A DNA stretch of 64,000 bases from positions 10,162,910 to 10,226,909 of the forward strand of contig NC_089724.1 of the NCBI RefSeq assembly GCF_035083965.1, read 5' to 3'. The notes under the pieces are model-generated. The model was given only the letters and a program-made list of their open reading frames with translations, was not told where the DNA came from and did not search any database. Shown in pieces: positions 1 to 64,000 of the stretch; the stretch's first letter is position 1; each line of letters begins with the position of its first letter. This DNA comes from Branchiostoma lanceolatum (taxonomy: Eukaryota; Chordata; Leptocardii; Amphioxiformes; Branchiostomatidae). The translations under genes and the position numbers were made by a program.

Positions 1-408
1 ATAATTAATTTTTTTTTTTTGCACTGTCTGCAAGTTCAATGACTCTAAAGCTAACATCCGGTGTCAATCCTAGAGATGCCTTTTTGGCAGCAAAGCCGTT
101 TCTGTGTCACGTAGTCGCCTTTGGAGTTTATAATCTGTTATTACATATTTGTATGGTATGTTCTTCATGTTAATTCTCTGTTATCATCCTTACTGACTTT
201 AATGTTGACATTTTCAAATACTACCTTGCTATCTTTTACCGAGCTACCCTACCACATGTATATTAAGATAACCGGACGGAGACTATAGTCACTAAACGAT
301 CTTTGTGAAAGCTTTTCCTTCTTAGTTACGGTATCAACTTAAGCATGCTCACAGAACAGATGTCAACAAAAGACATTTCACAAATCCATGTTTGCAACGG
401 AAAACATC
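1..408. other. Intergenic, no gene seen
   Basis: AT-rich sequence downstream of the dermatopontin-like gene. No coding pattern, repeat or RNA gene was recognised on either strand. Confidence 0.5.
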
Positions 409-414
409 TTTATT
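409..414 (-). promoter_or_regulatory. Candidate polyadenylation signal of the dermatopontin-like gene
   Basis: TTTATT on the plus strand reads AATAAA on the gene strand, about 735 nt past the stop codon at 1150. No other clear AATAAA lies between the two, so the 3' UTR probably ends just below this site. This is inferred from position only. Confidence 0.4.
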
Positions 415-1149
415 AAAAACTGACCACAATTGAATATAAACTAAAAGGTACAGTTTCGCAACTGTATAGCAGCAATGGACGATTTACATGACGGGCATCT
501 AATTATCGATATAAACTTGTCACTCAAATGTACAATTTACTGGCATGAAGTCCTGATCAACGATGTACAGTACAAAACAAAAACAACACATATTTGAAAA
601 ATGAACAATATAGATTCACGACGTATCAGGCTAACTACGTAATACGCCTTAACGTGCACTTGGAAACAAAATACATTGCCACCGCCCATTATTAGCATTC
701 AGATATATGATTCCTTACAGTCCCGGTGGAAAGGCAACTTTACGTCGTGGCATTCTATATCGCAAGCGTTAGCGGCTGGTCAGATAAGTGACGGTCAGAA
801 AAGGCTGACGATTTACAGCCCTAAACATCTGTATAAAAGTTGCCATGCTTATTACTAGAAATACTATCGCTATGCATATAGGATACAGCTCAAGTTGATT
901 ATAAAAAACTGTGATAAATCCTTGCAGGTAAATACTACGAGCCCTGGTTAGCCTGCCTATGAAAAATGCAATACAAACACCATAAATGGAAGAACGAAAT
1001 ATTTTGTTGTTGGCGCCGCACAAACATTAAAAAAATGAAATAAAAACTTGTGATACAAAATCTAAAATTGTTATACAAAAATACAGACTTCACAAGATGG
1101 TCATGGAATGCAGCATTTTCACCACTTTTGCAGAAGGTGTCGTCTGGAC

Positions 1150-2556
1150 CTAGGGCAGGTTGATCAAGCAGATCTGGTACTGGTAACGCCGGTCCCTGTG
1201 GAGATTGAAGAACAAGATATCGTCAGAGGTCGCAAACAAAGTAACAAACAAACAAGTAAGCAAACAAAAAAATCAATAGAATTACGGCCTCATCGGTGAC
1301 AAGAAACTGATAATACATAGTAATAAAATTCCCATCATTTACCACCATAGAATTACAGTATCTTCTCATTAATTTTTCAAATTAGGCCTTCATTTGCATA
1401 ATTGATACCTACCAATATTCATGTCTTTCTCAGTCACATATGTCACATGTTTGAGAGTCCTATCTTTGAATGCATTATTTCAAGGTCCCAAAGACCTACC
1501 CACAAACCAAGTATGAAGACAATCCATCTAGGCATTCTTGAGTTATCGTGTTCACACATGTACACACACAGACACACACGGACGTTGACGAAAACAGCGA
1601 AGGTAATGAAAGTATCATTTTTAATAGTTACCCGCGTCTGCCGTCATGGAAACTGTGCATGCCCCTGAGGTAGTACCCGCTGGGCACGGTGTAGTCACCG
1701 GGAAGGTCGAACTCATTTGCATAGTTGGACTGGGCGTGGTTGAATGTCGTCATGTCGTTCACCTTAGAGCACTTCAGCTGTAGAGGAAATTTGAAATCAT
1801 GTTTGAATACAACATCCTGCTCTTTGATGGAAACAGCGTGATTTACATAGAAAATTCTTAATACCTTTCTTGCGGTGTAGTGATGATAGTGACGTAAAAG
1901 GCATGTGTGAAGCTACTGTTATATAGTCTAAAAATCAAACAGCAGAGTGCATATCCGCGTTGGCTTTCTTAAAATATCAACATTTCTGTACCCCACAAAT
2001 GATCGTTTTCTTATCATATGTATCATATTTACAATAAGACTACAAGCTTCCAAGTTTTCAAAGGTTAAAAAAAGGTTAATGTTCTTGACGCGTATTAGGC
2101 CATATACTGATGTAGGAAACTGTAAAAATTTAATCCCAGACACAAGTATAACGAACTCACCTTCCACTTGCGGTCGCTCCCCCTGTGTTCGCTCCTGAAG
2201 CCGGTGACGATGGCGTTGAACGGACACTGGAAGTTCATGACGCCGTTGTACTCGTTCAGCCAGGCCGACCAGAACTGCTCGTCGAAGCGGGAGACACCGG
2301 GCACTGCCCCGCACTCGAACCGCCAGACCCTGTCTTCTACCGTGTTACAATGGGCGCTCCTGATGCGCCGGATGACCTGGCCACCGGGGCACTCGAACAT
2401 GAAAGTGGCGTCCCACGCGGTCTGGGCACCCGAGAGCGCGTCCGTGGGGTTAGGGCAGCGGCGACGGCGGCGTCGGCGGCGCCAGGCGTCACTCTGGCCG
2501 ACCAGCAGCCCGACCACAAGGACGGCGAGGAGAACGCGGAAGAGTGTGGTAGTCAT
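1150..2556 (-). CDS. DPT-like: Dermatopontin-like secreted matrix protein (3 exons)
   Basis: Exons 2556-2161, 1777-1632 and 1195-1150 join in one frame to about 195 aa, the usual dermatopontin length. The start is the ATG at 2556, which opens a signal peptide (MTTTLFRVLLAVLVVGLLVG). It is followed at once by eight consecutive Arg and then the cysteine-rich domain. Visible family marks are three D-R-x-W/Y-type repeats: EDRVWRFEC, SDRKWK joined across intron 1 to LKC, and GDRRYQYQIC across intron 2. All donors and acceptors are GT-AG and phases fit (0, 2). Dermatopontins are extracellular matrix proteins that bind proteoglycan or collagen; invertebrate members include lectin-like and agglutinating forms. 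The poly-Arg run is unusual. The family call is firm; the exact ligand is unknown. Confidence 0.9.
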
Positions 2557-2613
2557 GATGCTCTCAGCTGTGGTGTGGGGTTCTTTCACTAAAGTCTGTA
2601 GTTGATTAACGCC

Positions 2614-2620
2614 TTTATAT
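2614..2620 (-). promoter_or_regulatory. Candidate TATA box of the dermatopontin-like gene
   Basis: The gene strand reads ATATAAA followed by GGCG, about 58 nt upstream of the ATG at 2556. A start site some 30 nt downstream would leave a 5' UTR of about 30 nt. This rests on motif and spacing only. Confidence 0.4.
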
Positions 2621-2661
2621 GCACGCCTTCTATTGTGTTTCTTTCCATATTCTAAGAACAC

Positions 2662-3866
2662 AAGAGCGAGGTTAAGCCCCAGGTGGGGCCAGGATAAAGA
2701 AGCTCCCAGTCACGTCAAGGAAACTGCGGTCGCACCGGAAGGTACATCAGGTCAATGACCTGACATTTGACTTCCGGTTTATGTCTCAGGTGCTTAGTTT
2801 TAACTAAGTACCTGAGACATACACCGGAAGTTAAAAGCTTGTTTGACATATTCGTAAACACAATGTTATTATGTAATAATAAACCATAGGCGATAATCTA
2901 TCGTTAGCTCTTTGCCATGAAACAATGCAAGTATATTAGGCTTTTTCGACAGCTAGGGTGTTACCGTGTTTCGCTGGACGTTACATGTGTCATTATCTAG
3001 TTATACATGGACAAACGAGTGGAAAAGAACATTAAGAATGTTGCTGAAACAAATTTCATGATAAAGCAGTGCGTAAGTTTGCCACCAAGGACGGATTTCT
3101 CCTGGCACTGCTCTCAAAATATTCCATTCCTTATAACGTTACAGAACAAGCCATTGTGACTTTTTATCTTTCCCTAGAAGATTATGTTTTCGGGAGCGTT
3201 CGTGTTAGTGTGTGTGTGCGGCTGTTAACACGATAACTCGAGAAGGCCTTCTCTCGGTACGTTGACGGTCAATTCATCAAGCGACGACCTTTCTAGGTTT
3301 CCCCTGCATGTAAATTTCCTGTCTTATTCTGACAACATCCGCATTAGCGACGATCAGTCAACCCTGTTAGACTACAGAGGATCGCAGAGTTTTGTTGTCC
3401 TTTAGAATTAATATTTGCAATTCATATATAATTAGGAGGGGCGGAGCATTATTGTTACAAGATCAGAGATCAATGATTACCAGGGGTGTTTTGTTTTAAC
3501 AGGTTGAAGGGGACCGCCAATGAATTTCACTATTCGGTCAAACATGCATAGTGCTGACCTAAGCTTATGAATGGCTAAGCTGTGAGTCAACAACCGAAAG
3601 TTCGATGACCCTTCGCCTACTTCCGGTACCCGTCCGACTTCCAAGTACTTGGTTGTCAACATTAGCATTCCTGCCAGTGTCTTGGTATACGTAACTAGCT
3701 GTTTAAATGACACATAGAACATGTTATAAATTGCAAGGGCAGGGATAGAAGTTTTAGTTAAAGCTTTGGCTTACGTGTAAGTGTAATTATTATACGTTCA
3801 TTTGTAGTGTAGGTTGTTGTTGTATTCACTTTTACAGTGTATAGATATTTTTTCTGATCTATATAA
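2662..3866. other. Intergenic stretch with one hairpin
   Basis: No gene is seen. It holds a hairpin at 2770-2831 and, near 3185-3260, a diverged piece of the GT-rich repeat also found at 4510-4740 and 56250-56540. Confidence 0.5.
2770..2831. repeat. 62-bp hairpin (30-bp arms)
   Basis: The left arm begins ACTTCCGGTTTATGTCTCAG. The right arm is its reverse complement with two mismatches, and only two bases separate the arms. It lies about 210 bp upstream of the dermatopontin-like ATG. It could be a tiny MITE remnant or a cruciform-forming site. Confidence 0.7.
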
Positions 3867-4269
3867 GGCAATGTTAAGTTGGTTATATGGATGATATCAT
3901 CAAAACTCATACGAGCGTGCGAATAAAGAGATTGTCTTCATTATGAAATCTACGTGGTCAGGAAGGATGGAAAAAAGTAAACACACATGTATGATATACC
4001 GAAAATATGAATTCTTTATTCTTGTTCTTTTAAAACGTCTTATTTGACTTTGGAATTGACTTCGGTATTATACGACATTAGCATCTGTTTTCCGAAATAT
4101 CTATTTTTTTTGCAATTTACAGCTGTATCTTCTCATTTTTCAGTTGCTTTTTACGACTTACAGTATGGTCTAAATTTTTTTTTTGAAACGGACGAAAGTT
4201 GAAGTGTGCGCGACTGTCATCCATATAATTAAATCCTGCCTGTCATCCATATAATCAAATCAACATGGC
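3867..4269 (-). mobile_element. TIR element family 1, copy A
   Basis: Ends are related to GGCCATGTTGATTTGATTAT and its complement, with a shared interior (GCGAGCGTGCGAATAAA near one end, an A/T-rich block near the other). It has the same orientation as the copies at 20127 and 35827 and the opposite orientation to those at 30764 and 44091. There is no coding capacity, so it is a non-autonomous MITE-like element. The ends of this copy are the most diverged. Confidence 0.7.
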
Positions 4270-5590
4270 GTAATCAGCAATAGGAAGAACATCATGGTTA
4301 TCTCATCTCCTCTCTATGGCGCGATTACCTTCTGATGACATGATGTATGGATTTGGAAAACACTTTTCGGAAAAGATGGGTGAGATACTAGTATTCTGTT
4401 TAAACCAGAGTTGTTTTTTCCAACTTATTTTCTGATGGTGACGTGAATGAGGGACTGTAACTCCATCCTACTCTTTCATATGTAGTTGCTAACGTTACGT
4501 GTTAGCTTTATTATCTTCGCCAAGAGGGATATGTTTTGGGGAGCGTGTGTCTGTGTCACGTGTGTGTGTGTGTGTGTGTCTGTCTGTCTGTGAACACGAT
4601 AACCCGAGAATGCTTGGGTGGATTATCTTCATACATGTATTTAGTATGTGGGCAGGTCTTCATGAGACCTAGAGATAGATATTGGGTCCCCCAACGACTT
4701 TCTAAGGTACTACAGGGGAACTTCTGGTTTTGATATATCTCGTGTTCTGGACATGCATATGCTATGGTTAGTCTCTACCGGACTTACTACGCCAGCTATA
4801 ATCATGATAGGGAGAGTATTTGCCAGGGAAGTTTGGCCACCAGAGGGTTTCATTTGCAAGCGCATTTACTCTGGTCATGATTTTTGAGTCTTTGGTAGCT
4901 CTTTGGAAGGAGATTCAGTCGTGTAGCGGAACTGCAGTGGCCGATTTTGTTTCAGACTTTGATAAGAGAATAACTCAAGAAGGTGTTGGAGGATCGTCAT
5001 GAATTTTGGTGTGAAGATAGCTTGAGCGATTATGTACATAACCATATACTAATTATGCAAATCGGAATCTAATTTGCATAATTAATGAGAAAAGTTTATA
5101 GTTCCGCTGCATTGCATGATAGGACTCTTCAACGTGCGATAGCTGTCAGTTGACACACTGGAGAAGATATTCCACTGGGCAGGAGTGTCATTTTGAGTAT
5201 GTGTTGTCTGAAAGACATCTCACTACCACCAGCATTGAACAACAAGCAATTTACATTTTGGCCAGCGTATGGGTTTATGGAACTCTAGTTTAAGCCTAGT
5301 TTTTCACAGTTGATATGAGCCCTTGTACGGACTCTTGTAATGTGCTTGGCTTCCATACTTCCCTATATTTGTGGTAATATCATCGGCTATGTATCATTGT
5401 ACCATAAAGCTATTCTCCAAGCAGAGGTTGGTGGAGAAGATTGTGACATTTTTGACGAAGCTTCCTGGGCGAGCTTAATACAATGTAGTTTACTCCCGAT
5501 TTACAAGAATTCCCAGAATTGCACAGGTATTTTTTATCATATGTCCCATTTTTCTGTCAGCCCTCTCCACCAAAGAGTGTTGATAGAAAA
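4270..5590. other. Intergenic, GT-rich repeat and one inverted segment
   Basis: No host gene is seen. At 4510-4740 lies a repeat starting near GGGATATGTTTTGGGGAGCG, with a (GT)n/(CTGT)n core and then GAACACGATAACCCGAGAA. At 5403-5460 lies a segment that is an inverted copy of part of the duplication beginning at 5591. Confidence 0.5.
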
Positions 5591-6172
5591 CGGGGCATAT
5601 GATAAAAATGTCACAATTTTTCTCCACCAACCCCTGCTTAAAGGGTACTATAAAGCACCCTCTCCCGTGAATAGCAGTCTTTATTCAATAACACAGTCCG
5701 GGACGTGACGTATGTGGTTCATTAGTGTTTATTCATACTTAGGATGAATGCATGATCAACTCGATAATGGCTGTGATTACATGACATTGGTCCTGCTACA
5801 GGCAATCAGCTACATATTCAAGAAAAGTACATGTACAATCAAGTCAAACTCATAGCGATTGCTCCAGATTATACCCCACGTATTATAAAAAAAAACGGGG
5901 CATAGGATGAAAATGTCACAATTTTTCTACACCAACCTCTGCTTGGAGAGCACTATAAAGCACCCTCTCTCATTCAATAGCACAGTCCGGGACGTGACGT
6001 ATGTGCTTCATCAGCGTTTATTCATACTGAGGATGAATACATGATCAACTCAATAATGGCTGTGATTACATGACATTGGCCCTGCTACAGGCAATCAAAT
6101 ACATATTCAAGAAAAGTACAATCGAGTCAAACTCACAGCGATTGCTCCTGATTATACCCCACATAATACATA
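5591..6172. repeat. Direct tandem duplication (about 290-bp unit, 2 copies)
   Basis: Copy 1 spans about 5591-5884 and copy 2 about 5893-6172. Both run from a CGGGGCATA..GATAAAAATG-like start, through ACAGTCCGGGACGTGACGTA, to GATTATACCCCAC. They differ by scattered substitutions and a small indel. The first part also pairs in inverted orientation with 5403-5460. It lies just downstream of the GPCR stop codon and may carry part of its 3' UTR. Confidence 0.75.
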
Positions 6173-6331
6173 TGACACCTGCCTCCGACCGCAAGTGTCC
6201 ACAGCCCAACTCTATAGGACCACTTCTAACACATCAAAGTACAAAGTACATAATGAACAGGTAGATACTAACATACTAACTATAAGCTATCGTATCAGTG
6301 CTTTTACATCTGGAACAGTCAAATCAATAGC

Positions 6332-7495
6332 TTACTCAGCAACCGTGGGTAGATCCACAACAGCAGGTTGTGATGTGTTACTTACTACAGCTATCTGTGG
6401 CGGGGCTGTGGCGTCCACACTCGGAGCTACATGTACTTGTGGGCGAACACAGCACCGTTTCACTCTGTTCCAACAATTCCCTAACTGCCGCCTGACTTCA
6501 TTCCTCAGCGCCGGTAGACGAAATGCATAAATTACCGGGTTAGCCAGAGCAAAGATATAGCAAAACACAATCGCCACACCCCAGCCTTCAAGGCTACCAG
6601 CTGCTAGGCGCTCTTCAATTGTAGTTAGATAGAATATGTTTAAAAAACGGATAATCTGGATGAGGAAAGGCAGCCAGCTTACAAAGAAAATAACCACTAC
6701 CATCCACAGGACGGTGGCCTTTTTCTTGGCCGATGATATGTGTTGAACGTCCGCGTTAGCACCTAACTGTCCGTCTACAAGTGCCTGTAGCCTACGTTTG
6801 ATGACTAAGTAGATACTAACATTGGTCTGGGTCACAATCAACATGACAATGAATATGATAGCTGTTAAAAGTATGATGTAGTTACCATCTAACTGTCCGA
6901 CACATCGTTCTGCACTGATTCCGAGGTTCTGACAGTTCCAACCCAGCATGACGGAGTAACAGAGAAGCGCGCTGCCCAGCCATGTTATGATGACCGCGGC
7001 GGCTGCGTGCCGGCCCGTGATGGTGGTACCGTAGAAGAGTCCGTAATGGATGGACACGTAGCGGTCGATGGACAGAAGGGCGATGCAGAGCAGGGACAGG
7101 TACAGCGTGAAGAACAGCGTGGTGTACAGGTCCTGGATGGGGGACTGGGCGCCGTCAGAGCGGAGCAGGAGCGGCAGGGAGATGCAGACCGCCCCGGCCA
7201 GAGTGTCCACGACAGCCATGTTTCCGATGAAGTAGTACATAGGTTTGTGCAGGACATGTCCTTTGACGATACCGAACACGATCAGCATATTCGGGACGAT
7301 GATAGCCAGTCCGAAAAGGATCGTGACAATGCTGAGTGCCGGGCTGCCGACTGCCTCGGATCCGGTACTCTTACACGTAGAAAAGGATTTCGCCAGTACG
7401 TCATCACCAGTGAGGTTGTAGCTGAGGAGGATCAAGCATTGCAACAGGCTGATGGGGGACTCCTCCTCTGAGATGGTCTCGGTTGAGTTTTCCAT
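6332..7495 (-). CDS. Rhodopsin-family GPCR, MECA/lipid-receptor-like, single exon
   Basis: An uninterrupted 387-residue frame from the ATG at 7495. The N-tail has sequons NST and NLT. Seven membrane segments follow, with class A landmarks: TM1 IVPNMLIVFGIV, TM2 NMAVVDTLAG, IDRYVSI at the end of TM3, TM4 ITWLGSALL, SWLPF in TM6, and NPVIYAFR in TM7. The usual TM3 cysteine is absent, while extracellular loop 2 has two cysteines (GWNCQ..SAERCVG). This is the pattern of the MECA group (S1P/LPA, cannabinoid, melanocortin, adenosine), and GWNC in particular recalls S1P receptors. A C-tail cysteine pair (RCC) may be palmitoylated. The ligand cannot be assigned. Lack of introns is common in these receptors. 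Confidence 0.88.
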   Translation of the reverse strand: MENSTETISEEESPISLLQCLILLSYNLTGDDVLAKSFSTCKSTGSEAVGSPALSIVTILFGLAIIVPNMLIVFGIVKGHVLHKPMYYFIGNMAVVDTLAGAVCISLPLLLRSDGAQSPIQDLYTTLFFTLYLSLLCIALLSIDRYVSIHYGLFYGTTITGRHAAAAVIITWLGSALLCYSVMLGWNCQNLGISAERCVGQLDGNYIILLTAIIFIVMLIVTQTNVSIYLVIKRRLQALVDGQLGANADVQHISSAKKKATVLWMVVVIFFVSWLPFLIQIIRFLNIFYLTTIEERLAAGSLEGWGVAIVFCYIFALANPVIYAFRLPALRNEVRRQLGNCWNRVKRCCVRPQVHVAPSVDATAPPQIAVVSNTSQPAVVDLPTVAE

Positions 7496-8083
7496 AGTTT
7501 TCTGGTAACGTCAGATGAGAGACAGATCCTCGCGGGTCTTGTGCGTGCTGTGGACTACCTTGTCGTGTATGCAGCCTCTTGGGATGTTCTTTGATACACG
7601 CCTACGGCAGTAACTTATAGTCTTCTCAGATGCCGGACGTTGTCAAACCAATGACATATCATATCCTATAACTAACATATTCAGGAAGGACGGTACCGTT
7701 CTGATTGGGTTATTGTTGCTACATCCCCTACTTGGCGATTCGCTGTTTGAGTACAGTACAGGCAAATTGGCTTTTCGTTGAGAAGCGGGCACCCCGAAGA
7801 ACCGAAAATTAGTGGATAGCTTTTCTATAACGAAGGCAAATTCATAGCAAAGTACCACAGGAAATCAAATGATTGGCTTATTGTTACTACACCCCCTGCT
7901 TGGCGATTGTTACGATTTGAGAACAGAACAGGCAAATTGGTTTTTCGTTGAGAAACGAATGCCTTGAAGAACCAGAAATTAGTGGATAGCTTTTCCATGA
8001 CGTAGGCAGATTCACAGCAAAGTACCACAAATAAGCAAATGATTGGCTTATTGTTACTTCATCTCCTGCTTGGCGGTCGATAC

Positions 8084-8178
8084 GATTAGAGAACAAAATA
8101 GGCAAATTGGGTATTCATTGAGAAACCAAATTTTGGTTTCTCAATGAATACCCAATTTGCCTATTTTGTTCTCTAATC
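8084..8178. repeat. 95-bp perfect palindrome
   Basis: Arms of 47 bp around one central base (8131). The left arm starts GATTAGAGAACAAAATAGGC and the right arm is its exact reverse complement. A near copy, longer by a few bases and with one mismatch, is at 8251-8353. The parental satellite unit supplies only one arm. Confidence 0.9.
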
Positions 8179-8250
8179 AAATACATATATGATGAAGGAG
8201 CACAAATTTGTGGATAGCTTTTCCATGACGAAGGTATATTTGATTAGAGT

Positions 8251-8353
8251 ATTTGATTAGAGAACAAAATAGGCAAATTGGGTATTCATTGAGAAACCAA
8301 ATTTTGGTTTCTCAATGAAAACCCAATTTGCCTATTTTGTTCTCTAATCAAAT
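8251..8353. repeat. 103-bp near-perfect palindrome
   Basis: Centre at 8302, 51-bp arms, one visible mismatch (GTATTC in the left arm versus GAAAAC in the right). Both this and the first palindrome are followed by the same downstream sequence, AAATACATATATGATGAAGG, so they were duplicated as one unit of about 171 bp. Confidence 0.88.
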
Positions 8354-8470
8354 ACATATATGATGAAGGAGCACAAATTTGTGGATAGCTTTTCCATGAC
8401 GAAGGTTGATTCATAGCAAAGTACCACAGCAAAGCAAATGATTGGCTTATTGTAACCACATCCCCTAACG

Positions 8471-9200
8471 TAACATGACCAGTTAACGTCCGATTTATTC
8501 AAAACGTTATTCATTCTTAAACCGCGTGGACGGAGCCAAATGTTTAACCCATGGGTAGAAATATCGGCTCTAGCTCTTCTAACAAGAAAATGCATGTTCT
8601 GTAAGTTTTTCTCCGCCTGTTAAACGCCGTGCGAGCATGTATTTATACTGGGATATATGGTGTAGAATTGTGCTAGGCTTACCCTTTATCGTCCACCTCA
8701 GTATTTTCCCTTCCCATAATACACCGTGACATGTGCACATGACCCAATCCGGACGTTAACTACTCCTGCACGTAAATAGGTCATGTTACGTTACTTGGTC
8801 TGGTTACGATCTGAGAACAAACCTGACAAATAAATTGTCTATTTCTTGAGAAACCAAATACGATGAAGAACAAAAAATGTGTGCATAACTTTATTTTCCA
8901 TGACGAAGGCACTGTCAGATTCATGACAAAGTACAACAACGACAAAGTTAAGTCAACTTTGATGACAACGACACTTTCGACAAGCTTTGACGGAATTGAA
9001 ATAGATTAGATTTGACAATTTGTTTTCATTCCAACAGCAATGGACAGCGGTTAAATATCAATGGACGGAGAGTCGTGCTTAATACAATATAAGTGTCACT
9101 ACTTAATGGTATGAATATTCTCCGTACTTGTTGACAACTATATATTCCTCAGCTATTGAACCGAGAACTAACTTGAACGCAAAACACACACAGTCTGTTA
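8471..9200. other. Intergenic
   Basis: Contains a diverged satellite unit (about 8800-8945) and the 3' flank of the NOX5-like gene. No other gene is recognised. Confidence 0.5.
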
Positions 9201-12200
9201 TTAGCAGCTCTCTTGGCGAAACCGAAAATTACACTCGTTGCAGTGCCGGCGAAGAATGGATCCTAACTTCTTTGGCCCGCAGAAAAAAAATGACCACCTT
9301 TCCATACTGCTTTTCCTCTTCCTTTAATTTCTTGAATACCTGAAAAATATAAATTTTGAATTAATTTTTCTATTTAGGTATTGTGATGATATACGGAAGT
9401 ATATACGGAATGTTACAGTAGTCAGTTATCAGCTCTACCGATACCCCCTTTACCAGTCATTAAGAAAGGGACAGAGATTTGCTTTTGTTCTATCTGATTT
9501 CTAATAGTAGTCTGTAAATGTTGATTTGTTATCCTGATAAGCTGTTTATGAAACTGCATTTGCTACAAGGCAATTTTCAAATTCTGTCTCCCATTCTTTG
9601 TAATATATTCAGCATGTTTCAAATACCATTGTTTTCATACATACGTATACCGTACGTATTACAATGTCAATAATATAACCAAAGCTCTTGAGAATATAAT
9701 CCTGTCTCTTTACCGCTGTCCAATCGGGACGTCCAATTCTGATGTGTTTTTCAAGCCTTGTGATGAGGTCGCGCCTGTTCTCCGTGTACTCCGAAAGGAT
9801 ATCCCTCCACATGGCCTTAGGCTCCCCATTGGCTGTCCTTTGGGATGACGTCATGTACCTGAAGAGAAATGTGCAATGGCGTCATGCAAAGATGGATGGT
9901 AAGGAGGCGGTGATTCGTTTGGACACATTGAAGAATATCAAGTTTTATCTTGACAGAATCAATTGTGCTCTCTGAAGTGATGGCTTGAGCTACTTAGCTG
10001 TATAGTAATGGAATGCTTTGAAAAATCGATTTACTGCAACACATTTTGCAAACAGAGCATGATAGAGGTTTTTCAGACAAAGTTGTAATATATAGTTTCT
10101 TCGCTCATCAACTTGTACATAGGGCACATGTACATACACGCATGTGCGAGTTTGATATTGCTACAATATATGGATGCATCCATAAGGTATAAAATCAACT
10201 ATTCGTCTTACACTGATGACCACAATAAACAGGGACTCACAGATGGATGTCGATGAAGTTGTCCTGTAGCCCAGATTGCTTGTTCTCTATCTGTCCAAGT
10301 AAAGAGCTGAACCATAGGAAGTTCCGGGGGTCCCGGTTGATCCAGAAAAAATCGACCTTTATATACATGGTTTGAACAAGAAAAGAAGAAAAACAAAATT
10401 ACAAAGCATTTACATACAAAGCATTAACTACTTATATTAAGCAAAAAAAGTATAGTGCATTAGTGGTACTATTTATCCCCGTTTCTAATAATTAGCATCA
10501 GTACGCTAATTGATACAGTCGAATTTCAGGCTGAGGAAAAAGTAGAAGACTACGCTTCAACCTTGATTTAAGTACCAGTATTGAAATGTATTGGAAGCAT
10601 TGAAAATTAAGATGATATCTTGGTTGGGCCATCAAATAGACAATAAAACCACCTAGTCACTTACTTTCCTTAGGGCTGTCGGTGTGGAAGGTGCGTTTCT
10701 TCCTTTTGCCCATTGATGTCCGGAATACATCTGTCGTTTGCGATGAATGATGCTTTGTAGCAGTGACGCAAACGGGGTCACGCCGATTCCACCGGCTATC
10801 AGCACGGCGTGCTCGGCTTGGATGACGTGCGAGGCCGGCGAGCTGTACGGACCATCCACGTAAACCTGTAAGCAGTACACGGTCATCATCCCACATTTAC
10901 ATCATTCTATCATGTTTTACGTTATATTATGTTAGAGTAACATCGTTGTTTCACACATTTGAATATGTTGTTTCAGTTACTTTGGTTTTTTATCTATTTG
11001 TATCAATTAGTAATTTGCGTATCCTTTTGTTATCTCTTGAAACTTGAGTAATGATTTTAACAAACATTTGTTTTTTCTCATGTTTTAAAAGCAATTTTGC
11101 TTACTAAACTAAGTATTCAAATCACATAACAGAAAATAATTGCAAACATTCTAAACACAGCACGATAGCAAAGATTAACAAATGGAAACGAGAGTGCAGT
11201 AAAATATCGCTATAGGCGCTGATGTAATTGTTGCCTTTATGCCGTTAACCCCGAATAATTCCTCTCTGCAGATGTCTATAGTGACAGGTGGCTCGGTAAG
11301 GTGAGAGAAGTCCTGAGCCGTGGACACGGACGAGTCCCTTCTTTTAACTCGTCTGCCCTCCTCCATAGACTCATCTTTACCGACTTCATCGTCATCATCA
11401 AGGAATGTTCCTTCCTGTTTTCTATTCTTGACCTGTTGGTCTTGGTATCCGTTTAACAACTCTCGAAGTCGCTTAGTCCACGGTCCAACTGCACGGATGT
11501 GGAACCAAAGTGACTCTGGAAACAGAGGATCGCAACATATGTTTTTCTGCAATGTCAACTGTTCACCTCTTACCTCCCAGCCTCTTTATACATCAGAACA
11601 TGTACAGCTCGGAAAGGCGCTACTGGAAATCTTAAAGGTTAAAGTAAATCTTCAATTGGGTTCTACTTTCAAATTACAGTCTGTATGCAGGTGTTTGTGT
11701 AACACTGTAATTGATATGCTATTAGTTATTTACTAATAACAACATGGCCTGTCATGTAGTCTAATAACAGTTAATGATGGTGTATTGTGTTAACGCTAAA
11801 ATGTTGACAAACTTTTATTCTGCCTTTCATATTATGTCAAGTAGACACGTCTTCCCACCAGAGTCGCCGCGGCTAACATAACCAAAACATATGTTACATG
11901 AAAAACTTAATAAGAAAACAAATGAAATTGATCATCACTAAAAAGTGAGTGACACCTGTTTGCTCTGGGGCGCTGCTGATAGTGAAAGGATGCCACTCGA
12001 AGCCGGACAGTACCGGGATGTTCAGGTAGACGTAATCCCCGGCACGGAACCGGAAGTTCCCCGGTCGAGACACCACAAGGTGGGTAGTCTGGAGGACGGA
12101 ACATCATGGTTGCGTCTTGAAATGTATTTCATGATCATCAAAATGTCTTTAAGGAAAATATAAGATGAAGTAAAATGGTAGGTAGTCTCATAGTCGTTTT

Positions 12201-15200
12201 GAGGCGGTAGAGGCAGTGGGTTGTTATCCACTGTGTCTAGGGCTCGGTATTCCAGACAGTATTTTTGGGGGTGATCTATTTCGTATAGTATATTATGGAC
12301 CTGAATATCTAACCTTCATCTAGATTAATTAATGATCGTTTTGATTGGCAGCCTCGTCTGTTTCAAATGCCAATGACCATTAGACCTACTTCGGTCAAAA
12401 AGTAGAAATGCAAAATAAAACATAGAAATGCAAACATTTGACAGACATGCAACCACTCTCTCATTGGTCGAGCTAGTAATTGCCATGCTATCATTGGTTG
12501 AAATGCTAATTATGATGGCCAGTCAGTCCAATAGCAGCGCTGATTCATGATAAAACATTACATACGTCATACGGCAGGAGGACGGCCTCTCGGATGAACA
12601 TGTCTCCGTACAGCAGATGTCTGGCGAACTTTGCCCGCAGAACTCTGCCGGCAAAATACAACGCTAACGGGCCCAATAACCACATCCAGGAAGACGGGGA
12701 GTGAAGGATCAGAGTGATCCACCACAACGTCACCAACTTGTGCGTCCAGAAGAAAACCTGCACATCACACAACACGATGAGTATGATTGAAGTGTGGGCT
12801 TGAATAAAGTTCTAAACAGCAACTATGCGGCTACAGCGTCCTTTCTGAATACATGGCGTGAGTGTGTACGGTTGGCTTGAGGTTGCCCACTACTTTGACT
12901 ATGATTGAAGTGTGGTTACACCAAAGTCAGGTGTCGGAAACCGAAAAATTGAGCGGAAAATTGAAACAAAAGATGATACCTGAGTTCTATTATTAGACGA
13001 AAAAATGTAATAGTGATTCTGTTTAGTATATATCATCATTGCGATCTTGCCCATGCATTTACAAAGTCACCAGTTTTAGATTTAGTTCAGATATATAACA
13101 GTTAACGACGCTATGTTAATGACGGCCGTAACTGAGACTGAATCCGCGTCTTTGCTTGACTTTGGTAATTATGAGACAACCTAAGAAAACATAGTCACGT
13201 GCCTGCCACGTACCTTCTCAGAAAACAACTTCGTGAGACAATCTGGGTCTTATATATGATCACTGAGTCCTTATGAACCGAGCTACAAGTGGTAAAAACG
13301 TCAACTTTCTAAAGCCTGCCCGAAGTCATTGCTATGGGCAAGTCAAGACGATTTAGTCCCCCTCTCACTGGACCCTCGGCACGCTGGCGGCGTCGCTGTG
13401 GCCGATCGAATAAACAAAGCACTCAACGAGTTTCATCGACAAAAAAGAATATTTCTAAGCTTTGTGTGTTTTGTTGTCTTTTTTGGCCATACTTGTACGT
13501 TTTGAGTGATATTCCCATTATAAAGTCAAGGGCAACACGAATCCAGTTTAGGACGCAGCGACGCCGCCAGCGTGCCGCGGGTCCAGTGAGAGGGGGGCTT
13601 TATGGGCACGGCTCTAGTTGCGGCACATGTGTGAATTGCTGTATCAATATTTATAGAGTCGTATGGGTAAAAAGTTTCACCTTCATCCGTCCGCCATTGA
13701 TGACGTAATGGAGACTTGACGTGGCGATGACGATGAGAAGCCCCACCAGGATCCACCCCGTGAGACAGGCGGTGCCTGACACCCAGCCTATCCCCAGGTG
13801 CGTCCCGAACAGGTACTCCAGCAGTGTCGGGGACGTGGTTCCCGCCAGGTGTACTGTATAGGACGATATGAAGCGCTTTATATCACACGTATAAATATAA
13901 TGATTACACTGAACATGGTGTTTTATTGTATTCAACGGCAATCAAGATCAATTCAAATAAGTAACGGGAGTTTGATATCCTTTTTTCTGTTGTAAGGCTG
14001 GAAAACTTAGCTGCCCAATTAGATTATACAAAGATCACTCTGGATACCACTGGTCAAGGAAAATTCAGCAACATTGATGAAAGACAACTCCTCAAGTTTC
14101 ATAACTTTCATAGGTTAGTAAGACGAAACAAGAACTCTACTCAGCGCTTTACTCTTATTAAAGACATTATAGCGTTGTTTAACTTCAGTAATTCCGGAGA
14201 GGTCAGTAAAGACTTGAAACATTGCATTCGCCCTAACCAAGATAATGGATCGTCCAGTCAAAGCTACGAAAGTGACGGTGTGACCCTGGTTAAAAGCAGC
14301 ACTTCGCGGAAGGGATCCGAATCACTGGATGATAACCGCGATCACAATGTAAGCCTACCGATTCCTGCCAACGTTTGTTTCCTGTGTGGATCAGCGAGCT
14401 GTTGTGAATCTGACCCACAGGCACATGTATGCGAACACTGCAAAATGCTCCCTGAGACGGTGAAGTGTCTTGTTGACAGAATCAAGCAGCTGGAATGTCA
14501 AGTACATGTAAGAGAAAATGAGACTTGTAATGCACAGGATGATCTGGCTCGTGAAGTTCAAAGGCTTCGGGATGAAAATGCCTCTCTACTACAAATCATC
14601 CAGGTCTTATCAAACGAGAGGACTGGTGTAAACAAACCCTCAAACGAGAGTACTGATGTCAACAAACCCTCTCAATGGTGTCATGTAAATGAGGGCCGAT
14701 CAACACGGCGGCATAACAAACCCACCTGTGCGGATGAAACGATCAGAACCAACAATCGGTTCTCAGTGCTTGATTGCCCTGATGATGTACAGCTGGTCTC
14801 CTCAAAGGAATGTGATTCGAGCATAATCGAAGAGGATAACCAGATTGACTTGTACAGGAAACAACAACAGCAGAGATTCTATCAGTCCAAAGCACCGGAA
14901 AAAACTGTGATCATTGGTGACTCAATGATCAAACATCTGAAGCCCAACAGGATGTCGAGGGGCAGAAATGTGAAATGCTTCACACATCGCGGAGCACGCA
15001 TTGAACAGTTGGTTGCCCCGGCCCGCAGAATTGTTTCATCTGAGAACCCACATTCTGTAATCATACATGCTGGTACCAACAATAACCAAGACTCAGTTCA
15101 GGCGGTTATTGACAAAACCCACAACCTGACAACAACTCTCCGGGAGACTGGTGCACGGAACATCGCGGTATCCGGCGTCATCTCGCGAGCTGATACCGAT

Positions 15201-17492
15201 CCAGAACGAACACACTTGATCAATCTTGGGCTGGCTGGATTGTGTACTTCTAATGGTATGACTTTTATTGACAACAGCAACATTGGACCTCACTACTTAT
15301 GCACTGATGGAGTACACTTGAACAATCGGGGAACTATCCAGCTGGCGATGAACTTGATCAGCTTTATCAGGGGTGAGAAGCAACAGAGGATTCGTGTCGG
15401 GACGTCCTACTCCGACGCCGTGTAACATCGTTTTGGGAGAAAATTGCATCAGGAGTTCCACAAGGTACAAAATTAGGGCCTGTCCTCTTTTTAGTATATG
15501 TAAATGATGCGATGCAATTTTTTCTTAACAGATGGAAGTATGTAGATGATCTAACGGTAAAAGAAAGTAGACTTTTCAGTGAACAATCTTCTATGCAGAC
15601 AGCAATTAACCAACTGGACACATGGTCATCACAAAATTGTATGTCATTGAATGAAGATAAGTGTAAATTAATTTGTATCTCTTTCATGAAGGATCCTACC
15701 CCTTCCCCTGTAATGTTACTGAATGGCAAAGCCATTCAGTACACTGAGGATGCCTGTATTTTGGGTGTTTGGATTTCTGCCGACATGAAATGGGGAAAAC
15801 ATGTCACAACAATCATAAAAAAAGCAAGCTCGCGCCTTTTCTGGCTTAAAAAGCTAAAACGCTCTGGTGTCTGCACTGAAGATCTTTGCGAAATTTATTT
15901 ACTATATGTCCGACCAGTCATAGAATATGCAGTCCCAGTATGGCACGCTGGTCTAACCACTCTACAATCCCACCAACTTGAACGCATTCAAAAACGTGCC
16001 CTCAGAATCATACTTGGCAATAATTATACTTCCTATGCTGACGCACTTTCAACTTTTAACCTCTGCACTTTAAAAGCAAGAAGGGAATCACTCTGTCTTA
16101 AGTTTGCAAAATCTCTGATGAATTCACCAACGTTTCGACCCTGGCTACCCCCCACCCGCAATAAAGTTCACAATATGGACTTAAAAGGGGGTTTCCAGCT
16201 TAGCATACCCTTTATAAGATCTGACAGGTACAGGAACAGTGCCATTCCGTACTTGTCAAAACTCCTGAACAGCGTATTGTAACTTATACCTATTGTGTAA
16301 TCACCCTACTACCGTTTCTACATATCCTTGTTGTTCAGTTTTGGTTAGGTTTGTAAATATTGATGATATTTTGTACAGTTGTGTATTCCCTGAAACTGCG
16401 TAATTCAGCCTTTTTACTTTGTATCATTAGGCTGCAATGTTGTTTTAGCTCTGTATGAATTTGCGAATAAAACCATTTATTATAACTTATAAGTACTTTT
16501 TGTAATGAAGATAAAGTACCTAAATAACTTAAAGACGCCCGTTAACGCTGTGTAACGGCCAACGAGAGAAACTAATACAGTAGCAGATGTAGAACACATG
16601 CGCACTTTAGTTTGTAAACCAAAAGAACAGACGTATTAAAATAGCTGATCACAGTTCCGGGAACACAACGTTTCATTCACTTCTTGACATACACACCTGT
16701 ATCTTGCAAGAATGAAAAAGAAGCTTCGTCCCCAACCCCATAGAATTTAGCCTCTATATGTGTATTTTAATTGAACAGCAATAAATAAGTTCAACCAACC
16801 AAAGTTTGTGATGTGGGCGGAGGCATGGACAACGCTGAGAACCAAAATGGCGACACCCACAGAAATGTGGAAGGTCAAACTTTGGTCCAGGGGAAGGTAA
16901 ACTCCTAGTCTTGTGGAGCGCATGCACGACAAGAGTTTACGTAACACCAGGAGGACGATAAGGCTGTTGTTCAAATTGAGACAGGCACCTGGAAAATAAA
17001 ACAACATGGAAGGTATCAAAAAGAGCTCCAAAACCGTACTGTAGATTTGCCTGTCATGAAATACCAAGATATTTTACTGAAAATTCGGTAGGGATACTGA
17101 CTTCTACCTTTGTTTCGATTGATTTTAACTATTGTGCTCTTAAGATGAGCCATAATCTTCCTATGCTCAATTTAAAAAGGTGAAGACAACAATCTGGCAT
17201 AAACAAACTGTGAAATTTCGAAAAATCACCTCCAATAAAATGCATATCATGAACTAGTAATTATCTAATTACTGAGTCGATGTTGAACATATGGAACATG
17301 TACAAGTAGTACATGTTGAAATGAAACTACTTTTAGCATGAACCTACCGCATCCTCTGGCCAGTACAACTGCAAAGCTGTCGTCACTGTATGGCAAAGCA
17401 GCAGACGCGAAGACCCCGATGTTTAAAACAAGATATAACAGCACAGCCAAGGCCGGACCAATGTTATTTCGTAGTGCTTTTAAGCAGAACAT
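9201..17492 (-). CDS. NOX5-like: NOX5-like NADPH oxidase core (10 exons), last exon frameshifted
   Basis: Exons 17492-17348, 16988-16800, 13853-13681, 12757-12566, 12088-11956, 11515-11235, 10865-10665, 10356-10241, 9858-9714 and 9339-9201 keep phase throughout and would give about 570 aa. The order is six membrane segments with heme-ligand histidines (HISVG...SVVHASAHITNF; WTHK, LILHSP), FAD motif HPFTISSAPE, an acidic/basic linker (GRRVKRRDSS), and NADPH motifs YVDGPY and GGIGVTPF. These match NOX5 more closely than NOX1-4, including HPFTISSAPEQ and WINRD. It transfers electrons from NADPH to O2, making superoxide. No EF-hand exons were found upstream; the length resembles the EF-less NOX5-S form. 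Intron 6 needs a GC donor. An extra base in an A8 run (9283-9290) shifts the last exon and destroys the FFCGP motif. Confidence 0.9.
13358..13597. mobile_element. TIR element family 2, copy in NOX5 intron
   Basis: About 40-bp inverted ends: CCCCTCTCACTGGACCC..GGCACGCTGGCGGCG on the left and the complement at 13555-13597. The interior (GAGTTTCATCGACAAAAAAG, TGTGTGTTTTGTTGTC) is shared with the element at 48259-48490. It is non-coding, about 240 bp, and ends within 85 bp of the exon at 13681-13853. Confidence 0.75.
13965..15425 (+). CDS. LINE ORF1-type protein with SGNH/GDSL hydrolase domain
   Basis: The frame is open from about 13965, without a convincing ATG, to the stop at 15423. In order it has a basic N-terminal part (HRLVRRNKNSTQRF), a Cys/His cluster (CFLCGSASCC...CEHCK), a coiled coil (IKQLECQVHV...LREVQRLRDEN), and an SGNH hydrolase domain. 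The hydrolase shows block I IIGDSMIKHL (nucleophile Ser), HAGTNN, and DGVHLNNRG with the catalytic Asp and His. ORF1 proteins with such an esterase domain are known in CR1-type LINEs. The last residues (QQRIRVGTSYSD) look like the RT stretch that normally precedes GVPQG, which suggests the deletion fused ORF1 into ORF2. Probable 5' truncation. Confidence 0.75.
   Translation, partial: REFDILFSVVRLENLAAQLDYTKITLDTTGQGKFSNIDERQLLKFHNFHRLVRRNKNSTQRFTLIKDIIALFNFSNSGEVSKDLKHCIRPNQDNGSSSQSYESDGVTLVKSSTSRKGSESLDDNRDHNVSLPIPANVCFLCGSASCCESDPQAHVCEHCKMLPETVKCLVDRIKQLECQVHVRENETCNAQDDLAREVQRLRDENASLLQIIQVLSNERTGVNKPSNESTDVNKPSQWCHVNEGRSTRRHNKPTCADETIRTNNRFSVLDCPDDVQLVSSKECDSSIIEEDNQIDLYRKQQQQRFYQSKAPEKTVIIGDSMIKHLKPNRMSRGRNVKCFTHRGARIEQLVAPARRIVSSENPHSVIIHAGTNNNQDSVQAVIDKTHNLTTTLRETGARNIAVSGVISRADTDPERTHLINLGLAGLCTSNGMTFIDNSNIGPHYLCTDGVHLNNRGTIQLAMNLISFIRGEKQQRIRVGTSYSDAV
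15434..16282 (+). pseudogene. LINE reverse transcriptase, C-terminal part
   Basis: From about 15434 the frame reads WEKIASGVPQGTKLGP (RT block 4), then RWKYVDDLTV with the catalytic DD, then block 6 (LNEDKCKL), LGVWIS, and the C-terminal region with YVRPVIEYAVPVWHAGLT and LERIQKRALRIILG, ending at 16280. The frame also stays open upstream of 15434, so no true start exists. The N-terminal RT blocks and the endonuclease are absent, so the protein cannot be functional. Confidence 0.85.
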
Positions 17493-18637
17493 TTCTTGAA
17501 TGGGAAGATATTAACTCCCTTTTCAACCATCCGACAAAACTCTGCGCAGTCTACTGATTAGTAAAATCCCGCTCGCGCATAGCTGCTTGTAGACCACAGG
17601 TTTTACTCCTTTCAGCTTTCTTTTTCAATACCGAGATGACATCACGAATTACTTGGAAACTAAGTGCAGGAATTGTTCTCCTGGAAACTAAGCATTCGAT
17701 AATCGAGGATGGCTAAACGATCCTGAAAGCAGCACAAAGCTGGATACCGGAACGACTTTAAGTAGTAGTCGTTAGCCCCGGTGAACTACATATTATAAAG
17801 AAGGTATGAATCACACTTCTAATGGGTGTATAATCCAGATTAACAGGTGCCATGGGTGTCAACCGGTATGCATAAACACCTCAAAACACGCAGGAAGTCT
17901 TCATGTTAATCCGCTCCTTCCAAAATGAGAAGGTATTTCTGCCCGCCATATTGGATTGTCATTGTTGGAAAGGCATTTATTTTAGTTCGACAGACAACAA
18001 TACGATAAGACATCCACAGCACCCACCATCTCATCGTGCTGTGGTCTTTCCAACTAAAAACTAAAAATGGTAATACTATGTAGAACCAAGAAGGTTTTAT
18101 CTACATAAAACCTCATTGGTAGAACTTTCCCAGGCGGACCCCAACAATATCAATGGCGATCCAACATGCGGCGGGCAGAAAGGCCTCATCTTGGAACGAG
18201 CGGAGTAACATAGAAAACCGTTAAACACTTAAGACTTGCTGCTTGTTTTGTATTCATAATTGCAAGGACAATGTATCCAGGGCGTCACATAAGGTCATTG
18301 CTCCATTTACACTGCATATTAGACTCGGATGAGTTCGGGTGAGGTCTTTAGGCACACCCGATGTCAACCATGCATTGGTAGGTCAAAGCTAATGACTTAG
18401 GAGACCAATAACAACTTACATGTTAAGTTCTAACTTGACTTCAGGGTACCAGACAAGAGGTAACTGTGTCAAATTGAAAATCCATAACCCATTGTTTATT
18501 TCGTGTATGTAGAAAAACCTTAGTATACTACATACATTGTTAAAAAATAAGCAAAGTTTGAAATGTATGAATAGATGACTATTGCAAACCAACCTTGAAG
18601 GAGGAATGAAATATCATACATTATGTATGAAGAATGT
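17493..18637. other. Intergenic, 5' of the NOX5-like gene
   Basis: No exon with EF-hand coding could be seen in the gene sense. A polypyrimidine stretch ending AAG lies just before the NOX5 ATG (17493-17515) and could be either a splice acceptor or 5' UTR. Nothing else was recognised. Confidence 0.4.
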
Positions 18638-19085
18638 TTTTATTTCAACTTCAACTTCAACTTATTGAACCCCCAGATAACCCCGCGAGGGGCAAAGTAG
18701 GGGGGGGGGAGGAGGTCCCAGGCTAAGGCGGGCAGGCCTCCAGCCTGGCGCGGAAAGACTCAACGGTGGGAGCCGTAAAAACCGCGCCAGGCAGGGCGTT
18801 CCACTCGGGTATGGTGCGGGGGAAGTATGAATATTTGTAAGAGTCTGTTCGGGCGTAAAGTGGTTGAAATTTGAGCGTGTGGCTTCCCCGGGTGCGCCCC
18901 TGAGCTGGTTTCAGTAGACTATCTGTATTAATATTGATGTGGTTATTAACTAGCTTATAGAAAAAGGTGAGGCGGGCGTTCCTCCTCCTTTCAGAGAGAA
19001 GGGTCCACTGCAGGTCATTGAGCAATACTGCTCTAAGTCAATTACTATTAGCCTTAAAGCAATACACAAGACCAGAGGAGAGTAT
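18638..19085 (-). mobile_element. LINE 3'-end fragment (RT C-terminus plus tail)
   Basis: On the minus strand about 100 residues match the extreme C-terminus of CR1-like reverse transcriptases: LLNDLQWTLLSERRRNARL, then YKLVNNHI, YFPRTIPEWNALP and FRARLEACPP with a stop at 18723. A short 3' UTR follows, then a (GTTGAA)n tail at about 18638-18665, typical of this LINE class. It is 5'-truncated. Confidence 0.8.
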
Positions 19086-19940
19086 TGGGGGGGGGGGGGG
19101 GGTTACCAGAATTTTGATGCTATATAATGCAACTGCTGCCTAGTCCAGGGTCAAGGTCAAGTTGCCAATACAATTACGTTCTTGGATTCTGGTTCGGCTA
19201 ATAATATTTTTCTGAATCCAAGAACGTAATTGTATTGGCAACTTGACCTTGACCCTGGACTAGGCAGCAGTTGCATTATATAGCATCAAAATTCTGGTAA
19301 CCCCCCCCCCCCCCCCCCCCGAGTACTCTTCAGATTGATTACAACCAGGTGTAACATATTATATCGCGAAAAACCATTGGCCACACTTCAATTTGGCGAC
19401 TCTTAAGAAACTTTGGGTTGAGCTTAAAAAATTACCTTTGCAATGTGTTTCTGGATATTTGTTTGCCAACCCATGGCCTTAGTAACTGTATTTTCCACTT
19501 GCTTTGGGTCAAAAAAGGACTTTGATCTTTGTCAATCATCCCATTGAAACCCATACTTAAGACTTAAAGAAAAGGCCCTCGCAAAAGTGGGCGGCTCTTA
19601 GGAAATCTAGGCCCAATGTTGAAAATAATGTTTGAAGCATGTGTGTGAATAGTTGTTCATCAATTTCCACCCTTAGTAACTGAACTATTCTATTGCGTTG
19701 ACCAAAAAATTGATCTGTAACTTCACCAATTATCCCATAGGAACCAATACTTGAGGGATGATTCCCATCATGCATCACACCCAACGGGTCAGTATGTAGG
19801 GGCACTACTCTGGATTATAAATGGTTCATTTATCTGTCCATCTGTGAACAATTCTTACAAATTTTGTTGATTTTGTACTCATAAAGATGTGATCTTTTAG
19901 ATAATAACCCTCCCCTCTGGTCTTGTGTATGGCTTTAACT
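19050..19940. mobile_element. Possible composite bounded by 22-bp inverted repeats
   Basis: ATACACAAGACCAGAGG at about 19061-19077 recurs in inverted orientation at about 19914-19931 (CCTCTGGTCTTGTGTAT). The interval includes the G/C-run hairpin. It could be a MITE-like element with a nested insertion. Borders and class are uncertain. Confidence 0.35.
19087..19320. repeat. Perfect 87-bp inverted repeat bounded by poly-G/poly-C
   Basis: The left arm 19103-19189 (starts TTACCAGAATTTTGATGC) and the right arm 19214-19300 are exact reverse complements around a 24-bp spacer. G16 (19087-19102) precedes and C20 (19301-19320) follows, extending the symmetry. No coding capacity. Confidence 0.9.
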
Positions 19941-20126
19941 TCTCTCTCAATCCATCCCACAGTCGACAATTTGGAATATTAAGAATCATCTGACAGATGT
20001 GTCACCTCTCCCCAATCCACTCACAACACCGGTACCCGACCTTGCTGAAAACTCTTCCCTTAACATATAATGCCTCCTGGTAATGCTGGTACTATTTCAA
20101 ATTATACATACATGTAGTATCACTAA

Positions 20127-20480
20127 GGCCATGTGGTATCTATTATATGGATGACATCTTTTGGGGACCCCTTCATTCTGAAACCTATGTGGTCTGGAAG
20201 GTTTTACAAAACTAAACAGACTGAGTATGGTAAAACAAAATATAGAATTCTTCATCTTCTGTTCTTTCAAAACTTTTTCTACGGGATATGAAATTCACTT
20301 TTGCATTCTACCAGATTATTAGCCGTTTTCCGAAATATTTTTTTGCAATTTACAGCATGGATTTTCTCATTTTGCAGCTGCTTTTTACGATTTACAGTAT
20401 GGCCGAAAACTTTTTTTGTGGAAACAGCCGAAAATTGATGCACACGCATATGTCATCTATATAATCAAATCAACATGGCC
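20127..20480 (-). mobile_element. TIR element family 1, copy B
   Basis: Begins GGCCATG and ends ATAATCAAATCAACATGGCC, with the family interior (ATTTTGCAGCTGCTTTTTACG). Flanked by TAA on both sides, which may be a 3-bp target duplication. Non-coding. Confidence 0.8.
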
Positions 20481-20754
20481 TAAGATACTGCAAAATGATG
20501 CAGACAATATTTTCATCATAAAACTGTCAATGATAAGCTTTGCAAAAGTGTCACTGAAAAGTTTTGTAAAATCTGCATATGTTACATAATGATTGTATAT
20601 TATCCTAATTAAAAATCTGTAAGTGAATAATGTTGTAAGCGAGCTAGCTTTACACATTTTCTGCTGTTAAGCTTACTACACAGGAGAAAAGATGGCTTGT
20701 TCATGTTTTGCATAGATTTCATTTGTTGTCCAGACACGGGTTTCATCAGCATTT

Positions 20755-23700
20755 TCAGTAGAATGAGCCACTAAAGGTGATGCTGATGTTGTCTCCATGG
20801 TGATGGAACTCAGGCTGCCAGTAGTAGTAGTTGTAGTATACTGTAAGGAAAGGGGAGATATGGGTCAATTAACAGAGCTATACACTCTAAGGAAACATTG
20901 CAGTCAAAGCAGCTAAAGTCATACTTTGATAAACATGACTGAGGGTCTTAAGACTGACTCCATCTTACAAAACTAAAAGTCATGTATAAATATATACTAT
21001 ACATGTACATGAATGTTATTGTCTGTCTCAAATGTATATTGACTCTCTTTATGCTTGTACACTATCATTAATTGGAATGAATTAACCAACTGACCCAAAT
21101 TTGGAATAACATTTCATTGTAACTTAATAAGCAACAACCTCACATGCTTGACAGCTTACAATGCCTGAAGACTGGTTGCCTGTACCTAATCCTATGGGAC
21201 TTGTTCCTGATTGATTTGAAGTCCCTTCTAATTTGTTGGTTCAGGTAAGATGAATGGAACCCTGACAACTGAGATACATAGTAACATTCTGTTTATACCT
21301 TTTCCCCTTTGTGTCAGATTTCAGAAGATATGGAAGCTTAGATGTGTAGGTGTGTAGCATGCTTTCCTGTGCAATACATAGGGGACATGTTGTGGTGGCA
21401 GGGTACAGTTATCAGCGGTGTATAAGTATTTATACAAATTTTACAGAATTCATACAAGTTTTACACAATACGTACAATCTACTACTAAGAAACATACAAA
21501 TTTTGCAGAATCCATATGATCCACTACTTAGAAACATATGAATTTTCATAAGTAAGTTTTGTGGAATACAAACAATCCTTGAAAGTTGTAACAATATATA
21601 AAACTCATATGAATTCCATAAAATTTATACAAATTCCGTAAAACTCAGGTTCCGCAGTAATGGATTGTATAAATTCCATACAATTCGTACATGTATTTCA
21701 TAAACCTCGTATGAATTGTATAAAATTCCTTGTTGTGCTATACTTACAGACATCTCTAGGGTACAGGATGACGATTATCTCATCTTGTTTCTGGGCGCAG
21801 TCGGCGACAGGCTTGAGCCACACCTCTCTGGTGCCGGTCCCCTGGGTCAGCCAGGTGTGGGGATAGTCGGCACTGCCCTGGGGACAAGACAACCAAACAT
21901 ACTACTGTAAACTCATTAATTTTCGCACTGGTTTCATTTTGTGGCAGGAACAAGATTAAAGGAAGTATTGGCAGCGTTTTGAATTTGCGGATGACACTAT
22001 TCTGCAGTAAGGTCGTGATACAATATAAACATTCATTTGCGGTGTCATGTATTTGCTGAGGAGAGGGCACTGTGAAAATAAAACCACAGCGAAAGTTTCA
22101 AGATTCACGGTATTTTGAACATTGTATAGAATGACCTCTTATGACATCCCTTGTCAGACATAAGAAGCCCAGACTACATGTATAAGCTATAAATTGACTT
22201 AGATTTTGTAATGTCAATTAAGTCAAGTATACAGCTTCAAATGCTTGTTCGGCCACACGGCTGCTTTTCAACAAGATTGAATATATGCTATATACTGATA
22301 TCAAATCCGATCAAAAATTGTTTATCACTGTATTCTGCAACTTTGTAGCACATACTACTTGTTATAAAAACAAAAATAGCAAAAATTCCTCTTACAAAGA
22401 ACAATGAATTGTGATGTATGCATGAGATTTAAAAAAAAAAACAGGTAAGTGGATTTTCAATAAATGAATAACCTCCCAAAGACAGGGAATGACAGATGAT
22501 AAACCAGATAGTGAGCAATTGAGTGTTGGGAGCAGTGGAATCCCATCTCAAACTGTCACCGGTAAACCACCTCATGGCGTGACACCTGCAGGTCCATTTC
22601 TGGACAGATTTATTTGATCCACTCACACCGAGAAGGACTAGTACTCTTTTTTGATAAGTGTAATGGATCCTTTTGCATGCTCAAGGTGTGGCTCTCCTCA
22701 AACACGGGACCTCCATCAAACGTCCTATCTGATGGACGTCCCTAATCAAAGCTTGGTACTCATCTTTACCTGAGTGGAGCAAGGAAATTCGTGTCAAATG
22801 CCTTTCCCAAGGGTATAGCTTCCACAAGGCATGTCATGGCAAACAACCTGCAATTACGCCACTGCAACATGGCGCACACGTACATGTACACTAATCCTCA
22901 CCATGTCTTTGGCAGCATTCCTCGCAGGCGCTCCTGGTGTATCGATGAAGATGTACTTGGCCAGTCCGACCTCCGACTCAGGCTCGATGATGTAAGGTCG
23001 CGGGAATAGTTTCCTGATCACGCTTCCGGCAACCACCTTCCTACTCATCCTGAGGATAAGGCAAGAGTAGCCTGTCACAACATGGTTCACATCACCTCTC
23101 TGTTAACAGCCTATTTGTACATGTTCTTTAAGTATTAGTAAGTTTAATCTAAATATGTTTCAAGTAAACATTGATTCACAAACTTTAAGAAGGACGTCTT
23201 TTTTCCTCTGATTCAGCTCAGGAAAGGTGGCGTGTTAGTACTTAGGTGACTGATGACTTGACACAAATCATGCTGACAGTTCTAACTGACTGAATAGTGC
23301 ACTTGATACTTCTGATATTGTCGTCTATGTACCACATAATGCTGGTTTGTTCAGGCATGTCCTCTGCTGTCTGTACGTTGAAGACATCTGCCAGAGTCTG
23401 TATGTCTGGGTTGGAGGAGTGAAAGTCCTTCACACCACTGTCCAGACTGTCCTTGTGCTGTTTGTAGACAGATTGGAGTACAGAAAAGTCCACTTCTTTC
23501 TCCTGAGCATCCTGAGTAGAAAAGAAGGTAACTAGAAAATCAGGAAACGCCTGTTGCATTTTTTTCAATTGCTGTATCCACCATCTGGTAACTATGGTTA
23601 CAAATTTTCTCAAAGCTATTAAATTTTGTAGTATCAATCATAGAAAAAATACTTATAATACATTTTATTGTGTCAGTGTCAGGAAAAATCAATGCTGGTT

Positions 23701-24931
23701 TATAAGGCATGACTAGCACAGCCAATAGCTGCCCCTATATAGCCGGCATAACACGTGAGCTTCGCAGACACGAACTTCGGAAGTACATCTAGCTCACTAG
23801 CTGTAAGCATTGTTTAAAGCTAACTAATGAGGATGCTCCCTAACAATGATAAAATTATCATTGCCATCTAACTGTACTACATATTTGTGTACCTTGATGA
23901 TGACAGGTTTTGCTGTGCCGTAGTAGGCATCGGTGAAGTTCTTGGCACGTCTGATAGAGGGCACTCCTTTCACTTTCTTGTACATCCAGCAATTTGGCTG
24001 TTTAGCAGGTTGGAGGAAGTTGGGCACCAGGCATTCATATTCATAGTAAGCTACAGAAAGAAATGGAGAAATAACTGATTTACCCTAACGTTACATCATT
24101 GTTTAATGAAATGTGTAATACAGTATGTACGTGTTCACATGTGCACATGTACATTTTCAATGATCAGAATTCATGCATGGCCAAGTCCCACACACCTCCT
24201 GGTTTGGTTAAGGAGACACCAAATGTGTTTAAAGAGGAATCATGAGAGAAGCCAGTTGATTAAGTTCTAACTTAATCTAAGAGAGCATGGGATGATCAGT
24301 TTAAACCCTAAGTACGTGAACCAAATAATCTACTGTAAATGCAGAAATGTTCGTGGTGGTTTTATGTTCGTGGCGACCGTTTTACCGTGAACTTAAATCC
24401 ACCGCGAACATTTCTGTCCAATACTATAGCAGTATGTGACTATATAAAGCGCTGCCGCAAACTTAAAAACACCGCGAACACTCCATTTTCCCCTTAGCGC
24501 GAAATACAAACCACGCGAACTAAAATATATTGTACTTCCCAAAACTCACCCTCGAGATTGAACCATTTGGTCAGAGGGAGGGTCAGCATCCTGGAAGCCC
24601 TCAGCATGGGGTAGGCCCAGTCCTGTGTTGCCTTGGCCACCCGCCTGGCTGTCGGGTCGTGATAAGTCACGAACACCGTTCCCAACACGAGAACGAACCC
24701 GATCACGAACATAACCTTCAGGAACGTGGCCAAACACTGGCCACACGACGATCTGACAGGGCGGCCCCCCTCCCCACTCCGTCCGCCGGACTCCAGGGCT
24801 TGATGGATGCATTTCTCGATGACTTCGTCTGAGAGCCCCCAGTCTTTCCCCTTCTTGCGAAGACTGTGGAAACTGTCCGATACCTTTTCGTAGACATATT
24901 CCGGCTCTTTGGTCTCTTCGTTACGAGGCAT
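20755..24931 (-). CDS. C6orf89-like: C6orf89 (BRAP)-like type II membrane protein (6 exons)
   Basis: Exons 24931-24550, 24050-23893, 23511-23303, 23049-22902, 21877-21748 and 20840-20755 join in frame (phases 1, 0, 2, 0, 1) to about 370 aa; the vertebrate family is about 350. The N-terminal cytosolic helix YEKVSDSFHSLRKKGKDWGL..IEKCIHQALE resembles the human YDKLSET..IEKFIRQLLE region. A single membrane segment (VMFVIGFVLVLGTVFVTY) follows, then a lumenal part with LPLTKWFN, YECLVPNF..NCWMYK, and FTDAYYGTAKPVIIK. The last exon is read as YYNYYYWQPEFHHH...SGSFY, forced by the phase-1 donor. C6orf89 is reported as a Golgi/endomembrane protein of poorly defined function. Family assignment is by topology and scattered similarity; exon joins 3 to 4 use a weak donor (GTGCAC). 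Confidence 0.72.
21903..22125. mobile_element. Hairpin-type repeat with TACTGTAAA ends, in intron
   Basis: Starts TACTGTAAACTCATTAATTTTCGC and ends with GTGAAAATAAAACCACAGCG..TTCACGGTA. Start and end are partly inverted relative to each other. It is related in plan to the element at 24333-24530. Both lie in introns or exon-flanking sequence of the C6orf89-like gene. Confidence 0.5.
22645..22815 (-). mobile_element. SINE fragment, antisense copy of the 54.4-kb SINE
   Basis: Read on the minus strand it contains CTTTCCT..CACTC.GGTAAA.ATGAGTACC, AGGTCCCGTGTTTGAGGAG and AGCCACACC, matching the body of the element at 54411-54830 with many substitutions. Confidence 0.6.
24333..24535. mobile_element. 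Hairpin-type repeat (AGAAATGTTCGTGGTGG family), in intron 1
   Basis: Contains GCAGAAATGTTCGTGGTGG at the left, and CCACCGCGAACATTTCTG and ACACCGCGAACACTCC inverted at the right. It abuts the end of exon 1 of the C6orf89-like gene (24550). This motif recurs in many invertebrate genomes; its class is unsure. Confidence 0.5.
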
Positions 24932-25241
24932 GCTTCACAGTTCGAGCTCAGGGTAGCGTAAGAAGACTTGGGGACGGTCGAAGTTGTCTAACCAATTTCC
25001 TTGTCACCAAACCACTTCCGTGTTTTGCTATCCCATGATGCACGAGTTAAGATGGCGCGAAATGTGAATGATGAATGTGGACAATAGGCTTGTACTGAAA
25101 TCAGACTATCGTTCTTCAGGTTTAGACAAGCATGCTGCTAGTATGATTATATTTTGTGGAATTGAGATGGACGAGCTGGGCTCTATCTCTTTTTGTTGTT
25201 GTTTTATTATCATCCCTTCCTCCATCCCTCTCTCCCGATGA

Positions 25242-25300
25242 TCCATCCATCCATCCATCCATCCATCCATCCATCCATCCATCCATCCATCCATCCATTC
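25242..25300. repeat. (CCAT)n microsatellite
   Basis: About fifteen tandem CCAT/ATCC units with minor changes at the edges. The open frames across it on both strands (PSIH.., MDGW..) are low-complexity artefacts. Confidence 0.95.
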
Positions 25301-26019
25301 ATCTATCCATCTCTCAATCGATCCATGCTAGCTGACGTACATTTTAGTATGTCTAGTATATTGGGTATTGAGATGAAAAGAAGCATGCTTTCTTGGCCAG
25401 TTCATAATCAAAAGCATGTATCATCATCGCCGAGCTCGGATGTCCTTGACCCCCCCCCCCCCACACCTGTCCCAGTCCTCCAAAGCTGTATATCTTCTAA
25501 CTCACAGCGTGCACCCTTTGATTTGCACCTTTGTTCTATATTTTGTTTTGATTATGTATGCCTGCAGGGCACATTGAAAACCGCCCTAGCGGCGATATGT
25601 TGACCCGGTAAAGATGAAATGAAAATCCTTGCAGTTGGCTGATGTAGGTAGATTACAACGTGATTTAGCACTCATAGGAGAAGATCACTTACGTAGTCAT
25701 TAGACATTAAGTCAACCTAAAGTATATCACATTGAACGATGAAACAGATAAGAAAGTGAATTTGTTGACATCTTTATTGCGTGACCTAACACATAGAATT
25801 TCTACCTTTATCTCTTCTGTTAACAAACACCAATGAATTAATGCAAAGATCGATGAAAAGAAGTAGCAGATGAAATAACGTGGCCTCTCGAGTTCCAGCT
25901 CTGCCCATGTTTTTATCGTATTCCCTTTGTTTGTATACTTTGCTGTTAGATTATTGTCAGTCGTGTGACACCTAAACAAACTTCACGCTACTAAGTTATA
26001 AATGCCTATACCAGCTAAG

Positions 26020-26195
26020 AAATGGACAAGAAATAGTCATGCCTTCAAGTACCAGACTTATCAACCTAGGATGTGTTCAACTTAAATTCGCATTTTCTGG
26101 AACTATCGTAGGGTGGAACTCGTTATCGCCAAGTACTGTAGATGCATCCTTATTAGATCGCTTTAAAAATGCATGCCATTAGATATGCGAAGGTT
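26020..26195 (+). pseudogene. LINE RT C-terminal fragment, frameshifted
   Basis: One frame reads NSHAFKYQTYQPRMCST. After a shift, the next frame reads FAFSGTIVGWNSLSPSTVDA and then LLDRFKNACH with a stop near 26182. This is the PRTI..WNSLP..VV..S...FK pattern of CR1-like RT C-termini. The following sequence to about 26855, ending in AATAAATAAATA, may include its 3' UTR, overlapping the 3' part of the CAP gene. Confidence 0.55.
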
Positions 26196-26447
26196 AGATG
26201 TTACAGGTCGCTTGATGTAATATAATCAGCTGCTACCGCGCCGCGTGTGTGCGAAGCTGGTGTGTTACGCCAAAGGGCGGAAATACCGGCTATATAGATA
26301 CAGAATACTAAATTTAGATATCATCAATTAGTACCTTTGATATATATAAACATTATGATTATGCTCTAATACAATGGGGTTATGAAAATCCCTTCTTTTA
26401 AAAGCAATGTATGGCCACATGTACGAATGCGATGCAAGTCTTCATCA

Positions 26448-29400
26448 TCATGGCATGTTTAGTATGAGTAGCGTCACAATCACGCCTCCTAGCGGCAGCA
26501 TGCTCCAGTGGCGAGTAGCAGTAGCGCCGTTATCTGTAATGGAATGTCAATACAATGTAAAGAAACTAGCATCAAACACTAAGGGTATGATATGTCACAT
26601 ACTTGGGCCGTTTTGTTTCTTCTAGATCTACCCACTTACATTCTTTGCGTCTGAACACAGCATAATTAACCTGCTATGCCATTCCGAGGTCTTTTCATTG
26701 AGCCGGCATTGGCCTTATTATTGTCGACTGGTCCTTCCGCCCGCATGTTTCTACAGTATTTGATATGCAATGTCTGTGTTGTATGTAAATGTCTGTATAT
26801 TGCCTTTGTTGCTTTTGAAATTGGCCCTGGGCCTGATGCAAAGAATAAATAAATATGTACTTGTAGCCTAAAGCAATATTAAAAGTGCATTACAATCTTT
26901 CCTGCAGAATTGTGCCTTGACCACTTACCTCCACCCTCGTTGGGTGTGTCAGTAGTATTGGACGCACCACCTTAAACAACACCAAAGGGAAGTTATTGAT
27001 CAAAACAAAATCGAGAGGACTAAGATATTCATCCTGCAGTTCTAGCATGAGATAGATGTCAACATCGGCCAATTCTGCGTCACATTAACGATTGTTATGA
27101 CCATAGAATACTGAGGTTAATCAAAACAACACATCAACAACTACTAGTATACAATCTTTGATATTGAATTACTAGTAGTGTCACATCGGAGAAATTAAAC
27201 ATGCTTGGATGTGACCAATCTTAGAACAGGTTGCGATGTAGTGATTTCCCTCATGTGAGCGACCTGTGCATGTCACGAATTGAGTCGGTATTAATAAAGT
27301 ACAGGTTCTACAACCTGATAAGATTCAAGTTATCAACATTAATTTCTATCCGGTCGAATGAGCTGTTAAAGGCTTCGGGTCCCAATTGGAAAAAGGGGTC
27401 CGCCGGGTAGTTGACGGGCTGTTTTTTCCACTTTCGGGCGTGTCTCCTACGTGGTCCCGTGGGACATCCTGTAGCTGCCGGGCCATTCTGGGGCCCGGTC
27501 GGGACCCTGAACCATCTTAACTCGGAGTTAAAATCAACGCGGGACAACGCGGGATAACAATAGACGCCGTGGGCTAATCGTGCGATCAGCGGTAGGTAAA
27601 TCTCATCGCAACCCGCACCCCCACCCCCACCCCGCAGTACCCGGCAGTTCAACGGGAGAAATTTGTGGCTTCGGGCACCGGCGCTATTAATTGGACCTAA
27701 GCATAAGGGAAACTCTAACAAGGCTTGGCTTGCAGTTGGCACTTACCTCCTGCCCCATTGCCATTGGGGGCACTGGTAGCACGACCAGACGGGTTGCCTG
27801 AAAACAGGGGATGGATAGGTAAACAAGGGTTGACTCATAATCAGGGCTTTGTTACAACCAAAGGTTTGAAGTCTATATGTATACATGAACAACACATGCG
27901 CAAGAATGATCAAATCACCTGCCACGATACTACATTGTGGTAAAATATGCTTTTACAGGTACCCCTTCTAGATCTGATATGCGTAACAGGTTTATGAATT
28001 CAAATATAGCTCATACTGGCCGTTAACCTTTGTGTTGGTTATGTAGTGTCTTTCCGAAATCTACCAGCAAACACTTGACCAGTTTCCATCTGGACTAACT
28101 ACTGTAAAATGGTTTGTTTGTTTGCTTGTTTGTGGTTGACTCCTTACCGCACAAGTTGTCGGAGCAGTTGTCGTTGCCGTTCGCACACTGTGTGCAGGGT
28201 GTGCCACTGACGTAGGGCTTCTGTCCAATAAAATTACCACTGGAGACAACATACGGAAAACAAAATAAGCCAAGGTTCGCTAATATATATTACATGAAAG
28301 AAATCCCTATCCTTTGTCAATATTGATACAGCATTGCAGAAATGTAACCGCTTTTAAAAGAAAGGAAAATCTGGGACTGTTTAGGCAACCCTTACAATGA
28401 AGTTATATACGCACTGACCCTGACCTCTCCACGTAGATACCATTATAGACGTTATTCTAGATCATCTATATACAATAATTTGTATGTACATGTGCTTAGA
28501 ATATTGTTATAGCTCGTTATGTCAAAATTCCACTGTAAATGTCTTGTCTCTGTTAGCAGGGCTAGCCCTTTGTAATTGCAACAGGCCAGTTGGGCAGCCC
28601 TGGCTCTGCGTGCTGAATAGTCAAACCAATAGATAAATAAATAGATAATTAAAAGACGGGTAAGAAACCACAAGTCCATAAAAGGCTGCTAACTTACGCT
28701 GCGGCATAGTTACAGACCACTAGGTTGGCGTTGTTCCAGTTGACGGTGGCGAGAGTACCACAGAGCTTCCAGCCACACCCAAGCTTGTTACTGGTGGCCC
28801 ACACAACCTGGTGGGAGGCGAAACGGTGTAAAAGTGTGTACGGGAGGAAGCACGCAGTTATATATCATATATGTACATCTTGACTTATGCTACAGTCCCA
28901 ATTGCGTCGGTGCCCGTCGGGGGCGTAGTCCCGGCCGGGCCCGAAGCCACATATTTTGACTCTCGGGTGTGGGCTGGCTAGCTGTACCTCCAGGTGCTCG
29001 TACGATTAGCTCACGGCGTTTATAACCGGGTCCCGCGTTGATTTTAAGCCCGGGTAAAAATGATTCGGGGTCCCGACCGGGCCCCAAAATAGCCCGACAG
29101 GGTGTCCCAGGGGCCAAGTAGGGGTCACGCCCGAAAGGGCAAAAAAAGAAGCCCACGAACTACCCGGTGGACCCTTTTTTCCCATTGGACCGAAGCATAA
29201 CTGGGATACGTACACACACGCACGCACGCACGTTCACACATGCACGAATGAAGGACATCGTATGGCCGTACTTGTGTGTAATGTCCGCAGACGGCGCCAC
29301 TCCTACACGAGTTGCTGCTGTACGTGTAGTCAGACACCTCATTGTTCCAGTTCTCGGTTTCCTTGCCCGCAGTGTAGCTGTGAATTTGTCGTGTGTTCCC

Positions 29401-32385
29401 GTGAAAATGTGAGAATTAACAGATATCAAGAGACTGCAGTGTCTGATATACATTTCTCATATAGAAGATGCTATCACGTAAGAGTGCCACTTTTGTCCTG
29501 TTGTTCTACGACTTACATTTACACTTAATATTAGTAAATACATCTTGTGTGTAACAATTGTTTTCTAAGATTATATCTTATTTAAGATGTTACTAGGCAC
29601 CCGCTTGATGTAATACCAACACTTATTCCAGAGTGGCCAAGTAATAATAGAGAAGTAGTTGTGCAATTCTTAGCATCGTGAGATATCTTGCTATGTACAT
29701 GTCGTCATTCAAGCCTAAACTGTTGTACAGGATCAACCTGCATTTTGTACGGGTAAAACTTATAAGTTATTGTCGGAAGGACCATGCCACTTGGCGTGAA
29801 TTTAACACACAGAGTGACAAACCTTCCAGTGCCGGCGTAGATGTTCTCCCCTACAGACGACCCGGCGTAGTTCGCCGCAGGGTTCGGGTTGTGTGCGAAG
29901 TCACAGCCGTCCGCCCAGCCCTGCGCTATGGTCGCCAGGCTATCGTCCCACTCCTTAGAGGTACAGACATACGGCACATAGAAGTCATGATGGTACTTTC
30001 TAATATAATAGTGATGATAAAGATTCCTATACTAGTTGTGATGATAATGATTATAGTCATAATCCATTTGTTTATTGAGATTTAGTCAACCCTTCCACAT
30101 TTGTGGAAGGGTTGACATAAACCTTAGCGAAGTGAGGAAAGTCGTGTCAAGTGCCAAACCCCGAGGGACAATTTAAATCGGGGGACCTCGGATTTGTTTG
30201 GGTTCTGGGCCAAACACCCAAACTTCCACTGCGACGCCAAAATGATAACAGTTACCAACTCGTTTAATCATGAATATCTTACTTGCAGTCCAGTTCACAC
30301 TACGTACAATAGAGAAAGCCCCTCTTTTGTAGCAGGTACACCATTGTTAAGTTGCGGCTGGCGACTTTCAGAGTGCGTGCAAACAGCAAATTTTGACGTG
30401 TCATACGTGACAAGCTTCAATCATGTTAATAGCTCACTGAATTGACCTTTCATGCTTCTCGTATATCTCTAAACACAATGCCTTTATTCACGCAACTCAT
30501 GACTGAAATACTAGCATATATCACAAACGATCTGCAAACCTCAAACATTCAATTTCCGTAATATTCTGTCTTTATGATACAGTAGAATCTTCAAATCTCA
30601 ACATCATTATAGAATAAAAATGTGTGGCACATTTTACATATTCAGAAAACAAGTTAAAAATAACATTAGTTGGACCGTCGACATACTTTAGATTTGGGCA
30701 GTGCATCTCATTCTCATTTACGGTGATGTTTGTGTTTTTGCACCAGGCTCTTTTTCAAAGCCAGGCCATGTTGATTTGATTATATGGATGACATCCGCGC
30801 GGGCGTCAATTTTCGTCCGTTTCCAAAAAAAAAAAAAATCGGCCATACTTTAAATCGTTAAAAGCAGTTGCAAAATGAGAAAATACATGTGCTATGATTT
30901 GCAATAACATATTTCAGAAAACGGATACTAATGTCGTACATTGCCGACGTCGATTGCAAAGCCCAAGAAGAAGTTTTGAAGGAACAAAAATGAATAATCT
31001 ATATTTTGGTCTACCATACTCGGTGTGTTTACTTTGTTTATCCTTCCTGACCACGTAGATTTCATAATGAAGGCAACTTTTTTTTTTACCAAACTTTTTT
31101 TTTATTCGCACGCTCGCACCAGTTTTGGGGTCCCCAGAGGATGTCATCCATATAATCAAATCAACATGGCCTCATCTTGAACTGACCGACCCTATCAACG
31201 CCCTTCGTTTTCTTTACGAGATGTTATCTTTCGGAAACATGCGGTGGGTGATATTTTCCGAAAAACACTCTTCACGGGTTAGTTTAGGAAACAAGCTCTT
31301 CCCGTTTTACAACAACACTTCTTGGTATCGGATCACTCCCAGTGGGCACACAGTGTGCGGTCTGCAATGCTAATACACCAGTTACAACTCTGATAGAATG
31401 GCCCTGGTTCAAACATGGACACTCAAGACGAAACTATATCTAGTTGAATCATTCATTTTCCTATTAAACAGGAAATGTCCTCACTTCGCCCAGGTGTATG
31501 AAAATTAGAATGGGTATGTTGTTATCTGTACGTGGCACTGTTAATATAACTTATAAAAACTTGAGTGCAGTGACACGTCGTCCTGGTCTATCAAAAACCG
31601 AAGTAAAAAAAAAAATGTTGACAAGGCATTTTTTTTGGACAGACAGTCTCCCTTAAACAGTTCCCGAAAATGATGACATCTCGATAGCTTCCATTACCAT
31701 TCTTCTAAGACCTACGTGCTACCAGGACCTCGTACCACATGTACTTGTTTTAAGTAAGAACGTGTTCCCAGTTGTCTTATTTTCTTACGCCATGATCTGT
31801 GATCACAGGAGTGTTACAGGGACATACATGAGTGGTTAGGTCACCTTTACTTAGTCAAGCTAGCTCCACGCAAACTTTTAAACTACTGAGTTGATCTTTA
31901 AGCTTGATTGGCAAAACATAATCATTTGATAAGGCTGTATACGAATGGCCTTTGCAGAAATACGTTGAGGTGGGTCCGGTCCGTATGAGTTACACTAGAG
32001 TCTGTTATTATGTCTGTACAATCATGTACTTCGTACAGCCCTATCCCGTATTATAATTATCAAAAGCTGGTGTACAAAATATCGCGTGCTCAAACGTGTG
32101 CAGGAATTTTTAATCACCTATTGTCGGACTATCTCTTACATGTTAGCCCCACAGGTGCTTTAGTATAGATTAGGATGGGCGTAATTGTACACCGTAGAGA
32201 AAGTAACGATGAAAAGCAAGAAAAGGCCTCACCATATACTCCATGTTGGCAGCTGTAGGGTTGACGGCTTTCCTGTAGTTGTTGTGGGCCTGTAAGATGG
32301 TGTTGATCTGTTCTTGTGACAGATCGGTGGCGCCAAAGCTCCCTGTCAGGAACATCAGAATGGCGGCTACACTCAGGACCTGCAT
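26448..32385 (-). CDS. CAP/SCP (CRISP-like) secreted protein with hydrophobic C-tail (8 exons)
   Basis: Exons 32385-32233, 29953-29823, 29377-29272, 28807-28698, 28239-28148, 27797-27747, 26970-26929 and 26533-26448 join in frame to about 256 aa. A signal peptide (MQVLSVAAILMFLTGSFG) leads into a complete CAP domain: NNYRKAVNP, MEWDDSLATIAQGWADGCDF, AHNPNP (His), GENIYAG (Glu), NWNNEV (Glu), CGHYTQVVW (His), LVVCNYA. All four cavity tetrad residues are present. After GNFIGQKPYVSGTPC and a short Cys-rich piece come two tiny Gly/Thr-rich linker exons (51 and 42 bp, both phase 1-1). The final exon ends with SMLPLGGVIVTLLILNMP, a tail fitting a GPI signal or membrane anchor. This plan recalls GLIPR1/PI16-type proteins. 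Intron 1 (2.3 kb) holds TIR element copy C. Confidence 0.88.
27370..27706. mobile_element. TIR element family 3 (TTATGCTTNGGTCC ends), copy 1
   Basis: The left end GGCTTCGGGTCCCAATTGG and the right end AATTGGACCTAAGCATAA are inverted relative to each other. The interior is very G+C-rich (GGTCCGCCGGGTAGTTGACG, GGGGCCCGGTCGGGACC). It lies in a CAP-gene intron just upstream of the exon at 27747-27797, in + coordinates 40 bp away. Confidence 0.65.
28885..29200. mobile_element. TIR element family 3, copy 2
   Basis: Starts TTATGCTACAGTCCCAATTG and ends CATTGGACCGAAGCATAA. The interior (GGGTCCCGACCGGGCCCC, TAGGGGTCACGCCCGAAAG) is the inverse of copy 1. The terminal TTA/TAA fits the 3-bp target of Harbinger-type elements. 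It lies in an intron of the CAP gene. Confidence 0.7.
30088..30165 (-). mobile_element. SINE 3'-end fragment, antisense
   Basis: CCACATTTGTGGAAGGGTTG, then ACATA and GAAGTGAGGAAAGTCGTGT, is the reverse complement of parts of the SINE at 54411-54830, with a deletion between the two blocks. Confidence 0.5.
30764..31171 (+). mobile_element. TIR element family 1, copy C (in CAP intron 1)
   Basis: Clear 33-bp TIRs: GGCCATGTTGATTTGATTAT then ATGGATGACATCC at the left, and the exact complement at the right end (31139-31171). 408 bp, no coding capacity. This is one of the best preserved copies. Confidence 0.9.
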
Positions 32386-33293
32386 AGTTTCGTCGTTGTT
32401 CTGTGAACCTTTGTGAACGTCTGGCCTGTTTTGGGTTTGGTCCCCTCTGTAAGAAAAGTATACCTGCTCTGTAAGAGTTCAGCCTTGTTTATGAAACACT
32501 GTAAAAATGTGGGTGGAGCTGTAGTCATGAGGTGCGCCATCTGGGAGTCATGGGTTCCCTCTGCTTTCCGTTCGGAAATGTCAGGAACACACCTAAATGC
32601 TGTCACAACATCACCACATTGCAGACATGTGTTTACATATCCCCACAGTACTCTTATGGTCTGCTGGAAGCTTAAGCCTCCATGTCGACATGTGTCGCCA
32701 AGACGCACGAAAACTGACCATTCACGTTCACTTATTTTATCTCACAAATGGCGGAAGATACATGTATGTGTTTCTGTAGAATCGACATTTTCTATACAAA
32801 ATAGTACCTTCAATATTGTCTAGGTCTGGTTGCCTGCCAATAGTGCTGTCTTTACCTTCAAAACCAACCTGTAGCTCAGTATAATCCTGATTAGTGGAAG
32901 AGGCAACCTGTGCTGTATTGAGTTTCGAAGAGCCACTTGTCGAGCACTCCACTTATTAGAGTAACTAGGGCGAATGAGTGACATCCCAACTAACACATAC
33001 TGTGACCAGGGGCGTTGTATTGACGCTGATGACATAGAAGTCAGCCCATTCTATCAAGCCATTTGTCATCGACTATGTAAAGTCTATAATTATGGCGTTG
33101 CCATTAGTAACACCAAAATAACGAGTGTATAAAAGGGTACATTTACTTCCCAATGAATGAACAGACACCATGCTGGAGGGATTGGGTTTACTTGGAACGC
33201 AAATCCCTTTTCTAATTACTCCGTAATTAGCGTGGAACAGGTTTTCCCCTTTGTTTTGCATATTGACGATGTTATCCGGGAGTAACTTCTAAC

Positions 33294-33430
33294 TACTCTC
33301 CAAGCCGAGGTTCGGCAACGACCTGCTTTTGACGTATTTTAGGCGTTTTTGTCTGGCTTTCTCTTTTGTCAGGGTTTCTTTACGCCTAAAGATATGTAAA
33401 AAAAAAAAAGCCGGAGCCGAACCTCTGTTT
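33294..33430. mobile_element. TACTCTCCAAG element, degraded copy
   Basis: The left end TACTCTCCAAGCCGAGGTTC pairs with GCCGGAGCCGAACCTC near 33410-33426. The family is shared with the clean copy at 45927-46066. Confidence 0.4.
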
Positions 33431-34799
33431 GTGGTGTAACTGAAAACTGACTGGTGCTGCACTTTTGTTGTTTTGTATAAACTCGAACGCTCCAGTAGTT
33501 GAGAGTGGCACTCTGTCACCTTAGTGTCCCACAAGTGGCACGATCCACGAATGGATGACTCAGGATATGTAAATCCCATTGTCATCCAAAACTACACCAT
33601 ATTTTATAAGATGGACTAATTAGTCTGATGGAATGTTATCTATGTACCAGTGAATGCCATACTTTGTACCTTGTACAATTGTTGTGCAATAAAGTTATTA
33701 TCATTATTATTATCATGTGTGTGTGGAGTTTTGACTTATGTGTCTAAAGTTGCGGGTAGTGTGTTTGTGTGTAAGGTGAGTCGTGTTTGTGTGTGTTGGA
33801 AGCGGCCAGTTGTATGTGTAAAATGCATGTATTGCATACATGTATATCTAATTTTGCAACAATTGGCCCTCAGGGTTTCCTCCAGGCTATACCTGTTTCA
33901 TTCTGGCTAGGCGACATTCTTACAAGTTCACGTCAATAAACAGTAAGCTGACAAAGAAAGTACTCCTGTACCTCTGTCACGTCACCAGCTCTCAGTTTAA
34001 TACCACTATCAGATCAGATCAAGGCACAGTCGCGCACGTTCGAAGACTTTTTGTGCCAGAACCTGCCATCGACCAGGATCTAAGACGGTTTTGCCGTCGC
34101 AAGACAGCTGAATTTTGTACGACACGACCACGACTGTCACAAGACTGTCCTTAGTTTGCTGTCGTAGACCTGTCAAACAACGTATGTGACAGTTATTCAT
34201 GTCGACTACACGTTTCAGTGAAAAACATGGAGACTCACGGTGAAACAACGTCGCTACGTAACGTCATGCACTTACCTGTTGAGACGTGGGGGCTTTCGGT
34301 AATGTTTCCTTTACCCTTGTTCTCACGAAGGCGACCGCGCTGGTAGCTTGTTTGCACTGATGCTCACTGCTTCATTCGAGAAGACCGAAATAGAGGGCGT
34401 GTTTTGGGCTCAGAACAGTACCCACCTGACGTGAGCTGAACAATGGTGAAGGTGTGGCTATGTTGGCACGTCCCCTGGGGAATTCACGGAGCAGTTCGAG
34501 TGGTTCTTTATATGTGGACACGTCACAGTTTCAAACAACACGCTATACGTTTTAATCAAAACATCTGCCCAAATACTACAACAAGGACACAATCTTCGTG
34601 GTGCGTGATTTTGACTTTGTTGACATGAACAATACAACATGTATGTGCAAAACACAGGTCGAACTTCTCTACCACTAATAGTCCTTGGATGAAACTTGTG
34701 AATTATTCATGAGAGGCTCTACATGTTTGATCTGATTTTTGATGAAGCGTTACAGAATGTACATGGTGTGCCCGTACGTTGCATACAAGCAATAAACAT

Positions 34800-34858
34800 A
34801 GCTCTCTCTCTCTCTCTCACTTGCGCTTTCTCTCTCTCGCTCTCTCGCTCTCTCGCTC

Positions 34859-34900
<42 letters not shown>

Positions 34901-34901
34901 G
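34800..34901. repeat. (CT)n microsatellite with CG interruptions
   Basis: About 100 bp of CTCTCT with periodic CTCGCTCT. The Leu/Ser and Arg/Glu open frames across it are artefacts. Confidence 0.95.
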
Positions 34902-35826
34902 AGGAAGCTGATTCCAACTTTCATAAAAGATGGCAACATTGATTTCTGTTTTCTTTTGATAGTGTTCTATGTTACTTGCCTGGCTACCCTGAAACACCAT
35001 TCGCTACAGGAAGAGTGGATCTATTTTGTGTCAGCCCGTCCCAGGGTGTCATCCTAAACTGGGGCATACACAGCATCATTTCCATACAGGTATTCCGAGA
35101 GAATCCCTTTATGCGTTACCTAACACCCATTTGTTTGTGCTACCTAGTGACAGACAAACGATAAAGCTTGTTGTTCACTGATTGACAAGCCATACGAGAT
35201 AGCTGGGCCCGAAAAGCCCAAAGTAAAGCTTCAAATATTACTACCAAGGTTGCGCTTTGTCCCTTTTGTATGGGTTTTTAGACCCCAGTGTTGTGATTTT
35301 CAAAATGAATTTCTGTTAACGTTAGACCGCTTTTTAAAAACTATCCAGTCGTATCTGGGATTGAGTTATAGTTAGATGCCAATTTGTCATGCTCTATTGT
35401 TAACCTACGCAAAAGACTACACTAGCAGACTTAGAACTGATACTACTGCTTAACGGCTAAGAGACGTGAAGAATAGATGGGTTTTAGCGTCATTGGACAA
35501 AATTGCTTACGGAAACCGCCGCGCCACGCATACCTTGAACCACTATGTAGACGAGTCGTAATCCTATCATTTGTGAGGTGTATCAAGGGTGCCCGTTGAA
35601 ATAACAACGAAAGTACTAGTCAGTCAGATACGCTATGTAGCTAGTCCTATCCCTTTATAGCTAACTCAAAGCATTTCCCGGTAATTCTAGAATACCTCAT
35701 GCAAATAACAATGGACAGAAGCTCCCGAGGCATGTCACGGTATGAGCACGGTGCGGGATGCCACAATGACTCATCTGTGGACTACTTTTGGCATCGGCTT
35801 GCTCGACTTACTTTCAGTGTAGCTAA

Positions 35827-36234
35827 GGCCATGTTGATATGATTATATGGATGACATCCTCTGGGAACCCCAAAACTAATGCGAGCGTGCGAATAAAAAC
35901 AGTTTGGCAAAAAGAAGATGCCTTCATTATGAAATTAACGGGGTCAATAAGGTTGAACAAATGACTAAACACACGTACAGAGAAGGGTATAGCAATCAAT
36001 AGATTCTTCATTTTTGTTAATTCACATCTTCTTCATTGACTTGTGCAATCTACGATATTAGTATCCGTATTCCAAATATCTTTTTGCATCTAACGGCATA
36101 GATTTGCTCATTTTGTATCTGCTTTGTACGTTTACAATATGGTAGAAAACGTTTTATTTTATTTTATTTTGGGAAATGGGCTAAGATTGATGCGTGCGCG
36201 GATGTCATATCCGTATAATCAGATCAACATGGCC
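35827..36234 (-). mobile_element. TIR element family 1, copy D
   Basis: Begins GGCCATGTTGATATGATTAT and ends AATCAGATCAACATGGCC, 408 bp. It is oriented like copies A and B (GCGAGCGTGCGAATAAA near the left end). It lies about 500 bp downstream of the SEA/EGF gene stop codon. Confidence 0.85.
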
Positions 36235-36444
36235 AGAGACCATCCTGATGCTCGTACATTTCAAGGGGTCACAAACTCTTCAATAATGATCTCATTTGTT
36301 TATTCCATTAAAACACATACAATCAACTATACAGATGTAACAATTAGCTATATGTCGCAATTGAAAGGATAGCCATAGCTTGCGCATCTCGGATTAAAAT
36401 TTAAGAACTCATTGACAGTTAATAACTGAACGTTCTTTCTAGTT

Positions 36445-36450
36445 TTTATT
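36445..36450 (-). promoter_or_regulatory. Candidate polyadenylation signal of the SEA/EGF gene
   Basis: AATAAA on the gene strand about 300 nt past the stop codon at 36751. It is the first such hexamer downstream. Confidence 0.4.
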
Positions 36451-36750
36451 TTTTCCCTGCAGCCTCGATTTTAAAAATAGCGAGGCATTTGTCTCTTTTC
36501 ACAATTCTACAAGTGTTTAAAATTCATACTCTCCTTCGCCTCCATTATTGGTACAAATCAATTGTATTTACTTGTTAAAAGAATAATGTTAATTTGCTAA
36601 AACCAAGATGCATCTAGAATAGAAAACACAATCTTTTAAACTGGACTACAGTGATCACTAAACTGGATCAAGATTAAATTAAGTTGACGTATACTGATTG
36701 TCAGTGGACTGAGTAAAATGTGTGACATTACAGATTTGTTGCCATAAGAA

Positions 36751-39700
36751 TTAAATGCCCCTTTTGCTCCTCTTTGCACTGCTATCTGTGATTGGATCGG
36801 GGCCATTCGTTGCCAGTCCTTGTGGACCTTCATATACAGGGTTTTGAGAACCTGTCGGGCATAAACAAAGGAGCTGATTAATGACACTTTTAAGTAAATA
36901 TCAAAGTGCAGCATTGATTTAACATGCGTCTTACATAACTGGGATTGGAATGTATTATAAAGCGCAATTAAGTAATCTTGGAACTTTTTACAGAACCAAC
37001 CCCGTTTGTAAATGCATAATTGTTCCGGATGTACAGGATACTAGGTTTACATGGCTGATTGGGTGAGGGACACTTGTACCTACCCCCGGAGGACTCTGAT
37101 GTCCAGACGGTACATTTCTTGTTGTCATCCACGTCCTTTGTGCCCTCTAGGTGTCTGGTGCTGTACCCACGCGTACTATGTTAGAATGAATAGAAGACAT
37201 CCTATCAAAATGATGATTTCTCTAAGATTTTCACTGATACTTAAAAGTTAAGACACATTGCAAATAGTTTGATTCTATCACCAAAGGTAGAGAGAAAAAT
37301 CATAATGAAATTAACATACTCTCACATTGTAACATGCATCATACCATAATATTTTAGACCGTAAAACCTACACCGTAAAAACTTGACCCCACGACAGAAA
37401 ACACAAACCATACTATACCATACAAACCACACCGCACCACACCACACCACACCACCATACACCAGACAATATCACACCACACCAGACCCCACCACCACAC
37501 CACATCACACCACTTCATATTATCTAATTTCAGATCAAGTTAAAATGGAGACATAAATCAATCGCCTTATCAGCACTGTTTATTACCTTATCCGCGGCAC
37601 CGGAGATCCCGTTCTCTTCCAACGCTTTATAGCGTAGAGTATGCAGGTCAGAGTCACCAACAGGCCCAGGGCAATGATTAGTATGGACACAATCCCTATA
37701 GCTGAAAATCAAGTTAAAAAAAGAGGAACTTCTATTAGATCCAGAATTTCTAATGAAAGAAATGTCGCTTTGTCCAAAATCTTCTGACGAAACGTCTGCA
37801 CTAACGCTACTATTTTCCAGGTAAAGGTTTGGCAATGTGAAACGTACGACCGAACAGTATGGTCTGTCGGATTGTATACGAGACGGTACCTCAATGAAAG
37901 AAGTAAAGATTTTATCCAATGTGATAAACATACTTTCTCTGTCGCATCTGGCACCTGTATAGTGAACGAAGGGCTCGTAGATACACCTAAAGTGATGAAG
38001 AAAAATTGCATGAAGATACCTATTTAATTTTTCACAACAAAGTGTCTGTAACAATCAAATGATGTATGAAACTATAAGATACAAATTACACAGGAAAGGA
38101 TATATGTCATGGGGTCACAAAGCTGTGGAAATCTTTTCTACTTGGTTAGCGTAGAGATTAGAATTCAGACCTATTTTGATACGGAAATAAAGTTGGTTGT
38201 ATGTCATTTGTATTTCATGTTTTGGAAGAGTTCTGTATGACAAAGTGTATTCAAAATCAATGTACTGACAAAGCGGTACAATTTAGCCCTTTGGGCTACC
38301 AATATTTTTCCCCGTCTTGTGGAATGCAATGATTAACAAGTCCGCTACATAATTATATGAATTTATTTGTTCTTTAGGAATAACACATCCTTAATTAAAG
38401 TCTGTAAACCTACGTGCACAGTAATTTCTGGGAGTCGTCCTCCTGGCATGTTCCACCGTTGGTACAGTAGCGGGGGTTGGCGTCGCAGAACGAGAAGCAG
38501 TGGTGCCCCACACTCACACACATCACGTCTGTAAACTCTGTCGTTGCTGTTAACATACCTAGATTGATAAAAACAAGTGCAGCAATGAAAAAAATATTGC
38601 CACGGCGAAGGTGCCTGGGTTGACTTTACTTCATATAATAAATGTACCAACGTAGCACTTTTAACTATGCCACAATGGTTATCTAAAGCACTTTAAAACC
38701 AGTAAGGCGTCTCTAGCCTGGGTGCCATCCTATTTCTACCGGGGCTCCTACACTCGCGGCGAGTAGAAATAGGATGGCACCCAGGCTAAGGCGTCTCCAG
38801 TTTCAGGCTATTTCTCGTCTGTGAGCCCACTGTTTTCAGTGCAATTCATTCGGTTACACCCACTGTCCGAAATCTGGTACGCATTGCCTCAAAAGACCTA
38901 CTTCCGGGCAAGGAGGTTAACCTCCTTGTTCCGTGTACGCGCTCGAGCTCTGACTGGTCCGCTGGTGACATAGCTTGAATGCCAGCTTCTCGAGTTATGG
39001 TGTCCACAGCGTGTGTGCGGAAACATTACAGAAGTGTTTGTGGAATAGTTGGAGTTGTTTGGAACTAGACGTATACTACACTATTAGGCTCGCCCGTGAA
39101 GCTTCGCCAAAAAACGAAAGTTGAAATACAATACATACTGCCAAAATCTACCAAATATACGACATTTTGCAAATCGATGACGATCCGACTCTACTGGAGT
39201 ATAAATGCCATGAACTCACCTGTGTCTGATATGTAAGTCACGTTGTGTATCACCAACTCTCCCAACCTCCCGTCTTTGCTGTCGATGTATTGTTTCAGTC
39301 TGGCTACTGCCCGAAGTTTCATGATTCCCAGGAGACTGATTCTAAACACTACGTTGAGGTCGATTGTTGCATTGTCTGGGCTGAATTAAACAACAATTGT
39401 TTGATATTTTATTTCATTGTTACGTTTAATCGGTTTTGCACAATCCTTTCAGGCGCAAGTACTGGTTATTAGATGTAACGTTGGGTAACCTAAATTCGTG
39501 GGGTACTTAAAGTCGGGATTTTTCGAAAACGGGGTATTTAGGGATATGTGCTAGATGCAAAATCAGTTATAACGCCAGCAATGCAAAGCAGATAGACTAA
39601 CGTATTCAGAACACTGGCTGAAAAGCTTCGATAACCATGCACTAGAAGTTGGCGACGTCAAAAACTCTCCGTCCCTTATTGACAGAGTCTGGGGGCTTCG

Positions 39701-42700
39701 TGGGAGAATCACCCAGCACGGTTGTTCGCTGGTTTATAAGACAAATGTCACATCTCCTGCCTGCTAAACACAATTATTTATAAGACAACTTATTACAATC
39801 TCTTTTGCTAACCTGCAACTGGATTCTAAGTGTGATCAATCATCAAAACTCCTCTCTGTTGCTACAACCTACGGCACGTGTATTTTCCCGCCGCCATATT
39901 GTTAACCAGAATCCTGTTGTCAAGCAGACGACAAAGGTTTGTGAGGAACACTTTTTTGTCTAAATGCTGCGTGTGATAGTGGACTGAGGAAGATATTTTC
40001 CTCAAAGTTTGCTCCTAACACAACAAGGAACACATGGACATAGTAGTATTACCATTGCTACGGCATCCAGCTAACTTCCCATGAATAATGTAACGTTACA
40101 CGTTGCCCGATGATGACGATGGGCCGACTTTAATTGAAGTTCTACCGACTCAACACACGGGTTGTTCCCGAACTGGCCTGATGTGTGCGGTACGGCCGTT
40201 TTTTCGTGTATTTTTCTTACTTGGACACGTCTATATCCATAGCACTCTCCTCAAGCCAAGGATAGAACGAATAGCTGCTGTATAAAATGTGATTAGCGGT
40301 AAGATATTCAAGACGAATCTTCTCTCCCGAATTAATGTGCCCCCCTGTCCGACAGCACCATTATTGTGCGTGCGGCGGACGGTAGTTTCAAGTTGAAATA
40401 TTATGGTGTCAGCACGACTAGAGACAAAATCTACCATATATATGATTAGTGCAAAGATAGTGCATGATACTGACAGAATTATAGAAAAAAAGGATGGTTT
40501 ATTATTCTGCTAGATTGATTTCAGTCAACCATTATCGAAAAAATCCCGAATTTAGGTTACCCAACGTTAAACGTTTTTGAAACATGCTCTGTACAAAACA
40601 AAATAAATTTCACAAACTTGTAAAAAATCATTAGATTGCACATAATATATTGAATACAACACAGAGGGTTCTATATTCATCATGAAGGTCTTACCTGACA
40701 GTAAAAACGTCGAGGCGAAGCAAATTGTGGTCTTCCTTATACGCCTTGGATGCCTGGAAAATGGAAATTTGTATAAGTTAAAAACGATCTGATGCTTATT
40801 GGACTGACAAGATGTTGTTCGTTATGCACATACATGTATAGAACCATAAACGGAGGTCCTCCCAATGATTTATTTGGTACCTGTTGGGTAAAATAATGAT
40901 GAAAATGTACTCGCAATTTTCATATGGTGTAACAGAACGTAACCGTAATGTGATGTTTATAGTAACCAGAGCGGAATGGCTTTAGTCAGTATGTAGTAGT
41001 TGTATACAATGAGGCGATGGTTTAATGTCGGTTCATCTGCATAATTTACTCACAAAAACAACACAACAAATAACCTACTGGCCAGTCTTTATCATCCAAT
41101 AATCAAGGATATGTGAAATGATGTCATAAAACATGCATTATCTCGAGCTCACCTCTGATGTGATACCTGTCACGAATTCCTGGAATTCTGGTGAAGAGTT
41201 ATCTGGTAACGACTGTTGAGCTGATTTGAGTTGAATGAATACTGAGTACGGGCTGTGTGCATACTGTGGACCGGGACCACGATTTGTTGATGACGTCACT
41301 GATTGAGTGCGGACAGGAGATCCGGAAGTGACGTTGTTATTGGAAGATCCGTTTGCAAGTGAGGCAGCTGTCACCAGCGGTACACAGCTACAGCCCAAAG
41401 CTGGTGGAATAAAAAAAAAAAAATCCCATTCGAAGATTCGAGTAGGCATGTGCAGTGTCAAAGGTGAAGGCCCCTGGCTTGTAAATAGTTCTCGTCTCGA
41501 CATTGTCTCGATTTGTATAACAATGTGCAGACGGGTTTGTTAACGTCTCAGGGGCCTTCACCTTTGACACTGCACATGCGTACTCGAATCTACGAATGGG
41601 CTTTTTAACGCAGGCCAGGTCGAAGATTCGAAGTAGGCTTTCCATAATCAATCTCTATATGCGTCACCCAACAAAATACCACAGCAATAAAATCATTCCC
41701 TGCTTGTGAATATATGCTTGCTGCTTTGACATTAATTTAGGTTTATTCGTCATTCGTGATTTATTCGTAATTTTTTCTAGAGCAACGATTAAACTCATCT
41801 ACCAACAGTGGACACGGAAAGGACAGATAGGCATAGAAAGTAACGATGTTCGTCTTTAGGGTTTCACTATTTTCTTTCTATCTTATTTATGCTGGATTAG
41901 TTTGTTGATTCCCTTAGCGTATAACTATCTAGGCAAGGACAAACAGACTGGTCTAAAATAAGTACACAAGTTTACACTGATTCAAGTTGAAAATATCGCG
42001 CCATCACAATAGCGATAAAAAGTTATTTCTTTATGTAAGAACAACGCGTTATTTCCTCGCCTCGCGCACGATTTAAACGTGTGGTTTTATAGCTTGTGTC
42101 ATGAACGTCTTTCTCAAGCTGATAAACATTGGTGGCCAGGCAAAAATGACAAAAGATATAGCGCCATAGGTCAGATCCTTTTGTGCACGGTGGATTAGCC
42201 ACATTGTCTCCTTTCTGTGCGAGGCGAAACTATCAGGTTACTTTGGGCATACCAACACGATTCACGATAATTACTGAAAGTATAAACTCATTTTTTGTAG
42301 GTAGAAATGCAAATGTTCACTGAGGTTTAGCCGGATGAGTAATTTAATTGGGTCACTGAAGGTACCCTAATTGTAACTGAGACACAATGCCCCCCTCCCA
42401 CCGAGCCCCATCCATTGTTGAGTACACTAAACAGGTGACAACTGTTGCATCACCCTCAGGTGGCATTTACCTTATCAAGGTGAGTATCAGGCGGTGCAAG
42501 ACACAACAACACTACCGCCATTTTGACTATGTACAAAATGAATATCGGACTGAGATATATACACATGGTGCAATATGATACATGATGCCAACAAAGCATC
42601 TAACAACGTCTACATATATTTACAATACGTGCGAACGAACGTTAAACCTAGTGGATAAGTACCTGAATCTGAAGTATTGGAATGTCTTAGTGTTATATGC

Positions 42701-42807
42701 CTGAAGCGCTTATTTTACAGTTCCGTTCCATTTCCATGTGACAAAGGCCAGTCAAATTCTAGCATACCTGTAAGAAGAACCCAAAACGACAGGTACGGGT
42801 CCCGCAT
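36751..42807 (-). CDS. SEA-EGF single-pass membrane protein with NPVY tail (9 exons)
   Basis: Exons 42807-42768, 41400-41153, 40753-40695, 39380-39220, 38546-38414, 37986-37934, 37701-37587, 37154-37084 and 36851-36751 join in frame to about 326 aa. A signal peptide is split over exons 1-2 (MRDPYLSFWVLLTALGCSC), followed by a short Ser/Thr/Asn-rich stretch. An SEA-like domain spans exons 2-4 (YSVFIQLKSAQQSLPD, FQEFVTGITSE, LLRLDVFTV, TIDLNVVFRI, GELVIHNVTY). One EGF module follows (CDANPRYCTNGGTC...CTC...YTGARC, six Cys). The membrane helix is IGIVSILIIALGLLVTLTCILY, stopped by KRWKR. The tail has an NPVY (NPxY) motif. The SEA cleavage motif GSVVV is not seen, so autoproteolysis is unlikely. 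The plan resembles mucin-type membrane proteins. The specific orthologue is not recognised. Confidence 0.82.
38714..38788. repeat. 75-bp hairpin with flanking direct repeat
   Basis: Perfect 26-bp arms (TAGCCTGGGTGCCATCCTAT...) around a 23-bp loop. AAGGCGTCTC occurs on both sides (38704-38713 and 38788-38797), like a target-site duplication. Located in an intron of the SEA/EGF gene. Confidence 0.85.
41424..41603. mobile_element. MITE-like hairpin with about 50-bp TIRs
   Basis: The left arm CCCATTCGAAGATTCGAGTA... then GTGCAGTGTCAAAGGTGAAGG pairs with 41547-41603 in inverse. It inserts about 25 bp upstream of the acceptor at 41401, separated from it only by a poly-T tract on the gene strand. 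Non-coding. Confidence 0.8.
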
Positions 42808-43167
42808 GGCTGATGTATCGTGTCACCTGTAGTTTAGGGGAGATTTATGGAGCTTGGGAGTCCGTTTGTCTCGGAAGCTAATGGATTAGAAGAAGGGACT
42901 GGATTTGTTCCGGGTCAAGAAGATGACACAAAAGTTGACCAAATATGGCAGTCGTTTATCGTGAAACTGCAGTACCACAAATGACTCCTAGGGGACGCTC
43001 ATATCTGTCAGTCACATGGGGTTCATGGCGAAGATGCGAAGACCAGACAATCTTCATTTTGTGGCTGACTTTAAAGACGGTGCAATCACAAGACTACGGA
43101 TGTGGATTCAGTCATCAGGGTTTTCTAATCTAGACCTATGCCTGTCTATTTGAATCATTAATAGGTG

Positions 43168-43207
<40 letters not shown>

Positions 43208-43269
43208 ATTTCTCTCTCTATTTCTCTCTCTCTCTCTCTCTCTCTACATATATATATGTATATATATCG

Positions 43270-43300
<31 letters not shown>

Positions 43301-44090
43301 GGATATTCATGATGATGTTAAGCAGGTAGCGGCAGCCTTAGCCTTAGTTTCAGGTCACCTCTTCTACTCAATCATGTTGGAACGTTCTTTGTTAAGATGG
43401 GCTGACAGAAGATGTGAAACCGGTCTTCACTACTGTCCCGAGGCACTCTGATTACGGACGGCTGGTGTCAACATGATCTTTAGACTCGCTAAACTGCAAA
43501 CGTGAATCCAAAGCAGGCTTTAAGTTTGCACTTTGACATGCGGTTTGTTTACATTGTGGTATTTCCCAATTAGCACACTACAGGTCAGGTTTAAACGTAC
43601 GTTTTATGAGAAATTTATGAAATGGTAAATGATCATTCTGATGCCATAGTAAAGATTGTAATCTTTTCTAAACTGAAGATGTTTCTATCGCGGAAATCTC
43701 TATGAATTCAATTAAAGGAAAAGCAAACACATGTCCCTAGTGGGAATGTATAAACACCACGTTTACATGGGAATCAGTTGTCATCAGTCACTCGTATACA
43801 TGTATAACGTTATATATCAGAAATGATGACATGCACACCACAAAATGTTATGTAGTTTTTAATGAGCATCGCCTACAGTGCAATGACCTAGTCCTACACA
43901 CCAGAGCTTGTAACAGTTACAGATTTCTTGACATTTGCATTTTGTGCTGGAGTTTGTGCACAATTTTCTTTATCTTTCAAGCGCTCTCCTGACTTAAGCT
44001 GTGGTTGATAGTATATCATTGAGTCGCTTATGTATCTACGAAAGCAAGTACCTCACATACGGTAGTCACATTTTCTTCCATAACACGTAA
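42808..44090. other. Intergenic 5' of the SEA/EGF gene
   Basis: Contains a mixed (CTGT)n/(CT)n/(TA)n microsatellite at 43169-43300. No gene is recognised, and no clear TATA box was found upstream of the ATG at 42807. Confidence 0.45.
43169..43300. repeat. Compound CTGT / CT / TA microsatellite
   Basis: GTCTGTCTGTCTGT, then CTCTCT with TATTT interruptions, then TATATATATA, then CT again and a final TA run. Confidence 0.95.
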
Positions 44091-44468
44091 GGCCATGTTG
44101 ATTTGATTATATGGATGACATCCGCGCGCGCTTAAATTTTCGTTCGTTTCAAAATAAAAATCGACCATACTGTAAATCGTACAAATCAGCTTCAAAAAGC
44201 ATATGCCGTGAATTGCAAAAAATATTCGAAAAACGATGCTAATGTCGTAGAATTCCAAAATCAATTCCAAAGTAAAAGAAGAAGAACAAAAATGAAGAAT
44301 TTGATATTCGGTATACCATACTCTGTTTGTTTAGCCATATGTTCAACCTTCCTGTGTTCATGTTGAAGGCAACCTTTTTTGCCTAACGTTTTTTTTTTTA
44401 ATTCGCACGCTCGCGTCAGGTTTGGGGTTCCCAGAACATTTCATCCATATTATGAAATCAACATGGCC
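44091..44468 (+). mobile_element. TIR element family 1, copy E
   Basis: Starts GGCCATGTTGATTTGATTAT and ends near ATGAAATCAACATGGCC, 378 bp. It has the same orientation as copy C. Its right end is only 16 bp from the stop codon of lectin gene A (44485), so it may supply the 3' UTR of that gene. Confidence 0.85.
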
Positions 44469-44484
44469 TATGAAAAATTCGGCA

Positions 44485-44887
44485 TCAGCCCTGACGACTG
44501 GTCTTGAACGGGTCGTATTCACACACGAACGCGTGCTGAGAGCTGCACTCTCCCAGCAGCCACCTGTAGCTGTGCGGACGGCTCATGTAGCCGCAGTCGT
44601 TCTCAGGAGTGTTGGAGCCTTGGAGCTGCCTGGTCCAGCGCCTCTGGTCCAAGGAGGTGTACGGCACCCCATCACTCCACACCAGCTTCTTTTCCGTCTC
44701 CTTGTCACTCAGGCCGATCCACGTGCTCTTCCGAATCTTCCGAGATACTCCCACCTAGTGATGAATTGTGAAGCAATACTCAACGTTTCTATTGCGTTTC
44801 ATACTCTCAGATTTCGTTTAAAGATGAAATGTTAGCACTAACTATATTAGTCTTGAATAACTGCTTGTATGTATGTATGTATGTATG

Positions 44888-44942
<55 letters not shown>

Positions 44943-47900
44943 GTGTGTGTATGTTTGTATGTATGCGCCATGTGTGAGTGTTGTTCTCAATGGCAGTGTG
45001 TCAGCGGTTTTTGTTTGAACTCACCAGTACAGGATAAAGGCTCATCCTGTCCCTGACGGTGGCCAGTCGTCCCCCCTCCGCCCGACAGGTGTCCTCAGCC
45101 CGTCTGTACGTGGTGGGTGTTCGCTCGAAACGGTAACAGAGGAACAGACCGCTGGCCCTGCGAGGTTTGGTGTAGCCTTCTGGACACGCCATGTCCGCTG
45201 TGCATCAACACGACACAATTCCATATATCCGTTACTATCACGACAAGAATCCGGAAACACAAACACACAGACAGACAGACAGACAGACTCACACACAGAC
45301 GCACAGACACGTCAAAAAATATCTCCACTTTTGAGATGATGACGTATGCCAATAACAAAAGTTGTACTAAATAGAAATGCCCTATGCATGCTGCGGCTTT
45401 AGCAAGCATCATGATTGAACAGTACAATCCATATTATCGTTTCACTGTTTAACTGATCAGCATCTTGGTCCCTACGAAATAATGATTTAAAAAAAGGTAA
45501 TGCTTAGGTCCCATTTCCAACCATTTGCCCGGCCGGGCTGTTTGCGAAAACGAAAATCAAAAATCCATATCAAGAAAATAAGCAATACCGCGTTTGTTGT
45601 CTTTTATTATCATATTTTTCGTTCCTACAAGCTGCCCGGCCGGGCCCCGGATTGGAAATGGGACCGAAACATAGGTGGCTGACCTTAGGTAGTCCATTGT
45701 AAAAGGTAGTCCATTGTTTCCTGGACACAGACCATCTTGTTAAATCCTTACCTGTTTTTTTGCATGTCCACATCCCGTCATCCCCGAGTGTATGGTACTC
45801 CCCTCGTGGACACTGTTTCTGGTCACACTGGACTGTCCCGTTCTGCGAGCAGGAGCACAAGGTACCGGGAACTCTCTTATCCGCCCAGGATTCACCGAGC
45901 TATGCATAGATGAGTCATAAAAAACATACTCTCCAAGCAGGGGTTGACGTCGTTTAAGGCTTTCTATTTGCCAGGTTTTTCTTTTTATCCGCCAGCGGCA
46001 GACTTGTTTTAGATGTCTTTTTTGGCGTCCAACACAAGTCGGAGTCTAACCGCTTCTTGGAGAGTAATACAAACACAGAATCTGTGTATTATATCAATGT
46101 TTCAAAATTAGCTAGATTTCTTACACTTCGTTCATACTAGTAGTGTGTACCAACATATTTGACTTGAGAGCTATACAGCAACTTGCAATGAATCCATCTT
46201 CTCTGGTACATACACAGATTCTGAAGAACTTTCATGCGAATACCACAAAGCATAAGTTACTTTGATAAAATACACTTTATGGTTGGCAGAATACTGTAGC
46301 GATGTGAATATCTTTACCCGGTGAGTCTTGCCGTCATGTTGACAGCTCCCAGCCGGGCAGTCTGAGAGAAGAACACACCCATCGCCCTCCCACACTCGTC
46401 CGGTCTCGCAGGTACATCCGGGTACGCACTGCCGGGTGCAGGTCGGAGAAGGGTTCTCACAAGATGGCCGACAGGCTGAGCCGCACTGTGACCACCGGCT
46501 ATGGGCGGGGCAGTTTTGTCCTAATAAGGAAGGAAAAAAAAGACGAGCAAATTGAACGGACCCGTTTCCAAAACTCCGGCGGAAATTTGGGCCACAAATA
46601 GATTTAGAAGGTAGACCGCTATGACAAATTTTACCACTCAACCACTCTCGTTTTCAACCAACTCGCGCACACATACCCAGCACATTGTGCTCTCGCGAGA
46701 ATACATTTCGCAATTGCGCCGAGGGTTAGAATGGGGAATAACAGTATTTAGTTGAAATTTGCTTCCTCAGTTTTCAAGGGGAAATGTCCCACCGTGCAAA
46801 AATGAGTCTAAACATGCACTCTCTATGCACCTTACTCTCTCTTGTTATTTTTTAGTAATCTTCCCTTCTACAACTTACCTTTGACAACGCTGTTGGCAAG
46901 TTTTAGATCTATGACAGCACAAGTTGTCTCACAGTCCCTCATGGTGAGGAAGTTGTTCCTGTTCCCTCCACAGCCTCCATATATGAACGACTTGCACTTC
47001 CTTTCGGAAGAATCGAAGTAGAACCGCCTGCGGGCAGCCCGGCAGAGCCCGACCTTCTTCGGCTCGGCGCACGTGTCCGCTGATCTGGCGTCCGGCTTCC
47101 CTGGAGAGTGATCATGAGCGAGAAATGAAAGTTAAGTGTAACATGAAGTACATCGTGAGTACAAAATATGTAATACAATGTGTGATCGTCTCACTGTCCT
47201 GATAACTGATGTCGTCAGTTGTCGCTTGATTGTTAGTTGTCTCAGTAGCCAAAAGAGATACCAATACATTATCATTCTGTGTTTAATGCTTCGGTTGCAA
47301 TATGAACAAGGGGCCCGCCGGCTAGTTCACGGGCTGTATTTTGTCACTTTCGGGCGTGACTCCTACTTGGTCCCGTCGGACACCCTGCGGTTGCCGGAGT
47401 ATTTTTGGGCCTGGTCGGGGGAAAGCATAACACAATCTCTCCCTATCTAGGGTTTATATGGGCCTATCTCATAACAATCAAGTCAACTATAAACATTGTG
47501 ATAGCTACAAGTGTTCTGCTGAACATGGGACTTGGCCGCTGTACTGGGAGCAACAGATACCGGTTATGCTAGGATCACATTTCCTAGACGGTGCCCAGTC
47601 GGGATGTTTGCGAAAACGAAAAATAAGATATGCATATCAAGAAAATACGCAATTTCTAGTTAGTTATTTCTTACGTTTTGTGTCCTTTATTGTATTCTAT
47701 ATCATACTTTTCGTTCCCGCAAGCTGCTCGGGTTTGGAAATGTGACCTAAGCATTACCGACTGCTTCCCGTGAATTCACAGCTTCATACTGAGGCGGTTT
47801 ATCACTTAACATTTATTCATCAAGCGTGATGCATCCGTCACCACATCGCAAGTAACACATCACACCCCAACAATTCATATCCATCTATAACCACAGCTAA

Positions 47901-49804
47901 AAGCTAGCTAACTAATTGGTATGAAAAGAACAAAACTCGTATCGTCCTTCCATACAATCGTGTGAGCAGGATTCGGAAAAGCAAAGATTTGTAAACAACG
48001 TATTTCCGTCGTAATGACATAGCGAACATCTTGAAACTCACGTTCACCGCCGGCTGATTGACACTGCTCCAGCGGGATACATTTCCTTCCTTCCCAGACG
48101 TAGCCTTTATCACAGCTGCAGCCTCGGACGCAGAGCCGTGTGCACGCAGGGTTCGGGTTGGTGCAGGTGGGGCGGCATCGTCCTTTACACCGGGACATGT
48201 GGCTGTTCGCAGGGCACTCCTTATCATTACCTTTTATGAACATAAGAGGATGACTTATACCCCCATTACGCTAGGACGTCGCTCGCGCCGCGCGCTCTCT
48301 ACAACATAAACTTAAACAGAGCGCTGAACGAATTTCATAGATAAAGAACGAATGTTGTTACGCTTTACGTGTTTTGCTGTCATACATTAGCATTCTGCTC
48401 GATATCCCACTTATGAAATCAAGGGCTACACAAATCCGATCTGGGTCGCAGTGAGAGCGCAGCGCGATCGCCGTCTAGTGGAATGGGAGACTTATAGATG
48501 TTTATCCAAGAAGAGAGAGTTGGTACTAAATTTCTTCTCTCGTGTTATTTTACGCCTTACGCCTACAGATTATCGAATTGCTCTCCAACTTGCCTTAGCG
48601 CACTTGTTGATGATGTAGATAATGACCTTACCTTTACGTTGACAGACTCCCACAGCCATGCGTGTGAATCCCATGCTGACTGCCCGTCCTATGCCTGTAT
48701 ATTTAGTCCGACCCTTCACGCACGACAGTGCGGACGAACATGTCCCGGTGATACCCCAGGGTCCTCCGCATTTTTCTCCCACCATCTAAATTCAACAAAA
48801 ATAAAATATCTTTTCTGTCAGTGCGTCAAAGTGAGTTCTCTACAGAACAGTCCGTCAAGATTGGCATCACTAGGCAGAATCTATAGGATGACTTTTCAAA
48901 AGTATCAAAACTATTCATTCGTGTTTGGGGATTTTCAAGACCTTATGGACTGACTTACATATATGTGTCGCTGTGTTTACCTTCAAATGTAATATTTCCG
49001 TGACCCAGACGTGCGTGGGGGATTCAAGTGCCACGTTTTCTCCACATATCTGTAATATTCGTGACTCCCGAATCTGAACACGCACATGACGAGGCGCTAC
49101 CGTCGCCTTACGCCTACAGATTCTCGAATTGATCTCCGACTTACCTTAGCGCACTTGTCACAACAGCCGCACGCGTCCTTGACGACATCCCCCGGGCACG
49201 ACGGGGTGGGGGGACAGGGCCGGCTGGCACAGGCCATGCAAGAAAGTGCCGCGGCTCTGTCGAACACGTGAGTGGATTGACATTTTTTGAAAGTACCATG
49301 AGACCTCCATACAAAACGATCATTCATAGTAGATTATTTCCCTCACGATTCACTTTTCTATGTGCAATCTTGTTGGTATATAGTTGTATTTTGAGTTTTT
49401 ATTTTATTTCATGCGCTGTTATAACAAAACTATGCTATTCATTATAGAGCCGGTCCAGGAGCTCTATATATTACACTTACTATAACGTTACATGGTAGAA
49501 CAATAAAAAACCTACTAGTTCCCACCTTCCCGGTCACAATTGCAAAAAGGGGCCGTCGGGCAGTTTACGAGATGTTTTGGGACACTTTCGGGCATTGCCT
49601 CTGCGTGGCCCCGGCCCCGGTCTTCGGGGCCCGGTCGGAGCTACACCCCCTATAGACACCGGTGCAAGAATGACCGTAGAATTACTCGGGTTAAAACATC
49701 CACTCTGCTACTACATAGATGTTTAAAAATGCTGTATGAACCGACTGCACAAACCTGAGTACAAACACGAGCACCAGAGCTGCGAGAACAACCGCTCTCT
49801 TCAT
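44485..49804 (-). CDS. Secreted mosaic protein A: IGFBP-TIL-Kunitz-TIL-VWC-like-CTLD (9 exons)
   Basis: Exons 49804-49755, 49256-49145, 48785-48632, 48230-48042, 47100-46879, 46520-46318, 45899-45752, 45197-45025 and 44754-44485 keep one frame, about 506 aa. Order: signal peptide ([16 protein letters not shown]); IGFBP-type module ([18 protein letters not shown]); TIL ([18 protein letters not shown]); Kunitz ([24 protein letters not shown]), whose P1 position is Arg and so predicts a trypsin-like target; a second TIL ([18 protein letters not shown]); a short Cys-rich VWC-like exon ([11 protein letters not shown]); and a C-type lectin domain over two exons ([35 protein letters not shown]). No EPN/QPD or WND calcium-sugar motif is seen, so classical sugar binding is doubtful. 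It is a tandem paralogue of B and C. Confidence 0.87.
44878..44952. repeat. (GT)n microsatellite
   Basis: TGTATGTATG followed by more than 25 GT units in the intron that splits the lectin domain of gene A. Confidence 0.95.
45498..45673. mobile_element. TIR element family 3b, copy 1
   Basis: TAATGCTTAGGTCCCATTTC at the left and GGAAATGGGACCGAAACAT at the right. The interior GCGAAAACGAAAATCAAAAA and CATATCAAGAAAATA is shared with 47564-47756. In a gene A intron. Confidence 0.8.
45927..46066. mobile_element. TACTCTCCAAG TIR element
   Basis: 140 bp bounded by TACTCTCCAAG and its exact complement CTTGGAGAGTA. The next bases (GGGGTT / CGGTT) are also partly symmetrical. It starts 28 bp upstream of the exon at 45899-45752 on the gene strand. 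Confidence 0.75.
47284..47430. mobile_element. TIR element family 3, short copy
   Basis: TAATGCTTCGG at the left and GAAAGCATAA at the right. The interior GGCCCGCCGGCTAGTTCACG and TTTCGGGCGTGACTCCTACT matches the copy at 27370-27706. Confidence 0.6.
47564..47756. mobile_element. TIR element family 3b, copy 2
   Basis: TTATGCTAGGATCACATTTC at the left and GGAAATGTGACCTAAGCATTA at the right, 193 bp. It shares its interior with 45498-45673. In a gene A intron. Confidence 0.8.
48259..48490. mobile_element. TIR element family 2, copy in gene A intron
   Basis: Degenerate G+C-rich inverted ends (GACGTCGCTCGCGCCGCGCG / GCGCAGCGCGATCGCCGTC). The interior AACGAATTTCATAGATAAAG and CGTGTTTTGCTGTC is homologous to the element at 13358-13597. 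Confidence 0.7.
49530..49655. mobile_element. TIR element family 3, fragment
   Basis: GGTCACAATTGCAAAAAGGG, then GGGCAGTTTACGAGATG and GGGGCCCGGTCGGAG, resemble the family 3 interior. Only one end is recognisable. In intron 1 of gene A. Confidence 0.45.
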
Positions 49805-52292
49805 GACGAGGGGCCCAGTTATGCCGTCCGGTCTACAAGAAGGACAGCAAAGGCATGTTCCGTGACATGGATTTCGGCGAAAGAAGAACGTGAAATATTT
49901 GTGTTTTTTCTTACCAAAAGCGTTATACTATGCATTTTGAGGAAAACTCGAAAAGAAGAAGAAATCGTCTAAGATGCCAGCTTTAAGTACGGTGTATAAA
50001 GATGTTTTTGATGTACACGTCTTTGTTAGCCACACCACGTGGAATTCTAACATGCCGCCACTGTTGAAGAAACTTGGAATAGTATGTTTGATAAAACACC
50101 CTACCGTTTAGGTTTGACTATGTTGGAGAGAAGACTGCCAACCCCGTCCACAGCACGTCCGGCCGTCACCACAGCCAGCAGATCTGCCGACGGCGGGGGT
50201 TTCAGCGGCTTTTATTCGCCCTTCAACTGGCAACGCATAATCCTTGTTTTATGAAAGTTCAAGGCTGGGAAACATAAGGCTTCGGTACTCTAATGTGTTG
50301 CCCAGCAACCACGCAAACATTCAGAAACAAATTAAAAAGACCTAAAATCAAATAAGCAGACCCAATGATGTTTTCAAGACTGCCTCAAAGACCTGTACTG
50401 TCGTGCAAAGTACATTTTGTCCTAAATCCAGAAATTCTAAATCAGTTAATGTTTAAGTTCAAGTTCTGCAAATTGGCTTTTTGGTCCTTTTACACATGTT
50501 CGCACGGGAATGTTGAAGTTCAAAAGGCAGCTTGTACTTGGTTCCTATAGCAGAACCATACACGGACAGTCTTCCCTCAGAGGATCAGTGTTCAGCATAG
50601 GTTACATGATTAAAATGCAACAAAGAAAATACCAGGTACATTGTGTATATGATAAAAAAATACCTGGTTATTTATTTGATGGGAACATTTTGTAACGAGG
50701 ATTTGTTGTTATGGCACTGGTGATTCACTTACATAACAAGTTACACACTTTAAATATGAGCTGCTTAACGACATTAAACCTAATGTCCGTCTTGGATACT
50801 GGTATTAGTACAGGAACCAAGTTAGTTCAAGTCTTCCCGTGCCACTTGGTGGAGCCTATGACGGCACACATCTCCGATTCGCAGCCCTTGGGCCACGCAA
50901 CTTTATGCAAGTCTCTACAACAGGGGGCTAGTCCGCTGGTAGTGATGTGTATCTGTTTAACTTCCATACTCTTTCCCAAATGCTGAGTACTAAGCAGAGA
51001 AAGCAGTATGTAACATTTTTAAAGTCTTTGCTATGACCCGGCCGGAGAAAAATTGATTTCGTTTCACCCATTTTAGATAAAAATTTTGATCTTGTGATAG
51101 ATGAGGTATTTTTGCACCGCAAATGATAATGATTAGCTATGGGAGACAGTGAGTGAGTGAAATGATAATGCTCTGCTCAAATTGTGTTATCATTCAGTTT
51201 TTTAACCTGCTAACAACGGGTCTAATATTGATTTGGAACGATTTCTGTGTCGTAGTTGTTGGCTTGATTCGATCTTTACTCCGCGGAAGGCGATGAAAGG
51301 TTTTGAAAGTGCAAGAGTTTTTTTCTCACGAGGTTTATCACCACAGCACCAGTGACGCCAATGGTACATGGCGTCATTTAACTGCTTACCTGAACAGAAC
51401 AATGTAGCTTATCAAACGTTGAATCGTTATGGACTAATGTCTAACTATTTTGTATCCAATTTCATATCTTGGCAGGGTGGATGATTGACAAGTGAACGTT
51501 CTTACAATTGAACTAATTACATACCGTTTCAGATGACGCCTTTCCCCACAGCTCAATTCAACTACTATTAATGATAAAATACTGCCATTTTATCAAGGCT
51601 TTGTTTGAAACTTCATGAAAAGTTTCCCTTTTATGTAAGAAAGATATTACGCACAGGATTTGTCTGCACCTGTATTTTATTCCATATTTTTACCCATACA
51701 TGTGGTAATTTGCCTTGCAATTCATTTAAAAGATCAAAGATTTCAACTTGTTAACGTTTATGTGTTAAAAGCAATAAAGAAGCATTGTAACAAGTGATGC
51801 AACTGCAATAGAGCAGAATTCGACGTTCTTATCTATGCTTTTAAGGAATGCCAAGGATTGTTTTATGAACCGTGAAAGATTACGTAAAATATGTACTGAT
51901 ACATGAAATATCATTAAAAGCACCTCTCATTCCTATTGACATCTTTTATAATTAGTCCCTGCCATACACCCGTCTAGCAGCATCTTACTCATCAATCTTT
52001 TAGCTTGCTTTTTGTCTCTGCATAAAGGTACATGCATATATAATCAGACTGTAGTATTTAGCAAACAATTGAAGCACGCCCGCTTCACAGGCTGCGGCGC
52101 GGTCATATTCGTCGTAGGCCCTCTTATGATATCAATGTCCTAAGTAGGCTGTGACAGAACCAACCGTCATGATCTAAGATAGGCTATTTCGTAACAATAC
52201 AGGTTACTTTTTCTGTTACATATGCACTACATCCCAAGAATGCCCTCAGTTTGCTATAGTGCGACGATGGTACGACTTATGTGACCGGACCA
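49805..52292. other. Intergenic between lectin genes A and B
   Basis: No gene is recognised. The sequence is mostly AT-rich. A stretch at about 50800-50960 (ACGGCACACATCTCCGATTC) is more G+C-rich and may be repeat-derived, but it was not identified. Confidence 0.45.
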
Positions 52293-55200
52293 TTAGTTCT
52301 TGTACGGGTTGTATTCGCAAACGTAGGCGCGCTTTGCGCCACACTTGCCCCGCTGCCAGCGGTACAGCGCCGGGCGGCTCATGTAGACACAGTTATCGCC
52401 GGGGTTGTTCCGGGTGCGCGGGCACCAGTGGCTGTACTGGCGGCGCTGGTCGTACTTCACGCCGTCACTCCACACCAGCCTCCCCGTCCGGCCCCGGGCA
52501 CTCAGACCGATCCACGCGTCCGCGTGAAGCTTTAGGAACGTCAAAATCTAAACAGAATCGGGAAAGAGCAAATATTAGTCTTTTTAACATTAGAGACATG
52601 TATATTTCGTACAGAATAATGTTACCTTTATTTCACGAGCAGTCTGCAATTGGAATCCATATAATGATCATCAAATATCCATCTGAAGTTACACTTTTGT
52701 TATACTGTACCATGACTAGTCGTAAAACAACAGTGTAACCCGACATAGTACATCAAAACAACTTTCACATCTTTTCGCATAGTTCTGTGTAGCTCTGGCA
52801 ATTTGTTTGTGGTTTTACTTCACCCATCAGTCGTATCAGCTCTTTACTTACATGTAGCTTTCTGCTTACACTTATTGAAGCTTAAAATTAATGATCTATT
52901 GATGAGAACACCTAGACAGAGCTGCAGTTCATGAGAACGTGCTCACCGTGACCCTGAATTGGGTGATGAAGCTACGGATGGTCACCAGACGCCCCCCGTC
53001 TACCCGGCAGCTGGTCTGAGCCTCACGGTAAGACGACGGCTTCCTTTCGAACCGGTAACAGAGTGACCGGCCTCTGGTACTAGAGCTCGAGGGCTTTGTG
53101 TAACCACGCGGACAGCGGCCGTATTCTGTGGGCACGTGTATTGACATTGTACATGTGAGAAACACATTGAAATCCTATGTAGACATTTTAGACAAGGCAG
53201 GACACTATCATTATTTTCATATATTAGGAATTCATATGTACTACGTACATTACACATTTTGTGAATGATGATTGATAATACTTGAATTACGTCGATGAAG
53301 GTTAGACATAATGCATCATACAAAATGAATTTTCGAACTGGATAAGATATATAACAGAGCCATAGTAGTGCATCAAATGGATTGATTTATTTGCATATGA
53401 CGAATCTTAAATTGATGATTGCTTTACAATTTCAATATCACGAAATGAGGAATAGCACCCAAAATCATACTCTTTAACGCTGTAATCTCTGCAGAAACAT
53501 ATTCCTGTGCATGTATTCTGACAGGTTTCAAATTTTCGGTAAGACTGATCTAGTAGTGCCTATCCGTACCTTTGCAGTTGACTTTGTTGCCGTAGGCGTC
53601 GAAGAAGACAGCGTTACATCCCCCGCAGTAGTTGGACCGGCAGGTGGCGTCGGGATGGGCCGGGCATCTGGTGACCTGGCACGGGTCGGCAAAACAGTTG
53701 ACCACGTCCACTCCTGGAGGACACAGAGTCGCTGGACCAGAGAAAGGAGTTATATGAAAGAATTAGATATGACATATTTGAAAACGCTGTACGTTCTAGA
53801 TCTCTGACTTGTAGATATAAATCGAATGGCAGCTCATCGACACTAATTGTACACTAACCGCTATATTCGGCGACGTCAGCGAAAAGCATTACTTGCTGTT
53901 AAGTTATGGCCACCACTGGGGCCTAAGAGAATTATTGCACACACGTAAAAAGTAAAATGTATGATTGATCATGAAGTTTGATCAAATAAGATATGAGACA
54001 AATATCAAATATGAAGAATTTCAAGATTTAAATCATCAGTTGCTGGTAGAAATAGTGATTACCTGATGATATTTCCTAAACCTGATTCATCAGATCTATA
54101 TGATGGTCCATTAGTGTACTGTCATGTACACAGCGATGTACATCAAATGCCACTGAATTATGATGACTGTCAATTGTTAAACATAATGAAACATTCTCAG
54201 TAAAGGTTTCTTACGGACTGGTCTGCAGTCCCAGGTGCCTTCCTCAGTCAGGTAGTGCTCACTTCCCCGTGAGCAGTCGACGAACAGACATCTCTCTCCC
54301 CGGCCGTCACACAGGCAGTTCTTACCGGCTGTTCCACGCACACCCCAGGACTCTCCCACCTGTCAATAAGGAATGAATGAATGATTTTATTGTACAACAA
54401 TTGCAACGTATGTGGCGTCGTGTGGCGCAAGTGTAGAGCGCGCGGCTGTCAAACAATGGGACCCGGGATCTAATGCCCAGAGACATGTCCGAACTTGCGT
54501 CACGACGTTGTGCCCTTGAGAAAGGCACTTAACACGACTTTCCTCACTTCACTCAGGTGTAAATGAGTACCTAGCTCATCTAGGGTTAGGGAAGTCCCTC
54601 GGATAGGACATCAAATGGAGGTCCCGTGTTTGGGGAGAGCCACACCCCGCGCACGTTAAAGAACCCACCACACCTTTCGAAAAAGAGTAGGGGCATGCCC
54701 CGGTGTGCGATGGTCCAAATCTTACAGTCTGGTCTGGGATGACATCTTGAAAAGGTGATAGTCACCTGTTATGTCAATCCTTCCACAAATGTGGTAAATC
54801 GAAATAAATAAATAGATGAATAAATAAGCGATGACAATGTATGGCAATGTACAGATAACATAAGTTACAATCTTGGTCTATTTTTCAACAATTCTAATTA
54901 CTACATTACTATATCGATTGCAACCTACAGTAATTACTAAACAGAAATATTATTGTAAACATCATACTGCGTATGTCTAGGCTACTTTACGACTTTACAT
55001 TTGTCAAAAGAATAGCACAGTTTCTTTTTTGGACACCGTTATGAATGTATTGGCCTAGGTCGCTGTTTGGAGATTTCCAGTTACTTTGAGTTTACATCTG
55101 CGTCACGTTCACAATGGTAGTGTACGTTATGTTTGCTAGCCCATGATTATTACATGTAACGCTTGGAGTTAGATATGAAAAGATAAGCTATGACATGTCG

Positions 55201-55604
55201 TTCTATTGAATAAAACTAGCTCCTACATCGTGTTACGCTGAAGGGCTGCAATTTTGGAGAAATATGAAGAATATGGGAGTTTTTTTTCCGTATTTATTTT
55301 TCCTTACCTCATAGCGCTTTCCGTTGTACTCGCAGGATTGCCTTGGACATGAGTCACGTGGGATGCACACACCGTTGTGCCACACGTGAGTCCTGTCGTC
55401 ACACACACAGCGGGCCACGCACTGAAGAGTGCAGAACTTTGGTTCGTCACCGCATTTCGGCTCACAGGCACTCCCGCACTGACTCCAACTGCTTCCAGGA
55501 GGACACTGTTGGCCTCCTTTACCTATAGAAATGGTTTGTTCTCTTTAGTCAATTATCAATTTCGCGTAAAGCTCCGTTTTACGTTTGAGATGCATGATAC
55601 AGCA

Positions 55605-55645
<41 letters not shown>

Positions 55646-55663
55646 AAACACACACACACACAC

Positions 55664-55702
<39 letters not shown>

Positions 55703-57165
55703 CAAACAAACAAACACACACAAACGCACGTGTACACACCGATTGATCATGTTAAACACATTACACACAAAAAACTGACTACCATCTTTACACTGCCAGT
55801 ATGAACGTCTTACCCACACAGACGCCATCTGCGTTGAAATCTTTCGGTTCCTTATCACAGACAAGTCCAGAAGAACATTTTCCTGATATCCACCAGGGTC
55901 CACCGCACCTCTCTCCCTCAACCTGAAATATTCCCGGGTTAGATTGAATGTATCCATTACACTTTAATTCTAATAATGGGAAAAATCAATCAAGCTAAAT
56001 GTAGTCTTTATCTGCTGTTAATACTACAGAATGAACGACGTATAACGTTAGACGATACAGGTATTATGGAATAATCTCACTTTCGCACAGGCAGCGCAGC
56101 ATCCGCAAACGTCTGTAATGACATCGGCCGGACAGGACGGAGGAGGCGGGCATTTCGAGCGATCACACGGGAGACAGGACAGGGCAGCCACGCTGTCATT
56201 GTTGAGAAAGCACACGACGTCATGAAGGTGAATCACAACTTAGTTATCTTCATAGTTATCTCCATGAAAAATGGAGATATTGTTTTTGGTGTGTATGTGT
56301 GCCTGTGTGTGTGTCTGAGTGTATGTTTGTGTTTCCGGATTTTTTTAGTCAGCATAACTCATGAATGTCTGAGTGGATTGTAATGATATTTGGTATGTGG
56401 GTAGGTGTTGGAAAGACGGGCCCCCTAGTATGTGACCTTGGTACTGCAGCAGAACTTCCGTTTTTTTATAAACTTTTTGACCTGGATGCGCTATGGTCTT
56501 GCTTATAATTGTATGGTCCATAGCTCTACAATGACTGGAGGCTAGGAAGGTGTTTCTCATGAAAAAATTACAGACTAAGTAGTCGATAGCTAGTTTTGGT
56601 CTAAAAGAATAAACTTTGTAAACAGCTGATCCCTAGGAACAAAACATTTCAAAACTCGCAAACAGGTCTTGCCTGGACGATGAGTTAGACAACTCACTAG
56701 TAAATAGATCTCTAACCCATATCAGCCTCAGGCATGATGTTACATAGTTAGGCAGGGATCAGTTGTGACATGCTGTATGGCCCCTGCCGGGTGCCTAGTA
56801 AAGGTGTATGTAACGACTGACAAGTACAATCACACATGGCCAGCACTGCTGTCATAGCAGTAGAGTATAAGTTATCACTGAATTGAGCCGGATTTAGATT
56901 AAGGCAATGAAGGTATAGATTTAAGGAACATTAGACTTGAATTACATCATGGCAAATATTTGAATATATTGATATCATCCTAACACTGGTGACTGAAAAT
57001 CGTGACATTTGTCTAAACAAACAAGCTTTGATGCATGTGCAGAAAGCTTGCTTGAGGTCTCAATGCCCTTCGTAGTAATTATGCAATTTGATTAAAACTG
57101 GACAAGCAAGGAAATTACCTTCTGACTGCTACCAACAGAAGCAACGTCCGAAGTAGAGTCCCCAT
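52293..57165 (-). CDS. Secreted mosaic protein B: IGFBP-TIL-VWC-like-Cys module-CTLD (8 exons)
   Basis: Exons 57165-57119, 56192-56081, 55922-55814, 55522-55308, 54359-54215, 53731-53570, 53125-52947 and 52547-52293 keep one frame, about 407 aa. Order: signal peptide (MGTLLRTLLLLVAV); IGFBP-type module (CGCCAACAK, GERCGGPWWISGKCSSGLVC); TIL ([18 protein letters not shown]); VWC-like exon (LCDGRGERCLFVDCSRG); a Cys module unique in this cluster (VNCFADPCQVTRCPAHPDAT..YCGGCNAVFFDA); then a two-exon C-type lectin domain (CPRGYTKP, DGGRLVTI, DAWIGLSARG, WSDGVKYD, CEYNPYKN). It lacks the Kunitz and second TIL exons of A. Intron phases match A wherever exons correspond. Likely extracellular; no classical sugar-binding triplet is seen. 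Confidence 0.87.
54411..54830 (+). mobile_element. tRNA-like SINE, full-looking copy
   Basis: The head TGGCGCAAGTGTAGAGCGCG resembles a Pol III A box, and GGGACCCGGGATCT lies about where a B box is expected. The body has CTTTCCTCACTTCACTCAGG and GGAGGTCCCGTGTTTGGGG. The tail is AAATAAATAAATAGATGAAT. Antisense fragments occur at 22645-22815 and 30088-30165. It lies in a gene B intron, antisense to the gene. Confidence 0.65.
55606..55735. repeat. (CA)n / (CAGA)n microsatellite
   Basis: CACACA followed by about eight CAGA units and CAAA/CACA variants, in a gene B intron. The frames across it are artefacts. Confidence 0.95.
56250..56560. repeat. GT-rich dispersed repeat (TCTCCATGAAAAATGGAGAT type)
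   Basis: The hairpin TATCTCCATGAAAAATGGAG, then a GTGTGT core and TCATGAATGTCTGAGTGGAT, then AACTTCCGTTTTTTTATAAA. It has the same plan as 4510-4740. In intron 1 of gene B. Confidence 0.5.
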
Positions 57166-59305
57166 GGTCCGCTGGGGGTGAGGGGACTAGACATAGCAAG
57201 AGAACACAGAGTCAATAGAGTCAATATACTAGCAGACACAAAAAGGACGGTACCTTACATTTTATGTAGCATAGATATGAGGACATTGTGAAAGTGTAGT
57301 TGTCTATGGTCGCATTTCCTTTTCTTAAGACACCGATATCCACCCAAGACTGTATCCAAACGAACATAGGTATCAAAACGATATCAGTGTAACGACATGA
57401 TAAATAACACATAATTAATCAAAAAAGAAATGAGACATTCCTTCCTTATCTATGCCGTCATCTGTGTACGTCCATAACCAAAACGAACGACGTCACCCAG
57501 CAGATTTGAAATTTTTTAAACTTAGCCCAATGCTTCCTTTACGATTATAGATCTACGACATGTAAGCTATGTGAGAGAAAAATAGACTTACCTTAACACC
57601 GATTACGCTCGAATGAGCTGTGCAGACAACTCCACCAGACTCACACGGTTTCTGTGTGGTATGGAGAGGTCAGTATGATGACCCTATACTTGCACCACAC
57701 CTAGAGTCGGCATTGTCAAATCATTTCATTTCAATGTTATGTCAAAGTGCAACATGACGAAAATACAGTGATTGTCATCATCCCTCTACATCATTTAATT
57801 GGCTGAACTTCTTAAATATGTATTCTTAAAGTGGTTTTAGTTACCGGAGTTTCAATGATAACTTCTGTATGTTTTTTTCTTGGGCCTTATCTGTGGCAAC
57901 GCCCCCTTCAAAAGAGGCCTGCAACACAGTGCAAGTCCCCGGGCGCGTTACGTATGTTGAAGGCCATCATCGTACTCTATTGTATTGTATCAGATAACAT
58001 TCAAGAAGCCTTGTGGAACCTATGTCTCTGCTAGTGGCAAACTATATTTAATGGCACATAATAACTAAAGAAAAACTGCGCATACGCTACGGGAAAATGT
58101 GCTGTCAAGTATGTTGCTTTCTTTATACTTCATGAAATATGCTATAGAATAGGTTGATGTGTCTGACAACTCATACCAGTGATAAATGTTCGTGTCAAAG
58201 GGTGCATGGGCGTTCCTATTCCAGACAACACACGCACGCACACACGCAGATGCAGCACTGTCAGACAAACAGCTAATATTGTTGAATCCATGTATTTGAA
58301 TTAAATCTGAACCTATTCATGATGAATCTATAATATTGTCAGGCATTTATTAGCAATTCTAGATCATTGCGTCAAACAAAATTGACTGCTAGCACGTGTT
58401 ACGTTTGTGCAGTTAGTTACCTCAGTTGTCTGAAAGGTTGAGGGTTGACCCAGTATATTATGACTCATGACCCTGGCAATAACAACACGTGCACATTACT
58501 CAGCCGATGTTAAAGAATAAGAATGGTCCCAAAACTAGGTATACACCTATAACTACTCGAACTTTACTTTTACTAGTAAAAAGACCACTGGCGTCGCTAA
58601 TAATAAGAAAATGAACCGAGCCTGTGGGGGAGGAGCATATTGTAATCATTCTCAGCTGGCTAAATAAAATCTCCCAACAACCAGGTTGTAAAACCATTTT
58701 CTCCGTTTTCATGGGTGTTACAGAGCTACAAATTCCATGGAGCTATCTCTTTACGCATAGCTCTAAATATAGTACATGGACATTATCATTTTTCTCACTT
58801 TCACATCAGCAATAACGAATAAAAATCTCAAAATAGTGACTTATGTGCAAAGCGAAAAATAGTGAAAAATAGGCAATGCCATTTTGATTGAATGCGTTAC
58901 GAATTTTATTATCAGCGACAGAAAGCAAACACAACTGATACCTAGAAATTCCTAGACTAGTGGAGAAAGGAAGACAGAAGTAAGGCAAAATGTGATTTAA
59001 TACGTTCTTACCCATTATGACCAAATGCAGTTTCCACACATAAATGGCAACGTGAATAGTTAATCATAACTACGACATGTTGCAGTTAAGACTTTCTATG
59101 TACGAATGAAATTGCTACACAGTAGTTTTAGAAGCTATTTTGACATACAAAGCCAAGGAGCCGACAAACATCTTTTGATTTCTTTTGCGGTGCGAACAGT
59201 AACTGCTATCTCAGATGGTAAATTGGTAGTGCTGTCTGCTATGTTATTCTGTGCTAAAGCGCATCAATTATTTTATCGTACAGGAGATTCGCGATTCCCC
59301 TTCAA
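57166..59305. other. Intergenic between lectin genes B and C
   Basis: No gene, RNA gene or clear repeat was recognised. Frames of 60-77 codons on both strands show no family resemblance. Confidence 0.5.
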
Positions 59306-60155
59306 CTAAAAATCCTGATAGGCTCTGATTGCTGTCACGGCGAAAGGATCGTACTCGCAAATATAAGGCCGCTTCGCCTTGCACCAGCCCAAACGCCAGC
59401 GGTACTTCCTAGGCCGACACATGTAGGCACAGTCGTTGTTCTTCGTGTTCAGCACCCGTCTGTCCCAGTGTTCGTAGTCCTTCATCCTGTTGTAGGGCAC
59501 CCCGTCACTCCACACGAGACGCCTGTCGGTCTCCCTGTCATCTAAGCCGATCCACGTGCTCTGGCGGATGAGGAGCACGGTGCGGATCTGTGGGAAATTC
59601 AAAGGTACAGGGTTGTTTGTTAAATGTGATCAGTCAATGAAAGACCACTAGCACTTATGAACAAAACGCCGCATCATCTATAGCTAAAGCCCAGGTTATT
59701 AATAGCCGAACATGGCCTCCCGACCTTCCCCAACTATGGTTGGGAGTGGTTCGGGAGCTAGCCTCCGCTGTCGTCGGTTTGTGTTCGGCTTGATTGGCTG
59801 GCGTTCGGCTGTGCTAGCTGAATGTTTTGGCTGTGGAGGACGGAGGGGGGGGGGTATCGGGGGCCAAGTGTTGCAAAAATACTTATATATAAAGAAAAGA
59901 AATTTCTGATATATAAGGATGATTTAACGCACTTATATACATTCAGGTTTACACACATATATACAAGGGAGAACACACACAGATATATGTTCAGGTTTAC
60001 TTACACACAGATATATACAAAGGAGGACAGACACATATGTTCAGCTTTACTCACTCATATATATATATACAAGGGGAACACACACACATATGTTCAGCAT
60101 TACTCACACATATATACAAAGGAGTACACACATACATGTTCATGTTCAGCTTTAC

Positions 60156-60205
<50 letters not shown>

Positions 60206-63200
60206 ACACACACACACACATTATTGATACATCGTAACATGCACACATGTACACTCATGTTAGGTATGTCATGTGTAGATTAATCTCTTAGAAGTATTAC
60301 GATTATAAGCCATGGTCTTCATTTTCAAAGGTAGACAGCTCTTAGGCTCGAAAAGAAGTGTGTGGGTTTTGACCCCAATTTTGCTCCAAAATTTGAAGTA
60401 GAGTAACTGAAGAATGATATTAATGAATCGTCATGACTTTCGGAAGCTTATGAGATGACTGACACATATAGATGTGAAATATGCAAATCATGTCCTTATG
60501 CATCAATACTGAGTTAATGTTACGATTCTGCTACGTTCATGGAACAGTGGACGTTGCAACATGCAACATATGAAGCCGAAAGAGAACAATCACTTTTTCA
60601 ATAACAGTCTCCATAATGTGAAGAAATCTATACTATAATACTACTGTGGTAAATGACGCGATTTTCACACTTGCAGCATTGAAAAATGAACTAAGGTAAG
60701 ATATCAGCACCAATACATCAAGGCCCATTTGGAACGATTGCAATGAAAATGCTACAATTGCCCTTTTATGATAAAACCTTCCTGGCCAAGATAAGATAAG
60801 TCTAAATTAGCAACGTGTGTATTACGTTGCTAATTTAGACTTATCTTATCTTGGCCAGGATCTTTATCTTAAAGTTCAAAGTAACAATGCACCCTTGTGA
60901 GACGACTTTTCCTGTCTCTGTGGACGCCGTAAGATTGTTGTAAGGAAAAAATATTGATATGTACTGGCAATTTCACGGCACATATCAAAGTAAAATGTGA
61001 CGATCGCATCACATATATCCGTGTCTTGCAACATAGATATATGTGGCGATCGTTTGATATATATCTGTGTTTTGTGGAACAGTTATATGTGGTGCGATCG
61101 CCACATATATGTCTGTCTTGCAACACAGATATATCTGTTCCACAAAACACAGATATATATCGAACGATCACCACATATATCTGTGTTGCAAAACACAGAT
61201 ATATGTGGTGCGATCGTTACATATATCTGTGTTCCAAAACACAGATATATCTGTTCCACAAAACACAGATATATATCAAACGATCACCACATATATCTGT
61301 GTTTTGTGGAACAGATATATGTGGTGCGATCCCCACATATATGTCTGTCTTGCAACACAGATATATCTGTTCCACAAAACACAGATAGATATCAAACGAT
61401 CACCACATATATCTGTGTTTTGTGGAACAGATATATGTGTTGCGATCCCCACATATATGTCTGTCTTGAAACACAGATATATCTGTACCACAAAACACCG
61501 ATATATATCAAATGATCACCACATATATCTGTATTGCAAGACACAGATATATGTGGTGCGATCGCCACATATATCTGTGTTCCAAAACACAGATATATCT
61601 GTTCCACAAAACACAGATATATATCAAACGATCGCCACATATATGTTTTCACGCACAGATATCTGTGTCATGCATCACAGATATATGGGACCCTCGAATC
61701 CCATCTATGTGTGTCTTGGGTTATAGTTATAAGCGTTATTCACAGATAACATAACAAATAGATTGTCAATGATTTTTCGCCGACACACAGACGGCTTTTG
61801 TATGGGAAACATCTAGAACAGCACTTGAATCTTGAAACAAAGCACCCGCTGTGAACTTAGCTGTAAGAGTCAAGAAGCCTCAGGTTTTTTAACCATTGGC
61901 TGAAAATGTTACAGGTTTAGTCAAGTTCTGCGCTGTTTTCAACATTTTCAGCCACTGATAAAAAAGAAACCTCCTTATTACCTTTACACTAAAGTTTACA
62001 GCTGAGTTCCATATAGCAGGTACTTTGTTCCAAGATCCAAGTGCTGTTCTATAAGTTTTGTTCTATTGTAATTGTGTGTGGGCGAAAAAATCATGACAAT
62101 CTATATATGTCATTCGAGCGCCACATATATATGTGTTACAAAACACAGATATATCTCAAGCGATCGTCATATATATCTGTGTTGCAAGAGACAGATATAT
62201 GTGGTGCGATCGCCACATATATCTGTGTTCCAAAACACAGATATATCTGTTCCACAAAACACAGATATATCTCAAGCGATCGTCATATATATCTGTTGTT
62301 GCAAGAGATAGATATATGTGGTGCGATCCCCACATATATCTGTGTTCCAAAACACAGATATATCTGTTCCACAAAACACAGATATATATCAAACGATCAC
62401 CACACATATCTGTGTTGCAAGAGATAGATATATGTTTTGCAATCGCCACACATATCTGTGTTCCAACACACAGATATATCTGTTCCACAAAACACAGATA
62501 TATATCAAACGATCGCCACATATATCTATGTTGCAAGACACGGATCGTCACATTTTACTTTGATATGTGCCGTGAAATTGCCAGAACATATCAATATTTT
62601 TTCCTTACAACAATCTTACGGCGTCCACAGAGACAGGAAAAGTCGTCTCACAAGGGTGCATTGTTACTTTGAACTTTAAGATAAAGATCCTGGCCAAGAT
62701 AAGATAAGTCTAAATTAGCAACGTAATACACACGTTGCTAATTTAGACTTATCTTATCTTGGCCAGGAAGGTTTTATCATAAAAGGGCAATTGTAGCATT
62801 TTCATTGCAATCGTTCCAAATGGGCCTTGATGTATTGGTGCTGATATCTTACCTTAGTTCATTTTTCAATGCTGCAAGTGTGAAAATCGCGTCATTTACC
62901 ACAGTAGTATTATAGTATAGATTTCTTCACATTATGGAGACTGTTATTGAAAAAGTGATTGTTCTCTTTCGGCTTCATATGTTGCATGTTGCAACGTCCA
63001 CTGTTCCATGAACGTAGCAGAATCGTAACATTAACTCAGTATTGATGCATAAGGACATGATTTGCATATTTCACATCTATATGTGTCAGTCATCTCATAA
63101 GCTTCCGAAAGTCATGACGATTCATTAATATCATTCTTCAGTTACTCTACTTCAAATTTTGGAGCAAAATTGGGGTCAAAACCCACACACTTCTTTTCGA

Positions 63201-63340
63201 GCCTAAGAGCTGTCTACCTTTGAAAATGAAGACCATGGCTTATAATCGTAATACTTCTAAGAGATTAATCTACACATGACATACCTAACATGAGTGTACA
63301 TGTGTGCATGTTACGATGTATCAATAATGTGTGTGTGTGT

Positions 63341-63398
<58 letters not shown>

Positions 63399-63943
63399 GT
63401 AAAGCTGAACATGAACATGTATGTGTGTACTCCTTTGTATATATGTGTGAGTAATGCTGAACATATGTGTGTGTGTTCCCCTTGTATATATATATATGAG
63501 TGAGTAAAGCTGAACATATGTGTCTGTCCTCCTTTGTATATATCTGTGTGTAAGTAAACCTGAACATATATCTGTGTGTGTCCTCCCTTGTATATATGTG
63601 TAAACCTGAATGTATATAAGTGCGTTAAACCATCCTTATATATCAGAAATTTCTTTTCTTTATATATATGTAATTTTGCAACACTTGGCCCCCGATAGGG
63701 GGGGTCTGGAGTGGGTCAAAAGAATATATATACTGAAATGATTTTTATCATGATTTCATCACGAACTCACCGCGATCCAGAGCTCTGTCCGATAGTCGCG
63801 GATGGTGACCAGACGACCGCCGTCAGCGCGGCAGCTGCTCTCGGCATCATGGTAGGAGAGACGCTTCCTGTCGAAACGGTAGCAGAAAAATATCTCCTTA
63901 GAGGACTTTGGCTTGATGTAACCTTCAGGGCACTGGCCAGTCT
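59306..63943 (-). CDS. Secreted mosaic protein C, lectin-domain exons only (5' part outside window)
   Basis: Two exons, 63943-63771 and 59587-59306, join in phase 0 to the last 151 residues. The first reads TGQCPEGYIKP, FFCYRFDRK, SSCRADGGRLVTIRDY, ELWIA. The second reads IRTVLLIRQSTWIGLDDRET, WSDGVPYNRM, DCAYMCRP, CKAKRPYICEYDPF, and has a C-terminal extension VTAIRAYQDF. Exon sizes (173 and 282 bp) and phases (1-0, 0-stop) equal those of genes A and B. The 4,183-bp intron between them contains the large foldback element. Upstream modules are beyond the right edge, so their presence is inferred. Confidence 0.85.
60784..60860. repeat. Internal hairpin of the left arm
   Basis: A perfect stem of about 35 bp starting CTGGCCAAGATAAGATAAGT, closed by a short GTGTATT-type loop. 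A mirror copy is in the right arm at about 62689-62767. Confidence 0.9.
61010..61690. repeat. Left array of about 116-bp palindromic units
   Basis: CCACAAAACACAGATATATA recurs at about 61140, 61256, 61372, 61489 and 61605, a spacing of 116-117 bp. Each unit is itself an imperfect palindrome built from ACATATATCTGTGTT and AACACAGATATATGT halves around GCGATCGC-like centres. Long repetitive frames on both strands are by-products. Confidence 0.9.
62110..62545. repeat. Right array of about 116-bp palindromic units
   Basis: The same unit as the left array, with CAAAACACAGATATAT recurring at about 62137, 62251, 62370 and 62485. It has fewer units than the left side, so the arms differ in array length. 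Confidence 0.88.
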
Positions 63944-64000
63944 CTGAAAATGAATGAAACTGAGTGAATGAGATGAACGAGATGTACTACATGTAGGTAC

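What the first reader, a model, noticed from the sequence alone, without database searches (positions are those of the whole stretch)
59855..63697. Large intact foldback element with repeat-array core and apparent poly-G target duplication
Seen: exact inverted termini (TATCGGGGGCCAAGTGTTGC), about 1.15-kb arms nearly identical in inverted orientation, inner arrays, a spacer of about 400 bp, and G-runs immediately outside both ends. The symmetry stops exactly at the G-runs, as expected for a mobile element flanked by a duplicated G-rich target. Known: FB and TU foldback elements have long inverted arms with tandem repeats and often lack coding capacity. Inference: a recent, non-autonomous foldback insertion, possibly of an undescribed family. 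Transcribed through the intron, it could fold into a >1-kb dsRNA and feed small-RNA pathways.
Basis: partly seen in the sequence, partly recalled or inferred. Interest (0 to 1): 0.85.

Follow-up and report, generated by a model that had tools for sequence, protein, structure and literature searches.

The report
Foldback transposon inside a lectin intron
A 3.8-kb piece of apparently non-coding DNA that mirrors itself from end to end sits in an intron of an animal C-type lectin gene; it is best read as a "foldback" transposon, dependent on another element's enzyme, that landed in a run of Gs, which is a known kind of element although its exact family could not be settled here.

Summary
Window 59855-63697 (3,843 bp) has exact termini TATCGGGGGCCAAGTGTTGC, outer arms matching in inverted orientation for about 1.2 kb, subterminal repeats, palindromic arrays, and G10/G7 flanks. 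One correction: the "400-bp spacer" contains an inverted repeat (134 of 156 aligned sites identical, plus 38 gap columns), so the element is symmetric to a hinge at 61915-61932. No transposase was seen in the 17 of 45 ORFs scanned. It lies in a 4,183-bp phase-0 intron of a C-type lectin gene; without it the intron would be 340 bp, and two paralogues in the window have introns of 399 and 270 bp.

Best reading: a non-autonomous foldback-type DNA transposon in a G-run. The flanks allow a perfect duplication of at most 7 bp, so the 8-10 bp of Mutator-type foldbacks is not met. TA..TA termini plus a 6-bp duplication would fit IS3EU/GingerRoot, a lead only. A TA duplication remains possible.

"Recent" is not shown: the outer 120 bp hold 4 substitutions, the next 917 counted sites none, which suggests arm-to-arm homogenisation. 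Copy number, empty allele and family could not be tested because no genome is held. A possible second terminus lies at 33840-33875.

The parts
59855..63697 (.). whole foldback element, 3,843 bp, palindromic to a hinge at 61915-61932
59845..59854 (+). left flanking G-run (G10), possible target duplication
63698..63704 (+). right flanking G-run (G7), possible target duplication
59855..59874 (+). left exact terminal inverted repeat TATCGGGGGCCAAGTGTTGC
63678..63697 (-). right exact terminal inverted repeat
59952..60162 (+). left subterminal array, 52-bp unit, 4.1 copies, next to a CA repeat (60158-60220)
63392..63603 (-). right subterminal array, 50-bp unit, 4.1 copies, mirror of the left one, next to a TG repeat (63328-63396)
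60204..60962 (+). arm segment, left; 759-bp exact complement of 62586-63344 (its outer end lies in the CA repeat)
62586..63344 (-). arm segment, right
60780..60860 (.). perfect small hairpin inside the left arm (37-bp stems, 7-nt loop); mirrored at 62688-62768
   Evidence: families D9, D10
61059..61644 (.). left inner array, 116-bp unit, 5.1 copies, built of alternating inverted half units of about 23-24 bp
   Evidence: half units read from the sequence
62122..62538 (.). right inner array, 116-bp unit, 3.6 copies
61746..62113 (.). core inverted repeat, arms 61746-61914 and 61933-62113, more diverged than the outer arms
59588..63770 (-). host intron, phase 0, GTGAGT..CCCACAG, 4,183 bp (340 bp without the element)
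63771..63941 (-). C-type lectin exon upstream of the intron (gene on the minus strand; its upper limit was not tested)
   Evidence: Lectin_C, E 6.1e-17 on the joined exons
59309..59587 (-). C-type lectin exon downstream of the intron, up to the stop codon
33840..33875 (-). possible second terminus of the same family, 28 of 36 nt identical to the right terminus; no partner end secured

Best explanation
It is a non-autonomous DNA transposon of foldback architecture that inserted into a G-run in an intron of a C-type lectin gene. Shown: the termini, full symmetry, subterminal and inner repeats, no recognisable transposase in the ORFs scanned, and an intron otherwise of ordinary size. Inferred: a transposase supplied in trans pairs the two ends. 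It probably binds at repeated motifs, since ACACAGATATAT occurs in both the subterminal and the inner arrays. The element is cut out and inserted with duplication of a short G target. The outer arms were homogenised by copying one arm from the other, while the extreme ends, inner arrays and core kept older differences. Superfamily, as a lead only: TA..TA termini with a duplication of 6 bp (at most 7) fit IS3EU/GingerRoot better than Mutator. The confidence given is for the general claim (an inserted foldback DNA transposon); the first two rivals are variants within it about target and superfamily, so the numbers overlap and do not sum to one.
For: Exact termini, 0.01 expected. Near-identical inverted arms with a 759-bp perfect run. 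A core that also folds back (RNA fold z -13.8). Motif ACACAGATATAT, chosen after seeing the repeats, 30 times inside and 0 times in the other 60.2 kb, 4 of the 30 in the subterminal arrays. Intron 4,183 bp, 340 bp without the element; two lectin paralogues in the window have introns of 399 and 270 bp. G-runs of 7 or more at both ends when only 4 other G or C runs of that length exist in 64 kb. No transposase match at E up to 0.1 in the 17 ORFs scanned of the 45 listed. A possible second terminus at 33840, 28 of 36, reached by 0 of 150 Markov simulations (best 25). Patchy arm identity: 4 of 120 against 0 of 917 sites, Fisher p 1.7e-4 with a boundary chosen after seeing the data. IS3EU termini and duplication length from passages of PMC10045372.
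Against: Only one complete copy is in hand. No genome is held, and no match was found in the viral or prokaryote collections, which are the wrong hosts anyway. A homopolymer duplication is weak evidence: 10 Gs on the left, 7 on the right. The terminus-like stretch at 33840 does not share the TATC end. No transposase was found, so the superfamily is a guess, and 28 of the 45 listed ORFs were not scanned. One ORF (62097-62672) exceeds the Pfam cut-off for DUF5894 (37.7 against 25 bits), though it is made of array repeats.
Confidence: 0.82

Rival explanations
1. It is a DNA transposon with a TA target duplication (Tc1/mariner/IS630-like), true termini TCGGGGGCC.., inserted at a TA between two G-runs. 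(A variant within the general claim.)
For: The ends read G-run TA|TCGGGGGCC...GGCCCCCGA|TA G-run, so TA lies in the right place on both sides. Matching TA at the two ends is automatic under this reading.
Against: Of 4,593 TA sites in the window none has six Gs (or six Cs) on both sides, while outside the element's flanks 4 G/C runs of 10 or more exist, so the target would be unusual.
Confidence: 0.15
2. It is a Mutator-type (FB, TU, Tm1-like) foldback element with an 8-10 bp duplication whose G-run has since changed length. (A variant within the general claim.)
For: The architecture is the same: long composite arms, tandem repeats, non-coding middle; [quoted passage not shown]
Against: The flanks match 7 of 8, 7 of 9 and 7 of 10 bp, not perfectly.
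Confidence: 0.2
3. It is a host-made or replication-made inverted duplication (palindrome), not a transposon.
For: Arm-to-arm copying is suggested by the patchy identity, and no second complete copy is seen.
Against: Symmetry stops at matching termini beside G-runs on both sides, the intron is of normal size without it, and a terminus-like sequence occurs elsewhere in the window.
Confidence: 0.06
4. It is an assembly artefact (foldback chimera or merged haplotypes).
For: Inverted duplications are a known artefact (recalled), and no reads were available.
Against: A foldback chimera would carry inverted flanks too; here the flanks differ, two exons of one gene join in phase across it, and the arms differ by substitutions and indels.
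Confidence: 0.04

Closest known systems
Tetris / DAIBAM (Drosophila virilis foldback element; PMC4079207, passages read)
   Same: Long inverted arms (up to 1,735 bp) with a flanking domain, a tandem-repeat domain and an inner domain; no conserved ORFs; internal repeats that also form satellite-like arrays
   Different: 8-10 bp duplications against at most 7 perfect bp here; no sequence comparison was made; here the tandem repeats lie in two separate tiers and the middle holds an inverted repeat (whether Tetris's middle does was not checked)
Galileo (P superfamily; PMC3573991 and PMC3688188, passages read)
   Different: No THAP transposase seen here; P-type termini begin CA (recalled), here TATC
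Tm1 (Mutator/Foldback family of root-knot nematodes; PMC3169594, passages read)
   Same: Composite inverted termini of variable length
   Different: 8-10 bp duplications, most commonly 9, in 45 of 53 complete elements as the paper states
IS3EU / GingerRoot (PMC10045372, passages read)
   Same: TA..TA termini (GingerRoot occasionally TG..CA) and usually 6-bp duplications
   Different: No transposase here; whether any member has foldback arms was not established
FB (Drosophila) and TU (sea urchin), recalled only
   Same: Foldback architecture with tandem repeats in the arms
   Different: 9-bp and 8-bp duplications (recalled), not matched perfectly

Membership tests
foldback-type elements (structural class) | long inverted arms containing tandem repeats, with no transposase between them | tested here: met
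   no transposase in 17 of 45 ORFs
foldback-type elements (structural class) | several dispersed copies with shared termini | tested here: inconclusive
   one complete copy and one possible terminus in the window; no genome held
FB/TU/Mutator foldback | perfect 8-10 bp target duplication | tested here: not met
   7 of 8, 7 of 9, 7 of 10; the length of a homopolymer can change after insertion
Galileo / P superfamily | 7-bp target duplication | tested here: met
   GGGGGGG on both sides; homopolymer, so weak
Galileo / P superfamily | THAP-containing transposase or its remnant | tested here: not met
   no such Pfam match at E up to 0.1 in the 17 of 45 ORFs scanned; a non-autonomous copy would lack it
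IS3EU/GingerRoot | TA..TA termini | tested here: met
   TATC..GATA, unless TA is the target duplication; rule from passages of PMC10045372
IS3EU/GingerRoot | 6-bp target duplication | tested here: inconclusive
   GGGGGG on both sides fits, but the runs are longer
IS3EU/GingerRoot | IS3-like DDD/E transposase | tested here: not met
   no transposase match in the 17 of 45 ORFs scanned; a non-autonomous copy would lack it
Tc1/mariner (ITm) | TA target duplication | tested here: inconclusive
   TA present at both junctions but could be part of the terminus
small-RNA-producing hairpin locus (hpRNA) | small RNAs mapping to the arms | not testable with these tools
   no RNA data

The most novel reading that the evidence does not exclude
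A foldback family mobilised by an IS3EU/GingerRoot-type transposase, with G-run targeting, built as nested palindromes at four scales (half units, arrays, core, arms) whose outer arms are kept alike by arm-to-arm conversion. When the host gene is transcribed it gives a hairpin with a 759-bp perfect stem inside a lectin intron.
Probability: 0.15. Interest if true: 0.6.

Novelty: new member of a known kind. Interest (0 to 1): 0.36.

Why it matters
[quoted passage not shown] A foldback with TA..TA ends and a duplication of at most 7 bp would, if confirmed, add a further line and support the idea that long repetitive arms arise independently. The uneven arm identity is a warning that arm similarity need not date an insertion. 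A perfect 759-bp inverted stem in a gene's intron is also a natural test case for splicing, RNA editing and endogenous small RNAs.

Tried and rejected
A genome-wide search for other copies was impossible: no genome is held for the window. Exact terminus patterns found 0 stretches in viral contigs and 0 in genome contigs. The inner-array motif found 0 in viral contigs. A protein search with the array ORF gave 2 pattern matches, none confirmed by tblastn.

Rfam at gathering thresholds and ARAGORN found nothing in the window.

Coding by the arrays was rejected: long ORFs overlap in several frames on both strands. Pfam DUF5894 passes its cut-off in one ORF, with matches below the cut-off to about the same 25 profile positions in four other array ORFs. 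Other Pfam matches (RepA_N, Auxin_BP, Ribonuc_red_lgN, Ig_F54D1_6) and the NCBIfam matches of two array ORFs were below the cut-offs.

Paralogue introns as a true empty site were rejected: apart from intron size no useful flank similarity was found. A search for an inverted partner of the stretch at 33840 gave only a weak, gapped one. The DNA fold of the left end (z -2.8) added nothing. A solved-structure search with the GPCR did not help to name the organism.

Paper searches: amphioxus + foldback + transposon, 0 papers; transposon with poly-G or G-rich target terms, 0; DUF5894, 0. The others gave listings, some capped at 12-20 of more. Passages of five papers were read, and outline and passages of a sixth, PMC5802833. 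No title in those listings names this element, which is no proof that it is undescribed. Repbase was not available.

Full report
Observation. The finding is real and at the stated place. The 20-base terminus is exact at 59855-59874 (+) and 63678-63697 (-), against 0.01 matches expected at up to three mismatches. Aligned in inverted orientation, the outer arms show 6 substitutions in about 1,210 sites (left-arm positions 25, 29, 68, 118, 347 and 1109; 347 lies in the CA tract), a 2-nt indel, a length difference in the CA tract and a 14-nt indel before the match runs into the arrays. Two further apparent substitutions, at 1229 and 1235 of the left arm, lie where the alignment enters the array and were left out of this count. 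The longest perfect complement is 759 bp.

Correction to the observation. The middle is not a plain spacer. Segments 61746-61914 and 61933-62113 are inverted copies (134 of 156 aligned sites identical, plus 38 gap columns), with a local score of 80 against at most 26 in 500 mononucleotide shuffles; as RNA, 61690-62110 folds with z -13.8 against 100 dinucleotide shuffles. The element is therefore symmetric to its hinge. The order from each end inwards is: terminus, subterminal repeats of about 50-52 bp, CA tract, arm with a small perfect hairpin, palindromic 46/116-bp array, diverged core. The motif ACACAGATATAT, chosen after seeing the repeats, occurs 30 times in the element (4 in the subterminal arrays, 26 in the inner arrays) and 0 times in the other 60.2 kb.

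Setting. The element lies in an intron of a C-type lectin gene on the minus strand. The intron runs 59588-63770, begins GTGAGT, ends CCCACAG and is in phase 0. The joined exons match Lectin_C at E 6.1e-17. Without the element the intron would be 340 bp. Two paralogous lectin genes in the window (44.5-45.2 kb and 52.3-53.1 kb) have introns of 270 and 399 bp. In the 399-bp case the intron lies at the same place in the protein alignment; in the 270-bp case the alignment has a gap there, so the position is only approximately the same. This is what an insertion predicts, and the unrelated flanks and the reading frame kept across the element speak against an assembly chimera.

Junctions. The left flank is G10 and the right flank is G7. 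Only four other G or C runs of 7 or more exist in the window, two of them the ends of one hairpin element at 19087-19320; a crude estimate under uniform placement puts both ends beside such runs at 2e-9. A perfect duplication can be at most 7 bp; at 8, 9 and 10 bp only 7 positions match. Because the ends read TATC..GATA, a TA duplication is a second reading. None of 4,593 TA sites has six Gs or Cs on both sides, whereas four other runs of 10 or more exist, so I favour the G-run target, without proof.

Age. The claim "recent" does not follow. With the CA tract left out (70 sites and one substitution), the outer 120 sites hold 4 substitutions and the next 917 counted sites hold none (Fisher p 1.7e-4; the boundary was chosen after seeing the data, so the p-value flatters). 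The core is more diverged, 134 of 156. One age with an even rate does not easily produce this; arm-to-arm conversion or template copying can. That is inference.

Coding. One search lists 45 stop-to-stop ORFs of 40 aa or more that overlap the element. I scanned 17 of them against Pfam (7, 10; one, 59822-60283, begins outside the element), and none matches a transposase at E up to 0.1. The other 28 and anything shorter were not scanned. One array ORF, 62097-62672, passes the cut-off of DUF5894 (37.7 against 25 bits). The matching 25-residue stretch recurs because the DNA repeats, and four other array ORFs give matches below the cut-off. I read this as a by-product of the repeat, but I could not learn what DUF5894 was built from (0 papers).

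Relatives. A 36-nt stretch at 33840-33875 matches the right terminus at 28 of 36 positions; 150 first-order Markov simulations reached at most 25 (the length of 36 was my choice). BLAST gave 90% over 30 nt, E 2.4e-4. It does not share the TATC end, and no convincing partner end was found. No other copy could be sought: no genome is held, and the viral and prokaryote collections gave nothing.

Comparison. The architecture matches foldback elements: Tetris (passages of PMC4079207), Galileo (passages of PMC3573991 and PMC3688188) and Tm1 (passages of PMC3169594). In Galileo the THAP domain binds sites in the arm repeats, which is the model for the repeated motifs here. These three make duplications of 8-10, 7 and 8-10 bp. 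PMC10045372 states that complete IS3EU families always have TA..TA termini and usually 6-bp duplications (passages). This element's ends and G flanks fit that, so IS3EU/GingerRoot is my best lead for the missing transposase, at perhaps one chance in four. The duplication lengths of FB and TU, and the CA termini of P elements, are from memory.

Verdict. This is a known kind of thing, a foldback transposon, in a complete and tidy copy, with a superfamily lead and a sign of uneven homogenisation. The host is a metazoan by its gene content; amphioxus is my guess and was not tested. Transcription of the intron would give a long hairpin, but nothing here shows that small RNAs arise.

Noticed in passing
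19087-19320: A short hairpin with 103-nt arms, 100% complementary, whose ends are long G16/C20 runs; looks like a small inverted-repeat element with poly-G ends.
   Followed up: partly
30763-31172, 35824-36236, 44088-44471, 20123-20483, 3925-4273: Five related copies of about 350-413 bp; in three the two ends read AGGCCATGTTGAT..ATCAACATGGCC, in the other two one end has diverged; probably a MITE family. No clear target duplication was read off.
   Followed up: partly
8084-8349 and 7702-8466: An inverted repeat of 101 nt, 98% complementary, within a stretch of direct repeats about 168-171 bp apart.
   Followed up: no
44497-45186, 52302-53120, 59309-63941: Three C-type lectin genes in the same orientation on the minus strand.
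   Followed up: partly
13965-16282: Two overlapping ORFs, one with a reverse-transcriptase domain and one with a GDSL-like match below its Pfam cut-off; probably a LINE.
   Followed up: no
62097-62672: Array ORF above the Pfam cut-off for DUF5894, probably a product of the tandem repeat; it would be worth checking whether that Pfam family was itself built from such repeats.
   Followed up: partly
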